A stretch of 47,664 nucleotides of DNA from Planctomycetota bacterium. GTDB lineage: Bacteria; Planctomycetota; Phycisphaerae; Phycisphaerales; SM1A02. Under the pieces are notes generated by a model. It worked only from the letters and a program-made list of their open reading frames with translations. It did not search any database and had not been told where the DNA came from. Positions 1 through 47,664 of the stretch are shown in pieces; the stretch's first letter is position 1; each line of letters begins with the position of its first letter. Made by a program: the position numbers and the translations under genes. The stretch is from NCBI GenBank assembly GCA_022563315.1, contig JADFNO010000007.1, forward strand, positions 1 to 47,664. Reading direction: 5' to 3'.

Positions 1-356
1 AGAACCGTCGTATTGAAGACGACATCATCATACGACTCGTCGATTTCGAGAAAAGTTCCCGTCTGAATGTAGCAGCCGTATTTCTTGGCCAAGGCGACAT
101 AGCGATCAGTGTGCTCGTTGGGGACCTCAACCGCGAGCCGATCCCGCAGCTTCGCCACACTGTCATAGATCGGGGCGGCGTGGGCAAACTCAGGAAACAC
201 CAGCAGCCGCACATCGAAGAACGGCTCGTAGCCGACGATCGTATGCTCGATCATCTCGCACATGCGCTTGGTGCGCTGGGCGATCTGCTCCCGATCGGTC
301 GGGCAGTCAAAGGCAGTCTGGCAGGCGGCGGCGTAATAAAGGTTCGTCATCGGCAT
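1..356 (-). CDS. Carbon-nitrogen hydrolase (nitrilase superfamily), N-terminal part, cut by window edge
   Basis: Only the first ~118 residues are in the window; the gene continues leftwards past base 1. The reading begins MPMTNLYYAAACQTAFDCP, the usual first beta strand and A-CQT motif of nitrilase-fold amidases. LLVFPEF follows at about residues 51-57, whose Glu is the first member of the Glu-Lys-Cys catalytic triad. The YGCYIQTGTFLE stretch matches the strand after the first helices. The Lys and Cys would lie outside the window, so substrate (nitrile, amide or carbamoyl) cannot be told. Start is either ATG 356 or ATG 350; neither has a strong ribosome binding site, and a further in-frame ATG exists at 407. 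Family assignment is firm, exact function open. Confidence 0.8.
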   Translation of the reverse strand, partial: MPMTNLYYAAACQTAFDCPTDREQIAQRTKRMCEMIEHTIVGYEPFFDVRLLVFPEFAHAAPIYDSVAKLRDRLAVEVPNEHTDRYVALAKKYGCYIQTGTFLEIDESYDDVVFNTTV

Positions 357-740
357 TACAGTCCGGCAGCTCAGTTCACTTCCAGAGGCGCAAGATGATA
401 CGGGCATTCCGCCTGGTCAGCAGTGATCAGAATCTGAACGCCACGGTCGTCACATGCGGGGCATGACCGATAAGAACTCCTGCCAACGCCTGCGTCGCCG
501 AAGTCCGGCCGGAGAATCCACATCTCTTGACACTGCTTCTCGATTCTCCGCAGCTATCCCACGGCGCGTGCGTGGTCCCGGATGGGCCGATCCGAGCAAC
601 GCCGCTTGGCCATCAGGGAGTAGATCGTACAGTCGATTTCTGACAATCATATACAAGTTCCCGAAAACTTCAGACGCAGCACTCACCGGCACGAACCGCA
701 TCACCTGTTTGCACGTGAGCTGAAGGAAGGGAGCTTGCAC
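357..740. other. Intergenic region between divergent genes
   Basis: About 380 bases separate the leftward nitrilase gene from the rightward fibro-slime gene. I see no convincing coding frame, RNA gene or strong hairpin. A TTGACA at 527-532 lacks a well-spaced -10 element, and a TATACA at 650-655 lacks a recognisable -35. Both are too weak to call as promoters. The last bases (722-733) hold the purine-rich ribosome binding site of the next gene. Confidence 0.4.
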
Positions 741-2138
741 ATGACCGAGCCATCGCACCTCAGGATCCAACGATCGTTTTCTCATCTCGCCTCAGCCGGC
801 ATCGCCTTGATGGTGCTGGCGCCGGCCAACGCCGCCCCGTTCCAATCCCCAGACGACGCACCGGATGAGATCCGGCTGGGGGGCATCGTCCGCGATTTCC
901 GCGAGCGAACAGTGCCGGGCGGCCACCCGGACTTTGAGCGTCAGCCCGATTACGGCTTTGGGCATTATGCGGGCAACATCGAACTGCTTTTGAGCGACGA
1001 CGGCAAGCCGGTGTTTACCGGCAACGGCTACAAGGTGAGCTCGCAATGGAAGGACAGCCAGAGCCGTCCGATCGCGCCCCACCTGTACAACCGCTCATAC
1101 ACGTCCGGCGACAGCGACGAGCCGGAGCCTCCCAAGCATACCACCGCTATTCTTCGGGACAGTGACGGCGTCGATGCCTATGAGGTTTCACTGATCTCAG
1201 CCCAGTTCAATCCCGATGGAACGAGCACGTGGACCTACCAGGTGCGCGAGCTTGGCACCGGCAAGGACCTCAGCCACTGGGCGTTGAAGCTCGAGCCGAC
1301 GCATCAGGTCATGCCGGGCACAACCGATGGGTACGACTTCGGCGAGGACGGATCCACGAATTTCTTTGGTATCAAGTGGGACGTTGACGACGATTTCACT
1401 GACGGCACGTTCACCATCGTCCTGGACCAGCAATACCTCGGCGACGTTGATTGGAACGGCGTTCTGGTCAAAGGCGGTAACGATGATGATCATGAAGGAC
1501 TGTTCGTCCCGACCGACGAGCTTGCCACGACCGAATCACCGTTCCCCTCGGGATCGTTGCTCAGCACTGATCCGAGTCTGGGCGACAGCGCAGGCGCCGC
1601 AGGCGTCGTCGACAACGGCGGCATCCAGTCTGCGGACAGCTTCGATCAGTGGTTCCGCGACACGCTCGGCGTGAACGTCTCCGCCCCGCTCACCCTGACC
1701 TTGCTTCGCCAGCCGGACGGCACCTACGTCTTCGACGACAATCTCGACGCGAACTACAGCGGCCTGGGCGGGTTCTTCCCCATCGACGATCGAGCGTTCG
1801 GGAACTCCGCCGGCAGCCCAGATCACAATTTCCACTTCACGTACGAGCTGCACGCGACCTTCACCTACGATGCGAACGCGGAACCGTTCTTCAGCTTCAC
1901 CGGCAACGACGACGTCTGGGTTTTCGTTGACGAGAAGCTGGCCATCGACCTCGGCGGCGTCCACGCTGCGGCGGATCAGTACATCGATCTGACTCGTCTC
2001 GGGCTCGACGACGGCGAAACCTACACGCTTGCTTTCTTCTTCGCCGAGCGTCACCGCACGCAATCGAACTTCAGAATCACGACCAATCTGATTCTGACGG
2101 GCAGCAGCCTGCCCACCGTCTCGCTGGTGTACGACTAA
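741..2138 (+). CDS. Secreted fibro-slime domain protein
   Basis: 465-residue exported protein. An N-terminal signal peptide (hydrophobic run around IALMVLAPANAAP) is followed by a region without a recognised fold. The C-terminal half is a PA14-like fibro-slime domain: FHFTYELHATFTYD, then FSFTGNDDVWVFVDEKLAI, then DLGGVH, then TYTLAFFFAERHRTQSNFR. This block is the hallmark of the fibro-slime family first named in Fibrobacter and slime moulds; in that family it is thought to be a surface or carbohydrate-associated module. A TTG at 735 is in frame, but ATG 741 sits about 7 bases after GAAGGAAGGGAG and is preferred. Unlike four neighbouring exported proteins it lacks the dockerin-like tail and ends LVYD. 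Ligand unknown. Confidence 0.85.
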   Translation: MTEPSHLRIQRSFSHLASAGIALMVLAPANAAPFQSPDDAPDEIRLGGIVRDFRERTVPGGHPDFERQPDYGFGHYAGNIELLLSDDGKPVFTGNGYKVSSQWKDSQSRPIAPHLYNRSYTSGDSDEPEPPKHTTAILRDSDGVDAYEVSLISAQFNPDGTSTWTYQVRELGTGKDLSHWALKLEPTHQVMPGTTDGYDFGEDGSTNFFGIKWDVDDDFTDGTFTIVLDQQYLGDVDWNGVLVKGGNDDDHEGLFVPTDELATTESPFPSGSLLSTDPSLGDSAGAAGVVDNGGIQSADSFDQWFRDTLGVNVSAPLTLTLLRQPDGTYVFDDNLDANYSGLGGFFPIDDRAFGNSAGSPDHNFHFTYELHATFTYDANAEPFFSFTGNDDVWVFVDEKLAIDLGGVHAAADQYIDLTRLGLDDGETYTLAFFFAERHRTQSNFRITTNLILTGSSLPTVSLVYD

Positions 2139-2188
2139 CGCACGGCGGCCCTCATTGCCCCCCCCATCTCGTTCGATCCGAAGCGACA

Positions 2189-2221
2189 AGCCTGGGCTCA
2201 TGTGAGCCCAGGCTCTTTCTT
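2189..2221 (+). terminator. Rho-independent terminator after the fibro-slime gene
   Basis: A perfect 12-base inverted repeat (AGCCTGGGCTCA at 2189-2200, its complement at 2203-2214) is followed by CTTTCTT. It lies about 50 bases after the stop of the fibro-slime gene and before the convergent FG-GAP gene. The T-rich tail is on the + strand, so it chiefly ends rightward transcription. Confidence 0.8.
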
Positions 2222-2269
2222 GAGTCAGCGATAGTAGGGAAATCAAAACCGCTGCCGTCGGTCGCCCAC

Positions 2270-3973
2270 CTAGCCCCAATTGCCGAGGAGGATGAGTAGA
2301 TCCTTGACGCCGACGGTGCAGTCGCCATCGAAGTCGGCGGGACAGTTGTTGCAGTCGGCGCATGGGCCCCAACTTCCGAGCAGGATGAGCAGATCCTTCA
2401 CGCCGACGACGCCGTCGCCGTCCAGATCGCCGAGGATCACGACCACAGTGAAGAACAGGTCCTTGCCCGCGCCGAGATTATCCGCCGAATCAAGCGCGGT
2501 CACGAAGTACGTGATGGTTCCGCCCTGGGGTTGGCCGGGGATTTCACCGCGCCAAAGCGAATTGCCGCTCCAGGTCATGGGAACCTCTCTAGCCGGGCCC
2601 GCGCCGACGGAGTAATTCAGCGTCACGCCGTGATCGAAAAAGCCGCGGTCGGAAGTGACTTGATCGTAAATGACGGTTCGCACGACGTAGGGCCCGACGG
2701 TGTCGCCGGTGTCTTTGAGTTGCTCAGTCCGGACGATGTTGGGCGGAATCGTGTCGGCCGGCCCGTTGTTGATGTAAATGCGGTTCTCGAAGTTGCCCGA
2801 TTCGCCCTGTGCGGTGACGATGTCGAGCTTCCCGTTGCCGGTGAGATCAGCGACCATGATGTCGAGCGAGGAGTCGCCGATGACCGTGATCAGACCGGAA
2901 ACCTGGGTGAAGTTCCCATTGCCGTCGTTGTTGTAGATCCGTTCGCCGCCGGAGCCGAGCCTGGCGATGATGAGGTCGAGGTCTCCATCATTGTCGTAGT
3001 CAAAGAACTTGCTGTCGTTGTCGTCGAGACTGGAGTTGGGCGATATCTGACCGCTTATGTTGGTGAAGGCGCCCGTTCCATCATTGTCGAGCAGGAGTTC
3101 AGTGGTGCCGGCGCCCGCATTGATGCCGAGGAGATCGAGATCGCCGTCTCCATTGATGTCACCGAAATCGTAGGAATAGCAGGAGCTGTCAGGCGGGATA
3201 TCGGTAACAAGTGAGAATACGCCGGTCCCGTCGTTTCGGTAGAGTCGGCTGTTGTTGCTGCCGGTGCTGGCGGTCTTGACATCCAAGTCGAAGTCACCGT
3301 CGATGTCTCCGAAGATGCAATCCATGTTGTTGCAGACGTTGCCGAGCGGCAGGCGCCCGACCGTTTCGTCAGTGAAGAAGCCCGCGCCATCGTTGAGGTA
3401 CAGGCGGTACTGGCCGCAGCCGAAGCGATTGGTGGATCCGCTGGTGATATAGATGTCGAGATCACCGTCGTTGTCGACATCCCCGAACTGCGCGCGGGAG
3501 CTGCTGAGGGTGATATCAGGTAATTGTGTGGCGGTGACATCCGTGAAGAAACCGGCGCCATCGTTGGTAAAGAGGTGGGGCAGCTTGTTGAAATCCTGGG
3601 CGAAGATCAGGTCGAGATCGCCGTCATTGTCGATATCGCCGAGCTCGACACCACGACACCAGCCGGAAAAGTTGAGCCGGGCCGCAGACTCATCGGTAAA
3701 GACGCCGGACCCGTTGTTGATGTAGACACGTTGTGTTTGAATTGGGCCCTGCGATGAGAAGTTGCCGCCGTTGGCGAAGATGATGTCCAGATCACCATCG
3801 CCGTCGATATCGCCGATCGTGAGCTGATTCGTGTATTCCGTGGGGTTCGGCAGCGGGAAGTGCGTTGATGTCTCCTCGACGAATTGAAGTCCTTCTACCT
3901 GGGCGCTCGCACAGAACCATGGGTAGAGTCCAAGCACGACCGGCACCGCCACCAAATACGTACTACGAAGCAT
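2270..3973 (-). CDS. Secreted seven-repeat VCBS/FG-GAP propeller protein with dockerin-like tail
   Basis: 567 residues from ATG 3973. A signal peptide (MLRSTYLVAVPVVLGLYPW... ending CASAQ) leads to seven FG-GAP/VCBS repeats with calcium-loop cores such as GDIDGDGDLDIIFA, GDIDNDGDLDLIFA, GDVDNDGDLDIYIT, GDINGDGDLDLLG and FDYDNDGDLDLIIA. Seven such repeats usually close a seven-bladed beta propeller. A beta-sandwich-like linker follows (TYFVTALDSADNLGA). The last ~54 residues form two dockerin-like loops, GDLDGDGVVGVKDLLILLG and DFDGDCTVGVKDLLILLG, ending NWG. An upstream in-frame ATG at 4039 would bury the signal peptide, whereas TCCTTT at 3981-3986 (AAAGGA on the coding strand) is 7 bases from ATG 3973. 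Likely extracellular or surface-bound; ligand unknown. Confidence 0.88.
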   Translation of the reverse strand: MLRSTYLVAVPVVLGLYPWFCASAQVEGLQFVEETSTHFPLPNPTEYTNQLTIGDIDGDGDLDIIFANGGNFSSQGPIQTQRVYINNGSGVFTDESAARLNFSGWCRGVELGDIDNDGDLDLIFAQDFNKLPHLFTNDGAGFFTDVTATQLPDITLSSSRAQFGDVDNDGDLDIYITSGSTNRFGCGQYRLYLNDGAGFFTDETVGRLPLGNVCNNMDCIFGDIDGDFDLDVKTASTGSNNSRLYRNDGTGVFSLVTDIPPDSSCYSYDFGDINGDGDLDLLGINAGAGTTELLLDNDGTGAFTNISGQISPNSSLDDNDSKFFDYDNDGDLDLIIARLGSGGERIYNNDGNGNFTQVSGLITVIGDSSLDIMVADLTGNGKLDIVTAQGESGNFENRIYINNGPADTIPPNIVRTEQLKDTGDTVGPYVVRTVIYDQVTSDRGFFDHGVTLNYSVGAGPAREVPMTWSGNSLWRGEIPGQPQGGTITYFVTALDSADNLGAGKDLFFTVVVILGDLDGDGVVGVKDLLILLGSWGPCADCNNCPADFDGDCTVGVKDLLILLGNWG

Positions 3974-3980
3974 GCGGGTG

Positions 3981-3986
3981 TCCTTT
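3981..3986 (-). promoter_or_regulatory. Ribosome binding site that fixes the FG-GAP gene start
   Basis: Reads AAAGGA on the minus strand, 7 bases upstream of ATG 3973. It supports the start directly before the signal peptide rather than ATG 4039. Confidence 0.7.
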
Positions 3987-4269
3987 CCGTAGCAGGTCCC
4001 GTGCCGTGGCGGGTGGGAGTCACCGGCTGCGTTTGTCAACCAAGAGCGGATCGCCGCAATGCGGCGCGAGCGGGTGTGGTCTGCAATCTCTAGAATCTAG
4101 CATATTGGACCGATGAACCCCAAGGAAAATCGCCCGTAATGCGAGCCAGCCACTACCCAGAGGCGTAAGCGACCTCGGGCCGGCAGCGTCGGGCTGGGCT
4201 TCTCGATCGGCTCGCCACGGCCGGTGGATTGAGGGATATGATTCAATAGCCAGCACGACACGGTGATCC

Positions 4270-4566
4270 ATGCCCACCTATGTGTATCAAGTCATTACCG
4301 ACGACGGCTCCGAAGGCGAGACGTTTGAGGCGTTTCAGAAGATGTCGGATCCGCCGCTGACCAAGCACCCCGAGACGGGCCAGCCGGTTCGGCGTGTGAT
4401 TCAGCCGCCGATCATCCCCGGCCGGTGGTCCGAGCACGGTACGAGAAAGATGCTCAGCAACGACAATCTCGATCGGATCGGCTTCACGAAGTACGAGCGC
4501 GCCGGCGATGGGCGTTATGAGAAAAAGGCCGGCAAGGGGCCGCGAACGATCCACCCCGGGCCGTAG
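4270..4566 (+). CDS. Cysteine-less FmdB-like small protein
   Basis: 98 residues. The start MPTYVYQV and the later PVRRVIQPP match the FmdB/CxxC_CxxC_SSSS family (normally MPTYEYxCxxCGxxFE...CPxCGxxVxRLI), a small zinc ribbon of unclear role once linked to formamidase regulation. Here every zinc-binding cysteine is absent: the first pair is replaced by ITDDGSEGE and the second by KHPETG. Overall spacing is kept, so the fold is probably retained without metal. The C-terminal part (RWSEHGTRKMLSNDNL...) is basic and unlike the usual Ser-rich tail. It stands alone between a leftward gene and the end of another leftward gene. Family assignment is moderate; function unknown. Confidence 0.72.
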   Translation: MPTYVYQVITDDGSEGETFEAFQKMSDPPLTKHPETGQPVRRVIQPPIIPGRWSEHGTRKMLSNDNLDRIGFTKYERAGDGRYEKKAGKGPRTIHPGP

Positions 4567-4651
4567 CCCCGCAGGCTCTTCGATCAAGCCTTCAAGCCTT
4601 GGGCAAGAATGTCGCGATGTCCCGATGCCTCGGCGCGATGATTCCTCGTTC

Positions 4652-6124
4652 CTAGCCCCAATTGCCCAAGAGGATGAGCAGATCGGGCACGCCGACGGAG
4701 CAGTCGTCGTCAATGTCGGCAAGGCAGTCAGCGCAATCGTCGCACGGGCCCCAACCGCCCAGGAGTATCAGCAGATCCTTCACCCCCACCGTCCCGTCGC
4801 CATCGAGATCACCGGGCCGGGGAAAGACGACCACGTTGGTGTAGATATCCGCGTCACCCTTGCTGGTGTCGAGATAGATCGGGTAAACACGGTCACCTGC
4901 GACAGCCATCCCGAGGTAATCGCCGATGAAAATTCCTCCGACACTCAATGCGCTATTCCAAGAATTAGGGGTGAGCCGGAACTCGTGCCAGGTATCGCCG
5001 CCGTCATCGCTGTAGGTGTAGTAGGCGTCGAAGAACCCGTTGAAAACGTTGTCGTCCTGAATCGTGTGGCGAGAATCGAGGAAGACGATATGGATTCGCC
5101 CCCGCTTATCGACCTCGAGCCAGGGAAAGAACTGGTCGCCCGGCGGATCGTTATCGCCGTTGATGACGACCGGGGTCGTCCAAGTGGTGCCTTGATCGGT
5201 TGACTTGTTGAAGTACAGATCGACGTTCGCATTGCCGTCGACGATGTCGGTCGTATCGAAGTAGACGGCATAAAGGTTGCCGTTATTCATATCGACGTCG
5301 AGGTAGTTTAGCGACGGTACACGGAAGGCACCGGGGAACCGCGAGCCATCTTGGGTGCCCCACACATCCATGCGCGTGGCGATCGTATGCGTGGTGAAGC
5401 TGGACCCGCCGTCGAGGCTGCGCTTGAGCTTCACGCCGGAGCCGATATCCCAATAGGCGATATAGACCTCGCCGTTCGGTCCGACGCGAGGCAGAAACCC
5501 CAAGCCGCCCCCGAGGCTGAGCGGATTCGTCCAGGTGTGACCCATGTCGTCGGAGCGGATCACGCCGCGGTTGTAGGCGATGAACAGACGCGTAGAGTCT
5601 GGGTTATCCGGTCTCCTGCCGGCGGCCATCCATCCTTTGTCAGCCCCTTTAGAGGCCATCACGGTCGGGGCGAACTCAGTCTGATCGGGATCGAGCCGCG
5701 CAACGTACAATCCGGGGTTGTAGCCAAAGCTTATCGCGCCGGCCCAGAGCGTGCCTGTGCGATCGTCGAACGCCGTGAACGGATCACCCTCGATACGCGC
5801 TTGATTGGGCGGCGGCGGTCGAAGAAGAAAGTCACTCCACGTCTGCCCGCCGTCGAAGCTGAGGCTGAAGCCCGACTTCACCCCACTCCGACGATAGTCG
5901 TTCCACCCGGCCACGATGCGAAGCGGATCCATCTCGCTTGCCGCAGCGGTGGTCTCGTTCGCCGCCGCTGTTCCTCCCCCAACGTCAATGCGCACCTGCG
6001 GTCCGATCGTCGGCATCTGGGCCGAGGCAACGAGCCCCGGCATCATTAGAGCCGCGTGGAAACCAAGGATCGCTACCTTCGACCGGCGAGGTATCAAGCC
6101 TCCGAAGCACATTGTGATGAACAT
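4652..6124 (-). CDS. Secreted Asp-box (BNR/sialidase-like) protein with dockerin-like tail
   Basis: 490 residues. The signal peptide covers about residues 1-36 (VAILGFHAALMMPGLVASAQ). Five Asp-box motifs of the S-x-D-x-G-x-T-W type follow: SFDGGQTW (~89), SDDMGHTW (~191), SLDGGSSF (~236), STDQGTTW (~308) and SDDGGDTW (~372). Such repeats build the sialidase/sortilin-like propeller. The catalytic Arg triad and Tyr of true sialidases cannot be confirmed by eye, so enzyme activity is not claimed. Residues ~437-490 are the same two-loop tail as in three neighbours, ending DLLILLGNWG. GGAGG stands 7 bases before ATG 6124, favouring this start over ATG 6112. Confidence 0.87.
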   Translation of the reverse strand: MFITMCFGGLIPRRSKVAILGFHAALMMPGLVASAQMPTIGPQVRIDVGGGTAAANETTAAASEMDPLRIVAGWNDYRRSGVKSGFSLSFDGGQTWSDFLLRPPPPNQARIEGDPFTAFDDRTGTLWAGAISFGYNPGLYVARLDPDQTEFAPTVMASKGADKGWMAAGRRPDNPDSTRLFIAYNRGVIRSDDMGHTWTNPLSLGGGLGFLPRVGPNGEVYIAYWDIGSGVKLKRSLDGGSSFTTHTIATRMDVWGTQDGSRFPGAFRVPSLNYLDVDMNNGNLYAVYFDTTDIVDGNANVDLYFNKSTDQGTTWTTPVVINGDNDPPGDQFFPWLEVDKRGRIHIVFLDSRHTIQDDNVFNGFFDAYYTYSDDGGDTWHEFRLTPNSWNSALSVGGIFIGDYLGMAVAGDRVYPIYLDTSKGDADIYTNVVVFPRPGDLDGDGTVGVKDLLILLGGWGPCDDCADCLADIDDDCSVGVPDLLILLGNWG

Positions 6125-6360
6125 CTATCGCCTCCGCAACGGGTTATCAGGCGGCCTCGCCCGGCAATACCGCGGGCGTCCAGCCCTTATTAGGATACAC
6201 GCCGACCCCGCCAAAGGAGCGTGCAATTGCCCGCTGAGAGCGAAAAATCTCGTCGCCGGGGACGGTCGGGTCAGATTCCCGCTGCGCATATCCGCTGCAG
6301 GTGCTACAGTGAGATTGTCCGAAGCGCCCAGAGAACGCCTGGAAAACTTGGAGAACCGCA

Positions 6361-7041
6361 ATGAGCTTGATCGGACATCGCGTCGTGTTGATCACGTTCA
6401 TGGCCGGGACGATGCTAGTCGTCGGCTGCCAATCAGCTCAGCCCTCGCCCACCGTCGGCATCAAGCCGCCGCCGTCGCCCGAAAACATCAAGGAAGAACG
6501 GTTCCACCAGGCGATCGAAGGTCTGAACTTCGAGACCGGCTTTGTGGTGGTCGATCCGATCGGCCGGCGGCCCAATACGCGACTCGCCTCCAAGCACCAC
6601 GCCGAAGGTGTCGAGGCGTATAACCAAAACCGGATCATCGATGCGATTACCTCGCAAAACAAGGCCGTGCGCACCGATCCGAATTGGCCCGTGGCATACA
6701 ACAGCCTCGGTCGGGCACTGCTCGGTGAAGGGGAAGGCGAACTTGCCACAGCGGCCTTCCGCACCGCGCTGGCGCTTGACGAGCAATACACCGAGGCACG
6801 ATTCAACCTGTCGTATGCCGTCGCGGGACTTGGAGATCAAGAAGAGGCAATCGAGCTTATGAACGGCGTCGTTCAGGCCCAGCCGGACAATGTCCAGGCC
6901 CACGAACGACTCGCCATCTGGCATTACTACCTCGGCGAGTACGAGACCGCGTGGTCGCATGTACACCGGGCGCAGAATCTCGGCCACGCCATGCCGCCGC
7001 AGTTCATGGTTCTGCTTCAGAAGCAGTCGCCCGAGTCGTAA
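6361..7041 (+). CDS. TPR-repeat lipoprotein
   Basis: 226 residues. A type II signal peptide ends in the lipobox LVVGC (Cys at about 23), so the mature protein should be lipid-anchored. Three or so tetratricopeptide repeats follow from about residue 78: AYNQNRIIDAITSQNKAVRTDP, a second ending AALALDEQYTEARFNLSYA-like helices, then EAIELMNGVVQAQPDNVQAHE. TPRs act as protein-protein scaffolds. GGAG is 8 bases before ATG 6361. It is divergent from the Asp-box gene and converges on the hook-IN pair. Partner unknown. Confidence 0.85.
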   Translation: MSLIGHRVVLITFMAGTMLVVGCQSAQPSPTVGIKPPPSPENIKEERFHQAIEGLNFETGFVVVDPIGRRPNTRLASKHHAEGVEAYNQNRIIDAITSQNKAVRTDPNWPVAYNSLGRALLGEGEGELATAAFRTALALDEQYTEARFNLSYAVAGLGDQEEAIELMNGVVQAQPDNVQAHERLAIWHYYLGEYETAWSHVHRAQNLGHAMPPQFMVLLQKQSPES

Positions 7042-7066
7042 CCGCCTGACCGTACCCAACACGTGG

Positions 7067-7882
7067 TTACGGCTCGTCGTCAACGGCCCGCAGCACGAGG
7101 GCGTTCGCGCCGTAATCCTTCAGATCACCCAAAGCCGGTCCGCCAATGGGCTCAGCGAAGATGAGGTCCGGTCCGTTCAGCGTCCATAGACGGATGAGGC
7201 TGTCAGCGCCGGTCTCGACGGTCCTCACCTCGACCCGCAGGGGATTGATCCTGCTCTGTTCAGCCTCGACGCCGGTCGCTTTGGTGAAGGAATTGATGGC
7301 GGCGATGATGCTCGATTGGCTCGTTCCGCTGGCGAACGTGAACTGCTGCGTACCGTCGTTTCCGGTTATCTCGATCCTGAGCGCACCCTTGCCGCCGTTG
7401 GAATAGGTAGAACTGGTAAACAAGAATGTAACGGCGGCGGCGGCCGGGGCAGCACACATTCCAAGTGGTGCTGGTTGAGTTTCAAAGGGTGTGGCCTGGC
7501 TTACAGCTCGGTCGATCAGCGCCAAGCTTCTGGCGATCTCCCGCGCACGGGCACGTGCGCTACTGCCAACAGTGTCATCGACGGCTCGTGCCGCTTGAAG
7601 TGCCGCTTGAAGCTTGATCAATAGCACGCGCGTTTCGTGAAGACCCGGCGGCGTCGAGTAATCGCCACTCCGGCCCCGGTCCGCACGCCTGTCGGCGAAG
7701 GCCCGCGGCTCGGACACGCCGTTGAACGGCGCCAACATTCGAGAAGCGACGACCGTGCCGGCGAAACCTGTCACGAACACCGCAGTCGCGATTCGCTGAA
7801 ATCGGCTCGGGACAGCGGACGACCCGCGGGCACAGCGAGAAGTCGAGTTGGTAAACGGCTTGTTCAAGTCGGATCTATTCAT
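7067..7882 (-). CDS. Exported/membrane protein with flagellin hook-IN-like domain (copy 2)
   Basis: 271 residues, paralogous along its length with the gene immediately upstream (7931-8752). A basic N terminus precedes a hydrophobic segment at ~31-50 (IATAVFVTGFAGTVVASRML). A helical stretch (~80-130) is followed at ~167-232 by a block resembling the flagellin hook IN motif: LRIEITGNDG, then FTFASGTSQSSIIAAINSF, then TGVEAE, then VETGADSLIRL. The tail GDLKDYGANALVLRAV-DEP is nearly identical in both copies. Hook-IN motifs are otherwise known from flagellin and hook-associated proteins, yet no flagellar gene is in the window. No clear ribosome binding site precedes ATG 7882; with only 48 bases after the first copy it is probably co-transcribed. 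Function unknown. Confidence 0.78.
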   Translation of the reverse strand: MNRSDLNKPFTNSTSRCARGSSAVPSRFQRIATAVFVTGFAGTVVASRMLAPFNGVSEPRAFADRRADRGRSGDYSTPPGLHETRVLLIKLQAALQAARAVDDTVGSSARARAREIARSLALIDRAVSQATPFETQPAPLGMCAAPAAAAVTFLFTSSTYSNGGKGALRIEITGNDGTQQFTFASGTSQSSIIAAINSFTKATGVEAEQSRINPLRVEVRTVETGADSLIRLWTLNGPDLIFAEPIGGPALGDLKDYGANALVLRAVDDEP

Positions 7883-7930
7883 GGTTGCTGCGAAAGGGGC
7901 ACCTTCATCAGGACGAACGTCCCGGTTTTA

Positions 7931-8752
7931 TCAGGGCTCGTCAACGACGGCCCGCAGCACGAGGGCGTTCGCGCCGTAGTCCTTGAGATCAAAGAGCGTC
8001 GGCCCGCCGATGGGTTCAGCGAAGATAACTGGATTGCCCCACATTCGCACGAAGCTGTCTGCACCAACGCTTGTGGACCGCACCTCCACTCGAGCGGGAT
8101 TCGGGACACTCCTTTCGGCTTCAAAGCCGAGCGTGGTTGAGAACGAATTGATCGCGCGAATGATGCTCGTCTGCGGTGTGCCGGACGCGAAGGTGAAATC
8201 CTGGATCCCGCCCACACCCTGAATCCGGATGGTGATACCCGAAGAGAGTTGAAACGCCCCGGTCGAGAGGTAGACGAGCGCAGCCGCGGCGGGCACGGCA
8301 CACTCACCCTCAGCAAGGATCGCCGCCTCCTTGAAGTTGGCGGCCCGGACCACCTGATTGATGACCGCCAGACTCCTGGCAATCTCTCTCGCGCGCGCCA
8401 TGGTTTCTTCTCTCGCGGACTCGCCTTCGGTCCGAGCCGTTGCGAGAGTACGGTGCAACTCCAGAAGCAGTTGGCGCGACTCGTCCAGACGGCGTATCGC
8501 TCGATCAGCGTCGCGTGACGCGCTTTGCGTATAGCCCCGCAGGGATACCATCGGAGTGGGCGCGTTGAACCCCCCAACCCCCGGATTCCCGGATACCGGG
8601 GCCAGAATGCGAGAGGCGGCGATGGCGCCCGCAAAGCCCGTCACAAACACGCCGGTTGCCAAACGCTGCAGGCGGCCGGAAAATTCGGATTGGCGGTTCG
8701 CCCTCGGACGGCGTACGGCCGAGCGCGATGCCTTGGAGTTGAGCGAAGTCAC
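7931..8752 (-). CDS. Exported/membrane protein with flagellin hook-IN-like domain (copy 1)
   Basis: 273 residues from a GTG start with an excellent ribosome binding site. The layout matches its neighbour: Arg-rich N terminus, hydrophobic segment at ~31-50 (LATGVFVTGFAGAIAASRIL), a charged helical part (~78-130), then a hook-IN-like block at ~173-235 (FTFASGTPQTSIIRAINSF, GFEAE, TSVGADSFVRM) and the shared C terminus DLKDYGANALVLRAV. The two copies look like a tandem duplication that has diverged outside the IN block. The hydrophobic segment could be a membrane anchor or a long signal peptide. Function unknown. Confidence 0.8.
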   Translation of the reverse strand: MTSLNSKASRSAVRRPRANRQSEFSGRLQRLATGVFVTGFAGAIAASRILAPVSGNPGVGGFNAPTPMVSLRGYTQSASRDADRAIRRLDESRQLLLELHRTLATARTEGESAREETMARAREIARSLAVINQVVRAANFKEAAILAEGECAVPAAAALVYLSTGAFQLSSGITIRIQGVGGIQDFTFASGTPQTSIIRAINSFSTTLGFEAERSVPNPARVEVRSTSVGADSFVRMWGNPVIFAEPIGGPTLFDLKDYGANALVLRAVVDEP

Positions 8753-8758
8753 AATCGA

Positions 8759-8765
8759 CCTCCTT
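8759..8765 (-). promoter_or_regulatory. Strong ribosome binding site deciding a GTG start
   Basis: Reads AAGGAGG on the minus strand, 6 bases before GTG 8752. There is no ATG at this position, so the site is what fixes the start of the first hook-IN paralogue. Confidence 0.8.
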
Positions 8766-8825
8766 AGTCTTGTTCGCGGTCCAGCAAGTACACCGGCGTG
8801 CGACGCGCTGTGGATTCGAGACGGT

Positions 8826-10316
8826 TCAGCTCCAGTTGGCGAGCAGAATGAGCAGATCGGCGACGCCCACGACTTCGTCAGCGTTCAGGTCGCCCAGACA
8901 CTCAAGCGGCGGCGGCGGGCATGGTCCCCAAAAGGCCAGGAGAATGATGAGATCGGCCGAGTTCACCACGCCGTCGGAGTTCAGGTCGCCCAGCCACGGC
9001 TCGCAGGCGTCGGGAATGCCGTTGTTGTTGACGTCAGTGTCAGCAAGAGGATCAAAAACGTATGCCGAGCCCGAGGAACTGCCGAGATCGTCATGGGAGC
9101 GTGCTCCAGCGATCACCAGGCCACCATCAATCGCAACCGCTCCGCTGAACTCATCATACTGCGCGTTGTCCGATGCCACGAGCATGCCCTGCTCATTCCA
9201 ACTCGCCGCGGCGGGATCGTATGTGTAGACATATGCAACCCCGGCATTTATCGCCGGGAAGTCATGCTTCGGCGCGCCCACAACAACGACGTTTCCTTCG
9301 ATTGCGACGGGTCCGAAATTGTCGTAGCTGTCGCCGTCTGAAGCCACTAGCTTCGCTTCCTCAATCCATTGCGCAGCGCCAACGTCGTACCGATAGACAT
9401 ACGCCGCCCCTGCGTTGGAACCATTGTCATCATCGCCAGTGGCTCCGACTAGGCACACTTCACCGTCGATTGCCACGTGGCGGCCAAACCAATCCCCAGC
9501 TTCGCTATCCGATGGCACGAGCCTGATCTCTTCGATCCACACTCCGATCTTGGGGTAGTACCGAAAGATATAAGCCGAACCCGAATTGCTACCGCTGACA
9601 TCATTCCTATAGGCGCCTACGATGATGCGATCTCCCGCGATATCGACAGCATTGCCGAACCAATCATTCGGCGATCCGTCCGAGGCCAACAGCTCGGCCT
9701 CTTGTATCCATGATCGGCCACCGTCCGCTGATCGAAAGACGTACACCCCTCCCACGTTCGAACCATTCCAACCATGGTCATGCGAGTACGCGCCGACGAC
9801 CGCAACGTCGCCGCTGACGGCGACTGCGAACCCGAATTCGTCCTGACTGGCCCCGTCCGAGGCCAGCAGCTTAGCTTGCTCGATCCATTCGTTTGTGTCG
9901 GCGGTGTAGCGAAATACGTAGGCGGCGCCGGCATGGAACCCGATCTCGTCATTCCACCGCGCACCGACGATCGCAACATCGCCGCTGACATCCACAGATT
10001 CACCGAAGTAGTTGTATGTCTCACCATCCGAAGCGAGCAGCTTGGCCTGCTCGATCCACGACAAGCCATCCTGCACGAAGATGTATGCCGACCCTGATGC
10101 GTAACCGTTCGCATCATCGTTTCGCGCACCGATAATGCCAACCCCACCGCTGATCGACACCGAGATTCCGAAAGAATCGGACTGCGATCCATCCGACGCC
10201 AGCAACTCTACCAATTCACACTGACCCGAGCTTGTCTGGGCCATCCCACTTATCGCCAGCACGACGACACCCGGCAACACCATGCCTCGTGTGATATTGT
10301 GCAGTCGTCTCAACAT
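8826..10316 (-). CDS. Secreted FG-GAP (integrin-alpha-like) seven-repeat protein with dockerin-like tail
   Basis: About 496 residues. The signal peptide (MVLPGVVVLAISGMAQTSSGQ) is followed by seven ~55-residue repeats of the form KLLASDG-x-x-x-D-x-FG-x-x-VxxSGDVAIVGA....GSAYVFRY...WIEQ, for example LLASDGETYNYFGESVDVSG and LLASDGASQDEFGFAVAVSG. These are FG-GAP repeats and seven would close a propeller. Near the end a DTDVNNNGIPDACEP calcium loop leads into the shared tail (GDLNSDGVVNSADLIILLAFWGPC, then VVGVADLLILLANWS), so this copy ends in S instead of G. An in-frame GTG lies one codon upstream (10319); AAGGAG on the coding strand is 8 bases from ATG 10316. Its repeat type differs from the VCBS repeats of the 2270-3973 gene. 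Confidence 0.87.
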   Translation of the reverse strand: MLRRLHNITRGMVLPGVVVLAISGMAQTSSGQCELVELLASDGSQSDSFGISVSISGGVGIIGARNDDANGYASGSAYIFVQDGLSWIEQAKLLASDGETYNYFGESVDVSGDVAIVGARWNDEIGFHAGAAYVFRYTADTNEWIEQAKLLASDGASQDEFGFAVAVSGDVAVVGAYSHDHGWNGSNVGGVYVFRSADGGRSWIQEAELLASDGSPNDWFGNAVDIAGDRIIVGAYRNDVSGSNSGSAYIFRYYPKIGVWIEEIRLVPSDSEAGDWFGRHVAIDGEVCLVGATGDDDNGSNAGAAYVYRYDVGAAQWIEEAKLVASDGDSYDNFGPVAIEGNVVVVGAPKHDFPAINAGVAYVYTYDPAAASWNEQGMLVASDNAQYDEFSGAVAIDGGLVIAGARSHDDLGSSSGSAYVFDPLADTDVNNNGIPDACEPWLGDLNSDGVVNSADLIILLAFWGPCPPPPLECLGDLNADEVVGVADLLILLANWS

Positions 10317-10358
10317 CACGAAAGCTCCTTGAATCGTGACCGATCAGTCGAAGCGAAC

Positions 10359-11498
10359 TTAGCCCCAAGCGCCCAGGAGGATCAGCAAATCGGTCACCCC
10401 CACGTTGCCATCGAAATCGAGATCGGGCGTACAAGCTGCGGGCGGATCGGGACACGGACCCCAAAATGCCAACAGAATCGCCAAGTCGTCTGAATCAACC
10501 ACGCCATCGCCGTTCAGATCAGCCGGACGCAACGTGAACAGTGTCGCCGTATAGGGAAACTCGCAGTCGGCTTCATCCTGGAAGAACGGCGCTACATACA
10601 CCCACCATGTTCCCGATCCCAGCAGCGCCGAGACGTAATTCTCCTGACAAGGCGCCGTTTCCGTAGAACTCACGAAGCAGGTCACGTCGGTGCAGTCTGC
10701 CGTCCCGCCATTATCCACGATCCCGATCAGCGTTCGGAATTCCGCGGTGACCAGCCAAGTGACGATCCGCGGCTCCGTCAGCACGAACTCGTACCAGTCC
10801 GTATCACGAGCGCCGGTATCAGGGTTGGACGCCGTGACGCCGCAGACGGTTTCGCCGTCGGCGATCGGAGAAAACACGGGCTCGGTCGAGTTGCACCCAC
10901 CATTGATGAAATCATCAGGCAGGCCGTCGTCCCCCAACCCGCAGTTGGGCTCGTCTTCGAGCGTCGCACCATCCGGACAGTCAGCGCAAAAGGACGAGCT
11001 CATCGTCACGATGTACATACCGTGCGCGTTCACGAAACCATCAATCACGATGTAGTACGTCACGCCCGCCGACAACGCGACGCCGTCCAGATGAGAGGCG
11101 AAGGTCCGGCCGTCAGAGCCGAAGCAGTCGTCGTCACTGCAAGCAATTGGGTTGCTCTCGTCGGGGCACGAGCCTTCGAATATGAACAGCTCGGTATCGA
11201 ACCCGGAACCGCACAGGCTGATCGTCACCAGTTCGTCCTGCTGCGGTGTGTAGCGGTACACGACATCGCGAGCGTGGGAATCGTTCGCTTCGCCAAACAC
11301 GCAGGTCAGGGCATAATCGTTGGCGAAGAGATTCGTGTTTCCAACATCGACAAACGGCAGGGCGGTGATCTGGACCGCCGACGCGCAATTATCGCCGCCT
11401 TGAGCAGTGGCCTCAGCGGACGCAATCATCGCCGTGCCCAGGGTCATGACCCTGAATGCCCCAACTACACAGCGCCTGCACGAGCCTCGTGTGGCCAT
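10359..11498 (-). CDS. Secreted PPC-like beta-sandwich protein with dockerin-like tail
   Basis: 379 residues. After a signal peptide (~1-33, ending SAEATAQ) comes GDNCASAVQI and a beta-rich region with VVYRYTPQQDELVTISLCGS, FDTELFIFEGSC and GVTYYIVIDGF. This is the pattern of bacterial pre-peptidase C-terminal (PPC)-like domains found in many planctomycete surface proteins. A second such region follows (DTDWYEFVLTEPRIVTWLV...). Many paired cysteines suggest disulphides and an extracytoplasmic location. The tail has the two loops DLNGDGVVDSDDLAILLAFWGPC and DLDFDGNVGVTDLLILLG ending AWG. GGAG is 8 bases before ATG 11498. It lies just upstream of the second FG-GAP gene on the same strand, 42 bases apart. 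Function unknown. Confidence 0.83.
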   Translation of the reverse strand: MATRGSCRRCVVGAFRVMTLGTAMIASAEATAQGGDNCASAVQITALPFVDVGNTNLFANDYALTCVFGEANDSHARDVVYRYTPQQDELVTISLCGSGFDTELFIFEGSCPDESNPIACSDDDCFGSDGRTFASHLDGVALSAGVTYYIVIDGFVNAHGMYIVTMSSSFCADCPDGATLEDEPNCGLGDDGLPDDFINGGCNSTEPVFSPIADGETVCGVTASNPDTGARDTDWYEFVLTEPRIVTWLVTAEFRTLIGIVDNGGTADCTDVTCFVSSTETAPCQENYVSALLGSGTWWVYVAPFFQDEADCEFPYTATLFTLRPADLNGDGVVDSDDLAILLAFWGPCPDPPAACTPDLDFDGNVGVTDLLILLGAWG

Positions 11499-11692
11499 TT
11501 CGATTCTCCAGCTAGGAATGACTCAGCCGCGGCTGAATGCCCCCAAAAATGCGGTAAACGTGCCCGGAGACTTTTCGGCTGGATGAGTCGTCCGGCGACA
11601 GAACTTTGAGGTGAGAGTAGCCCGCCAAGCTCCGTCATCGCCCGGCACGCGACGCTCTACCGCCTCGATGCGCCGATGCCCCGGTGCACTGC

Positions 11693-12664
11693 TCAGTAAT
11701 TCGGCGTTGGGGCGCGGTAGGCGTCGAAATCGATGCTCTTGAACCAGTCGATCGTCTTGGTCAGACCCTCTTTTAGCGCGGTCGTCGGCTGCCAGTGAAG
11801 CTTCTCACGCGCCAAACTGATATCCGGGCACCGTCGAGCCGGATCGTCCTCGGGCTGCGGCCGGCCGCAAATGATCTTCGACGACGAGCCGGTCAGCTCC
11901 TTGACGAGATCGGCCAGTTGGCGAATCGTGAACTCACCCGGGTTGCCGAGGTTGACCGGCCCGGGGAAGTCGTCCGGCGCGTCCATCATCTTGAGCAGAC
12001 CGTCGATCAGATCGTCAACGTAGCAGAACGATCGCGTCTGCGAGCCGTCGCCGTAGATCGAAATATCCTCGCCGACGATCGCTTGGCGGATGAAGTTGCT
12101 CACGACGCGCCCATCAAACGGGTGCATGCGTGGGCCGTAGGTGTTGAAGATGCGCACCACGCGAATGTTGACGTTGTTCTGCCGACGGTAATCGAACATC
12201 AATGTCTCTGCAGCGCGCTTGCCCTCGTCGTAACAGGCGCGGGGGCCGATGGGGTTGACGTTGCCGCGATAAGACTCCGGCTGAGGGTGGACGGCCGGAT
12301 CGCCGTACACTTCACTCGTGGAGGTGTGGAGCACCTTCGCTCGAACGCGCTTGGCCAACCCCAGCACGTGGATCGCCCCCATCACCGAAGTCTTGATCGT
12401 CTTGATCGGGTTGTACTGGTAGTGGCCCGGGGCAGCGGGACACGCGAGGTTGTAGATCTCGTCCACCTCGAGGAACAGCGGTTGGATCACATCGTGGCGG
12501 ACCAGCTCGAAATTGCGGTGGTCCAGCAGGTGCTCGATGTTGGATTTCTGTGAGGTGAAGAAGTTATCGACGCAGATGACGTCGTCCCCGGCCGAAACGA
12601 GCCGATCGCAAAGATGTGAGCCGAGGAACCCAGCGCCGCCGGTGACGAGGATGCGTTTGGTCAT
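11693..12664 (-). CDS. uxs: UDP-glucuronate decarboxylase (UDP-xylose synthase), SDR family
   Basis: 323 residues, normal for the soluble bacterial enzyme. It converts UDP-glucuronate to UDP-xylose with bound NAD+, supplying xylose for surface polysaccharide. Visible motifs: NAD-binding GGAGFLGSH (9-17), [12 protein letters not shown] (sugar-nucleotide SDR), [11 protein letters not shown] (113-123) with the catalytic Thr/Ser and Glu, YDEGKR (Tyr145, Lys149), [10 protein letters not shown] and [14 protein letters not shown]. The YDEGKR and [11 protein letters not shown] context separates Uxs from UDP-glucose epimerases. No good ribosome binding site is seen because the region before ATG 12664 is the heptamer repeat block. 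It is divergent from anmK. Confidence 0.93.
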
Positions 12665-12676
12665 GGGGGAACGAGA

Positions 12677-12732
12677 GGAGTTAGGAGTCAGGGGTCAGGA
12701 GTTAGGAGTGCGGAGTGAGGGGTCAGGGATCA
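12677..12732. repeat. Eight-unit heptanucleotide tandem repeat (GGRGTYA)
   Basis: Eight perfectly phased 7-mers: ggagtta, ggagtca, ggggtca, ggagtta, ggagtgc, ggagtga, ggggtca, gggatca. They fill the space between the divergent starts of uxs (12664) and anmK (12776). Purines dominate the + strand. Short heptameric repeats of similar look (STRR) are known in cyanobacterial genomes and appear in other bacteria. In one frame they encode a spurious [12 protein letters not shown] peptide. Confidence 0.85.
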
Positions 12733-12775
12733 TACGCTGGTTGAAGGATTCGGTGATTCAAGGGACGATCTTGAC

Positions 12776-13930
12776 ATGTCACCGCCCGGAACACGGCAGC
12801 GGCTGGTCGTCGGCGCAATGACGGGGACCAGTATCGACGGAATCGACGTCATTGTCGCTCACATCGACGGCCAGGGGCTGGGGATCCGGGCCGAACTCAT
12901 CAAGCATCTTGGGCGTGGGCTCGGGCCGTTGGCGGATGATCTTCGCCGGGCCGCTCAGCAGGCGCCGATGTCCGCTGGGCAGTTTGCGAGACTCAGCCTG
13001 GCCCTGGGCGAGCTGCATGCCTCAGCGATCGCTGAACTGCTCGAACCGAAGCAAGCGGTCGATCTCGTCACCGTACACGGGCAAACGATTATTCATCAGC
13101 CGCCGATCTCCTGGCAATTGATCGACCCGATGCCGATTGCGCGGGAGTTTGGGTGTCCGGTCATCTACGACCTGCGTCAAGCGGACCTGGCCGCGGGCGG
13201 ACAGGGCGCCCCCATCACGCCGATCGCGGATTGGATTCTGTTTCGTCAGGCCGAGCGTACACGAGCGATCGTGAACCTCGGAGGATTCTGCAATGTCACG
13301 ATCATTCCTCGTGACGGTGCGCCCAATGCCGTAGCCCATATAGAAGGATTCGATGTCTGTGCGTGCAATCACGTGTTGGATGCGGTGGCCCGTGAGGCGT
13401 TGGGCGAGCCGTTCGACGAAGGTGGTCGGGCCGCGCTGGCAGGCCAGCCTCAGCCGCCGATTGCCGACGAGCTCGCGAATCTCCTGGCGAAGCAGGCGAA
13501 GTCGAGCCGGTCGCTGGGCACTTCAGATGAACTTGTCTCTTGGGTCGTTTCGCAGCGCGAACGAGCCGCACCGCAGGACTTGGCGGCATCGGTCGTTGAC
13601 GGGATCGCTTCGTGCATTGCCCAGCGGCTCAACACATCGGCGGTGGACGAGGTCATTCTTGCCGGCGGCGGGGCATTGAACGAGGCGCTTGTCAAGGCCA
13701 TCGCCGCTGCTTCAGACATCCCCGTTACGACCAGCGACAACTTCGGCATCCCGCCCACGGCGAGAGAAGCGCTAGCGATCGCTGTGCTCGGCGCGCTGTG
13801 TGCCGACGGCATCCCCATTACGTTGCCTCAAGTGACCGGCTGCTCCGAACCCGCGCCGCTGGCCGGGCGATGGTGTTTGCCGGGGAACGGTGGGATGCCG
13901 GCCGGGCGAACGAGCGAACAAAACCGCTAG
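12776..13930 (+). CDS. anmK: Anhydro-N-acetylmuramic acid kinase
   Basis: 384 residues. The enzyme cleaves and phosphorylates 1,6-anhydro-MurNAc with ATP to MurNAc-6-phosphate in cell-wall recycling. Motifs: VVGAMTGTSIDGID (11-24, phosphate loop), VTVHGQTIIHQP (98-109), DLRQADLAAGGQGAPITP (132-149), VNLGGFCNVTI (166-176), a C-terminal LAGGGALN (295-302) and ARE-ALAIAVLGAL (329-341). The usual FDTGPGN motif is altered to FDVCACN (192-198): Asp193, matching the family catalytic Asp, is kept, but the Gly-Pro is lost. AAGGGA lies about 10 bases before ATG 12776. No MurNAc etherase (MurQ) is adjacent. Confidence 0.9.
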   Translation: MSPPGTRQRLVVGAMTGTSIDGIDVIVAHIDGQGLGIRAELIKHLGRGLGPLADDLRRAAQQAPMSAGQFARLSLALGELHASAIAELLEPKQAVDLVTVHGQTIIHQPPISWQLIDPMPIAREFGCPVIYDLRQADLAAGGQGAPITPIADWILFRQAERTRAIVNLGGFCNVTIIPRDGAPNAVAHIEGFDVCACNHVLDAVAREALGEPFDEGGRAALAGQPQPPIADELANLLAKQAKSSRSLGTSDELVSWVVSQRERAAPQDLAASVVDGIASCIAQRLNTSAVDEVILAGGGALNEALVKAIAAASDIPVTTSDNFGIPPTAREALAIAVLGALCADGIPITLPQVTGCSEPAPLAGRWCLPGNGGMPAGRTSEQNR

Positions 13931-13978
13931 CATCGCCCCGCCGCGAACCGATATCCATCACACCAACACGAGGGCCCC

Positions 13979-14527
13979 ATGGGATCGTTCAAGTTCTTCT
14001 GGACTGTTCACAAGTGGACCGGCCTCTGCGCCGCCGCGTTCTTCACGTGCACCGCGACGACCGGCTTCCTGCTACTGATCAAGAAGAAGGTGGACTGGAT
14101 TCAGCCGCCGGCGATGATCGGCGCTCAAGGCGGCGTCGACGACTTCATCACGAACCAGCAGCTCTTCGAATCGGTCTTCGCGCAGGACCATCCGGATTTT
14201 CAGTCGATCAAAGACATTGATCGCGTGGACTTTCGCCCGGACAATCGTGTGTTCAAGGTGCGGTCGGAGCACAATTGGTCGGAAATCCAAGTGGACGCTG
14301 TGACGGGCGAAATACTCAGCACGCGCAAGGTTCGGCGTTCGGACCTGATCGAGCAGATTCACGACGGTTCGTTCTGGGCCGACTGGGTGCACGAGTGGGT
14401 GATGCCGGTCGTCAGCTTTGCGCTGCTGTTCATGGTTTTTAGTGGCCTGTGGTTGTGGATCGAGCCCAGCGTGCGCAAACGGCGGAGGAAGAAGCGCCAA
14501 ACCGTGCAGCGTTCACTCGATCCATAG
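13979..14527 (+). CDS. Small PepSY-domain membrane protein
   Basis: 182 residues in the order membrane helix, PepSY-like periplasmic domain, membrane helix. The first helix contains the family motif WTVHKWTGL (8-16) and TTGFLLLIKKK. The middle has the PepSY signature NWSEIQVDAVTGEILSTR (~99-116). The second helix follows WVHEWVMPVVSFALLFMVFSGLWLW, and the C terminus is very basic (RKRRRKKR), so it should be cytoplasmic. Larger PepSY-TM proteins are tied to iron uptake and reductase function; this is the short form with one PepSY repeat. It begins 48 bases after anmK on the same strand and may be co-transcribed. Role unknown. Confidence 0.82.
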   Translation: MGSFKFFWTVHKWTGLCAAAFFTCTATTGFLLLIKKKVDWIQPPAMIGAQGGVDDFITNQQLFESVFAQDHPDFQSIKDIDRVDFRPDNRVFKVRSEHNWSEIQVDAVTGEILSTRKVRRSDLIEQIHDGSFWADWVHEWVMPVVSFALLFMVFSGLWLWIEPSVRKRRRKKRQTVQRSLDP

Positions 14528-14533
14528 GCCCCA

Positions 14534-14992
14534 CTACTCGAAAGAGTGGACAAACGCGACCAGCGAACGCGCGAGGCTCGAATCACTGGGGTGCTCGGCG
14601 TAGGCCTTGGCGAGGCGGAGTCGCCACGCGTCGGCCGATTCGTTCGACCACGCGCCAACTGTTTCTTGTGACGTTCCCGTCAGAGGCGGACGCGGCAGTT
14701 CAGCCGCCGGTCCGCGGGCCAAGTAGCCACCGACAAACGCAAGCGCGAGCACCGCCGCATACCGCAGCAGCGTCGGACCAGCCAACGAACGACCGCCTTT
14801 GGAAGTGGCCGTGGGCATTGGCGTCGGCGCATCCAACGTACGTAGTCTCTCGAGTGTTTCTTGCAGACCGCGTACTTCAGCTGCGAACTCCGGATCGCTC
14901 GCAACGGCTGCTTCAAATTCGCGCTTGCGATCTCCATCCAACTCATCGCCGAGATAATCAGCCAACATCGCTTTGAGTTCATCACGTGTCAT
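14534..14992 (-). CDS. Anti-sigma factor (membrane-bound)
   Basis: 152 residues. The N terminus (MTRDELKAMLADYLGDELDGDRKREFEAAVASDPEF) is the helical sigma-binding segment of anti-sigma factors that lack the zinc cysteines. A single membrane helix follows at ~76-92 (LLRYAAVLALAFVGGYLA), then a ~60-residue periplasmic tail. It starts 12 bases after the ECF sigma gene, with AAAGGAC 7 bases before ATG 14992. The arrangement predicts that it holds the sigma factor at the membrane until a periplasmic signal releases it. It converges with the PepSY gene. Confidence 0.82.
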   Translation of the reverse strand: MTRDELKAMLADYLGDELDGDRKREFEAAVASDPEFAAEVRGLQETLERLRTLDAPTPMPTATSKGGRSLAGPTLLRYAAVLALAFVGGYLARGPAAELPRPPLTGTSQETVGAWSNESADAWRLRLAKAYAEHPSDSSLARSLVAFVHSFE

Positions 14993-15004
14993 CGGTTCGT
15001 CCTT

Positions 15005-15502
15005 TCAGGGCCCCCACTGCTGACCCAATCGATCTCGAAGCGAGCAGAGGGCTCGAAGATAGTGCGTCTTGACGGTCGGCACGGCTATTTCCAGCTCGGC
15101 GGCGATCCGCGCAAACGTCAGGCCGTCGTAGACCTTTGCGAAAAGTACACTCTGCTGCATCTCGCTCAGCGCCTCCATTGCATCAGCGATATCGCTTCGT
15201 AATTCGTCGCGGGCAACCTTCGACTCATCGACGTGAACGGGCGATGCCGGCGACATCGCTTCGCGCGTCCGACGACGTGTATTCGATCTGCGAAAGTCGA
15301 TCGCACGATGAATGGTGACTCTACGCAGCCACGCCCGCGGATTGCGAGGCGGCGCGGAAGCGCACTGATCCACCCACCGCAGAAACACGTCCTGCGCAAC
15401 GTCCAGCGCATCATGATGCCGGCCGAGCAAGCGATACGCCCAGGTATACACTTCGTTGCGATAGGCTTCGAAAGCTGCGTCACGCTCGGCTGTTTGCACC
15501 AT
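15005..15502 (-). CDS. ECF-family RNA polymerase sigma factor
   Basis: 165 residues from ATG 15502. Region 2: FEAYRNEVYTWAYRLLGRHHDALDVAQDVFLRWVD (core-binding and -10 recognition), then WLRRVTIHRAIDFRR. Region 4 at the C terminus: DIADAMEALSEMQQSVLFAKVYDGLTFARIAAELEIAVPTVKTHYLRALCSLRD, a helix-turn-helix for -35 recognition. There is no region 1 or 3, as in all ECF factors. A GTG at 15523 is also possible; it would abut the upstream lipoprotein stop (15524). Neither start has a strong ribosome binding site, so translational coupling is likely. The anti-sigma gene follows. Confidence 0.88.
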   Translation of the reverse strand: MVQTAERDAAFEAYRNEVYTWAYRLLGRHHDALDVAQDVFLRWVDQCASAPPRNPRAWLRRVTIHRAIDFRRSNTRRRTREAMSPASPVHVDESKVARDELRSDIADAMEALSEMQQSVLFAKVYDGLTFARIAAELEIAVPTVKTHYLRALCSLRDRLGQQWGP

Positions 15503-15523
15503 CGACACAGTAAGAATACCCAC

Positions 15524-16555
15524 TCACTCGACAAGACGGGACGTAACCATCAGTTCAATGTCCCGGTCGCGAATCTGCGCGCCGTCGAACTTCCAGGTCG
15601 CCTGCCTCGGGCTGACGGAATCAGCATTGCTAGCCACGATCTCGCCCGGCATCTGAACGGTGATCTCAAACGCGTCATCACCCAGGTCCTCGCTGATCTG
15701 ATGATAGCGCTTGTGCCATTCATAGCGCTGTAGAAATGTCTTGAGTTGCGACCCGCCGTAGCGGCCGTAGATGCGGATCGCCTTTCGCAAACGATCAGCC
15801 GCGGCGTTCTCCCAGCGCTCCGCTTCTTCGGCAAGCAATGTATCGCGCTCCTCCTGATCGGGAATTGCCATGAGACTGAGCAGTCGATTGTAATCCACCT
15901 CATTCTTGAATTGCATCAGATCTTCATAGACATACAGCCAGTGATCCTGCGGCGCATCCGGCGTGACTTCAAGATAAGCGCTTCGTGCAAACGTCATGAT
16001 CTTGGCCGCCTCAAAATCAATAAACGCACGGAGCACCTTGGTCTGCTCCTGCGGTGACAGATCCTCGAGCTTGCGACCCTCCATCTCCTTGAGCGGTTCG
16101 TCGAGCAGCAGGCGGCGACGCGTCGCAAGATCGGCCCAGGATCGTCGAACGTATGTGCGGTGGAAATGGTAGTAGGTCCCGTCGTCGCGATCCTCGATGA
16201 TGAGCGTTGTCGGGAATTGGAGATAGACATCAGGCGTGGTGTCGCCGAGCGGCGCGTAATTCTGGGGCAGCTTCATTTCCGGGGGGAAGATGGCCTCGGC
16301 CTTGAGGCGATAGTGATTCTTGCCCTTGTCGTCGACTTCGATGGATTCTGCAACGAGCCAGCCGCCGGCGAGGGAAGGCACAGCATCGCCGTCGTCCCCA
16401 TACAGCTCGTTGAACGATTCTGTGGAAAAACTTGCTTCGATGAGGACCGTGCCCTCTGGACGGATGGTGATGCGCTCCTTGCGCTCGACACAGCCGAGGA
16501 CGATCATCGCCACGGTGCTCACGAGCAGGCAAACGGCTGGGGCTTTGAGATACAT
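15524..16555 (-). CDS. Lipoprotein of unknown function, head of the sigma/anti-sigma operon
   Basis: 343 residues. The lipoprotein signal peptide MYLKAPAVCLLVSTVAMIVLGC ends in lipobox VLGC. The mature part starts VERKERITIRPEGTVLIEASFS, a pattern seen in conserved planctomycete lipoproteins with an N-terminal beta strand, followed by a long helical middle (~145-275) and a C-terminal beta region (EITVQMPGEIVASNA...). No known domain is recognised. A longer frame exists upstream (ATG 16645), but AAAGGAG 8 bases before ATG 16555 and the signal peptide fix the start here. It is immediately followed by the ECF sigma gene, so it may sense or respond to the same envelope signal. Confidence 0.8.
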   Translation of the reverse strand: MYLKAPAVCLLVSTVAMIVLGCVERKERITIRPEGTVLIEASFSTESFNELYGDDGDAVPSLAGGWLVAESIEVDDKGKNHYRLKAEAIFPPEMKLPQNYAPLGDTTPDVYLQFPTTLIIEDRDDGTYYHFHRTYVRRSWADLATRRRLLLDEPLKEMEGRKLEDLSPQEQTKVLRAFIDFEAAKIMTFARSAYLEVTPDAPQDHWLYVYEDLMQFKNEVDYNRLLSLMAIPDQEERDTLLAEEAERWENAAADRLRKAIRIYGRYGGSQLKTFLQRYEWHKRYHQISEDLGDDAFEITVQMPGEIVASNADSVSPRQATWKFDGAQIRDRDIELMVTSRLVE

Positions 16556-16563
16556 CGGCGTGT

Positions 16564-16570
16564 CTCCTTT
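16564..16570 (-). promoter_or_regulatory. Ribosome binding site fixing the lipoprotein start
   Basis: Reads AAAGGAG on the minus strand, 8 bases before ATG 16555 and directly upstream of the lipoprotein signal peptide. It argues against ATG 16645. Confidence 0.75.
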
Positions 16571-16676
16571 GGATCGATGGACTACCACACGACTGACGTT
16601 GCGACGGGCACGTTGGATGACGTGCAAACTTCGTTTTTCTCGCAAAAATCGTCGGAGAGGCTCGTCCGAGATCGCT

Positions 16677-16790
16677 TCAATGCCGGCCGATGACGATCAG
16701 AACGGCCAGCCCGATGAGCAGCGTGAGCCCCATACCCAGGTCCAGTACGAGCACGATGAGGAATCCGACGGCATTGGACAGATCGCCCAT
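16677..16790 (-). CDS. Possible 37-residue hydrophobic membrane peptide
   Basis: Short frame MGDLSNAVGFLIVLV... that is almost wholly hydrophobic (two close runs, FLIVLVLDLGMGL and LLIGLAVLIVI) and ends GRH. It lies in the 350-base space between the lipoprotein operon and the divergent antiporter gene, which otherwise shows no recognisable feature. No ribosome binding site is seen before ATG 16790, though the frame stays open upstream to 16892. It could be a genuine small membrane protein or chance. No homologue recognised. Confidence 0.3.
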   Translation of the reverse strand: MGDLSNAVGFLIVLVLDLGMGLTLLIGLAVLIVIGRH

Positions 16791-16907
16791 CTGATGAGCG
16801 GTGGCTCGCCCAGCGTCGCACCAAACGCCATGGCAACAGTCCGCTCCAGCCGGGCTGGATCCCCAACCACCACCTAGTGTTCGAGTCGTCACCGACGTCG
16901 TGCCGAA

Positions 16908-18596
16908 ATGTCTCAGGTGGACCTTTGGAGCTCGCTGCTTGACGTCATTATCCTGCTGCTGACCGCGCTGGTGCTAGGTGCGATCTGTGAGCGGTTCCGC
17001 CAGAGCGCGATCCTCGGGTATCTGCTGGCGGGAACTCTGCTCGGCCCCCATGCCCTGAACTGGATCTCAAACGAGAAAGACGTGGAGGCGTTGGCGGAAC
17101 TGGGCGTGACCCTGCTCCTGTTCACGATCGGATTGGAGTTCTCCTGGGGCCGACTTCGGCGACTCGGGACAACCGCGCTGGGAGGCGGAACGCTCCAGGT
17201 AATCATCACCCTGGGCGTGGCGACATGTGCGGCGCTACTCATGGGCCTTGCCCTGCGCCCCGCGATCGTCATCGGGGCCGTCATCGCCCTCAGCAGCACC
17301 GCCGGCGTGCTGCGCGTGCTCGTCGCCCGAGCCGAGATCGAATCCGTCCACGGCCGACACGCGCTCGGCATCCTCTTGGTCCAGGACCTTGCCGTCGTCC
17401 CACTGGTGGTATTGGTGAGCGTAATGAGCGGCGAGGGAACCGCCGGCCAGATGGTTGGGAAGATCATGCTGATGATCGTTCTGGCCGCGGCGTTGTTCAG
17501 CAGCTTCTACCTTCTGTCCAACTACGTCGTGCCGCAGGTGCTCGGCACGCGCATGATGCAACACAATCGCGACCTGCCGATTTTGTTGGCCGTCGTCCTT
17601 GGTCTCGGTTCAGCGTGGGCGGCGAACGAGCTGAAATTACCGGCGGCGTTCGGTGCGTTCGTGGCGGGAATGCTCCTCGGCGAATCACCCTTCGCCACTC
17701 AGATTCGTGCTGACATCTCCTCCCTACGTACCGTATTGCTCACACTGTTCTTCAGCTCGATCGGGATGTTGGGCGATCCGAGCTGGGTGGCGCAACACCT
17801 CCCGGCCGTCGTTGCGCTCGTGGCGGCGATCGTGGTCGGAAAGGTGATCATCGTCTGGCTGGTGTTGAAACTGCTTCGCCAGACGCATACCAACGCTATC
17901 GGCACCGGTCTGTGCCTGGCCCAGGTCGGCGAATTCTCATTCGTGCTCGCTGCCGTTGCCCGTGTACACCATCTGTCCGATGGGACCGTTACCGGTGTGA
18001 TCACGGACGACATGTTCAAGCTCATCGTTTCGGCGACGATCGTTACGTTGTTCCTGACGCCGTACCTCGTTACCACCGCCTGGCCGCTGTCGCAGCGGAT
18101 CGTCGCCCTGCTCGAGCGATTCCACCTGGTGAGCGCGACGACCAGCACCCCGGCCAACCCGACCCTAGTCCCCGCAGATCACGTCGTCATCATCGGTTTC
18201 GGACCCGCCGGCAGGGCGGTCGGTGAAACGATGACTGATCGCAACGTCCTGGTCAGAGTCATCGATCTGAATCTACGCGCGATCAGCACCGCTCGGCAAC
18301 TCGGGTTCGACACCCACGTCGGCGACGCTCGCAAGCCTGAAGTGCTCGAACAAGTCAGTGTCCAAACTGCAACTGTTGTCGTCATTACCGTGCCGGACCC
18401 AACCACGGTCCGCAGCATCGTCGAGCAAGTTCGGTCGCTCGCCCCGCAGGCTCATATCATCGCACGAGCGCGGTATCACATTTTCCATTGGGAACTGAAG
18501 CTCGCCGGCGCTCATGTCGTCATCGACGAAGAACAGCAGGTCGGCGAACGACTGGCAGATGAGCTCCAGATCCACCTACGCGACTCGCAAGACTAA
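16908..18596 (+). CDS. CPA2-family cation:proton antiporter with TrkA-N domain (KefB/RosB-like)
   Basis: 562 residues. About 12 membrane helices fill residues ~8-390, with the CPA2 landmarks ICERFRQSAILGYLLAGTLLGP, LLLFTIGLEFSW, IALSSTAGVLRVL and GILLVQDLAVVPL (the paired-charge ion site QD). It also has AAFGAFVAGMLLGESPF and GLCLAQVGEFSFVLA. A cytoplasmic TrkA-N Rossmann domain follows from ~420 (VVIIGFGPAGRAVGETM, VIDLN, VGDARKPEVL, VVVITVPD), where NAD(H) or a nucleotide gates transport. It lacks a clear TrkA-C domain. Exchange of K+ or Na+ for H+ is the family role; the exact ion is not visible from sequence. Gene ends 15 bases from the convergent metH stop. Confidence 0.88.
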   Translation: MSQVDLWSSLLDVIILLLTALVLGAICERFRQSAILGYLLAGTLLGPHALNWISNEKDVEALAELGVTLLLFTIGLEFSWGRLRRLGTTALGGGTLQVIITLGVATCAALLMGLALRPAIVIGAVIALSSTAGVLRVLVARAEIESVHGRHALGILLVQDLAVVPLVVLVSVMSGEGTAGQMVGKIMLMIVLAAALFSSFYLLSNYVVPQVLGTRMMQHNRDLPILLAVVLGLGSAWAANELKLPAAFGAFVAGMLLGESPFATQIRADISSLRTVLLTLFFSSIGMLGDPSWVAQHLPAVVALVAAIVVGKVIIVWLVLKLLRQTHTNAIGTGLCLAQVGEFSFVLAAVARVHHLSDGTVTGVITDDMFKLIVSATIVTLFLTPYLVTTAWPLSQRIVALLERFHLVSATTSTPANPTLVPADHVVIIGFGPAGRAVGETMTDRNVLVRVIDLNLRAISTARQLGFDTHVGDARKPEVLEQVSVQTATVVVITVPDPTTVRSIVEQVRSLAPQAHIIARARYHIFHWELKLAGAHVVIDEEQQVGERLADELQIHLRDSQD

Positions 18597-18611
18597 GAGC
18601 CGAACGCGCGT

Positions 18612-21600
18612 TCACACGTTGAAATACTTCGCTTCGGGGTGGTGGACGATGATCGCGCTGGTGGTCTGCTCGGGGTCGATCTGCCAATTTTCGGTCAGCG
18701 TGCAGCCGATTCGCTCGGGTTGAAGTAAGCGAAACAGCTTTTCCTGATCGCTCAATTCCGGACAGGCGGGGTAGCCGAAGCTGTAGCGGCTGCCGCGATA
18801 ATGCTGGGTAAAAAGCTTCCGGATACTGGGTGAATCCTCGGTGCCGATCCCGAGTTCGGCGCGCATGCGTTTGTGCCACAGCTCAGCCAGGGCCTCAGCG
18901 GTCTCGACGCCGATGCCGTGCATGTAGAGGTATTCGGTGTATTCGTTGCGCTCAAAGAGCTGGCGGGCACGATGACTGACCTCGACTCCCATCGTCACGC
19001 ACGAAAAACCGATGACGTCGCGCTCGCCGGTATCGATGTCGCGGAAGAAATCGCTCATGCACAGACGCCTTCGGCCGTCCTGTCTCGGAAACGTGAACCG
19101 CTCGACCTCTTTCTCGTGATCTTGGGCATCGAAAATGATCAAATCATCATCGTGCGCGTTGCACGGCCAAAAGCCGTAGACCACCTGCGGGCGCAGTATC
19201 TTTTCGTCCTTGCACAGGAGCTTGAGGCGCTCGAAGATCGGCTCGACCGTCTCGTGTATCATCCGCTCGTATTCATCGCGCGCCATCGCTCCTTTCTTGA
19301 ACCCCCACTGCCCGCGAAAGAGAGCCACGGTATTGATGAACGGGTAAATCTCGTCGAGATCGATGTGCTCGACGAGCCGATCACCGAAGAATGGGGCGGC
19401 CGGTATCGGCACGTCAAGGGCGACGCTCGAGCGCTCGGCAACGACCGTCTTCGTCGTTTCCTTGGCGGCCGCGCCAGCCTTCATTGCGGCGACTCTCTCA
19501 TCCATTTCGGCCCGCTTGGTCAAACGAGCGTCGATCTCTCCATCGATTGTCTCAAGTTGTCCATCCGCCAGGTGATCGCAGATTCGCAATCCTTCAAACG
19601 CATCGCGCCCGTAATACAGTGGACCATTATAGATTTCTCGCAAGTGCGACTCACCGTACTGGCGCGTGAGGGCTGCGCCACCGAGGAGCACCGGCACGTC
19701 GATATTGAGCGCATTGAGCTCATGGAGGTTCCGCTCCATCACGCCCACGGATTTGACGAGAAGCCCCGACATCCCGATGGCGTCGGCGTCGACCTTGTGC
19801 AGCGCTTCGACGATCTGATGGATGGGCTGCTTGATGCCGAGATTGTGTACTTCGTATCCGTTGTTCGTGAGGATGATGTCCACGAGATTCTTGCCGATGT
19901 CGTGAACATCCCCAGCGACGGTGGCGAGCACGATCTTGGCTTTCGCCTTACTGGCGCCATCGATCTTCTGCATGTGCGGCTCGAGATAGGCGACCGCTTT
20001 CTTCATCACTTCCGCCGACTGAAGTACGAAGGGCAGTTGCATCTGCCCGCTGCCGAACAAATCGCCGACGATTTTCATGCCGGCCAGAAGATGCTCGTTG
20101 ATGATCTGAAGCGGCGAGTATTTGCCCATCGCCTGATCGAGGTGTTCGTGAAGGTCTTTGTCTTCGCCGTCGACGATGTGACGCTGGAGTTTTTCCTCCA
20201 GCGAGAGGGTTTCGATATCGATAGGCTTCGTCGCGGCATCGTCATCCGGAAACAGACTGATGTAATACAGCAGTGGATCAAAGTCCGACGGCATCCCTTC
20301 GGGACGGTCGTCGCCGCGCCGGTTGAAGATGACCCACTGCGCCGCGTTCCATTTGTCATCATCGATCTTGTTGCGAGGCAGAATCTTGCTGGCGTGGACG
20401 ATCGCGGCCGTGAGCCCGCGCTCCATCGCTTCGTGCAGGAATACGGAGTTCAACGGGACCCGCGCCGCCGGCTTGAGACCGAAGCTGATGTTCGACAGCC
20501 CCAGCAGCACACCGCAGTTCGGGAACCGCTCGCGAATCAGGCGAATCCCCTCCAACGTCTCCAGTCCCAGCCGGCGGTCGTCCTCGGTGCCGGTCGCAAT
20601 CGTGAACGTGAGCGGATCGAACAGCAGATCGCCCTCGTCGAGCCCCCACTTGTTCGTGAAGAGATCGTGCATGCGCTCGGCAATGGCGAGCTTGCGGTCA
20701 GCGGTCTTGGCCATCCCCGCTTGTGGATCCTCGTCGATCGTCAGCGCCACGGCGGCTGCGCCATATCGTTTCAGCAGCGGGCACACATCATCGAATCGCT
20801 GCTCGCCGTCTTCAAGGTTGATCGAATTGACGATGCACTTTCCACCCGCTCGTTTGAGCGCCGCTTCGATCACCGGGGCCTCGGTCGAATCGACCATGAT
20901 GGGGGCGTTGACCTGGCGCACGTATCGACTGACGACTTCGCTGATGTCCCGTACGCCGTCGCGTCCGACGAAATCGACACAGACGTCCAGCAAATGCGAG
21001 CCGTGCTTCACTTCCTCGCGGGCCATGGAAACAAGCCCGTCGTAATCTTCCTCGTCCAACAGCCGCTTGAACTTGCGCGAGCCGTTGGCGTTGGTGCGCT
21101 CAGCCACGATGAGGAACGAGTTGTCCTGCTCGAACTCGACGTAGCTGTAAAGGCTCGAACAGCCGGGCTTGGGACGTTCAATGTTGCGTTTCGCGGGAGC
21201 GCGCTCGCCGATCGCTTCCGCCAGCAGCTTGATGTGCTGGGGGGTCGTGCCGCAACACCCGCCGACGATGTTCACGCCGAACTCCTCGACGAAGCGCAGC
21301 ATCGCCTCGGCAAACGGCTCCGGACCAAGTGGATACTCCGTTCGCCCTTCGACGAGCACCGGAAGCCCCGCGTTGGGAATCACGGAAACCGGGCGACTCC
21401 AATGTTTGGCCAGCCACGCCAGATGCTCGCCCATTTCGGTCGGCCCGGTTGCGCAGTTCAGCCCCAACGAGGCGATGGGAAACATGGATAACGCGTTCGC
21501 AGCCGCTTCGATCTCAGTGCCCAGCAGCATCGTGTCCGTCGTCTCGATCGTGACGCTGACCATGATCGGGATGTCATCAACGGTCTTGTTCTTCTGCGCC

Positions 21601-22139
21601 AGCGCATCCAGACAGGCGTTGATCGCGCACTTCACTTGAAGTAAATCCTGACACGTTTCGATCAGCAGCGCATCGGACCCACCGTCGATCAAGCCACGCG
21701 CCTGCTCGGCGTAACTCTCGAGCATGTCGTCCCAAGTTGCCTGCCCCAGACTCACCAGCTTGGTGCCCGGGCCCATCGAACCGATCACGAACCGCGGCTT
21801 GTCGTTACTGTGATGCCGCGCGCACGCGGCCCGAGCGATCTCGGCGGCCTGCTTGTTCAGTTCGTACGTCCACGACACAAGTTCATCATCGAACTCGCTG
21901 AGGACGAGCTTGTTCGCGCCGAAGGTGTTGGTCTCGACACAGTCCGCCCCGACCGCGAGGAACGACTCGTGAATCTCCTGAATGATGTCCGGCCGGGACT
22001 TGACCAGCAGGTCAACGCAGTTCTCCCGGCCGAGGTAGTCGCGCTGGATGTCCAGCGGCAGGGCCTGGATCGTGGCCCCCATCGACCCGTCGAAGACGAG
22101 CAATCGCCGGTCAAGTTCCTGGAGGATGCGGCAAGTCAT
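18612..22139 (-). CDS. metH: Cobalamin-dependent methionine synthase
   Basis: 1175 residues, full four-module enzyme (E. coli MetH is 1227). It transfers the methyl group of 5-methyl-tetrahydrofolate to homocysteine via methylcobalamin. Modules: homocysteine-binding (1-~310) with zinc ligands Cys229 (GLNCATGP) and Cys295/296 (GGCCGTTP); pterin-binding (~335-590; VAERTNANGSRKF, VDSTEAPVIEAAL); B12-binding cap and core (~640-870) with AGDVHDIGKN giving the Asp744-x-His746-x-x-Gly lower axial ligand motif, SGLLVKS and LLGGAAL; activation/AdoMet domain (~915-1175; MGVEVSHRARQLF, SRYSFGYPACPEL). No cobalamin or SAM riboswitch could be recognised in the 159 bases upstream. A long open frame on the opposite strand is a codon-bias shadow. 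Confidence 0.96.
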   Translation of the reverse strand: MTCRILQELDRRLLVFDGSMGATIQALPLDIQRDYLGRENCVDLLVKSRPDIIQEIHESFLAVGADCVETNTFGANKLVLSEFDDELVSWTYELNKQAAEIARAACARHHSNDKPRFVIGSMGPGTKLVSLGQATWDDMLESYAEQARGLIDGGSDALLIETCQDLLQVKCAINACLDALAQKNKTVDDIPIMVSVTIETTDTMLLGTEIEAAANALSMFPIASLGLNCATGPTEMGEHLAWLAKHWSRPVSVIPNAGLPVLVEGRTEYPLGPEPFAEAMLRFVEEFGVNIVGGCCGTTPQHIKLLAEAIGERAPAKRNIERPKPGCSSLYSYVEFEQDNSFLIVAERTNANGSRKFKRLLDEEDYDGLVSMAREEVKHGSHLLDVCVDFVGRDGVRDISEVVSRYVRQVNAPIMVDSTEAPVIEAALKRAGGKCIVNSINLEDGEQRFDDVCPLLKRYGAAAVALTIDEDPQAGMAKTADRKLAIAERMHDLFTNKWGLDEGDLLFDPLTFTIATGTEDDRRLGLETLEGIRLIRERFPNCGVLLGLSNISFGLKPAARVPLNSVFLHEAMERGLTAAIVHASKILPRNKIDDDKWNAAQWVIFNRRGDDRPEGMPSDFDPLLYYISLFPDDDAATKPIDIETLSLEEKLQRHIVDGEDKDLHEHLDQAMGKYSPLQIINEHLLAGMKIVGDLFGSGQMQLPFVLQSAEVMKKAVAYLEPHMQKIDGASKAKAKIVLATVAGDVHDIGKNLVDIILTNNGYEVHNLGIKQPIHQIVEALHKVDADAIGMSGLLVKSVGVMERNLHELNALNIDVPVLLGGAALTRQYGESHLREIYNGPLYYGRDAFEGLRICDHLADGQLETIDGEIDARLTKRAEMDERVAAMKAGAAAKETTKTVVAERSSVALDVPIPAAPFFGDRLVEHIDLDEIYPFINTVALFRGQWGFKKGAMARDEYERMIHETVEPIFERLKLLCKDEKILRPQVVYGFWPCNAHDDDLIIFDAQDHEKEVERFTFPRQDGRRRLCMSDFFRDIDTGERDVIGFSCVTMGVEVSHRARQLFERNEYTEYLYMHGIGVETAEALAELWHKRMRAELGIGTEDSPSIRKLFTQHYRGSRYSFGYPACPELSDQEKLFRLLQPERIGCTLTENWQIDPEQTTSAIIVHHPEAKYFNV

Positions 22140-22298
22140 GGCCGAATCGTACCCCCTGATGGCCCTTCTTTCAACACTTCATCCGGATGAACGGATCAAT
22201 AACCCCCGCGGACCCTATCGGCCAGATCGGCTCACCACTCCGGCCCGCGTGAGAGCTATTATCCGCCTCGACCTCGTTTTCGATGGGTAGGAGTCAAT

Positions 22299-23252
22299 AT
22301 GACCAGACCCGCAATCCGTCTGGCTGGCGTAAACAAATTATTCGGGTCCACCCATGCGGTGCGCGACCTCGATCTGGAGGTGCCCATGGGAAGCCTGTGC
22401 GGCTTCCTCGGGCCCAATGGGGCGGGCAAGACGACCACTATCCGCATGGTCATGTCGATCATCTACGCCGACTCAGGCTCGATCGAAGTGCTCGGCGGCA
22501 ACGCCTTGAAGTCCAAGGACCGCATCGGCTACCTGCCCGAAGAGCGCGGCCTCTATCGCAAGATGCGCGTCGGCGAGTTCCTGGAGTACCTGGCCAAGCT
22601 CAAGGGTATGCGACGGCGCGATCTTTCGACCTATATCCAGCAGTGGCTTGACCGGATCGAGCTGCCGGATGTGTACCGCAAAAAGTGCGAGGAGCTTTCC
22701 AAGGGCATGCAGCAGAAGGTGCAGTTCCTTGCCGCAATTCTCCACGAGCCTGAGTTGCTCATCCTCGACGAGCCGTTCTCCGGACTCGATCCCGTCAACA
22801 CCGAGCTGTTGAACCAACTCATTCGTGAGCTGCACGAACAGGGTACGACGATCATCTTCTCGACGCACGTGCTGCACCAGGCCGAGCTCATCTGTGATCG
22901 CATCTTCTTGATCAACAAGGGCGTGAAGATTCTCGACGCCACGCTTGGGGAAATTCAACAACGGTTCGACCCCAGGACGATCGTCGTCGAGCCCGTCGAT
23001 GGCGAAGTACTCAGCGACCGAATCGCAGGCGTACGAGCGGTGCGAAGAATGCCCCACTCCGCTGCGTTTGAATTGGAACTTGAGAACTCAGCTGACCCGC
23101 AGGTAATCATGCAGGATGTTCTGTCGCAGCGGCCAATGCGATCCGTGGAACTGCGCCGACTCAGCCTCGATGAGGTTTTCATCCAGGTCGTGCAGAAGGA
23201 CGTCGGCTCAGACGCAGCCGAGCTTGCCCGCGAGGAGCTGAGCCATGTCTAA
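22299..23252 (+). CDS. ABC transporter ATP-binding protein (NatA-like, ABC-2 type)
   Basis: 317 residues. Walker A GPNGAGKTTTIRMV (~37-50), a Q-loop-like region with IGYLPEERGLYRKM, signature LSKGMQQKVQF (~129-139), Walker B LLILDEPFSGLDP and switch STHVLHQAE are all present, so it should be an active ATPase. The C-terminal ~85 residues form the DUF4162-like extension common in NatA subunits. GGAG lies 6 bases before ATG 22299. The permease start overlaps its last 8 bases. Together they match Na+ or drug/lipid exporters of the NatAB type; substrate unknown. Confidence 0.9.
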   Translation: MTRPAIRLAGVNKLFGSTHAVRDLDLEVPMGSLCGFLGPNGAGKTTTIRMVMSIIYADSGSIEVLGGNALKSKDRIGYLPEERGLYRKMRVGEFLEYLAKLKGMRRRDLSTYIQQWLDRIELPDVYRKKCEELSKGMQQKVQFLAAILHEPELLILDEPFSGLDPVNTELLNQLIRELHEQGTTIIFSTHVLHQAELICDRIFLINKGVKILDATLGEIQQRFDPRTIVVEPVDGEVLSDRIAGVRAVRRMPHSAAFELELENSADPQVIMQDVLSQRPMRSVELRRLSLDEVFIQVVQKDVGSDAAELAREELSHV

Positions 23253-24642
23253 GATCGCCGCCATCGCCTGGCGCGAATTCACGCAGACGGTCATGCGCAA
23301 GATTTTTCTGTTGGCGGTGCTCGGCATGCCGGTACTGATTATCGCGATCGGGGTGATTGCCGGCGTAATGATGAAGACGCATCAGGAACCCCCGCTCGTT
23401 GGAACGGTGGCGATCGTCGATCCCACGGGCGAACTGTCCGCAGCGGCACAGATCGAATTCGACCAGGAGAAGATTCGGCGCGACGAGGAGCGACAACAGC
23501 GAGAAGCTGTAGAAACCGCCACAGAAGCGCTGGGAAGTGGGTCGATCCCACCGGGTTCTATCGGTACATCCGGCGCGATGCCAAAGGCAGCGCGGGGTGA
23601 GGTGATCATAACGATCGAGCGGGTCGAAGAGGAAACCGACGCGGCACTCAAGACACTCAAGCAACGTGTTCGCGACGACGAACTGCTGGCGGCAGCGGTG
23701 ATCGGGCCTGAGGTTCTTGACATACCGCCTGACCGAGGTGAACGGCCGAAATTCCTATTGTTCGTTTCGGAGCATCTCGATAGCGACCATGTGAGTTTGA
23801 TCGAGCAACGACTCGGCGCATCCGTGGTGCGCGTTCGAGCCCAGCGCACGGGCAAGGATCCCGACGAGGTGCTGGCCATGCTCAAACGCCCCGGCGCCGA
23901 TACGAAGCGCCTGCTCGAGGGCGAACAAGAGGTGGATGCCTCGGCTACATCACGTAAGCTCGCACAGATCATCATTCCCATGGCCTTTATGATGCTTATC
24001 TGGATTGGCACGCTCACTTCAAGCCAGCATCTCCTGATGACCACGATCGAGGAGAAGTCCAACCGCGTGATGGAGGTGTTGCTCAGTGCGGTCAGCCCAC
24101 TTCAACTGATGACGGGAAAGATCCTCGGCCACGGCGGTGTCGGTCTGCTCATCGTGCTGATCTATTCATCCGTCGGAATTGCCGCGTTGATCGCGCTCGA
24201 ACGGTTTACGCAGTTCATCACCACCATGGATCTGGTGTACCTGGCCATCTTCTACTTCATGGCGTACTTCATGATTGCCTCGATCATGGCGGCGGTGGGC
24301 AGTGCGGTGAGTGAGATTCGCGAGGCGAATACGTTAGTGACACCGGTGATGATGCTCTTGATGGTCCCGTGGATGTTGTGGATGCCGATCACACAGTCGC
24401 CCAACGGCATGGTCGCCACGGTTTGCAGCTTCATCCCGCCGATGAGTCCGTTTGCGATGATTCTTCGCCACGTCGCGGAAGAGGACATCCCGACCTGGCA
24501 GTATCCGGTTTCGATCATTTGGGGTTATATTTGCGTGCTGGGAATGATCTGGTTCGCGGCGAAGATTTTTCGTGTGGGTGTGTTGATGTACGGCAAACCG
24601 CCGTCGCTGCTGCAACTGATCAAGTGGGCAAGGTATTCGTGA
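23245..24642 (+). CDS. ABC-2 type permease (NatB-like)
   Basis: 465 residues. One membrane helix near the N terminus (~20-45, IFLLAVLGMPVLIIAIGVIAGV) is followed by a large outside domain of about 200 residues. A cluster of helices follows from ~238 (IIIPMAFMMLIWIGTLTSSQH, ILGHGGVGLLIVLIYSSVGIAALI, MDLVYLAIFYFMAYFMIASIM, VTPVMMLLMVPWMLWMPI, VSIIWGYICVLGMIWFAAKIF). The EEKSNRVMEVLLSAVSPLQLMTGK motif is characteristic of NatB permeases. It overlaps the ATPase gene by 8 bases and its last 23 bases overlap the end of the convergent Lgt-like gene. Confidence 0.88.
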   Translation: MSKIAAIAWREFTQTVMRKIFLLAVLGMPVLIIAIGVIAGVMMKTHQEPPLVGTVAIVDPTGELSAAAQIEFDQEKIRRDEERQQREAVETATEALGSGSIPPGSIGTSGAMPKAARGEVIITIERVEEETDAALKTLKQRVRDDELLAAAVIGPEVLDIPPDRGERPKFLLFVSEHLDSDHVSLIEQRLGASVVRVRAQRTGKDPDEVLAMLKRPGADTKRLLEGEQEVDASATSRKLAQIIIPMAFMMLIWIGTLTSSQHLLMTTIEEKSNRVMEVLLSAVSPLQLMTGKILGHGGVGLLIVLIYSSVGIAALIALERFTQFITTMDLVYLAIFYFMAYFMIASIMAAVGSAVSEIREANTLVTPVMMLLMVPWMLWMPITQSPNGMVATVCSFIPPMSPFAMILRHVAEEDIPTWQYPVSIIWGYICVLGMIWFAAKIFRVGVLMYGKPPSLLQLIKWARYS

Positions 24643-25372
24643 TCCCACTGGTTCTTGGCGCTGCGACCGGACTGTTCCCATCACTGTTCCTCCGCTGAGC
24701 AAAGCGCACGGCTCCAAAGAGCAGTATGCACAGCGCAAGGAAGTGATAGCCGCCAAATGCGCCGATCAGCCGGGGATTGTCGCGCAGAAACTCGTGGCCG
24801 AAGCGAAATAGGCCGTACGCGATGAGGTAGATGTGGAAGCGGTTGCCGATCTGCCAACGAAATCGCGTGGCGGGAAGCGCCCACGCAAGGAACACGAGAT
24901 TAAACAGAAGTTCGATCGGTACTGCCGGCCAACGAGCAAGTCCATCTCCATCGACCAAAGCCCACCACTTTTGCTCACAGATAATACCTTTACAGCATCC
25001 TGCAGAGAGGCATCCAATCCTTCCGAGCGCGAGGCCGATTGGCGCAATAATCGCAAACACATCTCCGGTTGTGCGCGGGTACTTCAGATACTTTTTAGCA
25101 ATTTCGACTGCGACATATCCGCCGAGCAGCCCGCCGGTGATGCTTCGCCCACTGACCAGCGCGATCCAATTGTCACGGTAGTACCATCCTTCCGCGAGGA
25201 GGAAGGCGAGCTTCGCCCCCAGCAGCGCGCCAAACAATCCGCAGAAATAGATCACAGTAAGTCTGCTGTCGTGTCGCCCCCCTTTTCCCGTGATTTTGCC
25301 CCACACATAAGCTGTGATCAAAATCCCAACAAGTGCCAGTGCCCCATAGATATTGACTCGCTGCCAATTCAT
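24620..25372 (-). CDS. Non-canonical Lgt-family (prolipoprotein diacylglyceryl transferase-like) membrane protein
   Basis: 250 residues with about seven membrane helices. The Lgt pattern is clear: YFCGLFGALLGAKLAF, GRSITGGLLGGYVAVEIAKK, IAPIGLALGRIGCLSAGCC and YGLFRFGHEFLRDNP. It differs from true Lgt: the catalytic-region His (HGG in E. coli) is Thr here (SITGG), and the GRxGNFxNGE signature is GRIGCLSAGCCKG. The Arg of that motif and the later FRFxxEFLR are retained. Lgt moves a diacylglyceryl group from phosphatidylglycerol to lipoprotein Cys; this variant may move a lipid to another acceptor. Its ATG overlaps the stop of the radical SAM gene by 4 bases (ATGA), so the two are translationally coupled. 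A true Lgt is expected elsewhere in the genome. Confidence 0.83.
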   Translation of the reverse strand: MNWQRVNIYGALALVGILITAYVWGKITGKGGRHDSRLTVIYFCGLFGALLGAKLAFLLAEGWYYRDNWIALVSGRSITGGLLGGYVAVEIAKKYLKYPRTTGDVFAIIAPIGLALGRIGCLSAGCCKGIICEQKWWALVDGDGLARWPAVPIELLFNLVFLAWALPATRFRWQIGNRFHIYLIAYGLFRFGHEFLRDNPRLIGAFGGYHFLALCILLFGAVRFAQRRNSDGNSPVAAPRTSGITNTLPT

Positions 25373-26745
25373 GTAAGTCCGAGACCAGCCGCACCACCTG
25401 TAAGGTAGTAGTGACAGAATGAGTCAAGCTTTCCATCGGGACGGATGACGTGCGTGCAGCATCGATCGATTCGATCTTGATCGTACGTTGACGCATCCAT
25501 GAAGGGTTTGATGAAGATGCGGAACGGCTGATCGGGCCCGATCTCCAATTGCTTGAGCAGTCGACCCAGCGGCTCGGTTTCACAACCGCAACGCGCCAGG
25601 TCATCGACGTTGAAGTTGACGCGATCGCGCAGAAATCCCTGCATTGTTGATAGATCAACCAGCCGACTCACGCCGACCGGACCGTTTGGCGTCCGCAGCA
25701 GGTAACCGATCGTGTGACAATTCGGATCGGCACAAGGCAAAGGCGTGAAATCTTCGATCGACAGCAATTCCTCCGACTGCTCCACGAGATTGAGGATCAC
25801 GTCGCCGACTGATATCGGCGTCGCGACTTCGCTCGCCACCGGCAACGATGACTCGACGTGCGGGGTCCGGCCGGTGTTGAACATCGGCTGAAAGACAACG
25901 CCTCGGCAATGTGGGCGCTCCAAACCGAAACGAAACGCCTCGCCCAGATGTGGAAGTGTGACCGGCGTCACCACCATCACCAGCGTGGTGGGAACGCCAA
26001 GCTCACCCACCAGGTCGATCGCCCTGCGCCTGGTCTTTCTCAAATCCGCGCCGCGAAGCTCCATCTGACCTTCTTGCTGCGGCCCGTCGAACTGGGCGTA
26101 CAGCTCAAACTTGCCATAACTGCGGCGCAACTCGCCAAGGCGAGCGCGGAACCCTTCATCGGCGGCAATCCGCACCAGGTTGGTGTTGATGAGCACGTAG
26201 CCGATTTCTTTATTGTCGAGCGACCATTGCAGAATCTCGAAGAATTGGGGGTGAATCGTCGGCTCACCGCCGGAGAGCTGCAAGATGTCGATGAATCCCT
26301 TGCGATCGATGACCCCCTGCACCCGCCCCCGGAAGTTCTCGAAAGTGATGCAGTCCACTTCTTCTTCGATACCCCAAGGTGAAGCAGCGTAGCAAGTCGG
26401 ACATTTGAGGTTGCACGAATCGACGATTTCGATCAATGCGATGCACGTGGACAGCACGTCGAAAGGGTCGCGCTTCTCATCCGATCCGTCGGTTGGTGCA
26501 CAGCCGCACGATGGCCCGCAACTCGATGCGTTATCCTGCGAGCCGCGCGACAAGTGATAAAAACGCGGATCGTTGGCGATCGTGACTTCAAACCGGCCGT
26601 GCGCAAGGCACGTCTTGGCCATGATGACCCGCCCGTCGCGCTCGTGAACCTCTGCCGGGATCGGTTCGAGACAGACCGGACAACGACTGGTCGTTGTCTT
26701 CATAAGCCTGGATTCGGCCAGGATGTTGAGGCTTTCAATCATCAT
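25369..26745 (-). CDS. COG1964-type radical SAM protein (archaeal tetraether synthase/MJ0619 family relative)
   Basis: 458 residues. The radical SAM cluster motif is DSCNLKCPTCYA (Cys111, 115, 118) and the AdoMet-binding LSGGEPT is at 158-163. The N-terminal block CPVCLEPIP...TCLAHGRFEV (Cys22, 25, 46) resembles the zinc/rubredoxin-like start of COG1964 proteins. A Cys-rich linker (SSCGPSCGCAP, 74-83) precedes the barrel. The C-terminal part has more cysteines (338, 343; 386, 388; 429, 430, 444) that could hold auxiliary Fe-S clusters. COG1964 includes archaeal Tes, which joins lipid chains, and MJ0619 methyltransferase-type members, so several reactions are possible. AGGAG is 7 bases before ATG 26745. 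It is the first gene of a pair with the Lgt-like gene. Confidence 0.85.
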   Translation of the reverse strand: MMIESLNILAESRLMKTTTSRCPVCLEPIPAEVHERDGRVIMAKTCLAHGRFEVTIANDPRFYHLSRGSQDNASSCGPSCGCAPTDGSDEKRDPFDVLSTCIALIEIVDSCNLKCPTCYAASPWGIEEEVDCITFENFRGRVQGVIDRKGFIDILQLSGGEPTIHPQFFEILQWSLDNKEIGYVLINTNLVRIAADEGFRARLGELRRSYGKFELYAQFDGPQQEGQMELRGADLRKTRRRAIDLVGELGVPTTLVMVVTPVTLPHLGEAFRFGLERPHCRGVVFQPMFNTGRTPHVESSLPVASEVATPISVGDVILNLVEQSEELLSIEDFTPLPCADPNCHTIGYLLRTPNGPVGVSRLVDLSTMQGFLRDRVNFNVDDLARCGCETEPLGRLLKQLEIGPDQPFRIFIKPFMDASTYDQDRIDRCCTHVIRPDGKLDSFCHYYLTGGAAGLGLT

Positions 26746-26826
26746 CGAACGCTCCTGCGTCGGTTGCGCGCCAAGTGGCAGTCCGCCCAGACAAGCCGCT
26801 CGACTTGCGACAACAGACGTGTGTCA

Positions 26827-27336
26827 TCAAGAACCGCTGAACGCATCCGGGTTAACGCTGAGATAGATCAAACACCCGGCAAAGAAGAGGAATGGCGCCA
26901 AGAAGGCGAGCAAGCCAATAACACACACTGTCGTTCCCACAGCGCGGAGCACAGCAACTATACCGACCGTCCGTGTGCGCTCGGGCAGCGAGCGCCTCAG
27001 CAGCGACCTGACCTGGTAGTAACTGTTGATCGGCACCGCGACCAAAAAAGGATACCCGCAGACAAGCGCGCCACTGCCGAAGAGGAGGATCGACACCGCA
27101 AGCCCGATGATCGGCCAACCCAGGCGAAGGCAGATCTTCAAGGCGCTGGGCCACGGCTGAAGTCGGGTCACCGTTTCGGGCGAGTAGCTCTTGCCGCATT
27201 CCGGACAGTTGCCACGATCGGCCAAACCTTTGAGCGAATAGCCGCACCAGTGACACCGGGCCGAGCCGCTGCCCGTACCGGCCGGCGGGGGAACCGGCTG
27301 ATCCGGCGGCTCGGATCGCTCGGTCGTATCGTTCAT
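26827..27336 (-). CDS. Zinc-ribbon membrane protein (paralogue B)
   Basis: 169 residues. An N-terminal zinc ribbon, CHWCGYSLKGLADRGNCPECG, is preceded by a Pro/Gly-rich stretch. LKICLRLGWPIIGLAVSILLFGSGALVCGYPFLVAV and TTVCVIGLLAFLAPFLFFAGCLIYL supply at least two pairs of membrane helices, joined by a basic loop (YQVRSLLRRSLPERTRT). The ribbon motif recurs in many planctomycete membrane proteins of unknown role. The gene directly upstream (27409-27933) is a clear paralogue, 72 bases away. No strong ribosome binding site. Confidence 0.75.
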   Translation of the reverse strand: MNDTTERSEPPDQPVPPPAGTGSGSARCHWCGYSLKGLADRGNCPECGKSYSPETVTRLQPWPSALKICLRLGWPIIGLAVSILLFGSGALVCGYPFLVAVPINSYYQVRSLLRRSLPERTRTVGIVAVLRAVGTTVCVIGLLAFLAPFLFFAGCLIYLSVNPDAFSGS

Positions 27337-27408
27337 GGCCGACCACCGCTGCGCAATCGCAATAAGGTTGGAGAAAGTGACAACGGCGATATCTTCATCA
27401 CATCGACC

Positions 27409-27933
27409 TCAGAACCGACCCATGCTTGAGAGTAGGACCAGGCACCCAACCCCAAACACAAACGGTCCGCCGACGAAGACCAGCAGGATGATGACGCAGA
27501 CGGTCGTTCCGATCTTGCGCCAGATCGCCACCGGTCCCTGAGTTCGGATCTGCTCGGGCAGACTACGGCGCAGCATCGAGCGGATCTGGAAATAGCTGTT
27601 GATCGTTACCGACACAATCATTGTGTAGCCAATGATTGTGCCCAGCATCCGCAAATCGTTGCCCCAGGAGGATGCAAGAAAGGTAGCCGTCAACATTAGA
27701 CCGGCGATGGGCCAACCAAGCCGAAGGCAGATCATCAGTGCGCTGGGCCAGGGTTGAAGTTGGTTGGCTGAATCGGGTGTGAAGCTTCGGCCGCATTCCG
27801 GGCAGTTCCCACGATCGGCCAAACCTTTGAGCGAATAGCCGCACCAGTGACACCGCCCGGATGGGAGTGCCGGCTTTGGATCGGACGGCTCCGTCGGCCT
27901 CGACTGGCCCTGGGGATCATCCTGATCGGCCAT
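27409..27933 (-). CDS. Zinc-ribbon membrane protein (paralogue A)
   Basis: 174 residues. The same order as its neighbour: Pro-rich start, zinc ribbon CHWCGYSLKGLADRGNCPECG (~33-53, identical in both), then LMICLRLGWPIAGLMLTATFLA, LRMLGTIIGYTMIVSVTINSY, basic loop IRSMLRRSLPEQIRT and a last helix pair (TTVCVIILLVFVGGPFVFGVGCLVLL). The strict identity of the ribbon and the divergence of the helices point to a tandem duplication under selection for the ribbon. Function unknown. Confidence 0.76.
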   Translation of the reverse strand: MADQDDPQGQSRPTEPSDPKPALPSGRCHWCGYSLKGLADRGNCPECGRSFTPDSANQLQPWPSALMICLRLGWPIAGLMLTATFLASSWGNDLRMLGTIIGYTMIVSVTINSYFQIRSMLRRSLPEQIRTQGPVAIWRKIGTTVCVIILLVFVGGPFVFGVGCLVLLSSMGRF

Positions 27934-28084
27934 GCCCGGTAGTCTACCACTGGCGACGCAAGAGCGGTGGACGGGAGACCCCGGAGCATGGTGATATCAA
28001 CCGGGACGGCACGGCTCGGTTCGCTCAGGCTCAAGGTCACCCTCGCCATTGCTCAATCGGCGATGGGGCGTATACCTTGTACTG

Positions 28085-30139
28085 ATGATGAGTCAGCCGT
28101 CTGTTTCAGCGAGCCAAGATTTCGTCTCACTGGGGCTATCACCAGACGTAGCAGGTGAACTCTCTACCGCGATTGAGAAGGGTCTTGCCGAGGGTGGTCC
28201 CGAGAAGGCCTGGCGTTGGATTTGCGCGGAGATTCTTCGACCGCAGCATCCGTTTGAAGCGCATCTTCGGGCCCATGAGGCGGTGTTCGCCAAGTGGGAT
28301 GCTTCCAAGCGCCCTGCGCCGGTGTGGGTTCCCGATCCGGAATCAATAACACAGACCAATCTTGCGAAGCTGATGCGCGATCGTGGACTCGATACTTACG
28401 AAGCGCTGTTCAAGTGGTCCGTTGAAGATCGTTTCGGCTTCTGGCAAGAGATGATCAAGACGCTTCACATTCGCTTCAAACAGAATGCTAAGCGTCTTGT
28501 TGCTGACGAACGTGAAGTTGAATCTCCCGATTGGCTTCCGGGGGCGACACTCAATATTGCTGACAACTGCTTCAACGCAGATCGTCAAAGCACCGCGATC
28601 GTGTACGCCAAGCAAGACGGCGTTCTTCATAGGATGACGCTGACTGAACTTGAAGCAATGACGAACCAGGTCGCCAACGGTCTGCGCGATCTTGGTTTGA
28701 ACCCCGGCGACGCGGTCGCCATCGACATGCTCATGACCGTCGAATCCGTGGCGATCTATCTTGGGATCGTCCGGGCCGGCTGTGTTGCGGTATCAATTGC
28801 TGATAGTTTCGCGCCGGATGAAATCGCCACGCGATTGCGCCTCGCTGACACCAAGGCGATCTTCACGCAGGATTTTATTGCCCGAGGCGACAAACAGCTT
28901 CCGTTGTATGAGAAGGTTACGGACGCGGATGCTCCACAAGCGATCGTCCTGCCGGGGGCAAACGACGTCAGCGTCGAGCTGCGCGATGGTGATATGAACT
29001 GGACTGATTTTCTAAGCGATTGCGATTCGTTTGAGTCGGTTGCACGTCAGCCGCACGATCACAGCAACATACTGTTTTCATCGGGTACGACGGGCGATCC
29101 CAAGGTGATTCCTTGGACCCACACCACGCCGATCAAATGCGCTGCCGACGGCTGGTTGCATCATGACATACGCGAAGGTGACGTGGTCGCGTGGCCGACC
29201 AACCTGGGTTGGATGATGGGGCCGTGGCTGATCTATGCATCATTGGTAAACGGAGCAACGATCGCACTGTATGAAGGTGCGCCCAACACGCGCGGGTTCT
29301 GTCGATTCGTTGCCGACGCAAGCGTGACGATGTTGGGCGTGGTGCCGAGTCTGGTGAAGGCGTGGCGCAGCAACGACTGTGTAGCCGGCTCGGACTGGTC
29401 ATCGATTCGATGCTTCAGCTCGACGGGTGAATGTTCCAACGCTCAGGACATGTTCTGGTTGATGTCGCGTGCTCAGTACAAACCGGTGATCGAATACTGC
29501 GGCGGGACGGAAATCGGCGGTGGGTACCTCACCGGCACGATGGTTCAGCCGGCCGTACCGGCGACGTTCACCACGCCGGCGCTTGGATTGGACGTGGCGA
29601 TTCTTGATGAGACCGGCGCGCCCGCCCAAACGGGAGAGCTGTTTCTCGTTGGGCCTTCGATCGGCCTTTCGAACGAATTGATCAAAGGCGATCATCACAC
29701 GGTGTATTACGAGGGCACGCCGACCGGTCCCACCGGCGAGTTGCTCAGGCGCCACGGCGATGAGATGTGCCAACTGGCAGGCGGGTATTTCCAAGCCTTG
29801 GGTCGAGCCGATGACACGATGAACTTAGGGGGGATCAAGACGAGCTCGGCTGAGATCGAGCGCGTGCTGAATGACGTTGCCGGGGTGCAAGAGACCGCTG
29901 CCATTGCTGTGCCTCCAACCGAGGGCGGCCCGGATCGGCTGATCATCTATGTGGTCGCTGAGGCCGGAGGCGGGGTAGACCCGGTGGAGATTCGGCCAGC
30001 CATGCAGGAGGCGATCAAGCAGCGCCTGAACCCACTTTTTCGCATCCATGAGGTGCTGGCGATTTCCGCTTTGCCACGGACCGCCTCAAATAAGGTGATG
30101 CGGCGAACGCTGCGGGCCCAGTATCAAGGCTCCTCATAA
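28085..30139 (+). CDS. AMP-forming acyl-CoA synthetase, AAE17/18-like
   Basis: 684 residues. ANL-superfamily enzyme activating a carboxylic acid with ATP to the acyl-adenylate and then the CoA thioester. Motifs: NILFSSGTTGDPKVIPWTH (phosphate loop), EYCGGTEIGGGY (A5-like), a GELLRRHGDEM/GRADDTMNLGGIKTSSAEIE segment (hinge and Asp) and PRTASNKVMRR near the end with the catalytic Lys (the usual SGK is SNK). The ~130-residue N-terminal extension (KAWRWICAEILRPQHPFEAH, APVWVPDPESITQTNLAKLM) is shared with plant peroxisomal acyl-activating enzymes 17/18 and their bacterial relatives, not with plain acetyl-CoA synthetase. A TTG at 28049 is in frame, but ATG 28085 or 28088 is preferred. Substrate uncertain. 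Confidence 0.88.
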   Translation: MMSQPSVSASQDFVSLGLSPDVAGELSTAIEKGLAEGGPEKAWRWICAEILRPQHPFEAHLRAHEAVFAKWDASKRPAPVWVPDPESITQTNLAKLMRDRGLDTYEALFKWSVEDRFGFWQEMIKTLHIRFKQNAKRLVADEREVESPDWLPGATLNIADNCFNADRQSTAIVYAKQDGVLHRMTLTELEAMTNQVANGLRDLGLNPGDAVAIDMLMTVESVAIYLGIVRAGCVAVSIADSFAPDEIATRLRLADTKAIFTQDFIARGDKQLPLYEKVTDADAPQAIVLPGANDVSVELRDGDMNWTDFLSDCDSFESVARQPHDHSNILFSSGTTGDPKVIPWTHTTPIKCAADGWLHHDIREGDVVAWPTNLGWMMGPWLIYASLVNGATIALYEGAPNTRGFCRFVADASVTMLGVVPSLVKAWRSNDCVAGSDWSSIRCFSSTGECSNAQDMFWLMSRAQYKPVIEYCGGTEIGGGYLTGTMVQPAVPATFTTPALGLDVAILDETGAPAQTGELFLVGPSIGLSNELIKGDHHTVYYEGTPTGPTGELLRRHGDEMCQLAGGYFQALGRADDTMNLGGIKTSSAEIERVLNDVAGVQETAAIAVPPTEGGPDRLIIYVVAEAGGGVDPVEIRPAMQEAIKQRLNPLFRIHEVLAISALPRTASNKVMRRTLRAQYQGSS

Positions 30140-30361
30140 TCATCCCACGGCGGGAAAACCGGCTCTTGGACACAGCCAGGGCCGTTCGCGGGGCCACGAA
30201 GGCGTGATTGCCTATTCGGTGGAGCTTGCCCTGCTCGCCCGGCCTGCATAAATCATGTCGAAAACTGAATTCAATGTCATAATTCTCCCGCAGCTGCGTT
30301 GAACGGCTGTAGTTCTTGAGAAAGAAGTCTGCGGGAGCGATTCCTGCAACAACAATCGTCC

Positions 30362-30367
30362 AAGGAG
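30362..30367 (+). promoter_or_regulatory. Ribosome binding site of the helical exported protein
   Basis: AAGGAG, 8 bases before ATG 30376. It places the start directly before the signal peptide and excludes the upstream in-frame ATG at 30316. Confidence 0.78.
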
Positions 30368-30375
30368 ACTGTGTG

Positions 30376-31719
30376 ATGATCCGCTCAACCTTATCTGTCC
30401 GCAACGTCGGGATTATGGTCGCGTCGCTTGCCCTGGGAGCAGCGCTGACACTTACCGGCCCGGCCTCAGGTCAGTTTGGCGCTAGCCGAGGATTCCAGCA
30501 AGAGCCGAGCTACACCAGTCGTGACATCCAGCTCGCGGTGGATGAGTTGAAGCTCGACGAGATCCAGAAGCTGATCGTGGAGACGCTCTTCCAGGACTAC
30601 CAAGGCGCTTACGACGACAGTCGGGCCGGGCTTTCTCAGCGGATAACCGACATGGGCGATGAACTTCAAGGGATGGATCGGGTGGAGCTTCTGCAGGTCG
30701 TCTTCGGGGCTCTTGGCCAGTGGCAGCAGCGCAACGAGCGACTGTCGGAGCAGTTCATCCAGGACGTCCGCCGGCTGCTGAGCGAGGATCAAGAGGAGCT
30801 CTGGCCGTCGTTTGAGCACAAGATGTATCGCCGCAAGTACTTGAAGAACGGCCGGCTCTCCGGCGAGCGGCTGGATCTTTTCGTCGTCATGGCGGAGTTG
30901 GATCTGGCCGAGACCGAGGCTCAGGAGATTCAACCGTTGCTCGACGCCTACGAAGTCGAACTCGACGGCGCGCTGCACCGGCGAGAGGAACAGTCCAAGT
31001 CGTCCCAGGCCGATGCCATCGCGGCGATCCGAAACAACAACGAAACGAACGTCGGCGTCGTGCTGGCGAACCGACAGGTCCAGCTGCACAAAGTCGTGCG
31101 CGACGTGAACGAGCACTATGTCCAGAGCATCGCCGCGGCCCTGCCGCAGGAACAGCAGGCCGCGTTCCTCGACAAGGTTCGCCTGCGGTCTTTTTCACGT
31201 GTTTACCGACTCACCTTGGCCCAGCGCGTGCTCAAAGCGGCCCAGGAGCTCCGAGACCTCACCGAGGAGTTGCTGATCGCGATCGGGCAGTTGGAATCGC
31301 AGTATCTGATCGAACTGGCGGCATTCAATGAGAAGCTCGTCCAACTGATCAAGGATAAAGAACCTCAGGACATTGTGTACAAGGCAAGCGTGCAACAGTC
31401 GAAGCTCACCGGAGAAGGCGTCGAGCGGCCCGCGGATCAGACGAAGGAGGCGTTCACCAAGCGCCGTGAGCTGGGCCAGCGCTACATCGACCAACTCAAG
31501 GCGATGCTCACGCCCGAACAGATCGCCTTGCTGCCGGGATTGGGAACCTTCCGGCCGGACGGGCTTGCCACCGGATCGGCCAGCCAAACAACAAGGATCC
31601 AAGACCTGAAGAAGGCCCGCCAGGAAAGGCTGCGCCAGCTTAAAGACGGCCCGTCGATTCAACCGAGTAGCGACGGCAGTTTAAAGCAAAAGGGACCCAA
31701 GCGGGAGGCGGACAACTGA
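30376..31719 (+). CDS. Exported alpha-helical protein of unknown function
   Basis: 447 residues. The signal peptide MIRSTLSVRNVGIMVASLALG... ends near TGPASGQ. The mature protein is almost all helix with many Glu, Gln, Arg and Leu residues and likely coiled coils, and no cysteine. Helical-pair segments such as DIQLAVDELKLDEIQKLIVETLF and LFVVMAELDLAETEAQEIQPLL look like repeats of one unit, resembling LTXXQ/Spy-like periplasmic proteins in composition, but this is not a firm family call. The tail is basic and Lys-rich (KKARQERLRQLKDG, KQKGPKREADN). It precedes the type II secretion genes by 241 bases on the same strand and could belong to that locus. Confidence 0.8.
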   Translation: MIRSTLSVRNVGIMVASLALGAALTLTGPASGQFGASRGFQQEPSYTSRDIQLAVDELKLDEIQKLIVETLFQDYQGAYDDSRAGLSQRITDMGDELQGMDRVELLQVVFGALGQWQQRNERLSEQFIQDVRRLLSEDQEELWPSFEHKMYRRKYLKNGRLSGERLDLFVVMAELDLAETEAQEIQPLLDAYEVELDGALHRREEQSKSSQADAIAAIRNNNETNVGVVLANRQVQLHKVVRDVNEHYVQSIAAALPQEQQAAFLDKVRLRSFSRVYRLTLAQRVLKAAQELRDLTEELLIAIGQLESQYLIELAAFNEKLVQLIKDKEPQDIVYKASVQQSKLTGEGVERPADQTKEAFTKRRELGQRYIDQLKAMLTPEQIALLPGLGTFRPDGLATGSASQTTRIQDLKKARQERLRQLKDGPSIQPSSDGSLKQKGPKREADN

Positions 31720-31960
31720 TCGACCACGAGCGCGGTCCACACCGGGAGAGGCGTGCTCCGGCCGGCCGGGCAGCTCTCTCGCCGAGGGAGGCATCAGCAC
31801 CCAAGCCTCCCCTACTGGAGTTTGACGAGACCCCCGCTTGTCCTGCTGTCACCAGTCTGGGCGGGCAACACGCCACGGCGCGCTCAGCCGAACCGTACGA
31901 CGGTCCCGATGAAGGGTGCAGGCCAGATGGAAATCGCGGTGTGTGCGTGACGAACCAGCC

Positions 31961-33634
31961 ATGAACGACGGTGTCAAAATGTCCGAGCAATTCGCGCAAT
32001 CAGCCGCCGGGGCGCCGTTCGATGAGCTCGGCTCCGGTGGTCCAGCCGGGCGGGCCGGGGGCGATGGCGCGTCGGTTCGGGACCGGTGCGCCGCATTGCG
32101 AATTGACTGGATGGATGAAGCGCCGTCGGCTACGCCGGAGGCGGTCGCTCTGATCGACCCGGAGATCGCCGTACGCCTGCGGGTCGTCCCCCTGCGGATG
32201 GCAGATGGTCGGTTGGTGGTGGCCATGATCGACCCGCTGGACATCGCCGCCGTCGATGAGGTCTCGACACTCACCGGCCATGTGGTGACGCGGATCGGCG
32301 TCGAACCGCGGCCGTTCTCGGAACTCATGCGGACGCACTATGGCACGACGGCGGCCCGCATCGCCGAGAGCCTCGCCGACGAGGCCACCGACTCGTCCAC
32401 CGAGCTGGAGCACAATCTCGACGCGATCGATGCGGCGGACATCCATCGCATGGCCGAGCAACCGACGTTGATCAACCTGGTCAACCTTGTGCTGCTGGAA
32501 GCAATCCAGTCGCGGGCATCGGACGTTCACATTGAGCCGTTTGAGAACGAACTGAAGGTCAAGTTCCGTATCGACGGCGAGCTGTCGGAGCAGGCGCCGC
32601 CGCCGAAGCACCTTCAGCCGGCGTTGATTGGTCGCATCAAGATCATGGCCGGCATGAACATCGCTGAGCGCTACGTGCCGCAGGATGGTCACATCACGCT
32701 TCGGTTTGAGGGGCGTAAGGTCGATCTTCGCGTGTCAACGGTGCCCACGCTGTACGGCGAGTCGGTGGTGATGCGAATCCTCGACAAGAGCGCCCTGCGT
32801 CTTGATTTCGAGACGTTAGGCATGAACGAGTCGCTTCGCGACAAGGTCGACGCCCTCATCGCCAAGCCGCACGGGCTGGTGCTGGTGACGGGTCCGACCG
32901 GTTCGGGCAAAACGACCACGCTCTACGCCGCCCTCAGCAAGCTCTACGACCCACGCAAGAAGATCATTACCATCGAGGATCCGGTCGAGTACGAGCTCCC
33001 CGGCATCAACCAGATCCCCGTGAATCCCAAGCGCGGTCTGACCTTCGCCACGGGGCTGCGGCACATCCTGCGACAAGACCCGGACATCATCTTCGTCGGA
33101 GAGATCCGCGACCGCGAAACGGCGGAGATCGCGGTTCGCTCGGCTTTGACCGGTCACTTGATCTTCTCGACCTTGCACACCAACGATGCGATCAGCTCGA
33201 TCGGCCGACTCATCGACATGGGCGTCGAACCGTACCTCTTGGCCTCCGTGCTGGAAGGCGCGTTGGCCCAGCGCCTCGGTCGGCGGGTCTGCCCGCACTG
33301 CCGCGAGCAAATGCCGATGCCGGAGGACGTCAGCCACCGCCTTTCGCCCTCGGAGCTGGAACTGTTCAACGGCTCAGTCTGGCGGGGACGCGGCTGCACA
33401 AAGTGCAACGACTCCGGCTACCACGGACGGATCGGATTCTTCGAGCTGGTCCGGGTAACCGCGGCTCTGCGGCGGGCGGTGTCCGAGAACCGGCCGGCGG
33501 CGGACCTCCAGGGGGCCGTCGACGAGTCCTTCATCAACATGCGGCGGGATGGGCTGGAAAAGGCCGCCCAAGGCCGAACCACGATCGAAGAAGTCTTGCG
33601 GGCCACGCAAGATATTGAAGATTCCATCGTTTGA
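31961..33634 (+). CDS. gspE: Type II secretion ATPase GspE
   Basis: 557 residues from ATG 31961; alternative starts are GTG 31916 and ATG 31979, none with a good ribosome binding site. The cytoplasmic hexameric ATPase drives pseudopilus assembly. The N-terminal domain (GSPII_E_N-like, ~60-150) is followed by the ATPase core: SRASDVHIEPFE, Walker A GPTGSGKTTT (~311-320), Asp box IITIEDPVEYELPGINQ (~335), Walker B DIIFVGEIRDRET (~375), His box STLHTNDA (~403). The CPHC...CTKC zinc site (~444-482) is the GspE/PilB tetracysteine. The N terminus is Gly/Ala-rich and poorly conserved. First gene of the E-D run. Confidence 0.95.
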   Translation: MNDGVKMSEQFAQSAAGAPFDELGSGGPAGRAGGDGASVRDRCAALRIDWMDEAPSATPEAVALIDPEIAVRLRVVPLRMADGRLVVAMIDPLDIAAVDEVSTLTGHVVTRIGVEPRPFSELMRTHYGTTAARIAESLADEATDSSTELEHNLDAIDAADIHRMAEQPTLINLVNLVLLEAIQSRASDVHIEPFENELKVKFRIDGELSEQAPPPKHLQPALIGRIKIMAGMNIAERYVPQDGHITLRFEGRKVDLRVSTVPTLYGESVVMRILDKSALRLDFETLGMNESLRDKVDALIAKPHGLVLVTGPTGSGKTTTLYAALSKLYDPRKKIITIEDPVEYELPGINQIPVNPKRGLTFATGLRHILRQDPDIIFVGEIRDRETAEIAVRSALTGHLIFSTLHTNDAISSIGRLIDMGVEPYLLASVLEGALAQRLGRRVCPHCREQMPMPEDVSHRLSPSELELFNGSVWRGRGCTKCNDSGYHGRIGFFELVRVTAALRRAVSENRPAADLQGAVDESFINMRRDGLEKAAQGRTTIEEVLRATQDIEDSIV

Positions 33635-33641
33635 TTGAGGT

Positions 33642-34943
33642 ATGGCATCCTTCCGGTATCAAAGCCTCACGGCAGCAGGACAAGCCCGCCAAGGTGTGAT
33701 CGCAGCTGTCGATCGCCCGGCGGCGGTCCGAATGCTGCTGGGTCGAGGCGAGACGGCCACGAGCATCGATCCGGTTCAGGAGCGTGACGCCCACCCAGAC
33801 CCAACTGGACCCGTCGCCGCCCTGGAAGGCTCGTCGTCTGGCCGCTCGGCTGCGGGTGAGGCGGCTCACATAAGTCTGGCCGCTGTCCTGCACCGCCGAC
33901 TGACCAGACCCTCGGCTCACCGTGCAGAGATGGCCACCCTCATTCGCGAGCTGGCCACGGTCATCGAGGCCGGCCTTCCCATCATGCAAGGTCTGCGCAC
34001 CGTGCGGCGTCAGTGCTCGAACCGAACGATCGCCAGCGTCCTGGACCACCTCATTGTGCGCGTCGAATCCGGCGCTCCGCTGTATCAGGCCGCGGCTGAG
34101 TACGGCCCGCCGTTCGACGACCTCATCATCGGCATGCTGCGGGCCGCCGACGCTTCCGGTGAGATGAGTGAGATTCTGCATCAGCTCGCTGATCTGCTCG
34201 ATCGGTCGCTGGAACTCCGCCGGGAGCTGCTGGGGGCAACGCTGTATCCGATGATTCTCGCCGGCCTCGTCGTCATAAGCGTAATCATTCTCGTAACGGT
34301 TCTCGTACCGCGACTTATCGAGCCGCTGGCCGGTGAATTCAATTTGCCGATGCCGACCCGGATACTCCTCGGTATCGCCGGGTTCATTTCGAGCTATTGG
34401 ATCTACTGCGCGATCGGGATGGTGCTCCTTTGGGTCGGCTGGCAGGCGTGGGTTCGTCTTCCCGCCAACCGGCTGCGCGTGGACACGCTGAAGCTGCGCA
34501 TCCCCGTCCTGGGGCGGCTACTGCGCGACGTCGCGGTCGCCCGGTTCACACGCACGTTGGGAACGCTCATCTCCGCCGGCATCCCGATCCTCGACGCCCT
34601 GCGCGTCACGCGCGACACGCTCGGGAACACGGCGCTCAAACGCCAGATCGACACCGTGCGCGAGCATGTCACCGCCGGCAAGTCGCTGGCCGATCCGCTG
34701 GAGCGCTCCGGACTGTTTCCCCCGCTCTTGGTCCAGGTGGTGGACCTCGGTGAGCGATCCGGACGCCTCGAGAGCATGCTGCTGCATGCCGCGGGCGCAT
34801 TTGATCGTCAGGTGAGCAGCTCGATCAAGCTGTTCACCAAAGCGTTCCCGCCCCTGCTCATTATGATCATGGCGGGCCTGGGCGGATTCGTTCTCGCCGC
34901 GATTCTGCTTCCCTTGCTGGAACTGCAATCAATGATTGGTTGA
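33642..34943 (+). CDS. gspF: Type II secretion inner-membrane protein GspF
   Basis: 433 residues, starting 7 bases after gspE. The platform protein has two T2SSF domains, each with a helical bundle and followed by membrane helices: HRAEMATLIRELATVIEAGLPIMQGLRT (first domain, ~85-205) and VARFTRTLGTLISAGIPILDALRVT (second, ~290-410). Membrane segments lie near ~205-230 (MILAGLVVISVIILVTVLVP), ~245-275 and at the end (PPLLIMIMAGLGGFVLAAILLPLLEL). The MASFRYQSLTAAGQ start is the usual GspF N terminus (FxYxAxDxxG). Confidence 0.93.
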   Translation: MASFRYQSLTAAGQARQGVIAAVDRPAAVRMLLGRGETATSIDPVQERDAHPDPTGPVAALEGSSSGRSAAGEAAHISLAAVLHRRLTRPSAHRAEMATLIRELATVIEAGLPIMQGLRTVRRQCSNRTIASVLDHLIVRVESGAPLYQAAAEYGPPFDDLIIGMLRAADASGEMSEILHQLADLLDRSLELRRELLGATLYPMILAGLVVISVIILVTVLVPRLIEPLAGEFNLPMPTRILLGIAGFISSYWIYCAIGMVLLWVGWQAWVRLPANRLRVDTLKLRIPVLGRLLRDVAVARFTRTLGTLISAGIPILDALRVTRDTLGNTALKRQIDTVREHVTAGKSLADPLERSGLFPPLLVQVVDLGERSGRLESMLLHAAGAFDRQVSSSIKLFTKAFPPLLIMIMAGLGGFVLAAILLPLLELQSMIG

Positions 34944-34978
34944 CTCGCGCCGACCGGAACGGGATATCGGCGCTCTTT

Positions 34979-34984
34979 GGGAGG
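34979..34984 (+). promoter_or_regulatory. Ribosome binding site deciding the gspG start
   Basis: GGGAGG, 7 bases before ATG 34992. It rules out the in-frame TTG at 34977, which overlaps the site itself. Confidence 0.8.
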
Positions 34985-34991
34985 TCCTGAC

Positions 34992-35426
34992 ATGACAACG
35001 AGATATGCCAAACAACACCAGCCTCGTCAGGTTCGCCGAGCGTTCACGCTGATCGAGATCATCGTCGTCGTCACGATCATCGCGCTGCTCGCCACGCTGA
35101 TTGCACCGCGCCTGATCGGACAAATCGGCGGGGCCAAAGTCGGCGTGGCCAAGAGTGAAGTGCGATCGATCGGGACGGCGGTCACTATGTATGTCACGGA
35201 CACGGGCACGACGCTCGACGACAGCTTTGATCTGGAGGTGCTTCTGCTCCCGCCCGGAGAGGGCGGCGGACCACAGGGCCCGTACCTCAACAAGGCTGAG
35301 GACCTGATCGATCCGTGGGAAAACCTCTACGCCATTCGCGTTCCCGGCGACGTGAACTACGACTTTGATGTCTACTCCATTGGACCGGACGGCCACGCCG
35401 GCACCGACGACGACATCTCCAACTGA
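34992..35426 (+). CDS. gspG: Major pseudopilin GspG
   Basis: 144 residues. A basic leader (MTTRYAKQHQPRQVRR) ends at the prepilin peptidase site RRA|FTLIEIIVVVTIIALLATLIAPRL. The residue before cleavage is Ala rather than the usual Gly; the conserved Glu at +5 is present. The C-terminal calcium-binding segment of GspG is clear: DPWENLYAIR, YDFDVYSIGPDGHAGTDDDI. GspG polymerises into the pseudopilus that pushes substrates through the secretin. It follows gspF and precedes gspH by 21 bases. Confidence 0.94.
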   Translation: MTTRYAKQHQPRQVRRAFTLIEIIVVVTIIALLATLIAPRLIGQIGGAKVGVAKSEVRSIGTAVTMYVTDTGTTLDDSFDLEVLLLPPGEGGGPQGPYLNKAEDLIDPWENLYAIRVPGDVNYDFDVYSIGPDGHAGTDDDISN

Positions 35427-35447
35427 ACGGACTGAATCGACCGCACG

Positions 35448-36035
35448 ATGCCCATATCCGTCAAGCCAACGAGTCGAGCATTCACGCTCATGGAGTTGAT
35501 CATCGTCATCATTGTAATGGCGATGATCATGAGCATTACGATCCCGCGCCTCGTCAGCCATGGTCGTCGCGAGCTGCAACTGGCGGCGGATCAACTCCTT
35601 GACATGCTGACGATGTTCGCCCAACGTGAGGCGACCGAGCAGAAACCGATCGCGTTGTGGCACGATGCGGATCGCAACTGGATCGTGCTGATGGTTCTGG
35701 ATATTGATCCGGCGGACCCCGAGGCGCCGCCCGACTGGCGCCTTGACCCCTACGTGTCGCCGGTCAAGCTCCCTTCGACCGTAGACTGGCACTACGTCCA
35801 GGCGATTCAGGATGGTGAACAGGTCGACTTCCAGAAGTGGCCGATCGCGACCAAACCGGGCGAGCCTCGGCCGACGATCGAAATCTCATTCGCGAACGAA
35901 GAGGGATTGACCAAGACCATCATCCTTCCTTCCCACGCGTTGGCCCCCTATCAGCAGGGCGAGCCCGGGGCCTATTCCGATCTGCGGTATCCCATCGATC
36001 TCGATGCCGCCGGTCGCCGGCAGGAGGATTGGTAA
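35448..36035 (+). CDS. gspH: Minor pseudopilin GspH
   Basis: 195 residues. Prepilin N terminus SRA|FTLMELIIVIIVMAMIMSITIP with Glu at +5 and, as in gspG, Ala before the cut site. The rest is beta-rich with LQLAADQLLDMLTMFAQREATEQ resembling the GspH helix after the N-terminal helix, and has no cysteine. Minor pseudopilins prime and cap the pseudopilus. The stop and the gspI start are adjacent (TAA then ATG), so translation is probably coupled. Confidence 0.85.
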   Translation: MPISVKPTSRAFTLMELIIVIIVMAMIMSITIPRLVSHGRRELQLAADQLLDMLTMFAQREATEQKPIALWHDADRNWIVLMVLDIDPADPEAPPDWRLDPYVSPVKLPSTVDWHYVQAIQDGEQVDFQKWPIATKPGEPRPTIEISFANEEGLTKTIILPSHALAPYQQGEPGAYSDLRYPIDLDAAGRRQEDW

Positions 36036-36506
36036 ATGACCGCGTTGCCGCGCCGTCGCCCCCGCCGGGGTTTTGCACTGATGGACGTGATCGTCGGCGG
36101 CGTGATGCTCGGCATCGGGCTTGGTGTGGTGCTCACGCTGGCCAGCCGGGCCATCACCGCCCAAGCCCAGGGTGAACGGCAACTGGTCGCGGCGTGGTTA
36201 CTCGATGAGCTGCTCGCGATGGTCGTCGTCGAAGGTCCCGTTGAGTATCCGCATCTGCATCCCACACACGGTCAGTTCGACCCTCCGTTCGAGGGTTTCC
36301 AGTTCGAGGTCAATCTTGAAGACCTCGGCGTCGGACAGCCGTTCCTCGTGACGGCGACGGTGCGCTGGCCTCGGGGTCGCGAGGAACGTCAGGTCCAGGC
36401 ACAGACGTATGTCGCCCCGCGCTTTGTCGATCCGGAAAACCCCTACGAGCAGCGCATTCCCGTAGAACCGATTGATCGAATCGACAGGTGGTACGACGAT
36501 GAATAG
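36036..36506 (+). CDS. gspI: Minor pseudopilin GspI-like
   Basis: 156 residues. Cleavage site RRG|FALMDVIVGGVMLGIGLGVVLTLASRA: Gly at -1 is kept, but the usual Glu at +5 is Asp (FALMD). The following QGERQLVAAWLLDELLAMV matches the region in GspI after the membrane helix, and the C-terminal half is a small beta domain (FEVNLEDLG, LVTATVRWPRGREERQVQ). Identification as I rests on order and on this helix. It overlaps gspJ by 8 bases. Confidence 0.82.
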   Translation: MTALPRRRPRRGFALMDVIVGGVMLGIGLGVVLTLASRAITAQAQGERQLVAAWLLDELLAMVVVEGPVEYPHLHPTHGQFDPPFEGFQFEVNLEDLGVGQPFLVTATVRWPRGREERQVQAQTYVAPRFVDPENPYEQRIPVEPIDRIDRWYDDE

Positions 36507-37452
36507 GCCCGGACAGTCGCATCGAGGCTTCACGCTCGTGGAAGTGATGGTGGCGGGCATTATCACGACCTTTCTGCTGGGCTCAGTGAGCATGAGTCTT
36601 TCGCAGCTGGCCAAAGCCAAGGCGAGCACGACACAGCGGCTGGCGGCGCATCTGCGCGCCGACGCAGCGCTCGAATCGCTGCGCCGCGAGATCGTCTCCG
36701 TGATCCGCAGTGACGACCTGTTCTGGTCGCGCCTTCTCATCGAAGACGACGCGATCAACAGCTCGGTCGGGCGCCTGGATCGCGACGAAATCCTGGTCTT
36801 CTCAACGCGGTTCCGTCCCATCCACCCCGTCGAGTTTTCGGGCGAGGGGATGGAGTATGAGTCGCAGTTTCGCATCGAAGACGACGAGCTCGGTCCCGTC
36901 CTCTGGCACCGCCGCGACGCCGTGCCGGATGAATACCCGCGCGGCGGCGGGACCGCGACTCCGCTGGTCGATGGGCTCATCTCGCTGAGTATCGAAGCCT
37001 ATGACGGCCAGCAGTGGTACGAGCAGTGGGACTCGGACCTCGACGGCCTGCCGATGGCCATTCGCGTCACGGTGGTCGCCAGTGGCCACGCGCTGGGCGA
37101 CGAGGCGTACGACGAACGACTGCCGATCGCGATCTTGCGAACGGTGATCCCAATCGATCGCGTGCTGCCGCCGCTCGATCCAAACGCCCAAGACGAGCTG
37201 CCCGAAGGGGAATTGGGGGCAGAGGGCGCGGCCACCGGCGGCGCCACCGACCGCGACGCCGAGACCGGCGCGGACGGTGACACCGGGGTTGAAGCGCCCG
37301 GGCGCACCCCCAGCGGTTCCACCGGCGGTTCCACCGGCGGCAGTTCCACCGGCGGCCGAACCGGCTCAGGCCCCGACGTCACCAACCAAGATAGAGACAA
37401 TCGCAACTCGCGCTCGAGGGTCCGCTCGTCCCGCGGCCAAGGAGGCACATGA
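36499..37452 (+). CDS. gspJ: Minor pseudopilin GspJ-like with low-complexity tail
   Basis: 317 residues from ATG 36499. Prepilin site HRG|FTLVEVMVAGIITTFLLGSVSMSLSQLA with Glu at +5. The following region ASTTQRLAAHLRADAALESLRREI is the usual GspJ helix. The C-terminal ~100 residues are of unusual composition: Ala/Gly/Asp-rich, then Ser-Thr-Gly repeats (STGGSTGG, SSTGGRTGSG) and an Arg/Asn/Ser end (NSRSRVRSSRGQGGT). The stop overlaps the gspK ATG (ATGA). A TTG at 36472 is in frame but lies inside gspI; the AGGTGG before ATG 36499 fits better. Confidence 0.84.
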   Translation: MNRPGQSHRGFTLVEVMVAGIITTFLLGSVSMSLSQLAKAKASTTQRLAAHLRADAALESLRREIVSVIRSDDLFWSRLLIEDDAINSSVGRLDRDEILVFSTRFRPIHPVEFSGEGMEYESQFRIEDDELGPVLWHRRDAVPDEYPRGGGTATPLVDGLISLSIEAYDGQQWYEQWDSDLDGLPMAIRVTVVASGHALGDEAYDERLPIAILRTVIPIDRVLPPLDPNAQDELPEGELGAEGAATGGATDRDAETGADGDTGVEAPGRTPSGSTGGSTGGSSTGGRTGSGPDVTNQDRDNRNSRSRVRSSRGQGGT

Positions 37453-38798
37453 TCGCTTCGCCGCACATCAACGTCCCGTACACCCGCCGCGGCTCGGTCG
37501 TGGTCGTCGTGATGTGGTCGATCGCCCTGGGGGCCCTGCTGGTAAGTTCCGTGCAGTTACGGGGCTACCGGCAAAAGGCGATCGGAACCGAAGCGGTGGC
37601 CCGCGTCCAGGCCCGGTGGGCGGCCCGCGGAGGCATCGAGTTCACCATCGCCGTCATGGCCGACCAAACCCAGAACCCGGTCCCGGATGACGCGTTCGCC
37701 ATCGTCCGAGAGATGGACTACATCGCCGCCGGCGACCTGCTCAACGCCAGTTACGACATTCGACACCATGCGGACGGCCAGACCTGGGCCGGTCCGATGG
37801 ACGAGCATTCGAAGATCAATGTCAACACGACGCTGGAAGAGCGCGGACTTCTGCTGGCGCTGGACGACATGACCTTCGACGTGGCCGATGCAATTTTCGA
37901 TTGGATCGACGAGGACGACGACGTTCGGGCGCTCGGGGCCGAGCGCGATTACTATCTCAGCTCGTCCAACTCCTACGAGCCGCGCAACGCCCCCATGCGA
38001 AGCATTGCCGAGTTGGAGCTCGTGGCCGGCATCTGGCCTGAGTACCTGCGCGGCGAAGATTGGAATCTCAACAACCGGCTCGACGCCAACGAGGACGATG
38101 GCGAACGCACCTGGCCCGATGATGAAGCGGACCAGCAGCTCGATGCCGGCTGGTCAGCGTACCTCACGACCTACTCGACGCGAAGCGCGATCGGCGCCTC
38201 CGGCCTGCCGAAGATTCGCCTGGGGGCGGCTGACCCCGCCCAGTTGATGGATCGGATCGGCGTGGACGAAGCGACCGCCGAGGCGCTTGTGAACTTCGGT
38301 CGAAATGAAAACAACCAGATGGTCCAACTGCTCGAAGTGTTCATGCAGTCTCGAATCAGGGCGGGCGGGACACCCCCTCAGGCCGGGGGATCAGCGGCGC
38401 CGCTGCTGGAAGAGGATCAGCTTCGACTGGTGCTCAGGGAAACCATGATCGACAATCCCACGCGGCGGCAGCCGGGGAAGATGAACATCAACACCATCTC
38501 CGCGGCACTGCTGCGGCAGTTGTTCTTTACCCGTGAATACCTCGCCGACGAGATCATCTACCTTCGCAGCAGCCGGCAGGAGGGAATCACGAGCCTCGTC
38601 GATCTCACGGACATCCCGGCCTTCCAGGAAGATGCCGAGGCGTTCAGCTTCGTCGCCCGCAACATGGACACGACCAGCAGCGTCTACTCGATCAGCTCCC
38701 GCGGCCGCTCGTGGTCAGGCGGCATCGAGGTCGAAATCACCGTCGTCGTCGATCGTTCAACCCTTCCCATTCGAATCCTTGAGTATCGTGAACAATGA
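37449..38798 (+). CDS. gspK: Minor pseudopilin GspK-like
   Basis: 449 residues. The start RRG|SVVVVVMWSIALGALLVSSVQLRG has the GspK-type helix, which often lacks the +5 Glu. A large domain then carries EEHSKINVNTTLEE-like sequence (actual segment MDEHSKINVNTTLEERGLL, ~117-135) and repeated MNINTISAALLRQLF and DLTDIPAFQEDAEAF, the helix-hairpin-helix-like repeats of GspK. GspK sits at the pseudopilus tip with I and J. It shares ATGA overlaps with both neighbours. Confidence 0.88.
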   Translation: MIASPHINVPYTRRGSVVVVVMWSIALGALLVSSVQLRGYRQKAIGTEAVARVQARWAARGGIEFTIAVMADQTQNPVPDDAFAIVREMDYIAAGDLLNASYDIRHHADGQTWAGPMDEHSKINVNTTLEERGLLLALDDMTFDVADAIFDWIDEDDDVRALGAERDYYLSSSNSYEPRNAPMRSIAELELVAGIWPEYLRGEDWNLNNRLDANEDDGERTWPDDEADQQLDAGWSAYLTTYSTRSAIGASGLPKIRLGAADPAQLMDRIGVDEATAEALVNFGRNENNQMVQLLEVFMQSRIRAGGTPPQAGGSAAPLLEEDQLRLVLRETMIDNPTRRQPGKMNINTISAALLRQLFFTREYLADEIIYLRSSRQEGITSLVDLTDIPAFQEDAEAFSFVARNMDTTSSVYSISSRGRSWSGGIEVEITVVVDRSTLPIRILEYREQ

Positions 38799-40726
38799 GC
38801 GAACCGACCAACGGACAACCCACCGGCGGCGTCATCGGCGTGGTTCAACGCGCGGGTAAGAACTGGCGATGTTTGATCGGCCAAACAGACGCCGGCGTAC
38901 CGCACATTACGGCATGGGAGGAGTTTGACGCTCCACGAGCCGGTCGGATTGCCGATTGGCTGGCCGAACACGATGTCCAGCGGGTCGTGGGCGTGCTGCC
39001 CGCGTCGGCGGTGGTGTGCCGAACCTGCTCGCTACCCGATACTGATGCGATACATCTGCACCAGGCCCTGCAACTGCAGGCAGAGGCACACTTGCTGGGC
39101 ACGGCGCCGCCGCACCGCCAGGCCACGGCCGTGCTGGAAAACGCCCCGGGAGAAACGAACCGCACCGGGATCATGCTGTCATGGCCGCAATCCGCGCCGT
39201 TTGAGCTCCCCGAGACCGGGCTCGAAACAACCTATACCAGCGATATCGCCGCGCTGGCCGCGCTCCTGGATGGAAGCCGACCGGACAAGCCGCTGCTGTG
39301 GCTGGACCGAAGCGACGGATCGGTGGCGCTGGCGATCACGTACGCCGGCGGAGTCGCCTTCCGCGCCGCCCGGGAACTCGCCGACGCGCAGGGTTGGAGC
39401 GAGCGGGTCGGCTCAGTGCTGGCCGAGACGGCGCTCGATGCCGGCCACACGGCGTCCTTCACTGAATCACTGGTCGAGTCGCTCACCGAGCACCTCGCCG
39501 GACTTGATCCCGACACCGCCGTACTGATCGCGCCGCACGACATCCTTCAAAACGCGCAGCAACGCGTCCAAGGCGCGCCCAATGAAGAGGATTGGTGGCG
39601 GACGTATGGCGTCACGGTCGGCGCACTGCTCGCCGGGACCAATCAACTGGCGCCGCTGACGCAACTTCGCCGCGACGCACCGGTCGAATCGCCCTCGACG
39701 GCTCAACGCGTCCTCACCGCAATGTCCAACAAAACGAACGCGACCAAGATCGTCATCGCATGCCTTATCATCCTTGCCCTGTGGCCGCTCGCTGCGGCAC
39801 GACTACGACTGTTGGCCTTGGAGGTGAGGTTCGCCGACATCAAGGAGTATGTTGACGCCGCACAGAAGAACGAGACCCAGCTCGAGATGTATCGCGCACT
39901 GAGACAGCACGCCTGGCCGATGACCAAGCTCCTCTCGGACATCGCCTGCAACACACCCCGCGGCATCGACCTGCAGCTCATCGATCTGAAGCACGAGGGC
40001 GACATGTTCAGCGTCTCGGGCACGACCAAGGCGTATGAAGGTCGCTCGCCTCAGGAAGTCGTCGCGCAGATGCAGCAGAACCTCCGGGCCGGCGGAATCT
40101 TCACCGAGATCTACTACAGTTGGGGGGATCGCAACAACTTCGGCGCGTACGAGTTCACACTCTCCGGTAAAGTCGCTCAACCTTATCGAACCCACGAATA
40201 TCCGGTCAGCCTCGATTTCGGCAAATGGACATTGAGGGATCGACTGTACAACGGTAATACACCGCCGGCCCAAGCTCAGTCGACGACGGACACATCAGCC
40301 CCAGCCGAGGCGGCGGCGGGCGAAGCACTGGCGGCCAAGGACGATCCTGAGATCAAACCGACCCTGAAGCTGGAGGACGGAAACGAGAAGCCCGACGAGT
40401 TGGCCTCCGCCGCTAACGGGAGGCGGCCGTCAAGTGCTCGGCCGCGCGTTGTACCTCGCCCGGGCTCGGGCAGGAGCTTCGTACCGGGTAGCGCGCCGCT
40501 CTCCCGCGGCAACGACCGATCGCCGGGCGGCGCTGCTCCGGCGTCGCAGAACATCCCCGAGCCGCTGTCCGAAGGGCAGATCAACGCCATGTCGCTGGCT
40601 GAGGTGGACGAGGCGGTGGGGCAGGTCGCCACCGCTCTGCGACGCAGCCACCCCGATGAAGTAACGAAGGAGCGGCTGAAAAACGAATTCAAGCTCCTGT
40701 GGGATCGCAAGAGGGCGGGCCGATGA
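38795..40726 (+). CDS. GspL-like protein: actin-like domain, one helix, PilN-like domain, low-complexity tail
   Basis: 643 residues. Residues ~10-300 look like the cytoplasmic actin-like domain of GspL/PilM (GVVQRAGKNWRCLIG, RVVGVLPASAVVCRTCSLP, LLWLDRSDGSVALAITYAG, DTAVLIAPHDILQNA). One membrane helix is at ~318-338 (KIVIACLIILALWPLAAARL). A PilN-like periplasmic domain follows (~340-475; DIACNTPRGIDLQLIDLKHEGDMFSVSGT). The last ~165 residues are Ala/Pro/Arg/Ser-rich with a final helix. Position and overlap (ATGA) on both sides support a T2SS L role linking GspE to the membrane. Confidence 0.8.
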   Translation: MSEPTNGQPTGGVIGVVQRAGKNWRCLIGQTDAGVPHITAWEEFDAPRAGRIADWLAEHDVQRVVGVLPASAVVCRTCSLPDTDAIHLHQALQLQAEAHLLGTAPPHRQATAVLENAPGETNRTGIMLSWPQSAPFELPETGLETTYTSDIAALAALLDGSRPDKPLLWLDRSDGSVALAITYAGGVAFRAARELADAQGWSERVGSVLAETALDAGHTASFTESLVESLTEHLAGLDPDTAVLIAPHDILQNAQQRVQGAPNEEDWWRTYGVTVGALLAGTNQLAPLTQLRRDAPVESPSTAQRVLTAMSNKTNATKIVIACLIILALWPLAAARLRLLALEVRFADIKEYVDAAQKNETQLEMYRALRQHAWPMTKLLSDIACNTPRGIDLQLIDLKHEGDMFSVSGTTKAYEGRSPQEVVAQMQQNLRAGGIFTEIYYSWGDRNNFGAYEFTLSGKVAQPYRTHEYPVSLDFGKWTLRDRLYNGNTPPAQAQSTTDTSAPAEAAAGEALAAKDDPEIKPTLKLEDGNEKPDELASAANGRRPSSARPRVVPRPGSGRSFVPGSAPLSRGNDRSPGGAAPASQNIPEPLSEGQINAMSLAEVDEAVGQVATALRRSHPDEVTKERLKNEFKLLWDRKRAGR

Positions 40727-41343
40727 ACGAACAATCGACGTGGTCCCAGCGGTTTGCCCAGCTCCCCCGCGCTGCCCAATGGGGTCTGATCGGTGCGGTC
40801 GTGATCATCGCGCTGTTGTTCTACACCGACGTCCTCTGGAAGTTCGCCGACGAGTGGAACGACGAGGCCGATGGAATTCGGTCTGACGTGCGCCAGGCCG
40901 CCCTGACCAATAGCGGATTGGATCAACTCGATCGGATGAAGGACCTTATCCGCGGCGTCGGCCCGGTCGTCAAGCCGACCAACGAAGGCGACGCCAACAA
41001 GGCACTAACCCAATCCGTCAACGCGATTCTCAAGCTCCACTCGGTCAGCAACGACGACTTCAAGATTCGGCCGCCGGCGAGACTGCCCACCGGCACGCTC
41101 GAGAAGATCGTTCAGGGCAGGAATCAACGCGTCGAACGACTCACCGGCGAGCTGCGCTTCGACGCAACCCCCGAGAACACGTTGGCCATCATTGCCGAGC
41201 TCGAGAGCAGCGAGGACATCGAGTCTGTCAGCCACGTGCGCCTCAACAAACTGCCCGGCACGCGCAAGCTCAGCGTGCGACTTACGGTTGAGGCCTGGAT
41301 TCTTTCATCCGTCGCCAGGCGCGGAACGGGAGTCTCACGATGA
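40723..41343 (+). CDS. GspM-like membrane protein
   Basis: 206 residues. A short cytoplasmic start is followed by one membrane helix at ~19-37 (WGLIGAVVIIALLFYTDVLW). A periplasmic helix and a ferredoxin-like domain follow (RVERLTGELRFDATPENTLAIIAELESSEDIESVSHVRL). This is the topology of GspM/PilO. It lies between the L-like and C-like genes with ATGA overlaps at both ends. Sequence identity to known GspM is not obvious by eye; the call rests on topology and order. Confidence 0.72.
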   Translation: MNEQSTWSQRFAQLPRAAQWGLIGAVVIIALLFYTDVLWKFADEWNDEADGIRSDVRQAALTNSGLDQLDRMKDLIRGVGPVVKPTNEGDANKALTQSVNAILKLHSVSNDDFKIRPPARLPTGTLEKIVQGRNQRVERLTGELRFDATPENTLAIIAELESSEDIESVSHVRLNKLPGTRKLSVRLTVEAWILSSVARRGTGVSR

Positions 41344-41966
41344 TGCAAAACCTGCACTTTACTAGACCGCTTCTATTGAGCACGGTCGGCCTGGTTGTGG
41401 CCGGTATCGTCCTCGTCACGCCTTTGCCCGGGTTGTTGGCGGCAATGTTCACGACGAGCATCGGCCAGGATAGCGCCGGCGAGAATATGCAGGCCTATCT
41501 GGCCGCCCACGACCGTGATCTCGCAACATACCGCGAGCGCTTCGAAGGCCGATCGCTGTTCTTTCGTCCCCCGGCGCCAGCAGTAAAGCCCGCCCCCAAG
41601 CCAAGGAGCGAGAACAAGCCTGAGGCGCCACCCCCGCCGCCACCGATTCCCATGTCCTACGGTGGGCCGGTCGTGATCGCCGTCATCGGAGACCAAGTCT
41701 GGTTCAAGAGCAAGGACAACCTCAGGCTACGTGTCGGCGAGGAAGGAGCCGGCGTCAAGGTCCTTGCCAGCAACCCACCTTGGACAGTCAAGTTGGGGTA
41801 TGCCGGCGGCGAATACGACGTCCCGGTTTTCAAGAACTACCAAACTGAGTTCTCGTCGAGCCCGCTCACCGAGCGCCCCACGCCGGGGATCGTGTTCGCC
41901 AACACGGCCGACCGGCCGGTCAAAGCGCCCGGCCAGGTCGGGCGTCAACCGTCTGACGATGGTTGA
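41340..41966 (+). CDS. GspC/PilP-like inner-membrane protein
   Basis: 208 residues. One membrane segment near ~10-36 (LLLSTVGLVVAGIVLVTPLPGLLAAMF), a linker, a Pro-rich stretch (~76-102, PEAPPPPPPIPMS) and a small beta domain (PVVIAVIGDQVWFKSKDNLRL, VLASNPPWTVKLGY). This matches the N-terminal helix plus homology region of GspC, or PilP, which links the platform to the secretin. It starts in the gspM stop (ATGA) and is followed 97 bases later by gspD. It has no PDZ or coiled-coil end as some GspC have. Confidence 0.68.
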   Translation: MMQNLHFTRPLLLSTVGLVVAGIVLVTPLPGLLAAMFTTSIGQDSAGENMQAYLAAHDRDLATYRERFEGRSLFFRPPAPAVKPAPKPRSENKPEAPPPPPPIPMSYGGPVVIAVIGDQVWFKSKDNLRLRVGEEGAGVKVLASNPPWTVKLGYAGGEYDVPVFKNYQTEFSSSPLTERPTPGIVFANTADRPVKAPGQVGRQPSDDG

Positions 41967-42052
41967 CGGCATGAGCAACGTCGTCTCGTCGTTGCATTCG
42001 GGAATCGTGATCCAATGCGTGTCACGATGATCCACGCGGAGATGTTTGAAGA

Positions 42053-42059
42053 GAGGTGA
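42053..42059 (+). promoter_or_regulatory. Ribosome binding site deciding the gspD GTG start
   Basis: GAGGTGA, with GTG 42064 four bases after it. The upstream in-frame TTG at 42046 would put the site inside the gene and lengthen the signal peptide by six residues. Confidence 0.7.
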
Positions 42060-42063
42060 CCCC

Positions 42064-44685
42064 GTGATCCCCCAACGTCTTAGATCTCAATGTTTGACCG
42101 CCGGCGCTATTTTGCTTTGCCTCGGATTGCTGAGCTCGACGGCGCCGGCCCAGGACGGTCGGCCGCAACCCCTGCCTGCGAACGGTCCGCAACCGGCCCA
42201 AGCGCAACCACCACTGCCGCCACAGCCGCAGCCGCAGCCGGCCAACAGAGGTGCGACCCGCAACGGGCGTCGTCCAGCCAACGAGGAGAAGGTCAAGTTC
42301 AGCTTCAACGAGGTTCCGATCGACAAGACGATTTCGTTCATTGTCGAGACCACGGGCAAAGTCGTCATCCCGATTGATCTGAGCACGACCCTCAAGGCCA
42401 AGAAGATCACGCTGATTATCGACAAGTTTATTGACCGATCCGAAGCGCTGGATCTGTTGTTCCAGGCGTTTCGACTGAACGAGATCGGCGTGATCGAGAA
42501 AGAAGACCGAATCATCATTGCCCTGCTTAGCGAGATTCTGCAGTTCGATCCGCCGGTCATCGGAGCCGACGTGGACATCATGGGCGAGACGAATCGCGGC
42601 ACGGTCATCATGAAGTACTATCAACTGCGCAACGCCGACGCCGAAGACGTCAGCGGCAGCATCGAAGAGACATTGCCGGATTGGGCGACGATGACCGTTG
42701 ACATCGGCTCCAATCAAATCATCCTCCAGGGCGACATCGGTTTGTGCCAGCGGGTCCAGGAGATGATCGACAAGCTGGATCAGGTCTGGAAGACTCCAAA
42801 GACGCAGACCTTCCGGCTGAAGTATGCCGACGCTAACGAACTCGCCCAGCAGATTCTCGACCTGTTCGAGGAAACGCAATCTCGTTCGGGGGGGCGCTCG
42901 TCGCGCACGCAGCAGCCCAGTGCGCGGCGCGGGCAGTCGGCCGATCAGCGCCGCCTCGCCTTACAACGCGCGCGCGCCGCCACCGGAGGCGACGGGATCG
43001 GCGGCCAACCACTGGAGCTCCGCATCACCGTCGACGTCCAGCAGAACTCCGTCACCGTCAGCGGTGAGCCTACCGTGGTCGATCAGATCGCGGAGCTTAT
43101 CGTGAACGACTGGGATTTGCCCCGACCGGAAGGCACCGCCAAGGTGTATCTACTGGAGTACACCGATCCGATCAAAGTGCGTGACATGCTGCAGGAACTG
43201 CTGGGGCAGGAAAGCGGGGGTCGCCTCGGCGGCGGGCGCGGTCCCGGCGGCGCCGGCGGTCAACGAGCCGACATCCAGGACATTGTCGGCGGCATCTATC
43301 GAATCGAAGCGTACCCCGATTCCAACACACTCCTGGTCGTGTGCAAGACCGAAGAGAGCTTCAGCTTCCTCGACTCGATCATCGAGGAACTCGATCGGCC
43401 CATTATCCCCCGCCTTCCCCTGGTAGTTCCGCTCAAGCACGCCGATGCGGAGGCCGTCGCCGATGAGGTCAACGCTTTGCTGGCCCCGGCCGGCACCCGC
43501 GTCGATATCCAGCGGCGCCAGACAGGCCTGGCCGGATTTGAGATCGGCGGACCGGCCCAAGGCACCGCCGGCGGGGCCGCCCGTGAAGGCGAGGACGGCG
43601 GAACCATCACCTTTCCCTGGCAGCAGACCCGGCAGACCGAAGATGAGACGCCCCCCTCGGCACTCATCGGCAAGGTCCGCGTGGTGCCCATACACCGCCA
43701 GAACGCCGTGATGATCCTCGCTCCGGCCGAGTATCGCGACGCCGTTCGAGACTTCATCGTCAACGAGCTCGACAGCCCGGGGCGGCAGGTCATGATCTCC
43801 GTCATCATCGCTGAAATCGAGTTGACGGACGAGCTCGCCCTGGGACTTCGCTTGTCCAACAGCGACTCGATCCTCGGCGGCAACCTCGTCGACAACCGGC
43901 TCGGGGGAACGTTCGGCTTTACCGGCCAGGAGGACCCACTGTTTGAGAACTTCCTTGACCTTTCCATCCTGGACGTCAATTTCTCCATCAACGCGGCTAT
44001 TCAGGCGTTGAGTCAGAAAACCAACGTGCGCATTCTCCAGGAGCCGCGCATCTTCACGGCGGACAATCAGGAGGCCAGCTTCTTCCAAGGCCAAGACGTG
44101 CCGATCCTTATCGGCACGCAAACGACCGATGTGGGGACGGTCAACGAACAGATCGACTATCAACAGGTCGGTGTGGGCTTGAACGTTCGGCCCCGCATCA
44201 CCATCGAGGGTGATGTCGATCTGGAGATCAATCTCGAGATCTCCAGTATCGTCCCCGGCGCCGAGTTGTTCGGCTCGCCGATTTTCGATCGACGCGAGAC
44301 CACCACACAGGTGATTGTGAAGAACGGCCAGACGATCGTGATCTCCGGAATCATAAAGGACGTCGAATCGAAGATTACCCGCGGACTCCCGTTCCTCAGC
44401 GACATCCCCTTCATCGGCGAACTGTTCAAGTCACACGAGAGCACAAGGAGCCGCACTGAGTTGATCGCCTTCATCACCCCCGTGATCGTGGTTGACCCCA
44501 CTGAGAACGATACGAACTTCAATCGCGAAGAGCTCGAGTACCTTGATGATCTGATGCTTCCGCTTGAGGAACAGAGGCGCAGGATGCGCAAGAACAAGGA
44601 CAATCTCCGTTCGCGGCTGCTCTACAAGCAGTATGAGCGCTCACAGTCTCCGCCGGTGGACGTGGACGATCTGAACGACGGGTGA
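42064..44685 (+). CDS. gspD: Type II secretion secretin GspD
   Basis: 873 residues from GTG 42064. A signal peptide (MIPQRLRSQCLTAGAILLCL... to PAQ) is followed by a Pro/Gln-rich linker, an N0-like domain (FNEVPIDKTISFIVETTGKVV) and several N domains (VIMKYYQLRNADAEDVSGSIE; PRLPLVVPLKHADAEAVADEVNALL; VRVVPIHRQNAVMILAPAEYRDAV). The secretin core runs from about residue 575: VMISVIIAEIELTDELALGL, VRILQEPRIFTADNQEA and the conserved VGVGLNVRPRI, then VIVKNGQTIVISGIIKDVESK, GLPFLSDIPFIGELFK and ELIAFITPVIV. Gly/Arg-rich inserts sit between N domains (~275-310, ~385-405). It forms the outer-membrane channel. Last gene of the run but one. Confidence 0.94.
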   Translation: MIPQRLRSQCLTAGAILLCLGLLSSTAPAQDGRPQPLPANGPQPAQAQPPLPPQPQPQPANRGATRNGRRPANEEKVKFSFNEVPIDKTISFIVETTGKVVIPIDLSTTLKAKKITLIIDKFIDRSEALDLLFQAFRLNEIGVIEKEDRIIIALLSEILQFDPPVIGADVDIMGETNRGTVIMKYYQLRNADAEDVSGSIEETLPDWATMTVDIGSNQIILQGDIGLCQRVQEMIDKLDQVWKTPKTQTFRLKYADANELAQQILDLFEETQSRSGGRSSRTQQPSARRGQSADQRRLALQRARAATGGDGIGGQPLELRITVDVQQNSVTVSGEPTVVDQIAELIVNDWDLPRPEGTAKVYLLEYTDPIKVRDMLQELLGQESGGRLGGGRGPGGAGGQRADIQDIVGGIYRIEAYPDSNTLLVVCKTEESFSFLDSIIEELDRPIIPRLPLVVPLKHADAEAVADEVNALLAPAGTRVDIQRRQTGLAGFEIGGPAQGTAGGAAREGEDGGTITFPWQQTRQTEDETPPSALIGKVRVVPIHRQNAVMILAPAEYRDAVRDFIVNELDSPGRQVMISVIIAEIELTDELALGLRLSNSDSILGGNLVDNRLGGTFGFTGQEDPLFENFLDLSILDVNFSINAAIQALSQKTNVRILQEPRIFTADNQEASFFQGQDVPILIGTQTTDVGTVNEQIDYQQVGVGLNVRPRITIEGDVDLEINLEISSIVPGAELFGSPIFDRRETTTQVIVKNGQTIVISGIIKDVESKITRGLPFLSDIPFIGELFKSHESTRSRTELIAFITPVIVVDPTENDTNFNREELEYLDDLMLPLEEQRRRMRKNKDNLRSRLLYKQYERSQSPPVDVDDLNDG

Positions 44686-45863
44686 TGGAGACCGCGGCAA
44701 ACGCAGGATTGATCGTGGCGTTAGTGGGACTGGCCGTCGCTGGCTGTGAGACCCCGCCCGGCCCAGTTGCGGCCTCCGCGTCGTCTGAACAGTCTGCGCT
44801 ACCGATACCAGTCGTTCGAGCCCGCCAATTCGTCGCGGCGATCCTGCCGCTGGGAACCGTTCCCTACGACGGGTTTGCCCTGCCGATTGTTCGCCCCGAT
44901 GGACGAGCCGTCGCCACCCAAACGGGGTACGGGCCGTCCTGGCCGACAGTTCTGGCCGAGCCGGATGCCGTCGTACCGCGCGGCAGCGCGATCTCGGTCT
45001 ATGACTTGAGTTGGGCAGACGGCGAAGCCTCGCACCGATTTACGGTCAACGAACCGGCGATCCTCGGCCGATCGTGCGATCAGCGCGGATTCCTCATCGA
45101 ATCGCCGCGATCGGATGGATCACGATGGATCGGCTACGTCGCCTGGGAAACCGGCGCCATCCAGTGGCTGGTAGCGGATAAACATGTCAACGCCTTTGCC
45201 TCACTCGGCCGCGAAGGTCAATTGGCATGGTCACGCCGCGCGCAGGACGCTGCGCACTTCGATCTCGTCATCCGCACCGCAGAGAATGAATGGACCATCG
45301 CCGCCGAAGGTGACGACTGGCTCATGCCCACGTTCAGCGGCGTTGGCCATGGATTGTTCATCATGCGCCTCAACCACGGGGAGCTTACCGCCACCTTCAT
45401 GAGCGCAGCCGATCCCGAGTCGTCGCGCCGGTCGTTGGGGCATCTAACGCTAATGACCTCAGCGACACGGCGAGACGCGTATCAGAGTCTGGCCAGTCAC
45501 GCGGGCATCCTCGGCTCGGCCAGCCGTCGCCCCGATCACTTGGTCTTCTTCCATCCCAGCTCATTACGGATGGCCATCTGGCAACCGACCACGACACGGG
45601 CCGGGGCAAGTATTCTGCTGGCCGAACACTCGACCGCCGGCATGATTACGTCCGATGGTCTGGCGCTCATCACCGACGCCCACAGTCTGATCGTACAAAG
45701 CGTTGTTGATCTCAGCGACCGACGACGAATCGTGCCCGGTGTTCAGATCCCTCACCCGATCGCGTCGAAGCGCTGGCCCATTGTGCTCGCCGGTCCCGCT
45801 GGCGGCCTGGTCGATCTGACCGCCTTGCGCCTGCTCTCGTCCGATGCGCTGGACGACCGCTGA
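44685..45863 (+). CDS. Lipoprotein, translationally coupled to gspD, unknown function
   Basis: 392 residues from ATG 44685 (a GTG at 44682 would overlap the gspD stop by 4 bases). The lipoprotein signal METAANAGLIVALVGLAVAGC has lipobox VAGC (Cys ~21). The mature protein is beta-rich with repeated WxG/strand motifs (RWIGYVAWETGAIQWLV, EWTIAAEGDDWLMPTFSG), suggesting a beta-propeller-like fold, but no named family was recognised. Its stop-start contact with gspD makes it a candidate secretin pilotin or T2SS accessory lipoprotein; classical pilotins are much smaller, so this is only a suggestion. Confidence 0.75.
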   Translation: METAANAGLIVALVGLAVAGCETPPGPVAASASSEQSALPIPVVRARQFVAAILPLGTVPYDGFALPIVRPDGRAVATQTGYGPSWPTVLAEPDAVVPRGSAISVYDLSWADGEASHRFTVNEPAILGRSCDQRGFLIESPRSDGSRWIGYVAWETGAIQWLVADKHVNAFASLGREGQLAWSRRAQDAAHFDLVIRTAENEWTIAAEGDDWLMPTFSGVGHGLFIMRLNHGELTATFMSAADPESSRRSLGHLTLMTSATRRDAYQSLASHAGILGSASRRPDHLVFFHPSSLRMAIWQPTTTRAGASILLAEHSTAGMITSDGLALITDAHSLIVQSVVDLSDRRRIVPGVQIPHPIASKRWPIVLAGPAGGLVDLTALRLLSSDALDDR

Positions 45864-45940
45864 TCAACGGGTATGTCGCTCGCACCGATGCGCTCGATTC
45901 GATGCGCATCAGGCGACGCTGACGTGAGCCCGTCGTTGGG

Positions 45941-46078
45941 GTGCCACGCGCCTATCCACTCAGCGTCGTCGATTTGACTGAAGACGGATTCACATTGCGG
46001 GTGGCGGTCGTCGGCACGAACGCGAGCTCACGCCCACCGCATTACGACTGGGGTCTGGACTGCGTCGTGGTAAAGTAA
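45941..46078 (+). pseudogene. Short coding-like remnant (45 residues)
   Basis: A frame from GTG 45941 to TAA 46076 reads VPRAYPLSVVDLTEDGFTLRV..., then NASSRPPHYDWGLDCVVVK. It has the look of a real protein C terminus with alternating hydrophobic beta strands, but has no proper start region (an in-frame TGA lies just upstream) and no ribosome binding site. It may be the last part of a decayed gene after the gspD lipoprotein. No homologue recognised. Confidence 0.35.
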
Positions 46079-46117
46079 CGGCCAAAATCCAAGTGCTAGG
46101 GATCGCCACCTTGCTCG

Positions 46118-47664
46118 TTAGACATTGCCCGCCCCTTGGGCCTCTGATTCGGATTGGAGTTGGCCGCCGTTCTTTTCACCTTGGATGAACGTCTGCCCCT
46201 TGTATCGCATGGCGTAGAACACGAACGCGATCGCCGTCACGACCATGAGTGCGGTAAAGAACCAATAGTAATCAGCGCCTTCTAACTTGCTCGTACCGTC
46301 TTCATTTTGGATGATCTTGTTTACCGCGGCGGTAAAGAGATTCCCGAGACTGATCCCGAGGAAATACACACCCATGATGAACGATTTCATTTTCTTGGGA
46401 GCTTGGGTGTAGGCAAACTCCAGCGTGGTGATCGAGACCATCACTTCAGCGGCCGTAATTATTATATATGCGAGGATCTGCCAAGCGATCCCCGGCATGC
46501 CGGTCAGGCAGCTCGATATTACTGCGGGATCCAACTTCGCCGCTGCGGCAGCCTGGATAGCTTGCTCTAGTCCGTGGGAGGTAAAAGGCCCAGTCGTACC
46601 GAGCGCTGCCCAAAGCGCCTCAGCCGCTGCTGGCGCTGACTCCACGACACGCCCTTCGATCCAAGACGACAGCGCAAACGCGACAGCAGTGACGAACATT
46701 CCGATCGAGATTTTTCGTAACGCCGTGACTTTGAAGAACTTGTTCATCGCCGGATAGATCCCGTATAGAAACACGGGAATCAGAATGAGGATAAGAAGTG
46801 GGTTGGCCGCTTGAACTTGCGAAGGCAGGACAGTAACTCCCATCACTACTCGATTCATTTTGTCAGCCTGCAAAACCCACGCTGACCCAGTCTGATCGAA
46901 CAACGCCCAGAACATCGGAACAAAGATCAAAAATATAGGTGCAAGGTTCAGGAGCGCCCGACGACCATCAGGACCGAAGGTTTCGGTCTTGAACTTTTTC
47001 CAACCCGCCGGCGGAACGTGTACGAACCTGTGCCGACCAAGCCAGAACACGAACAAGGCAATCGCCATCAACACGCCCGGTACGCCAAACGCAAGCCATG
47101 GCCCCACTTTCGCCAGGAAGATCGGGGTGAGCATTGTGCTCGCGGCAGCACCAATGTTGATCGAGTAATAGAACCAGTGGAATATCTTCGTTATTAGATG
47201 CTTATTGCCCGAACCGAACTGATCACCCACGTGGGCAGATACGCACGGTTTCACACCCCCAGCTCCAATTGCGATGAGAATGAGCCCTGCAAAGAGCAGA
47301 GGTTTCATGTCCCACGCCTCGGTTATCTGACCGACATCCATCAGCGCGAGTACCCCGTGGCCCAGGCAATAGCCCAACGACAAGACGATGATCGTTCGAT
47401 ACTTGCCTAACACGATGTCCGACAACAGCGCGCCAAGCAGCGGGAAGAAATATGCTGCCGCAGTGAACAGATGATAAGTCATCTTGGCTTCTTCTTCACC
47501 CATAAAGTCCGGATTACCGGATCTATCCAGCAGATGTTTGGTCATGAAGATCACGAGAATCCCCTTCATTCCATAGAAGGAGAACCGTTCCGCCAATTCG
47601 TTTCCGATGATGTAGGGAATCCCCCCGGGCATCCGATCGGTGAGTGTCGGCGTATCGCGATACT
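46118..47664 (-). CDS. POT-family proton-coupled oligopeptide transporter, start beyond window
   Basis: At least 514 residues; 12 or more membrane helices. The motif [20 protein letters not shown] is the POT/PTR2 ExxERFxYYG signature for proton coupling. Others are [43 protein letters not shown] (FGAGGIKP-type second signature), TNVEAAEVMVS-like helix ([30 protein letters not shown], third signature). It imports di/tripeptides with H+. An ATG at 47632 is in frame, but the coding frame continues upstream to the window edge as [10 protein letters not shown], the usual ~20-residue lead before GIPYIIGNE, so the true start is outside. Confidence 0.93.

Follow-up and report, generated by a model that had tools for sequence, protein, structure and literature searches.

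Dockerin-fold C-terminal tails on exported proteins of Phycisphaerae follow the genome and not the cargo

Every genome compared here writes its C-terminal protein tails in a dialect of its own, a new observation, with the differences falling mainly, in each of the two repeats of the tail, on positions 10 and 11 of the loop and position 14 of the helix. The tails follow the genome and not the cargo to which they are attached, which points to one common receptor per genome. The best reading is that the tail works as a dockerin-like docking tag, and it is probable that this dockerin-fold tag, carried at the C terminus of exported proteins, is received by a single partner common to the cell that is not a recognisable cohesin.

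The starting point is a window of 47,664 nt, the whole stretch of DNA analysed, which constitutes contig C183 of a Phycisphaerae bin (3.76 Mb, 96.5 % complete) whose closest named genomes, judged by the MetH protein, are those of uncultured Planctomycetota and Phycisphaerae. A first-pass annotation had claimed that four exported proteins in the window share one two-loop C-terminal tail, and this is confirmed, with all four ORFs present on the − strand. The features concerned are as follows.

2270–4039, − strand: tailed protein 1, with signal peptide, FG-GAP_3/VCBS-type propeller repeats (PF13517, E 3.4e-46) and C-terminal tail
2273–2440, − strand: tail of protein 1, VGVKDLL in both repeats, end NWG (four-tail profile E 3.7e-30)
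4652–6124, − strand: tailed protein 2, with signal peptide, BNR/Asp-box propeller and C-terminal tail
4655–4825, − strand: tail of protein 2, VGVKDLL and VGVPDLL, end NWG (four-tail profile E 7.8e-30)
8826–10319, − strand: tailed protein 3, with signal peptide, seven FG-GAP_2 repeats (PF14312, E 2.8e-117) and C-terminal tail
8829–8999, − strand: tail of protein 3, VNSADLI and VGVADLL, end NWS (four-tail profile E 4.7e-32)
10359–11498, − strand: tailed protein 4, with signal peptide, PPC-like domains (weak DVUA0089-family match only) and C-terminal tail
10362–10532, − strand: tail of protein 4, VDSDDLA and VGVTDLL, end AWG
31916–44685, + strand: type II secretion operon, with ATPase E, F, pseudopilins, K and secretin D (PF00437, PF00482, PF11612, PF21687, PF00263)

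Alignment of the four double-loop tails, each of 57 aa, gives a mean column identity of 75 % with 27 invariant columns. The overall pattern of the motif described in the first-pass annotation stands, but the endings differ between proteins, and the DG ascribed to both loops does not hold for the second, where three of the tails have a residue other than Gly at position 6. Similarly, cargo that had been called unrelated does belong to different families; two of the four are nevertheless both FG-GAP-type propellers, so that the term applies to families and not to folds throughout. Two adjoining paralogues of approximately 270 aa (53 % identical) lie between the tailed genes at 7067–8752 (− strand), the first with a Flagellin_IN match and the second with a weak Flagellin_N match only. 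The pair is seen at full length in G000–G002 only, other matches being frames of approximately 500 aa that are probably flagellins, and as it is missing from many tail-rich genomes it was rejected as the partner of the tail. Convergent with the first tailed gene is a gene (735–2138, + strand) for an exported protein that has a PA14/fibro-slime domain (TIGR02148, E 1.7e-32) and is without a tail.

Beyond the window, 157 matches to a profile built from the four tails occur across the 3.76 Mb genome at E ≤ 0.01, of which approximately 100 are full length at E < 1e-16, a number that excludes chance. This answers the genome-wide count proposed in the first-pass annotation: reading of the stretches around the profile matches gives 105 distinct tails within 6 residues of a stop codon, almost all of them 0–3 residues before it. 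These comprise three subtypes, A (51 tails, end NWG), B (48 tails, end WGPCP) and C (6 tails, end FGPCP), the last of which differs from the others in its helix residues. A mixed bin was rejected as the cause of the subtypes, since A and B occur together on contigs C60 and C112 and thus do not derive from two organisms. A minority dialect, CPWDVNGDG...NHHD...NGRDVAAVA..HFGPCP, is found at L002, L003, L005, L006, L007, L008 and L119 of the same genome and is detected by Pfam Dockerin_1; these tails may read a second partner.

Tails on cytoplasmic proteins, which would have spoken against an exported tag, were not seen. By a simple rule, a start resembling a signal peptide is present in 67 of the 79 complete ORFs with a tail, compared with 7 of 75 internal segments from the same ORFs, and several of the 12 that fail the rule look like signal peptides by eye. 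The cargo encompasses FG-GAP, Kelch, BNR and NHL propellers, beta-helices, M12B reprolysin-like peptidases and subtilases, and 14 matches to the NCBIfam choice-of-anchor Q, B and O families occur among 92 tailed proteins. Choice-of-anchor families are named for members that use different anchors in different bacteria. The proposal of a sorting or anchoring tag with varied propellers as cargo is thereby well supported, by approximately 105 exported proteins, a strictly C-terminal position and many cargo families, and further by the choice-of-anchor families and the scarcity of PEP-CTERM proteins in tail-rich genomes (see below).

The designation 'dockerin-like' proved right for the fold. The tail is modelled by AlphaFold2 as a dockerin with a pLDDT of 94.6, and its nearest solved structure is 2y3n_B (Z 9.6, rmsd 1.0 Å over 53 of 57 residues), the type II dockerin of Bacteroides cellulosolvens Cel48 solved in complex with its cohesin; 2y3n is also the best solved structure by sequence (E 1.9e-6). 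The two share fold, calcium ligands, two near-identical repeats and hydrophobic contact residues at positions 10, 14 and 20. Unlike the Cel48 dockerin, which docks a cellulase to a cohesin, the tails described here are carried mostly by propellers, beta-helices and proteases, with no cohesin detected. The two calcium loop–helix repeats that characterize Dockerin type I (PF00404) are present, as judged from the predicted structure and ligand positions, although the PF00404 cut-off of 22.9 bits is reached by window protein 4 only (24.4 bits; protein 3 scores 22.2, and proteins 1 and 2 give no match), and at E ≤ 0.001 the model matches 10 of the 92 tailed proteins.

The nearest curated family is the uncharacterized NCBIfam NF041540 (GC-type dockerin), a name for which the literature search found no paper, and of which the tails constitute a divergent dialect. 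Both are C-terminal double-loop tails of exported Phycisphaerae proteins, present in many copies per genome. Unlike NF041540 members, the four window tails fall below its cut-off of 29 bits (the first scores 20 bits), none of the four proteins is among the matches listed at E ≤ 0.1, and of 92 full-length tailed proteins only 4 reach E ≤ 0.001. Across this genome NF041540 yields 14 matches at E ≤ 0.001 and recovers 25 of 30 tails at E ≤ 1, whilst tails of the relatives G004, G021 and G025 exceed its cut-off in numbers. The tail is therefore not filed as a full member of NF041540, because the window tails miss the cut-off, nor as a cohesin-paired dockerin, because such a partner was searched for and not found. 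In several G025 tails (e.g. L310–L318) the calcium loops are long and degenerate yet the VFDLLELL contact face is retained, which might mean that calcium binding is less important there.

Examples of the dialects are VGVKDLL in this genome, V(N/D)VFDLLELL in G020 and G025, VDGADLG in G004 and VNGADLA in G021, the tails of other genomes having been chosen via the NF041540 and A2 profiles. In both repeats, the mutual information between column and genome peaks at position 10 (z 19.3 and 20.5) and position 11 (z 11.7 and 14.0), which were fixed beforehand as the specificity determinants of dockerins (PMC8063739), and at position 14 (z 18.5 and 19.3), which was chosen from the same data, so that its figures are partly circular. 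Other positions, for example 3 and 9, give a weaker signal (z approximately 9), and calcium ligands 1, 5 and 12 are much less informative about the genome than positions 10, 11 and 14. Identity over positions 10 and 11 is 0.63 for unrelated cargo within one genome but 0.17 for homologous cargo from different genomes, which is close to the 0.16 seen when both genome and cargo differ. The corresponding values for the calcium ligands are 0.86, 0.88 and 0.85, whereas same-genome unrelated cargo compared with related cargo of different genomes gives 0.93 versus 0.92 for Trp20 and 0.33 versus 0.26 for the linker. One such pair, cargo of G004 and G000 that is 51 % identical over 440 residues, reads GAGGAG versus VKLVKL at the six tail positions.

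By alignment, the dialect positions coincide with cohesin-recognition or cohesin-contact positions in 2y3n, the nearest dockerin. In that structure Met17/Met50 at position 10 and Phe27/Phe60 at position 20 are indispensable, and Met21 at position 14 makes contact with the cohesin (PMC8063739); that a position-14 double mutant kept its affinity (PMC8063739) counts against the docking-tag explanation. The genome-specific dialect, which lay beyond the reach of the first-pass annotation, is the main evidence that points to a common receptor.

A dialect could also arise from concerted evolution with no partner involved, with tails spreading among gene 3′ ends by recombination, a founder particular to each lineage expanding, and the tail serving as a stability or solubility cap. 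An out-of-frame half repeat lies within 300 bases past the stop codon in 5 of 105 tailed genes (L077, L089, L106, L124 and L130 of this genome), with none in the upstream control, and such half repeats are perhaps the remains of older tails replaced after a tail swap. Furthermore, synonymous diversity, set against an expectation taken from codon use in the same ORFs, is only 0.47 and 0.52 of that expectation in subtypes B and C, marking these as recent expansions. Together, these observations indicate that recombination, by swapping or conversion, adds part of the tail likeness. It does not account for all of it, as synonymous codon diversity in conserved tail columns stands at 0.76–1.04 of expectation per genome, and 0.88 in subtype A, such that silent sites approach saturation; tail likeness is therefore not only recent copying, and the dialect was held whilst silent sites diverged. 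Positions 10, 11 and 14 remain fixed despite this divergence, whereas the linker and position 7 vary, and a founder effect leaves unexplained the coincidence of the dialect with the cohesin-contact positions of both repeats, so that concerted evolution alone seems unlikely. Less likely again is homotypic docking, in which tails bind each other and so make up a coat, no separate receptor being needed: the dialect is common to both repeats of a tail, positions 10 and 14 co-change (V-L, F-L, G-G, G-A) and no receptor was found, yet known dockerins use this face for cohesins.

The first-pass annotation had also stated that dockerins normally pair with cohesins, and had suggested a cohesin-like or sortase-like partner; neither was detected in this genome, and its interpretation of a tag for surface anchoring is, as a whole, partly supported. 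Cohesin PF00963 has no match at E ≤ 1 in this genome, and a planctomycete cohesin-like profile (A3) has none at E ≤ 0.1 in G000–G005, which are this genome and its nearest relatives. These results bear on the proposal of a classical cohesin–dockerin system of the 'planctosome' type, a hypothesis put forward for the freshwater Nemodlikiaceae (PMC6461901), whose cohesin would here have diverged beyond detection. The likeness is considerable, encompassing Phycisphaerae, dockerin-bearing exported proteins and reprolysin-type peptidases amongst the cargo, and a few relatives (e.g. L252, L255, L250 and L256) do possess cohesin-like domains, together with HYR-like and dockerin-like parts, within proteins that resemble the published planctosome adaptor (PMC6461901). 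Unlike the system described here, however, a planctosome requires cohesin-bearing anchor and adaptor proteins, and no adaptor with cohesin, HYR and dockerin parts was detected in G000–G005. Cohesin-like matches occur in only 4 of 21 genomes with at least 60 tail matches and also in 2 of 11 with fewer than 10, and hence do not track tail number; a hidden cohesin is accordingly a minority view, if the least improbable of these alternatives. A scaffoldin with several cohesins and cellulase cargo, as in a cellulosome, was likewise not found in this genome. A cleaved sorting signal of the sortase type shares with the tail a strict C-terminal place on many exported proteins (cf. LPXTG, PEP-CTERM and GlyGly-CTERM), but is already disfavoured and highly improbable: the window tails lack a transmembrane helix or basic end, and sortase PF04203 (E ≤ 0.001) is found in 1 of 40 genomes, which is not this one. 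Exosortase PF09721, present in 35 of the 40 in tail-rich and tail-poor genomes alike, was rejected as the partner on that ground, and the three exosortase loci of this genome, when read, contain no obvious receptor.

Under the preferred reading of a docking tag with a common receptor, the tailed proteins would leave the cytoplasm via their signal peptides, which are evident from the sequences, and type II secretion would probably carry them through the outer membrane; its operon lies 20 kb from the tailed genes. The tail is predicted with high confidence to fold into two loop–helix repeats, which on the strength of their ligands should bind calcium. Its exposed face comprises positions 10 and 11 in the loop, position 14 in the helix and the conserved Trp20. 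If the dialects are read correctly, this face would bind one receptor common to all tailed proteins of the cell, so gathering propellers, beta-helix proteins and proteases at what is presumably the cell surface, or in a surface complex. As the receptor drifts between species, all tails would drift along with it, giving each genome its own dialect.

With regard to distribution, a search of 39 named relatives gives more than 60 tail matches in 20, 17–39 in 8 and 0–6 in 11. In a sample of the phylum, for which up to 22 candidates per genome were scored and match counts are thus minima and not totals, every one of the 22 genomes from this class, the present one among them, has a match, with scattered and mostly weak matches outside the class. 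PEP-CTERM proteins number at most 5 in 11 tail-rich genomes and up to 88 in 9 tail-poor ones; six or more matches occur in 0 of 11 versus 6 of 9 (Fisher p 0.002, uncorrected for relatedness), a contrast drawn from 20 related genomes with a 24-position model, and with counts also low in three of the tail-poor genomes. The tail resembles the PEP-CTERM/exosortase system in tagging exported proteins of diverse families in bulk at the C terminus, and both share ScyF and T5SS/PEP-CTERM repeat cargo. Unlike the PEP-CTERM signal, with its motif, membrane helix, basic end and exosortase cleavage, the tail is a folded domain and lacks all of these, and the window tails terminate in NWG, NWS or AWG. Tentatively, and with rather less assurance than for the docking tag itself, Phycisphaerae may possess a bulk anchoring system in which a non-cohesin receptor and the hundred or more dockerin-fold tails that it reads have entered species-specific lock-and-key co-evolution, and which has largely replaced PEP-CTERM tagging in these lineages.

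Dockerin tails with no cohesin have so far been unexplained in planctomycete genomes, and the dialects make the question testable, as they point to the residues that would touch the partner and predict that a tail from one species will not substitute for that of another. Positions 10, 11 and 14 likewise provide, through co-variation, a signal by which the receptor gene might be found. If true, much of the secretome in one bacterial class would be anchored through a lock-and-key system, which could also furnish orthogonal protein plugs. In two tail-poor genomes, G022 (L245) and G037 (L246), a PEP-CTERM-like end comes after a dockerin-like stretch, an arrangement that resembles the stacking of two anchors.
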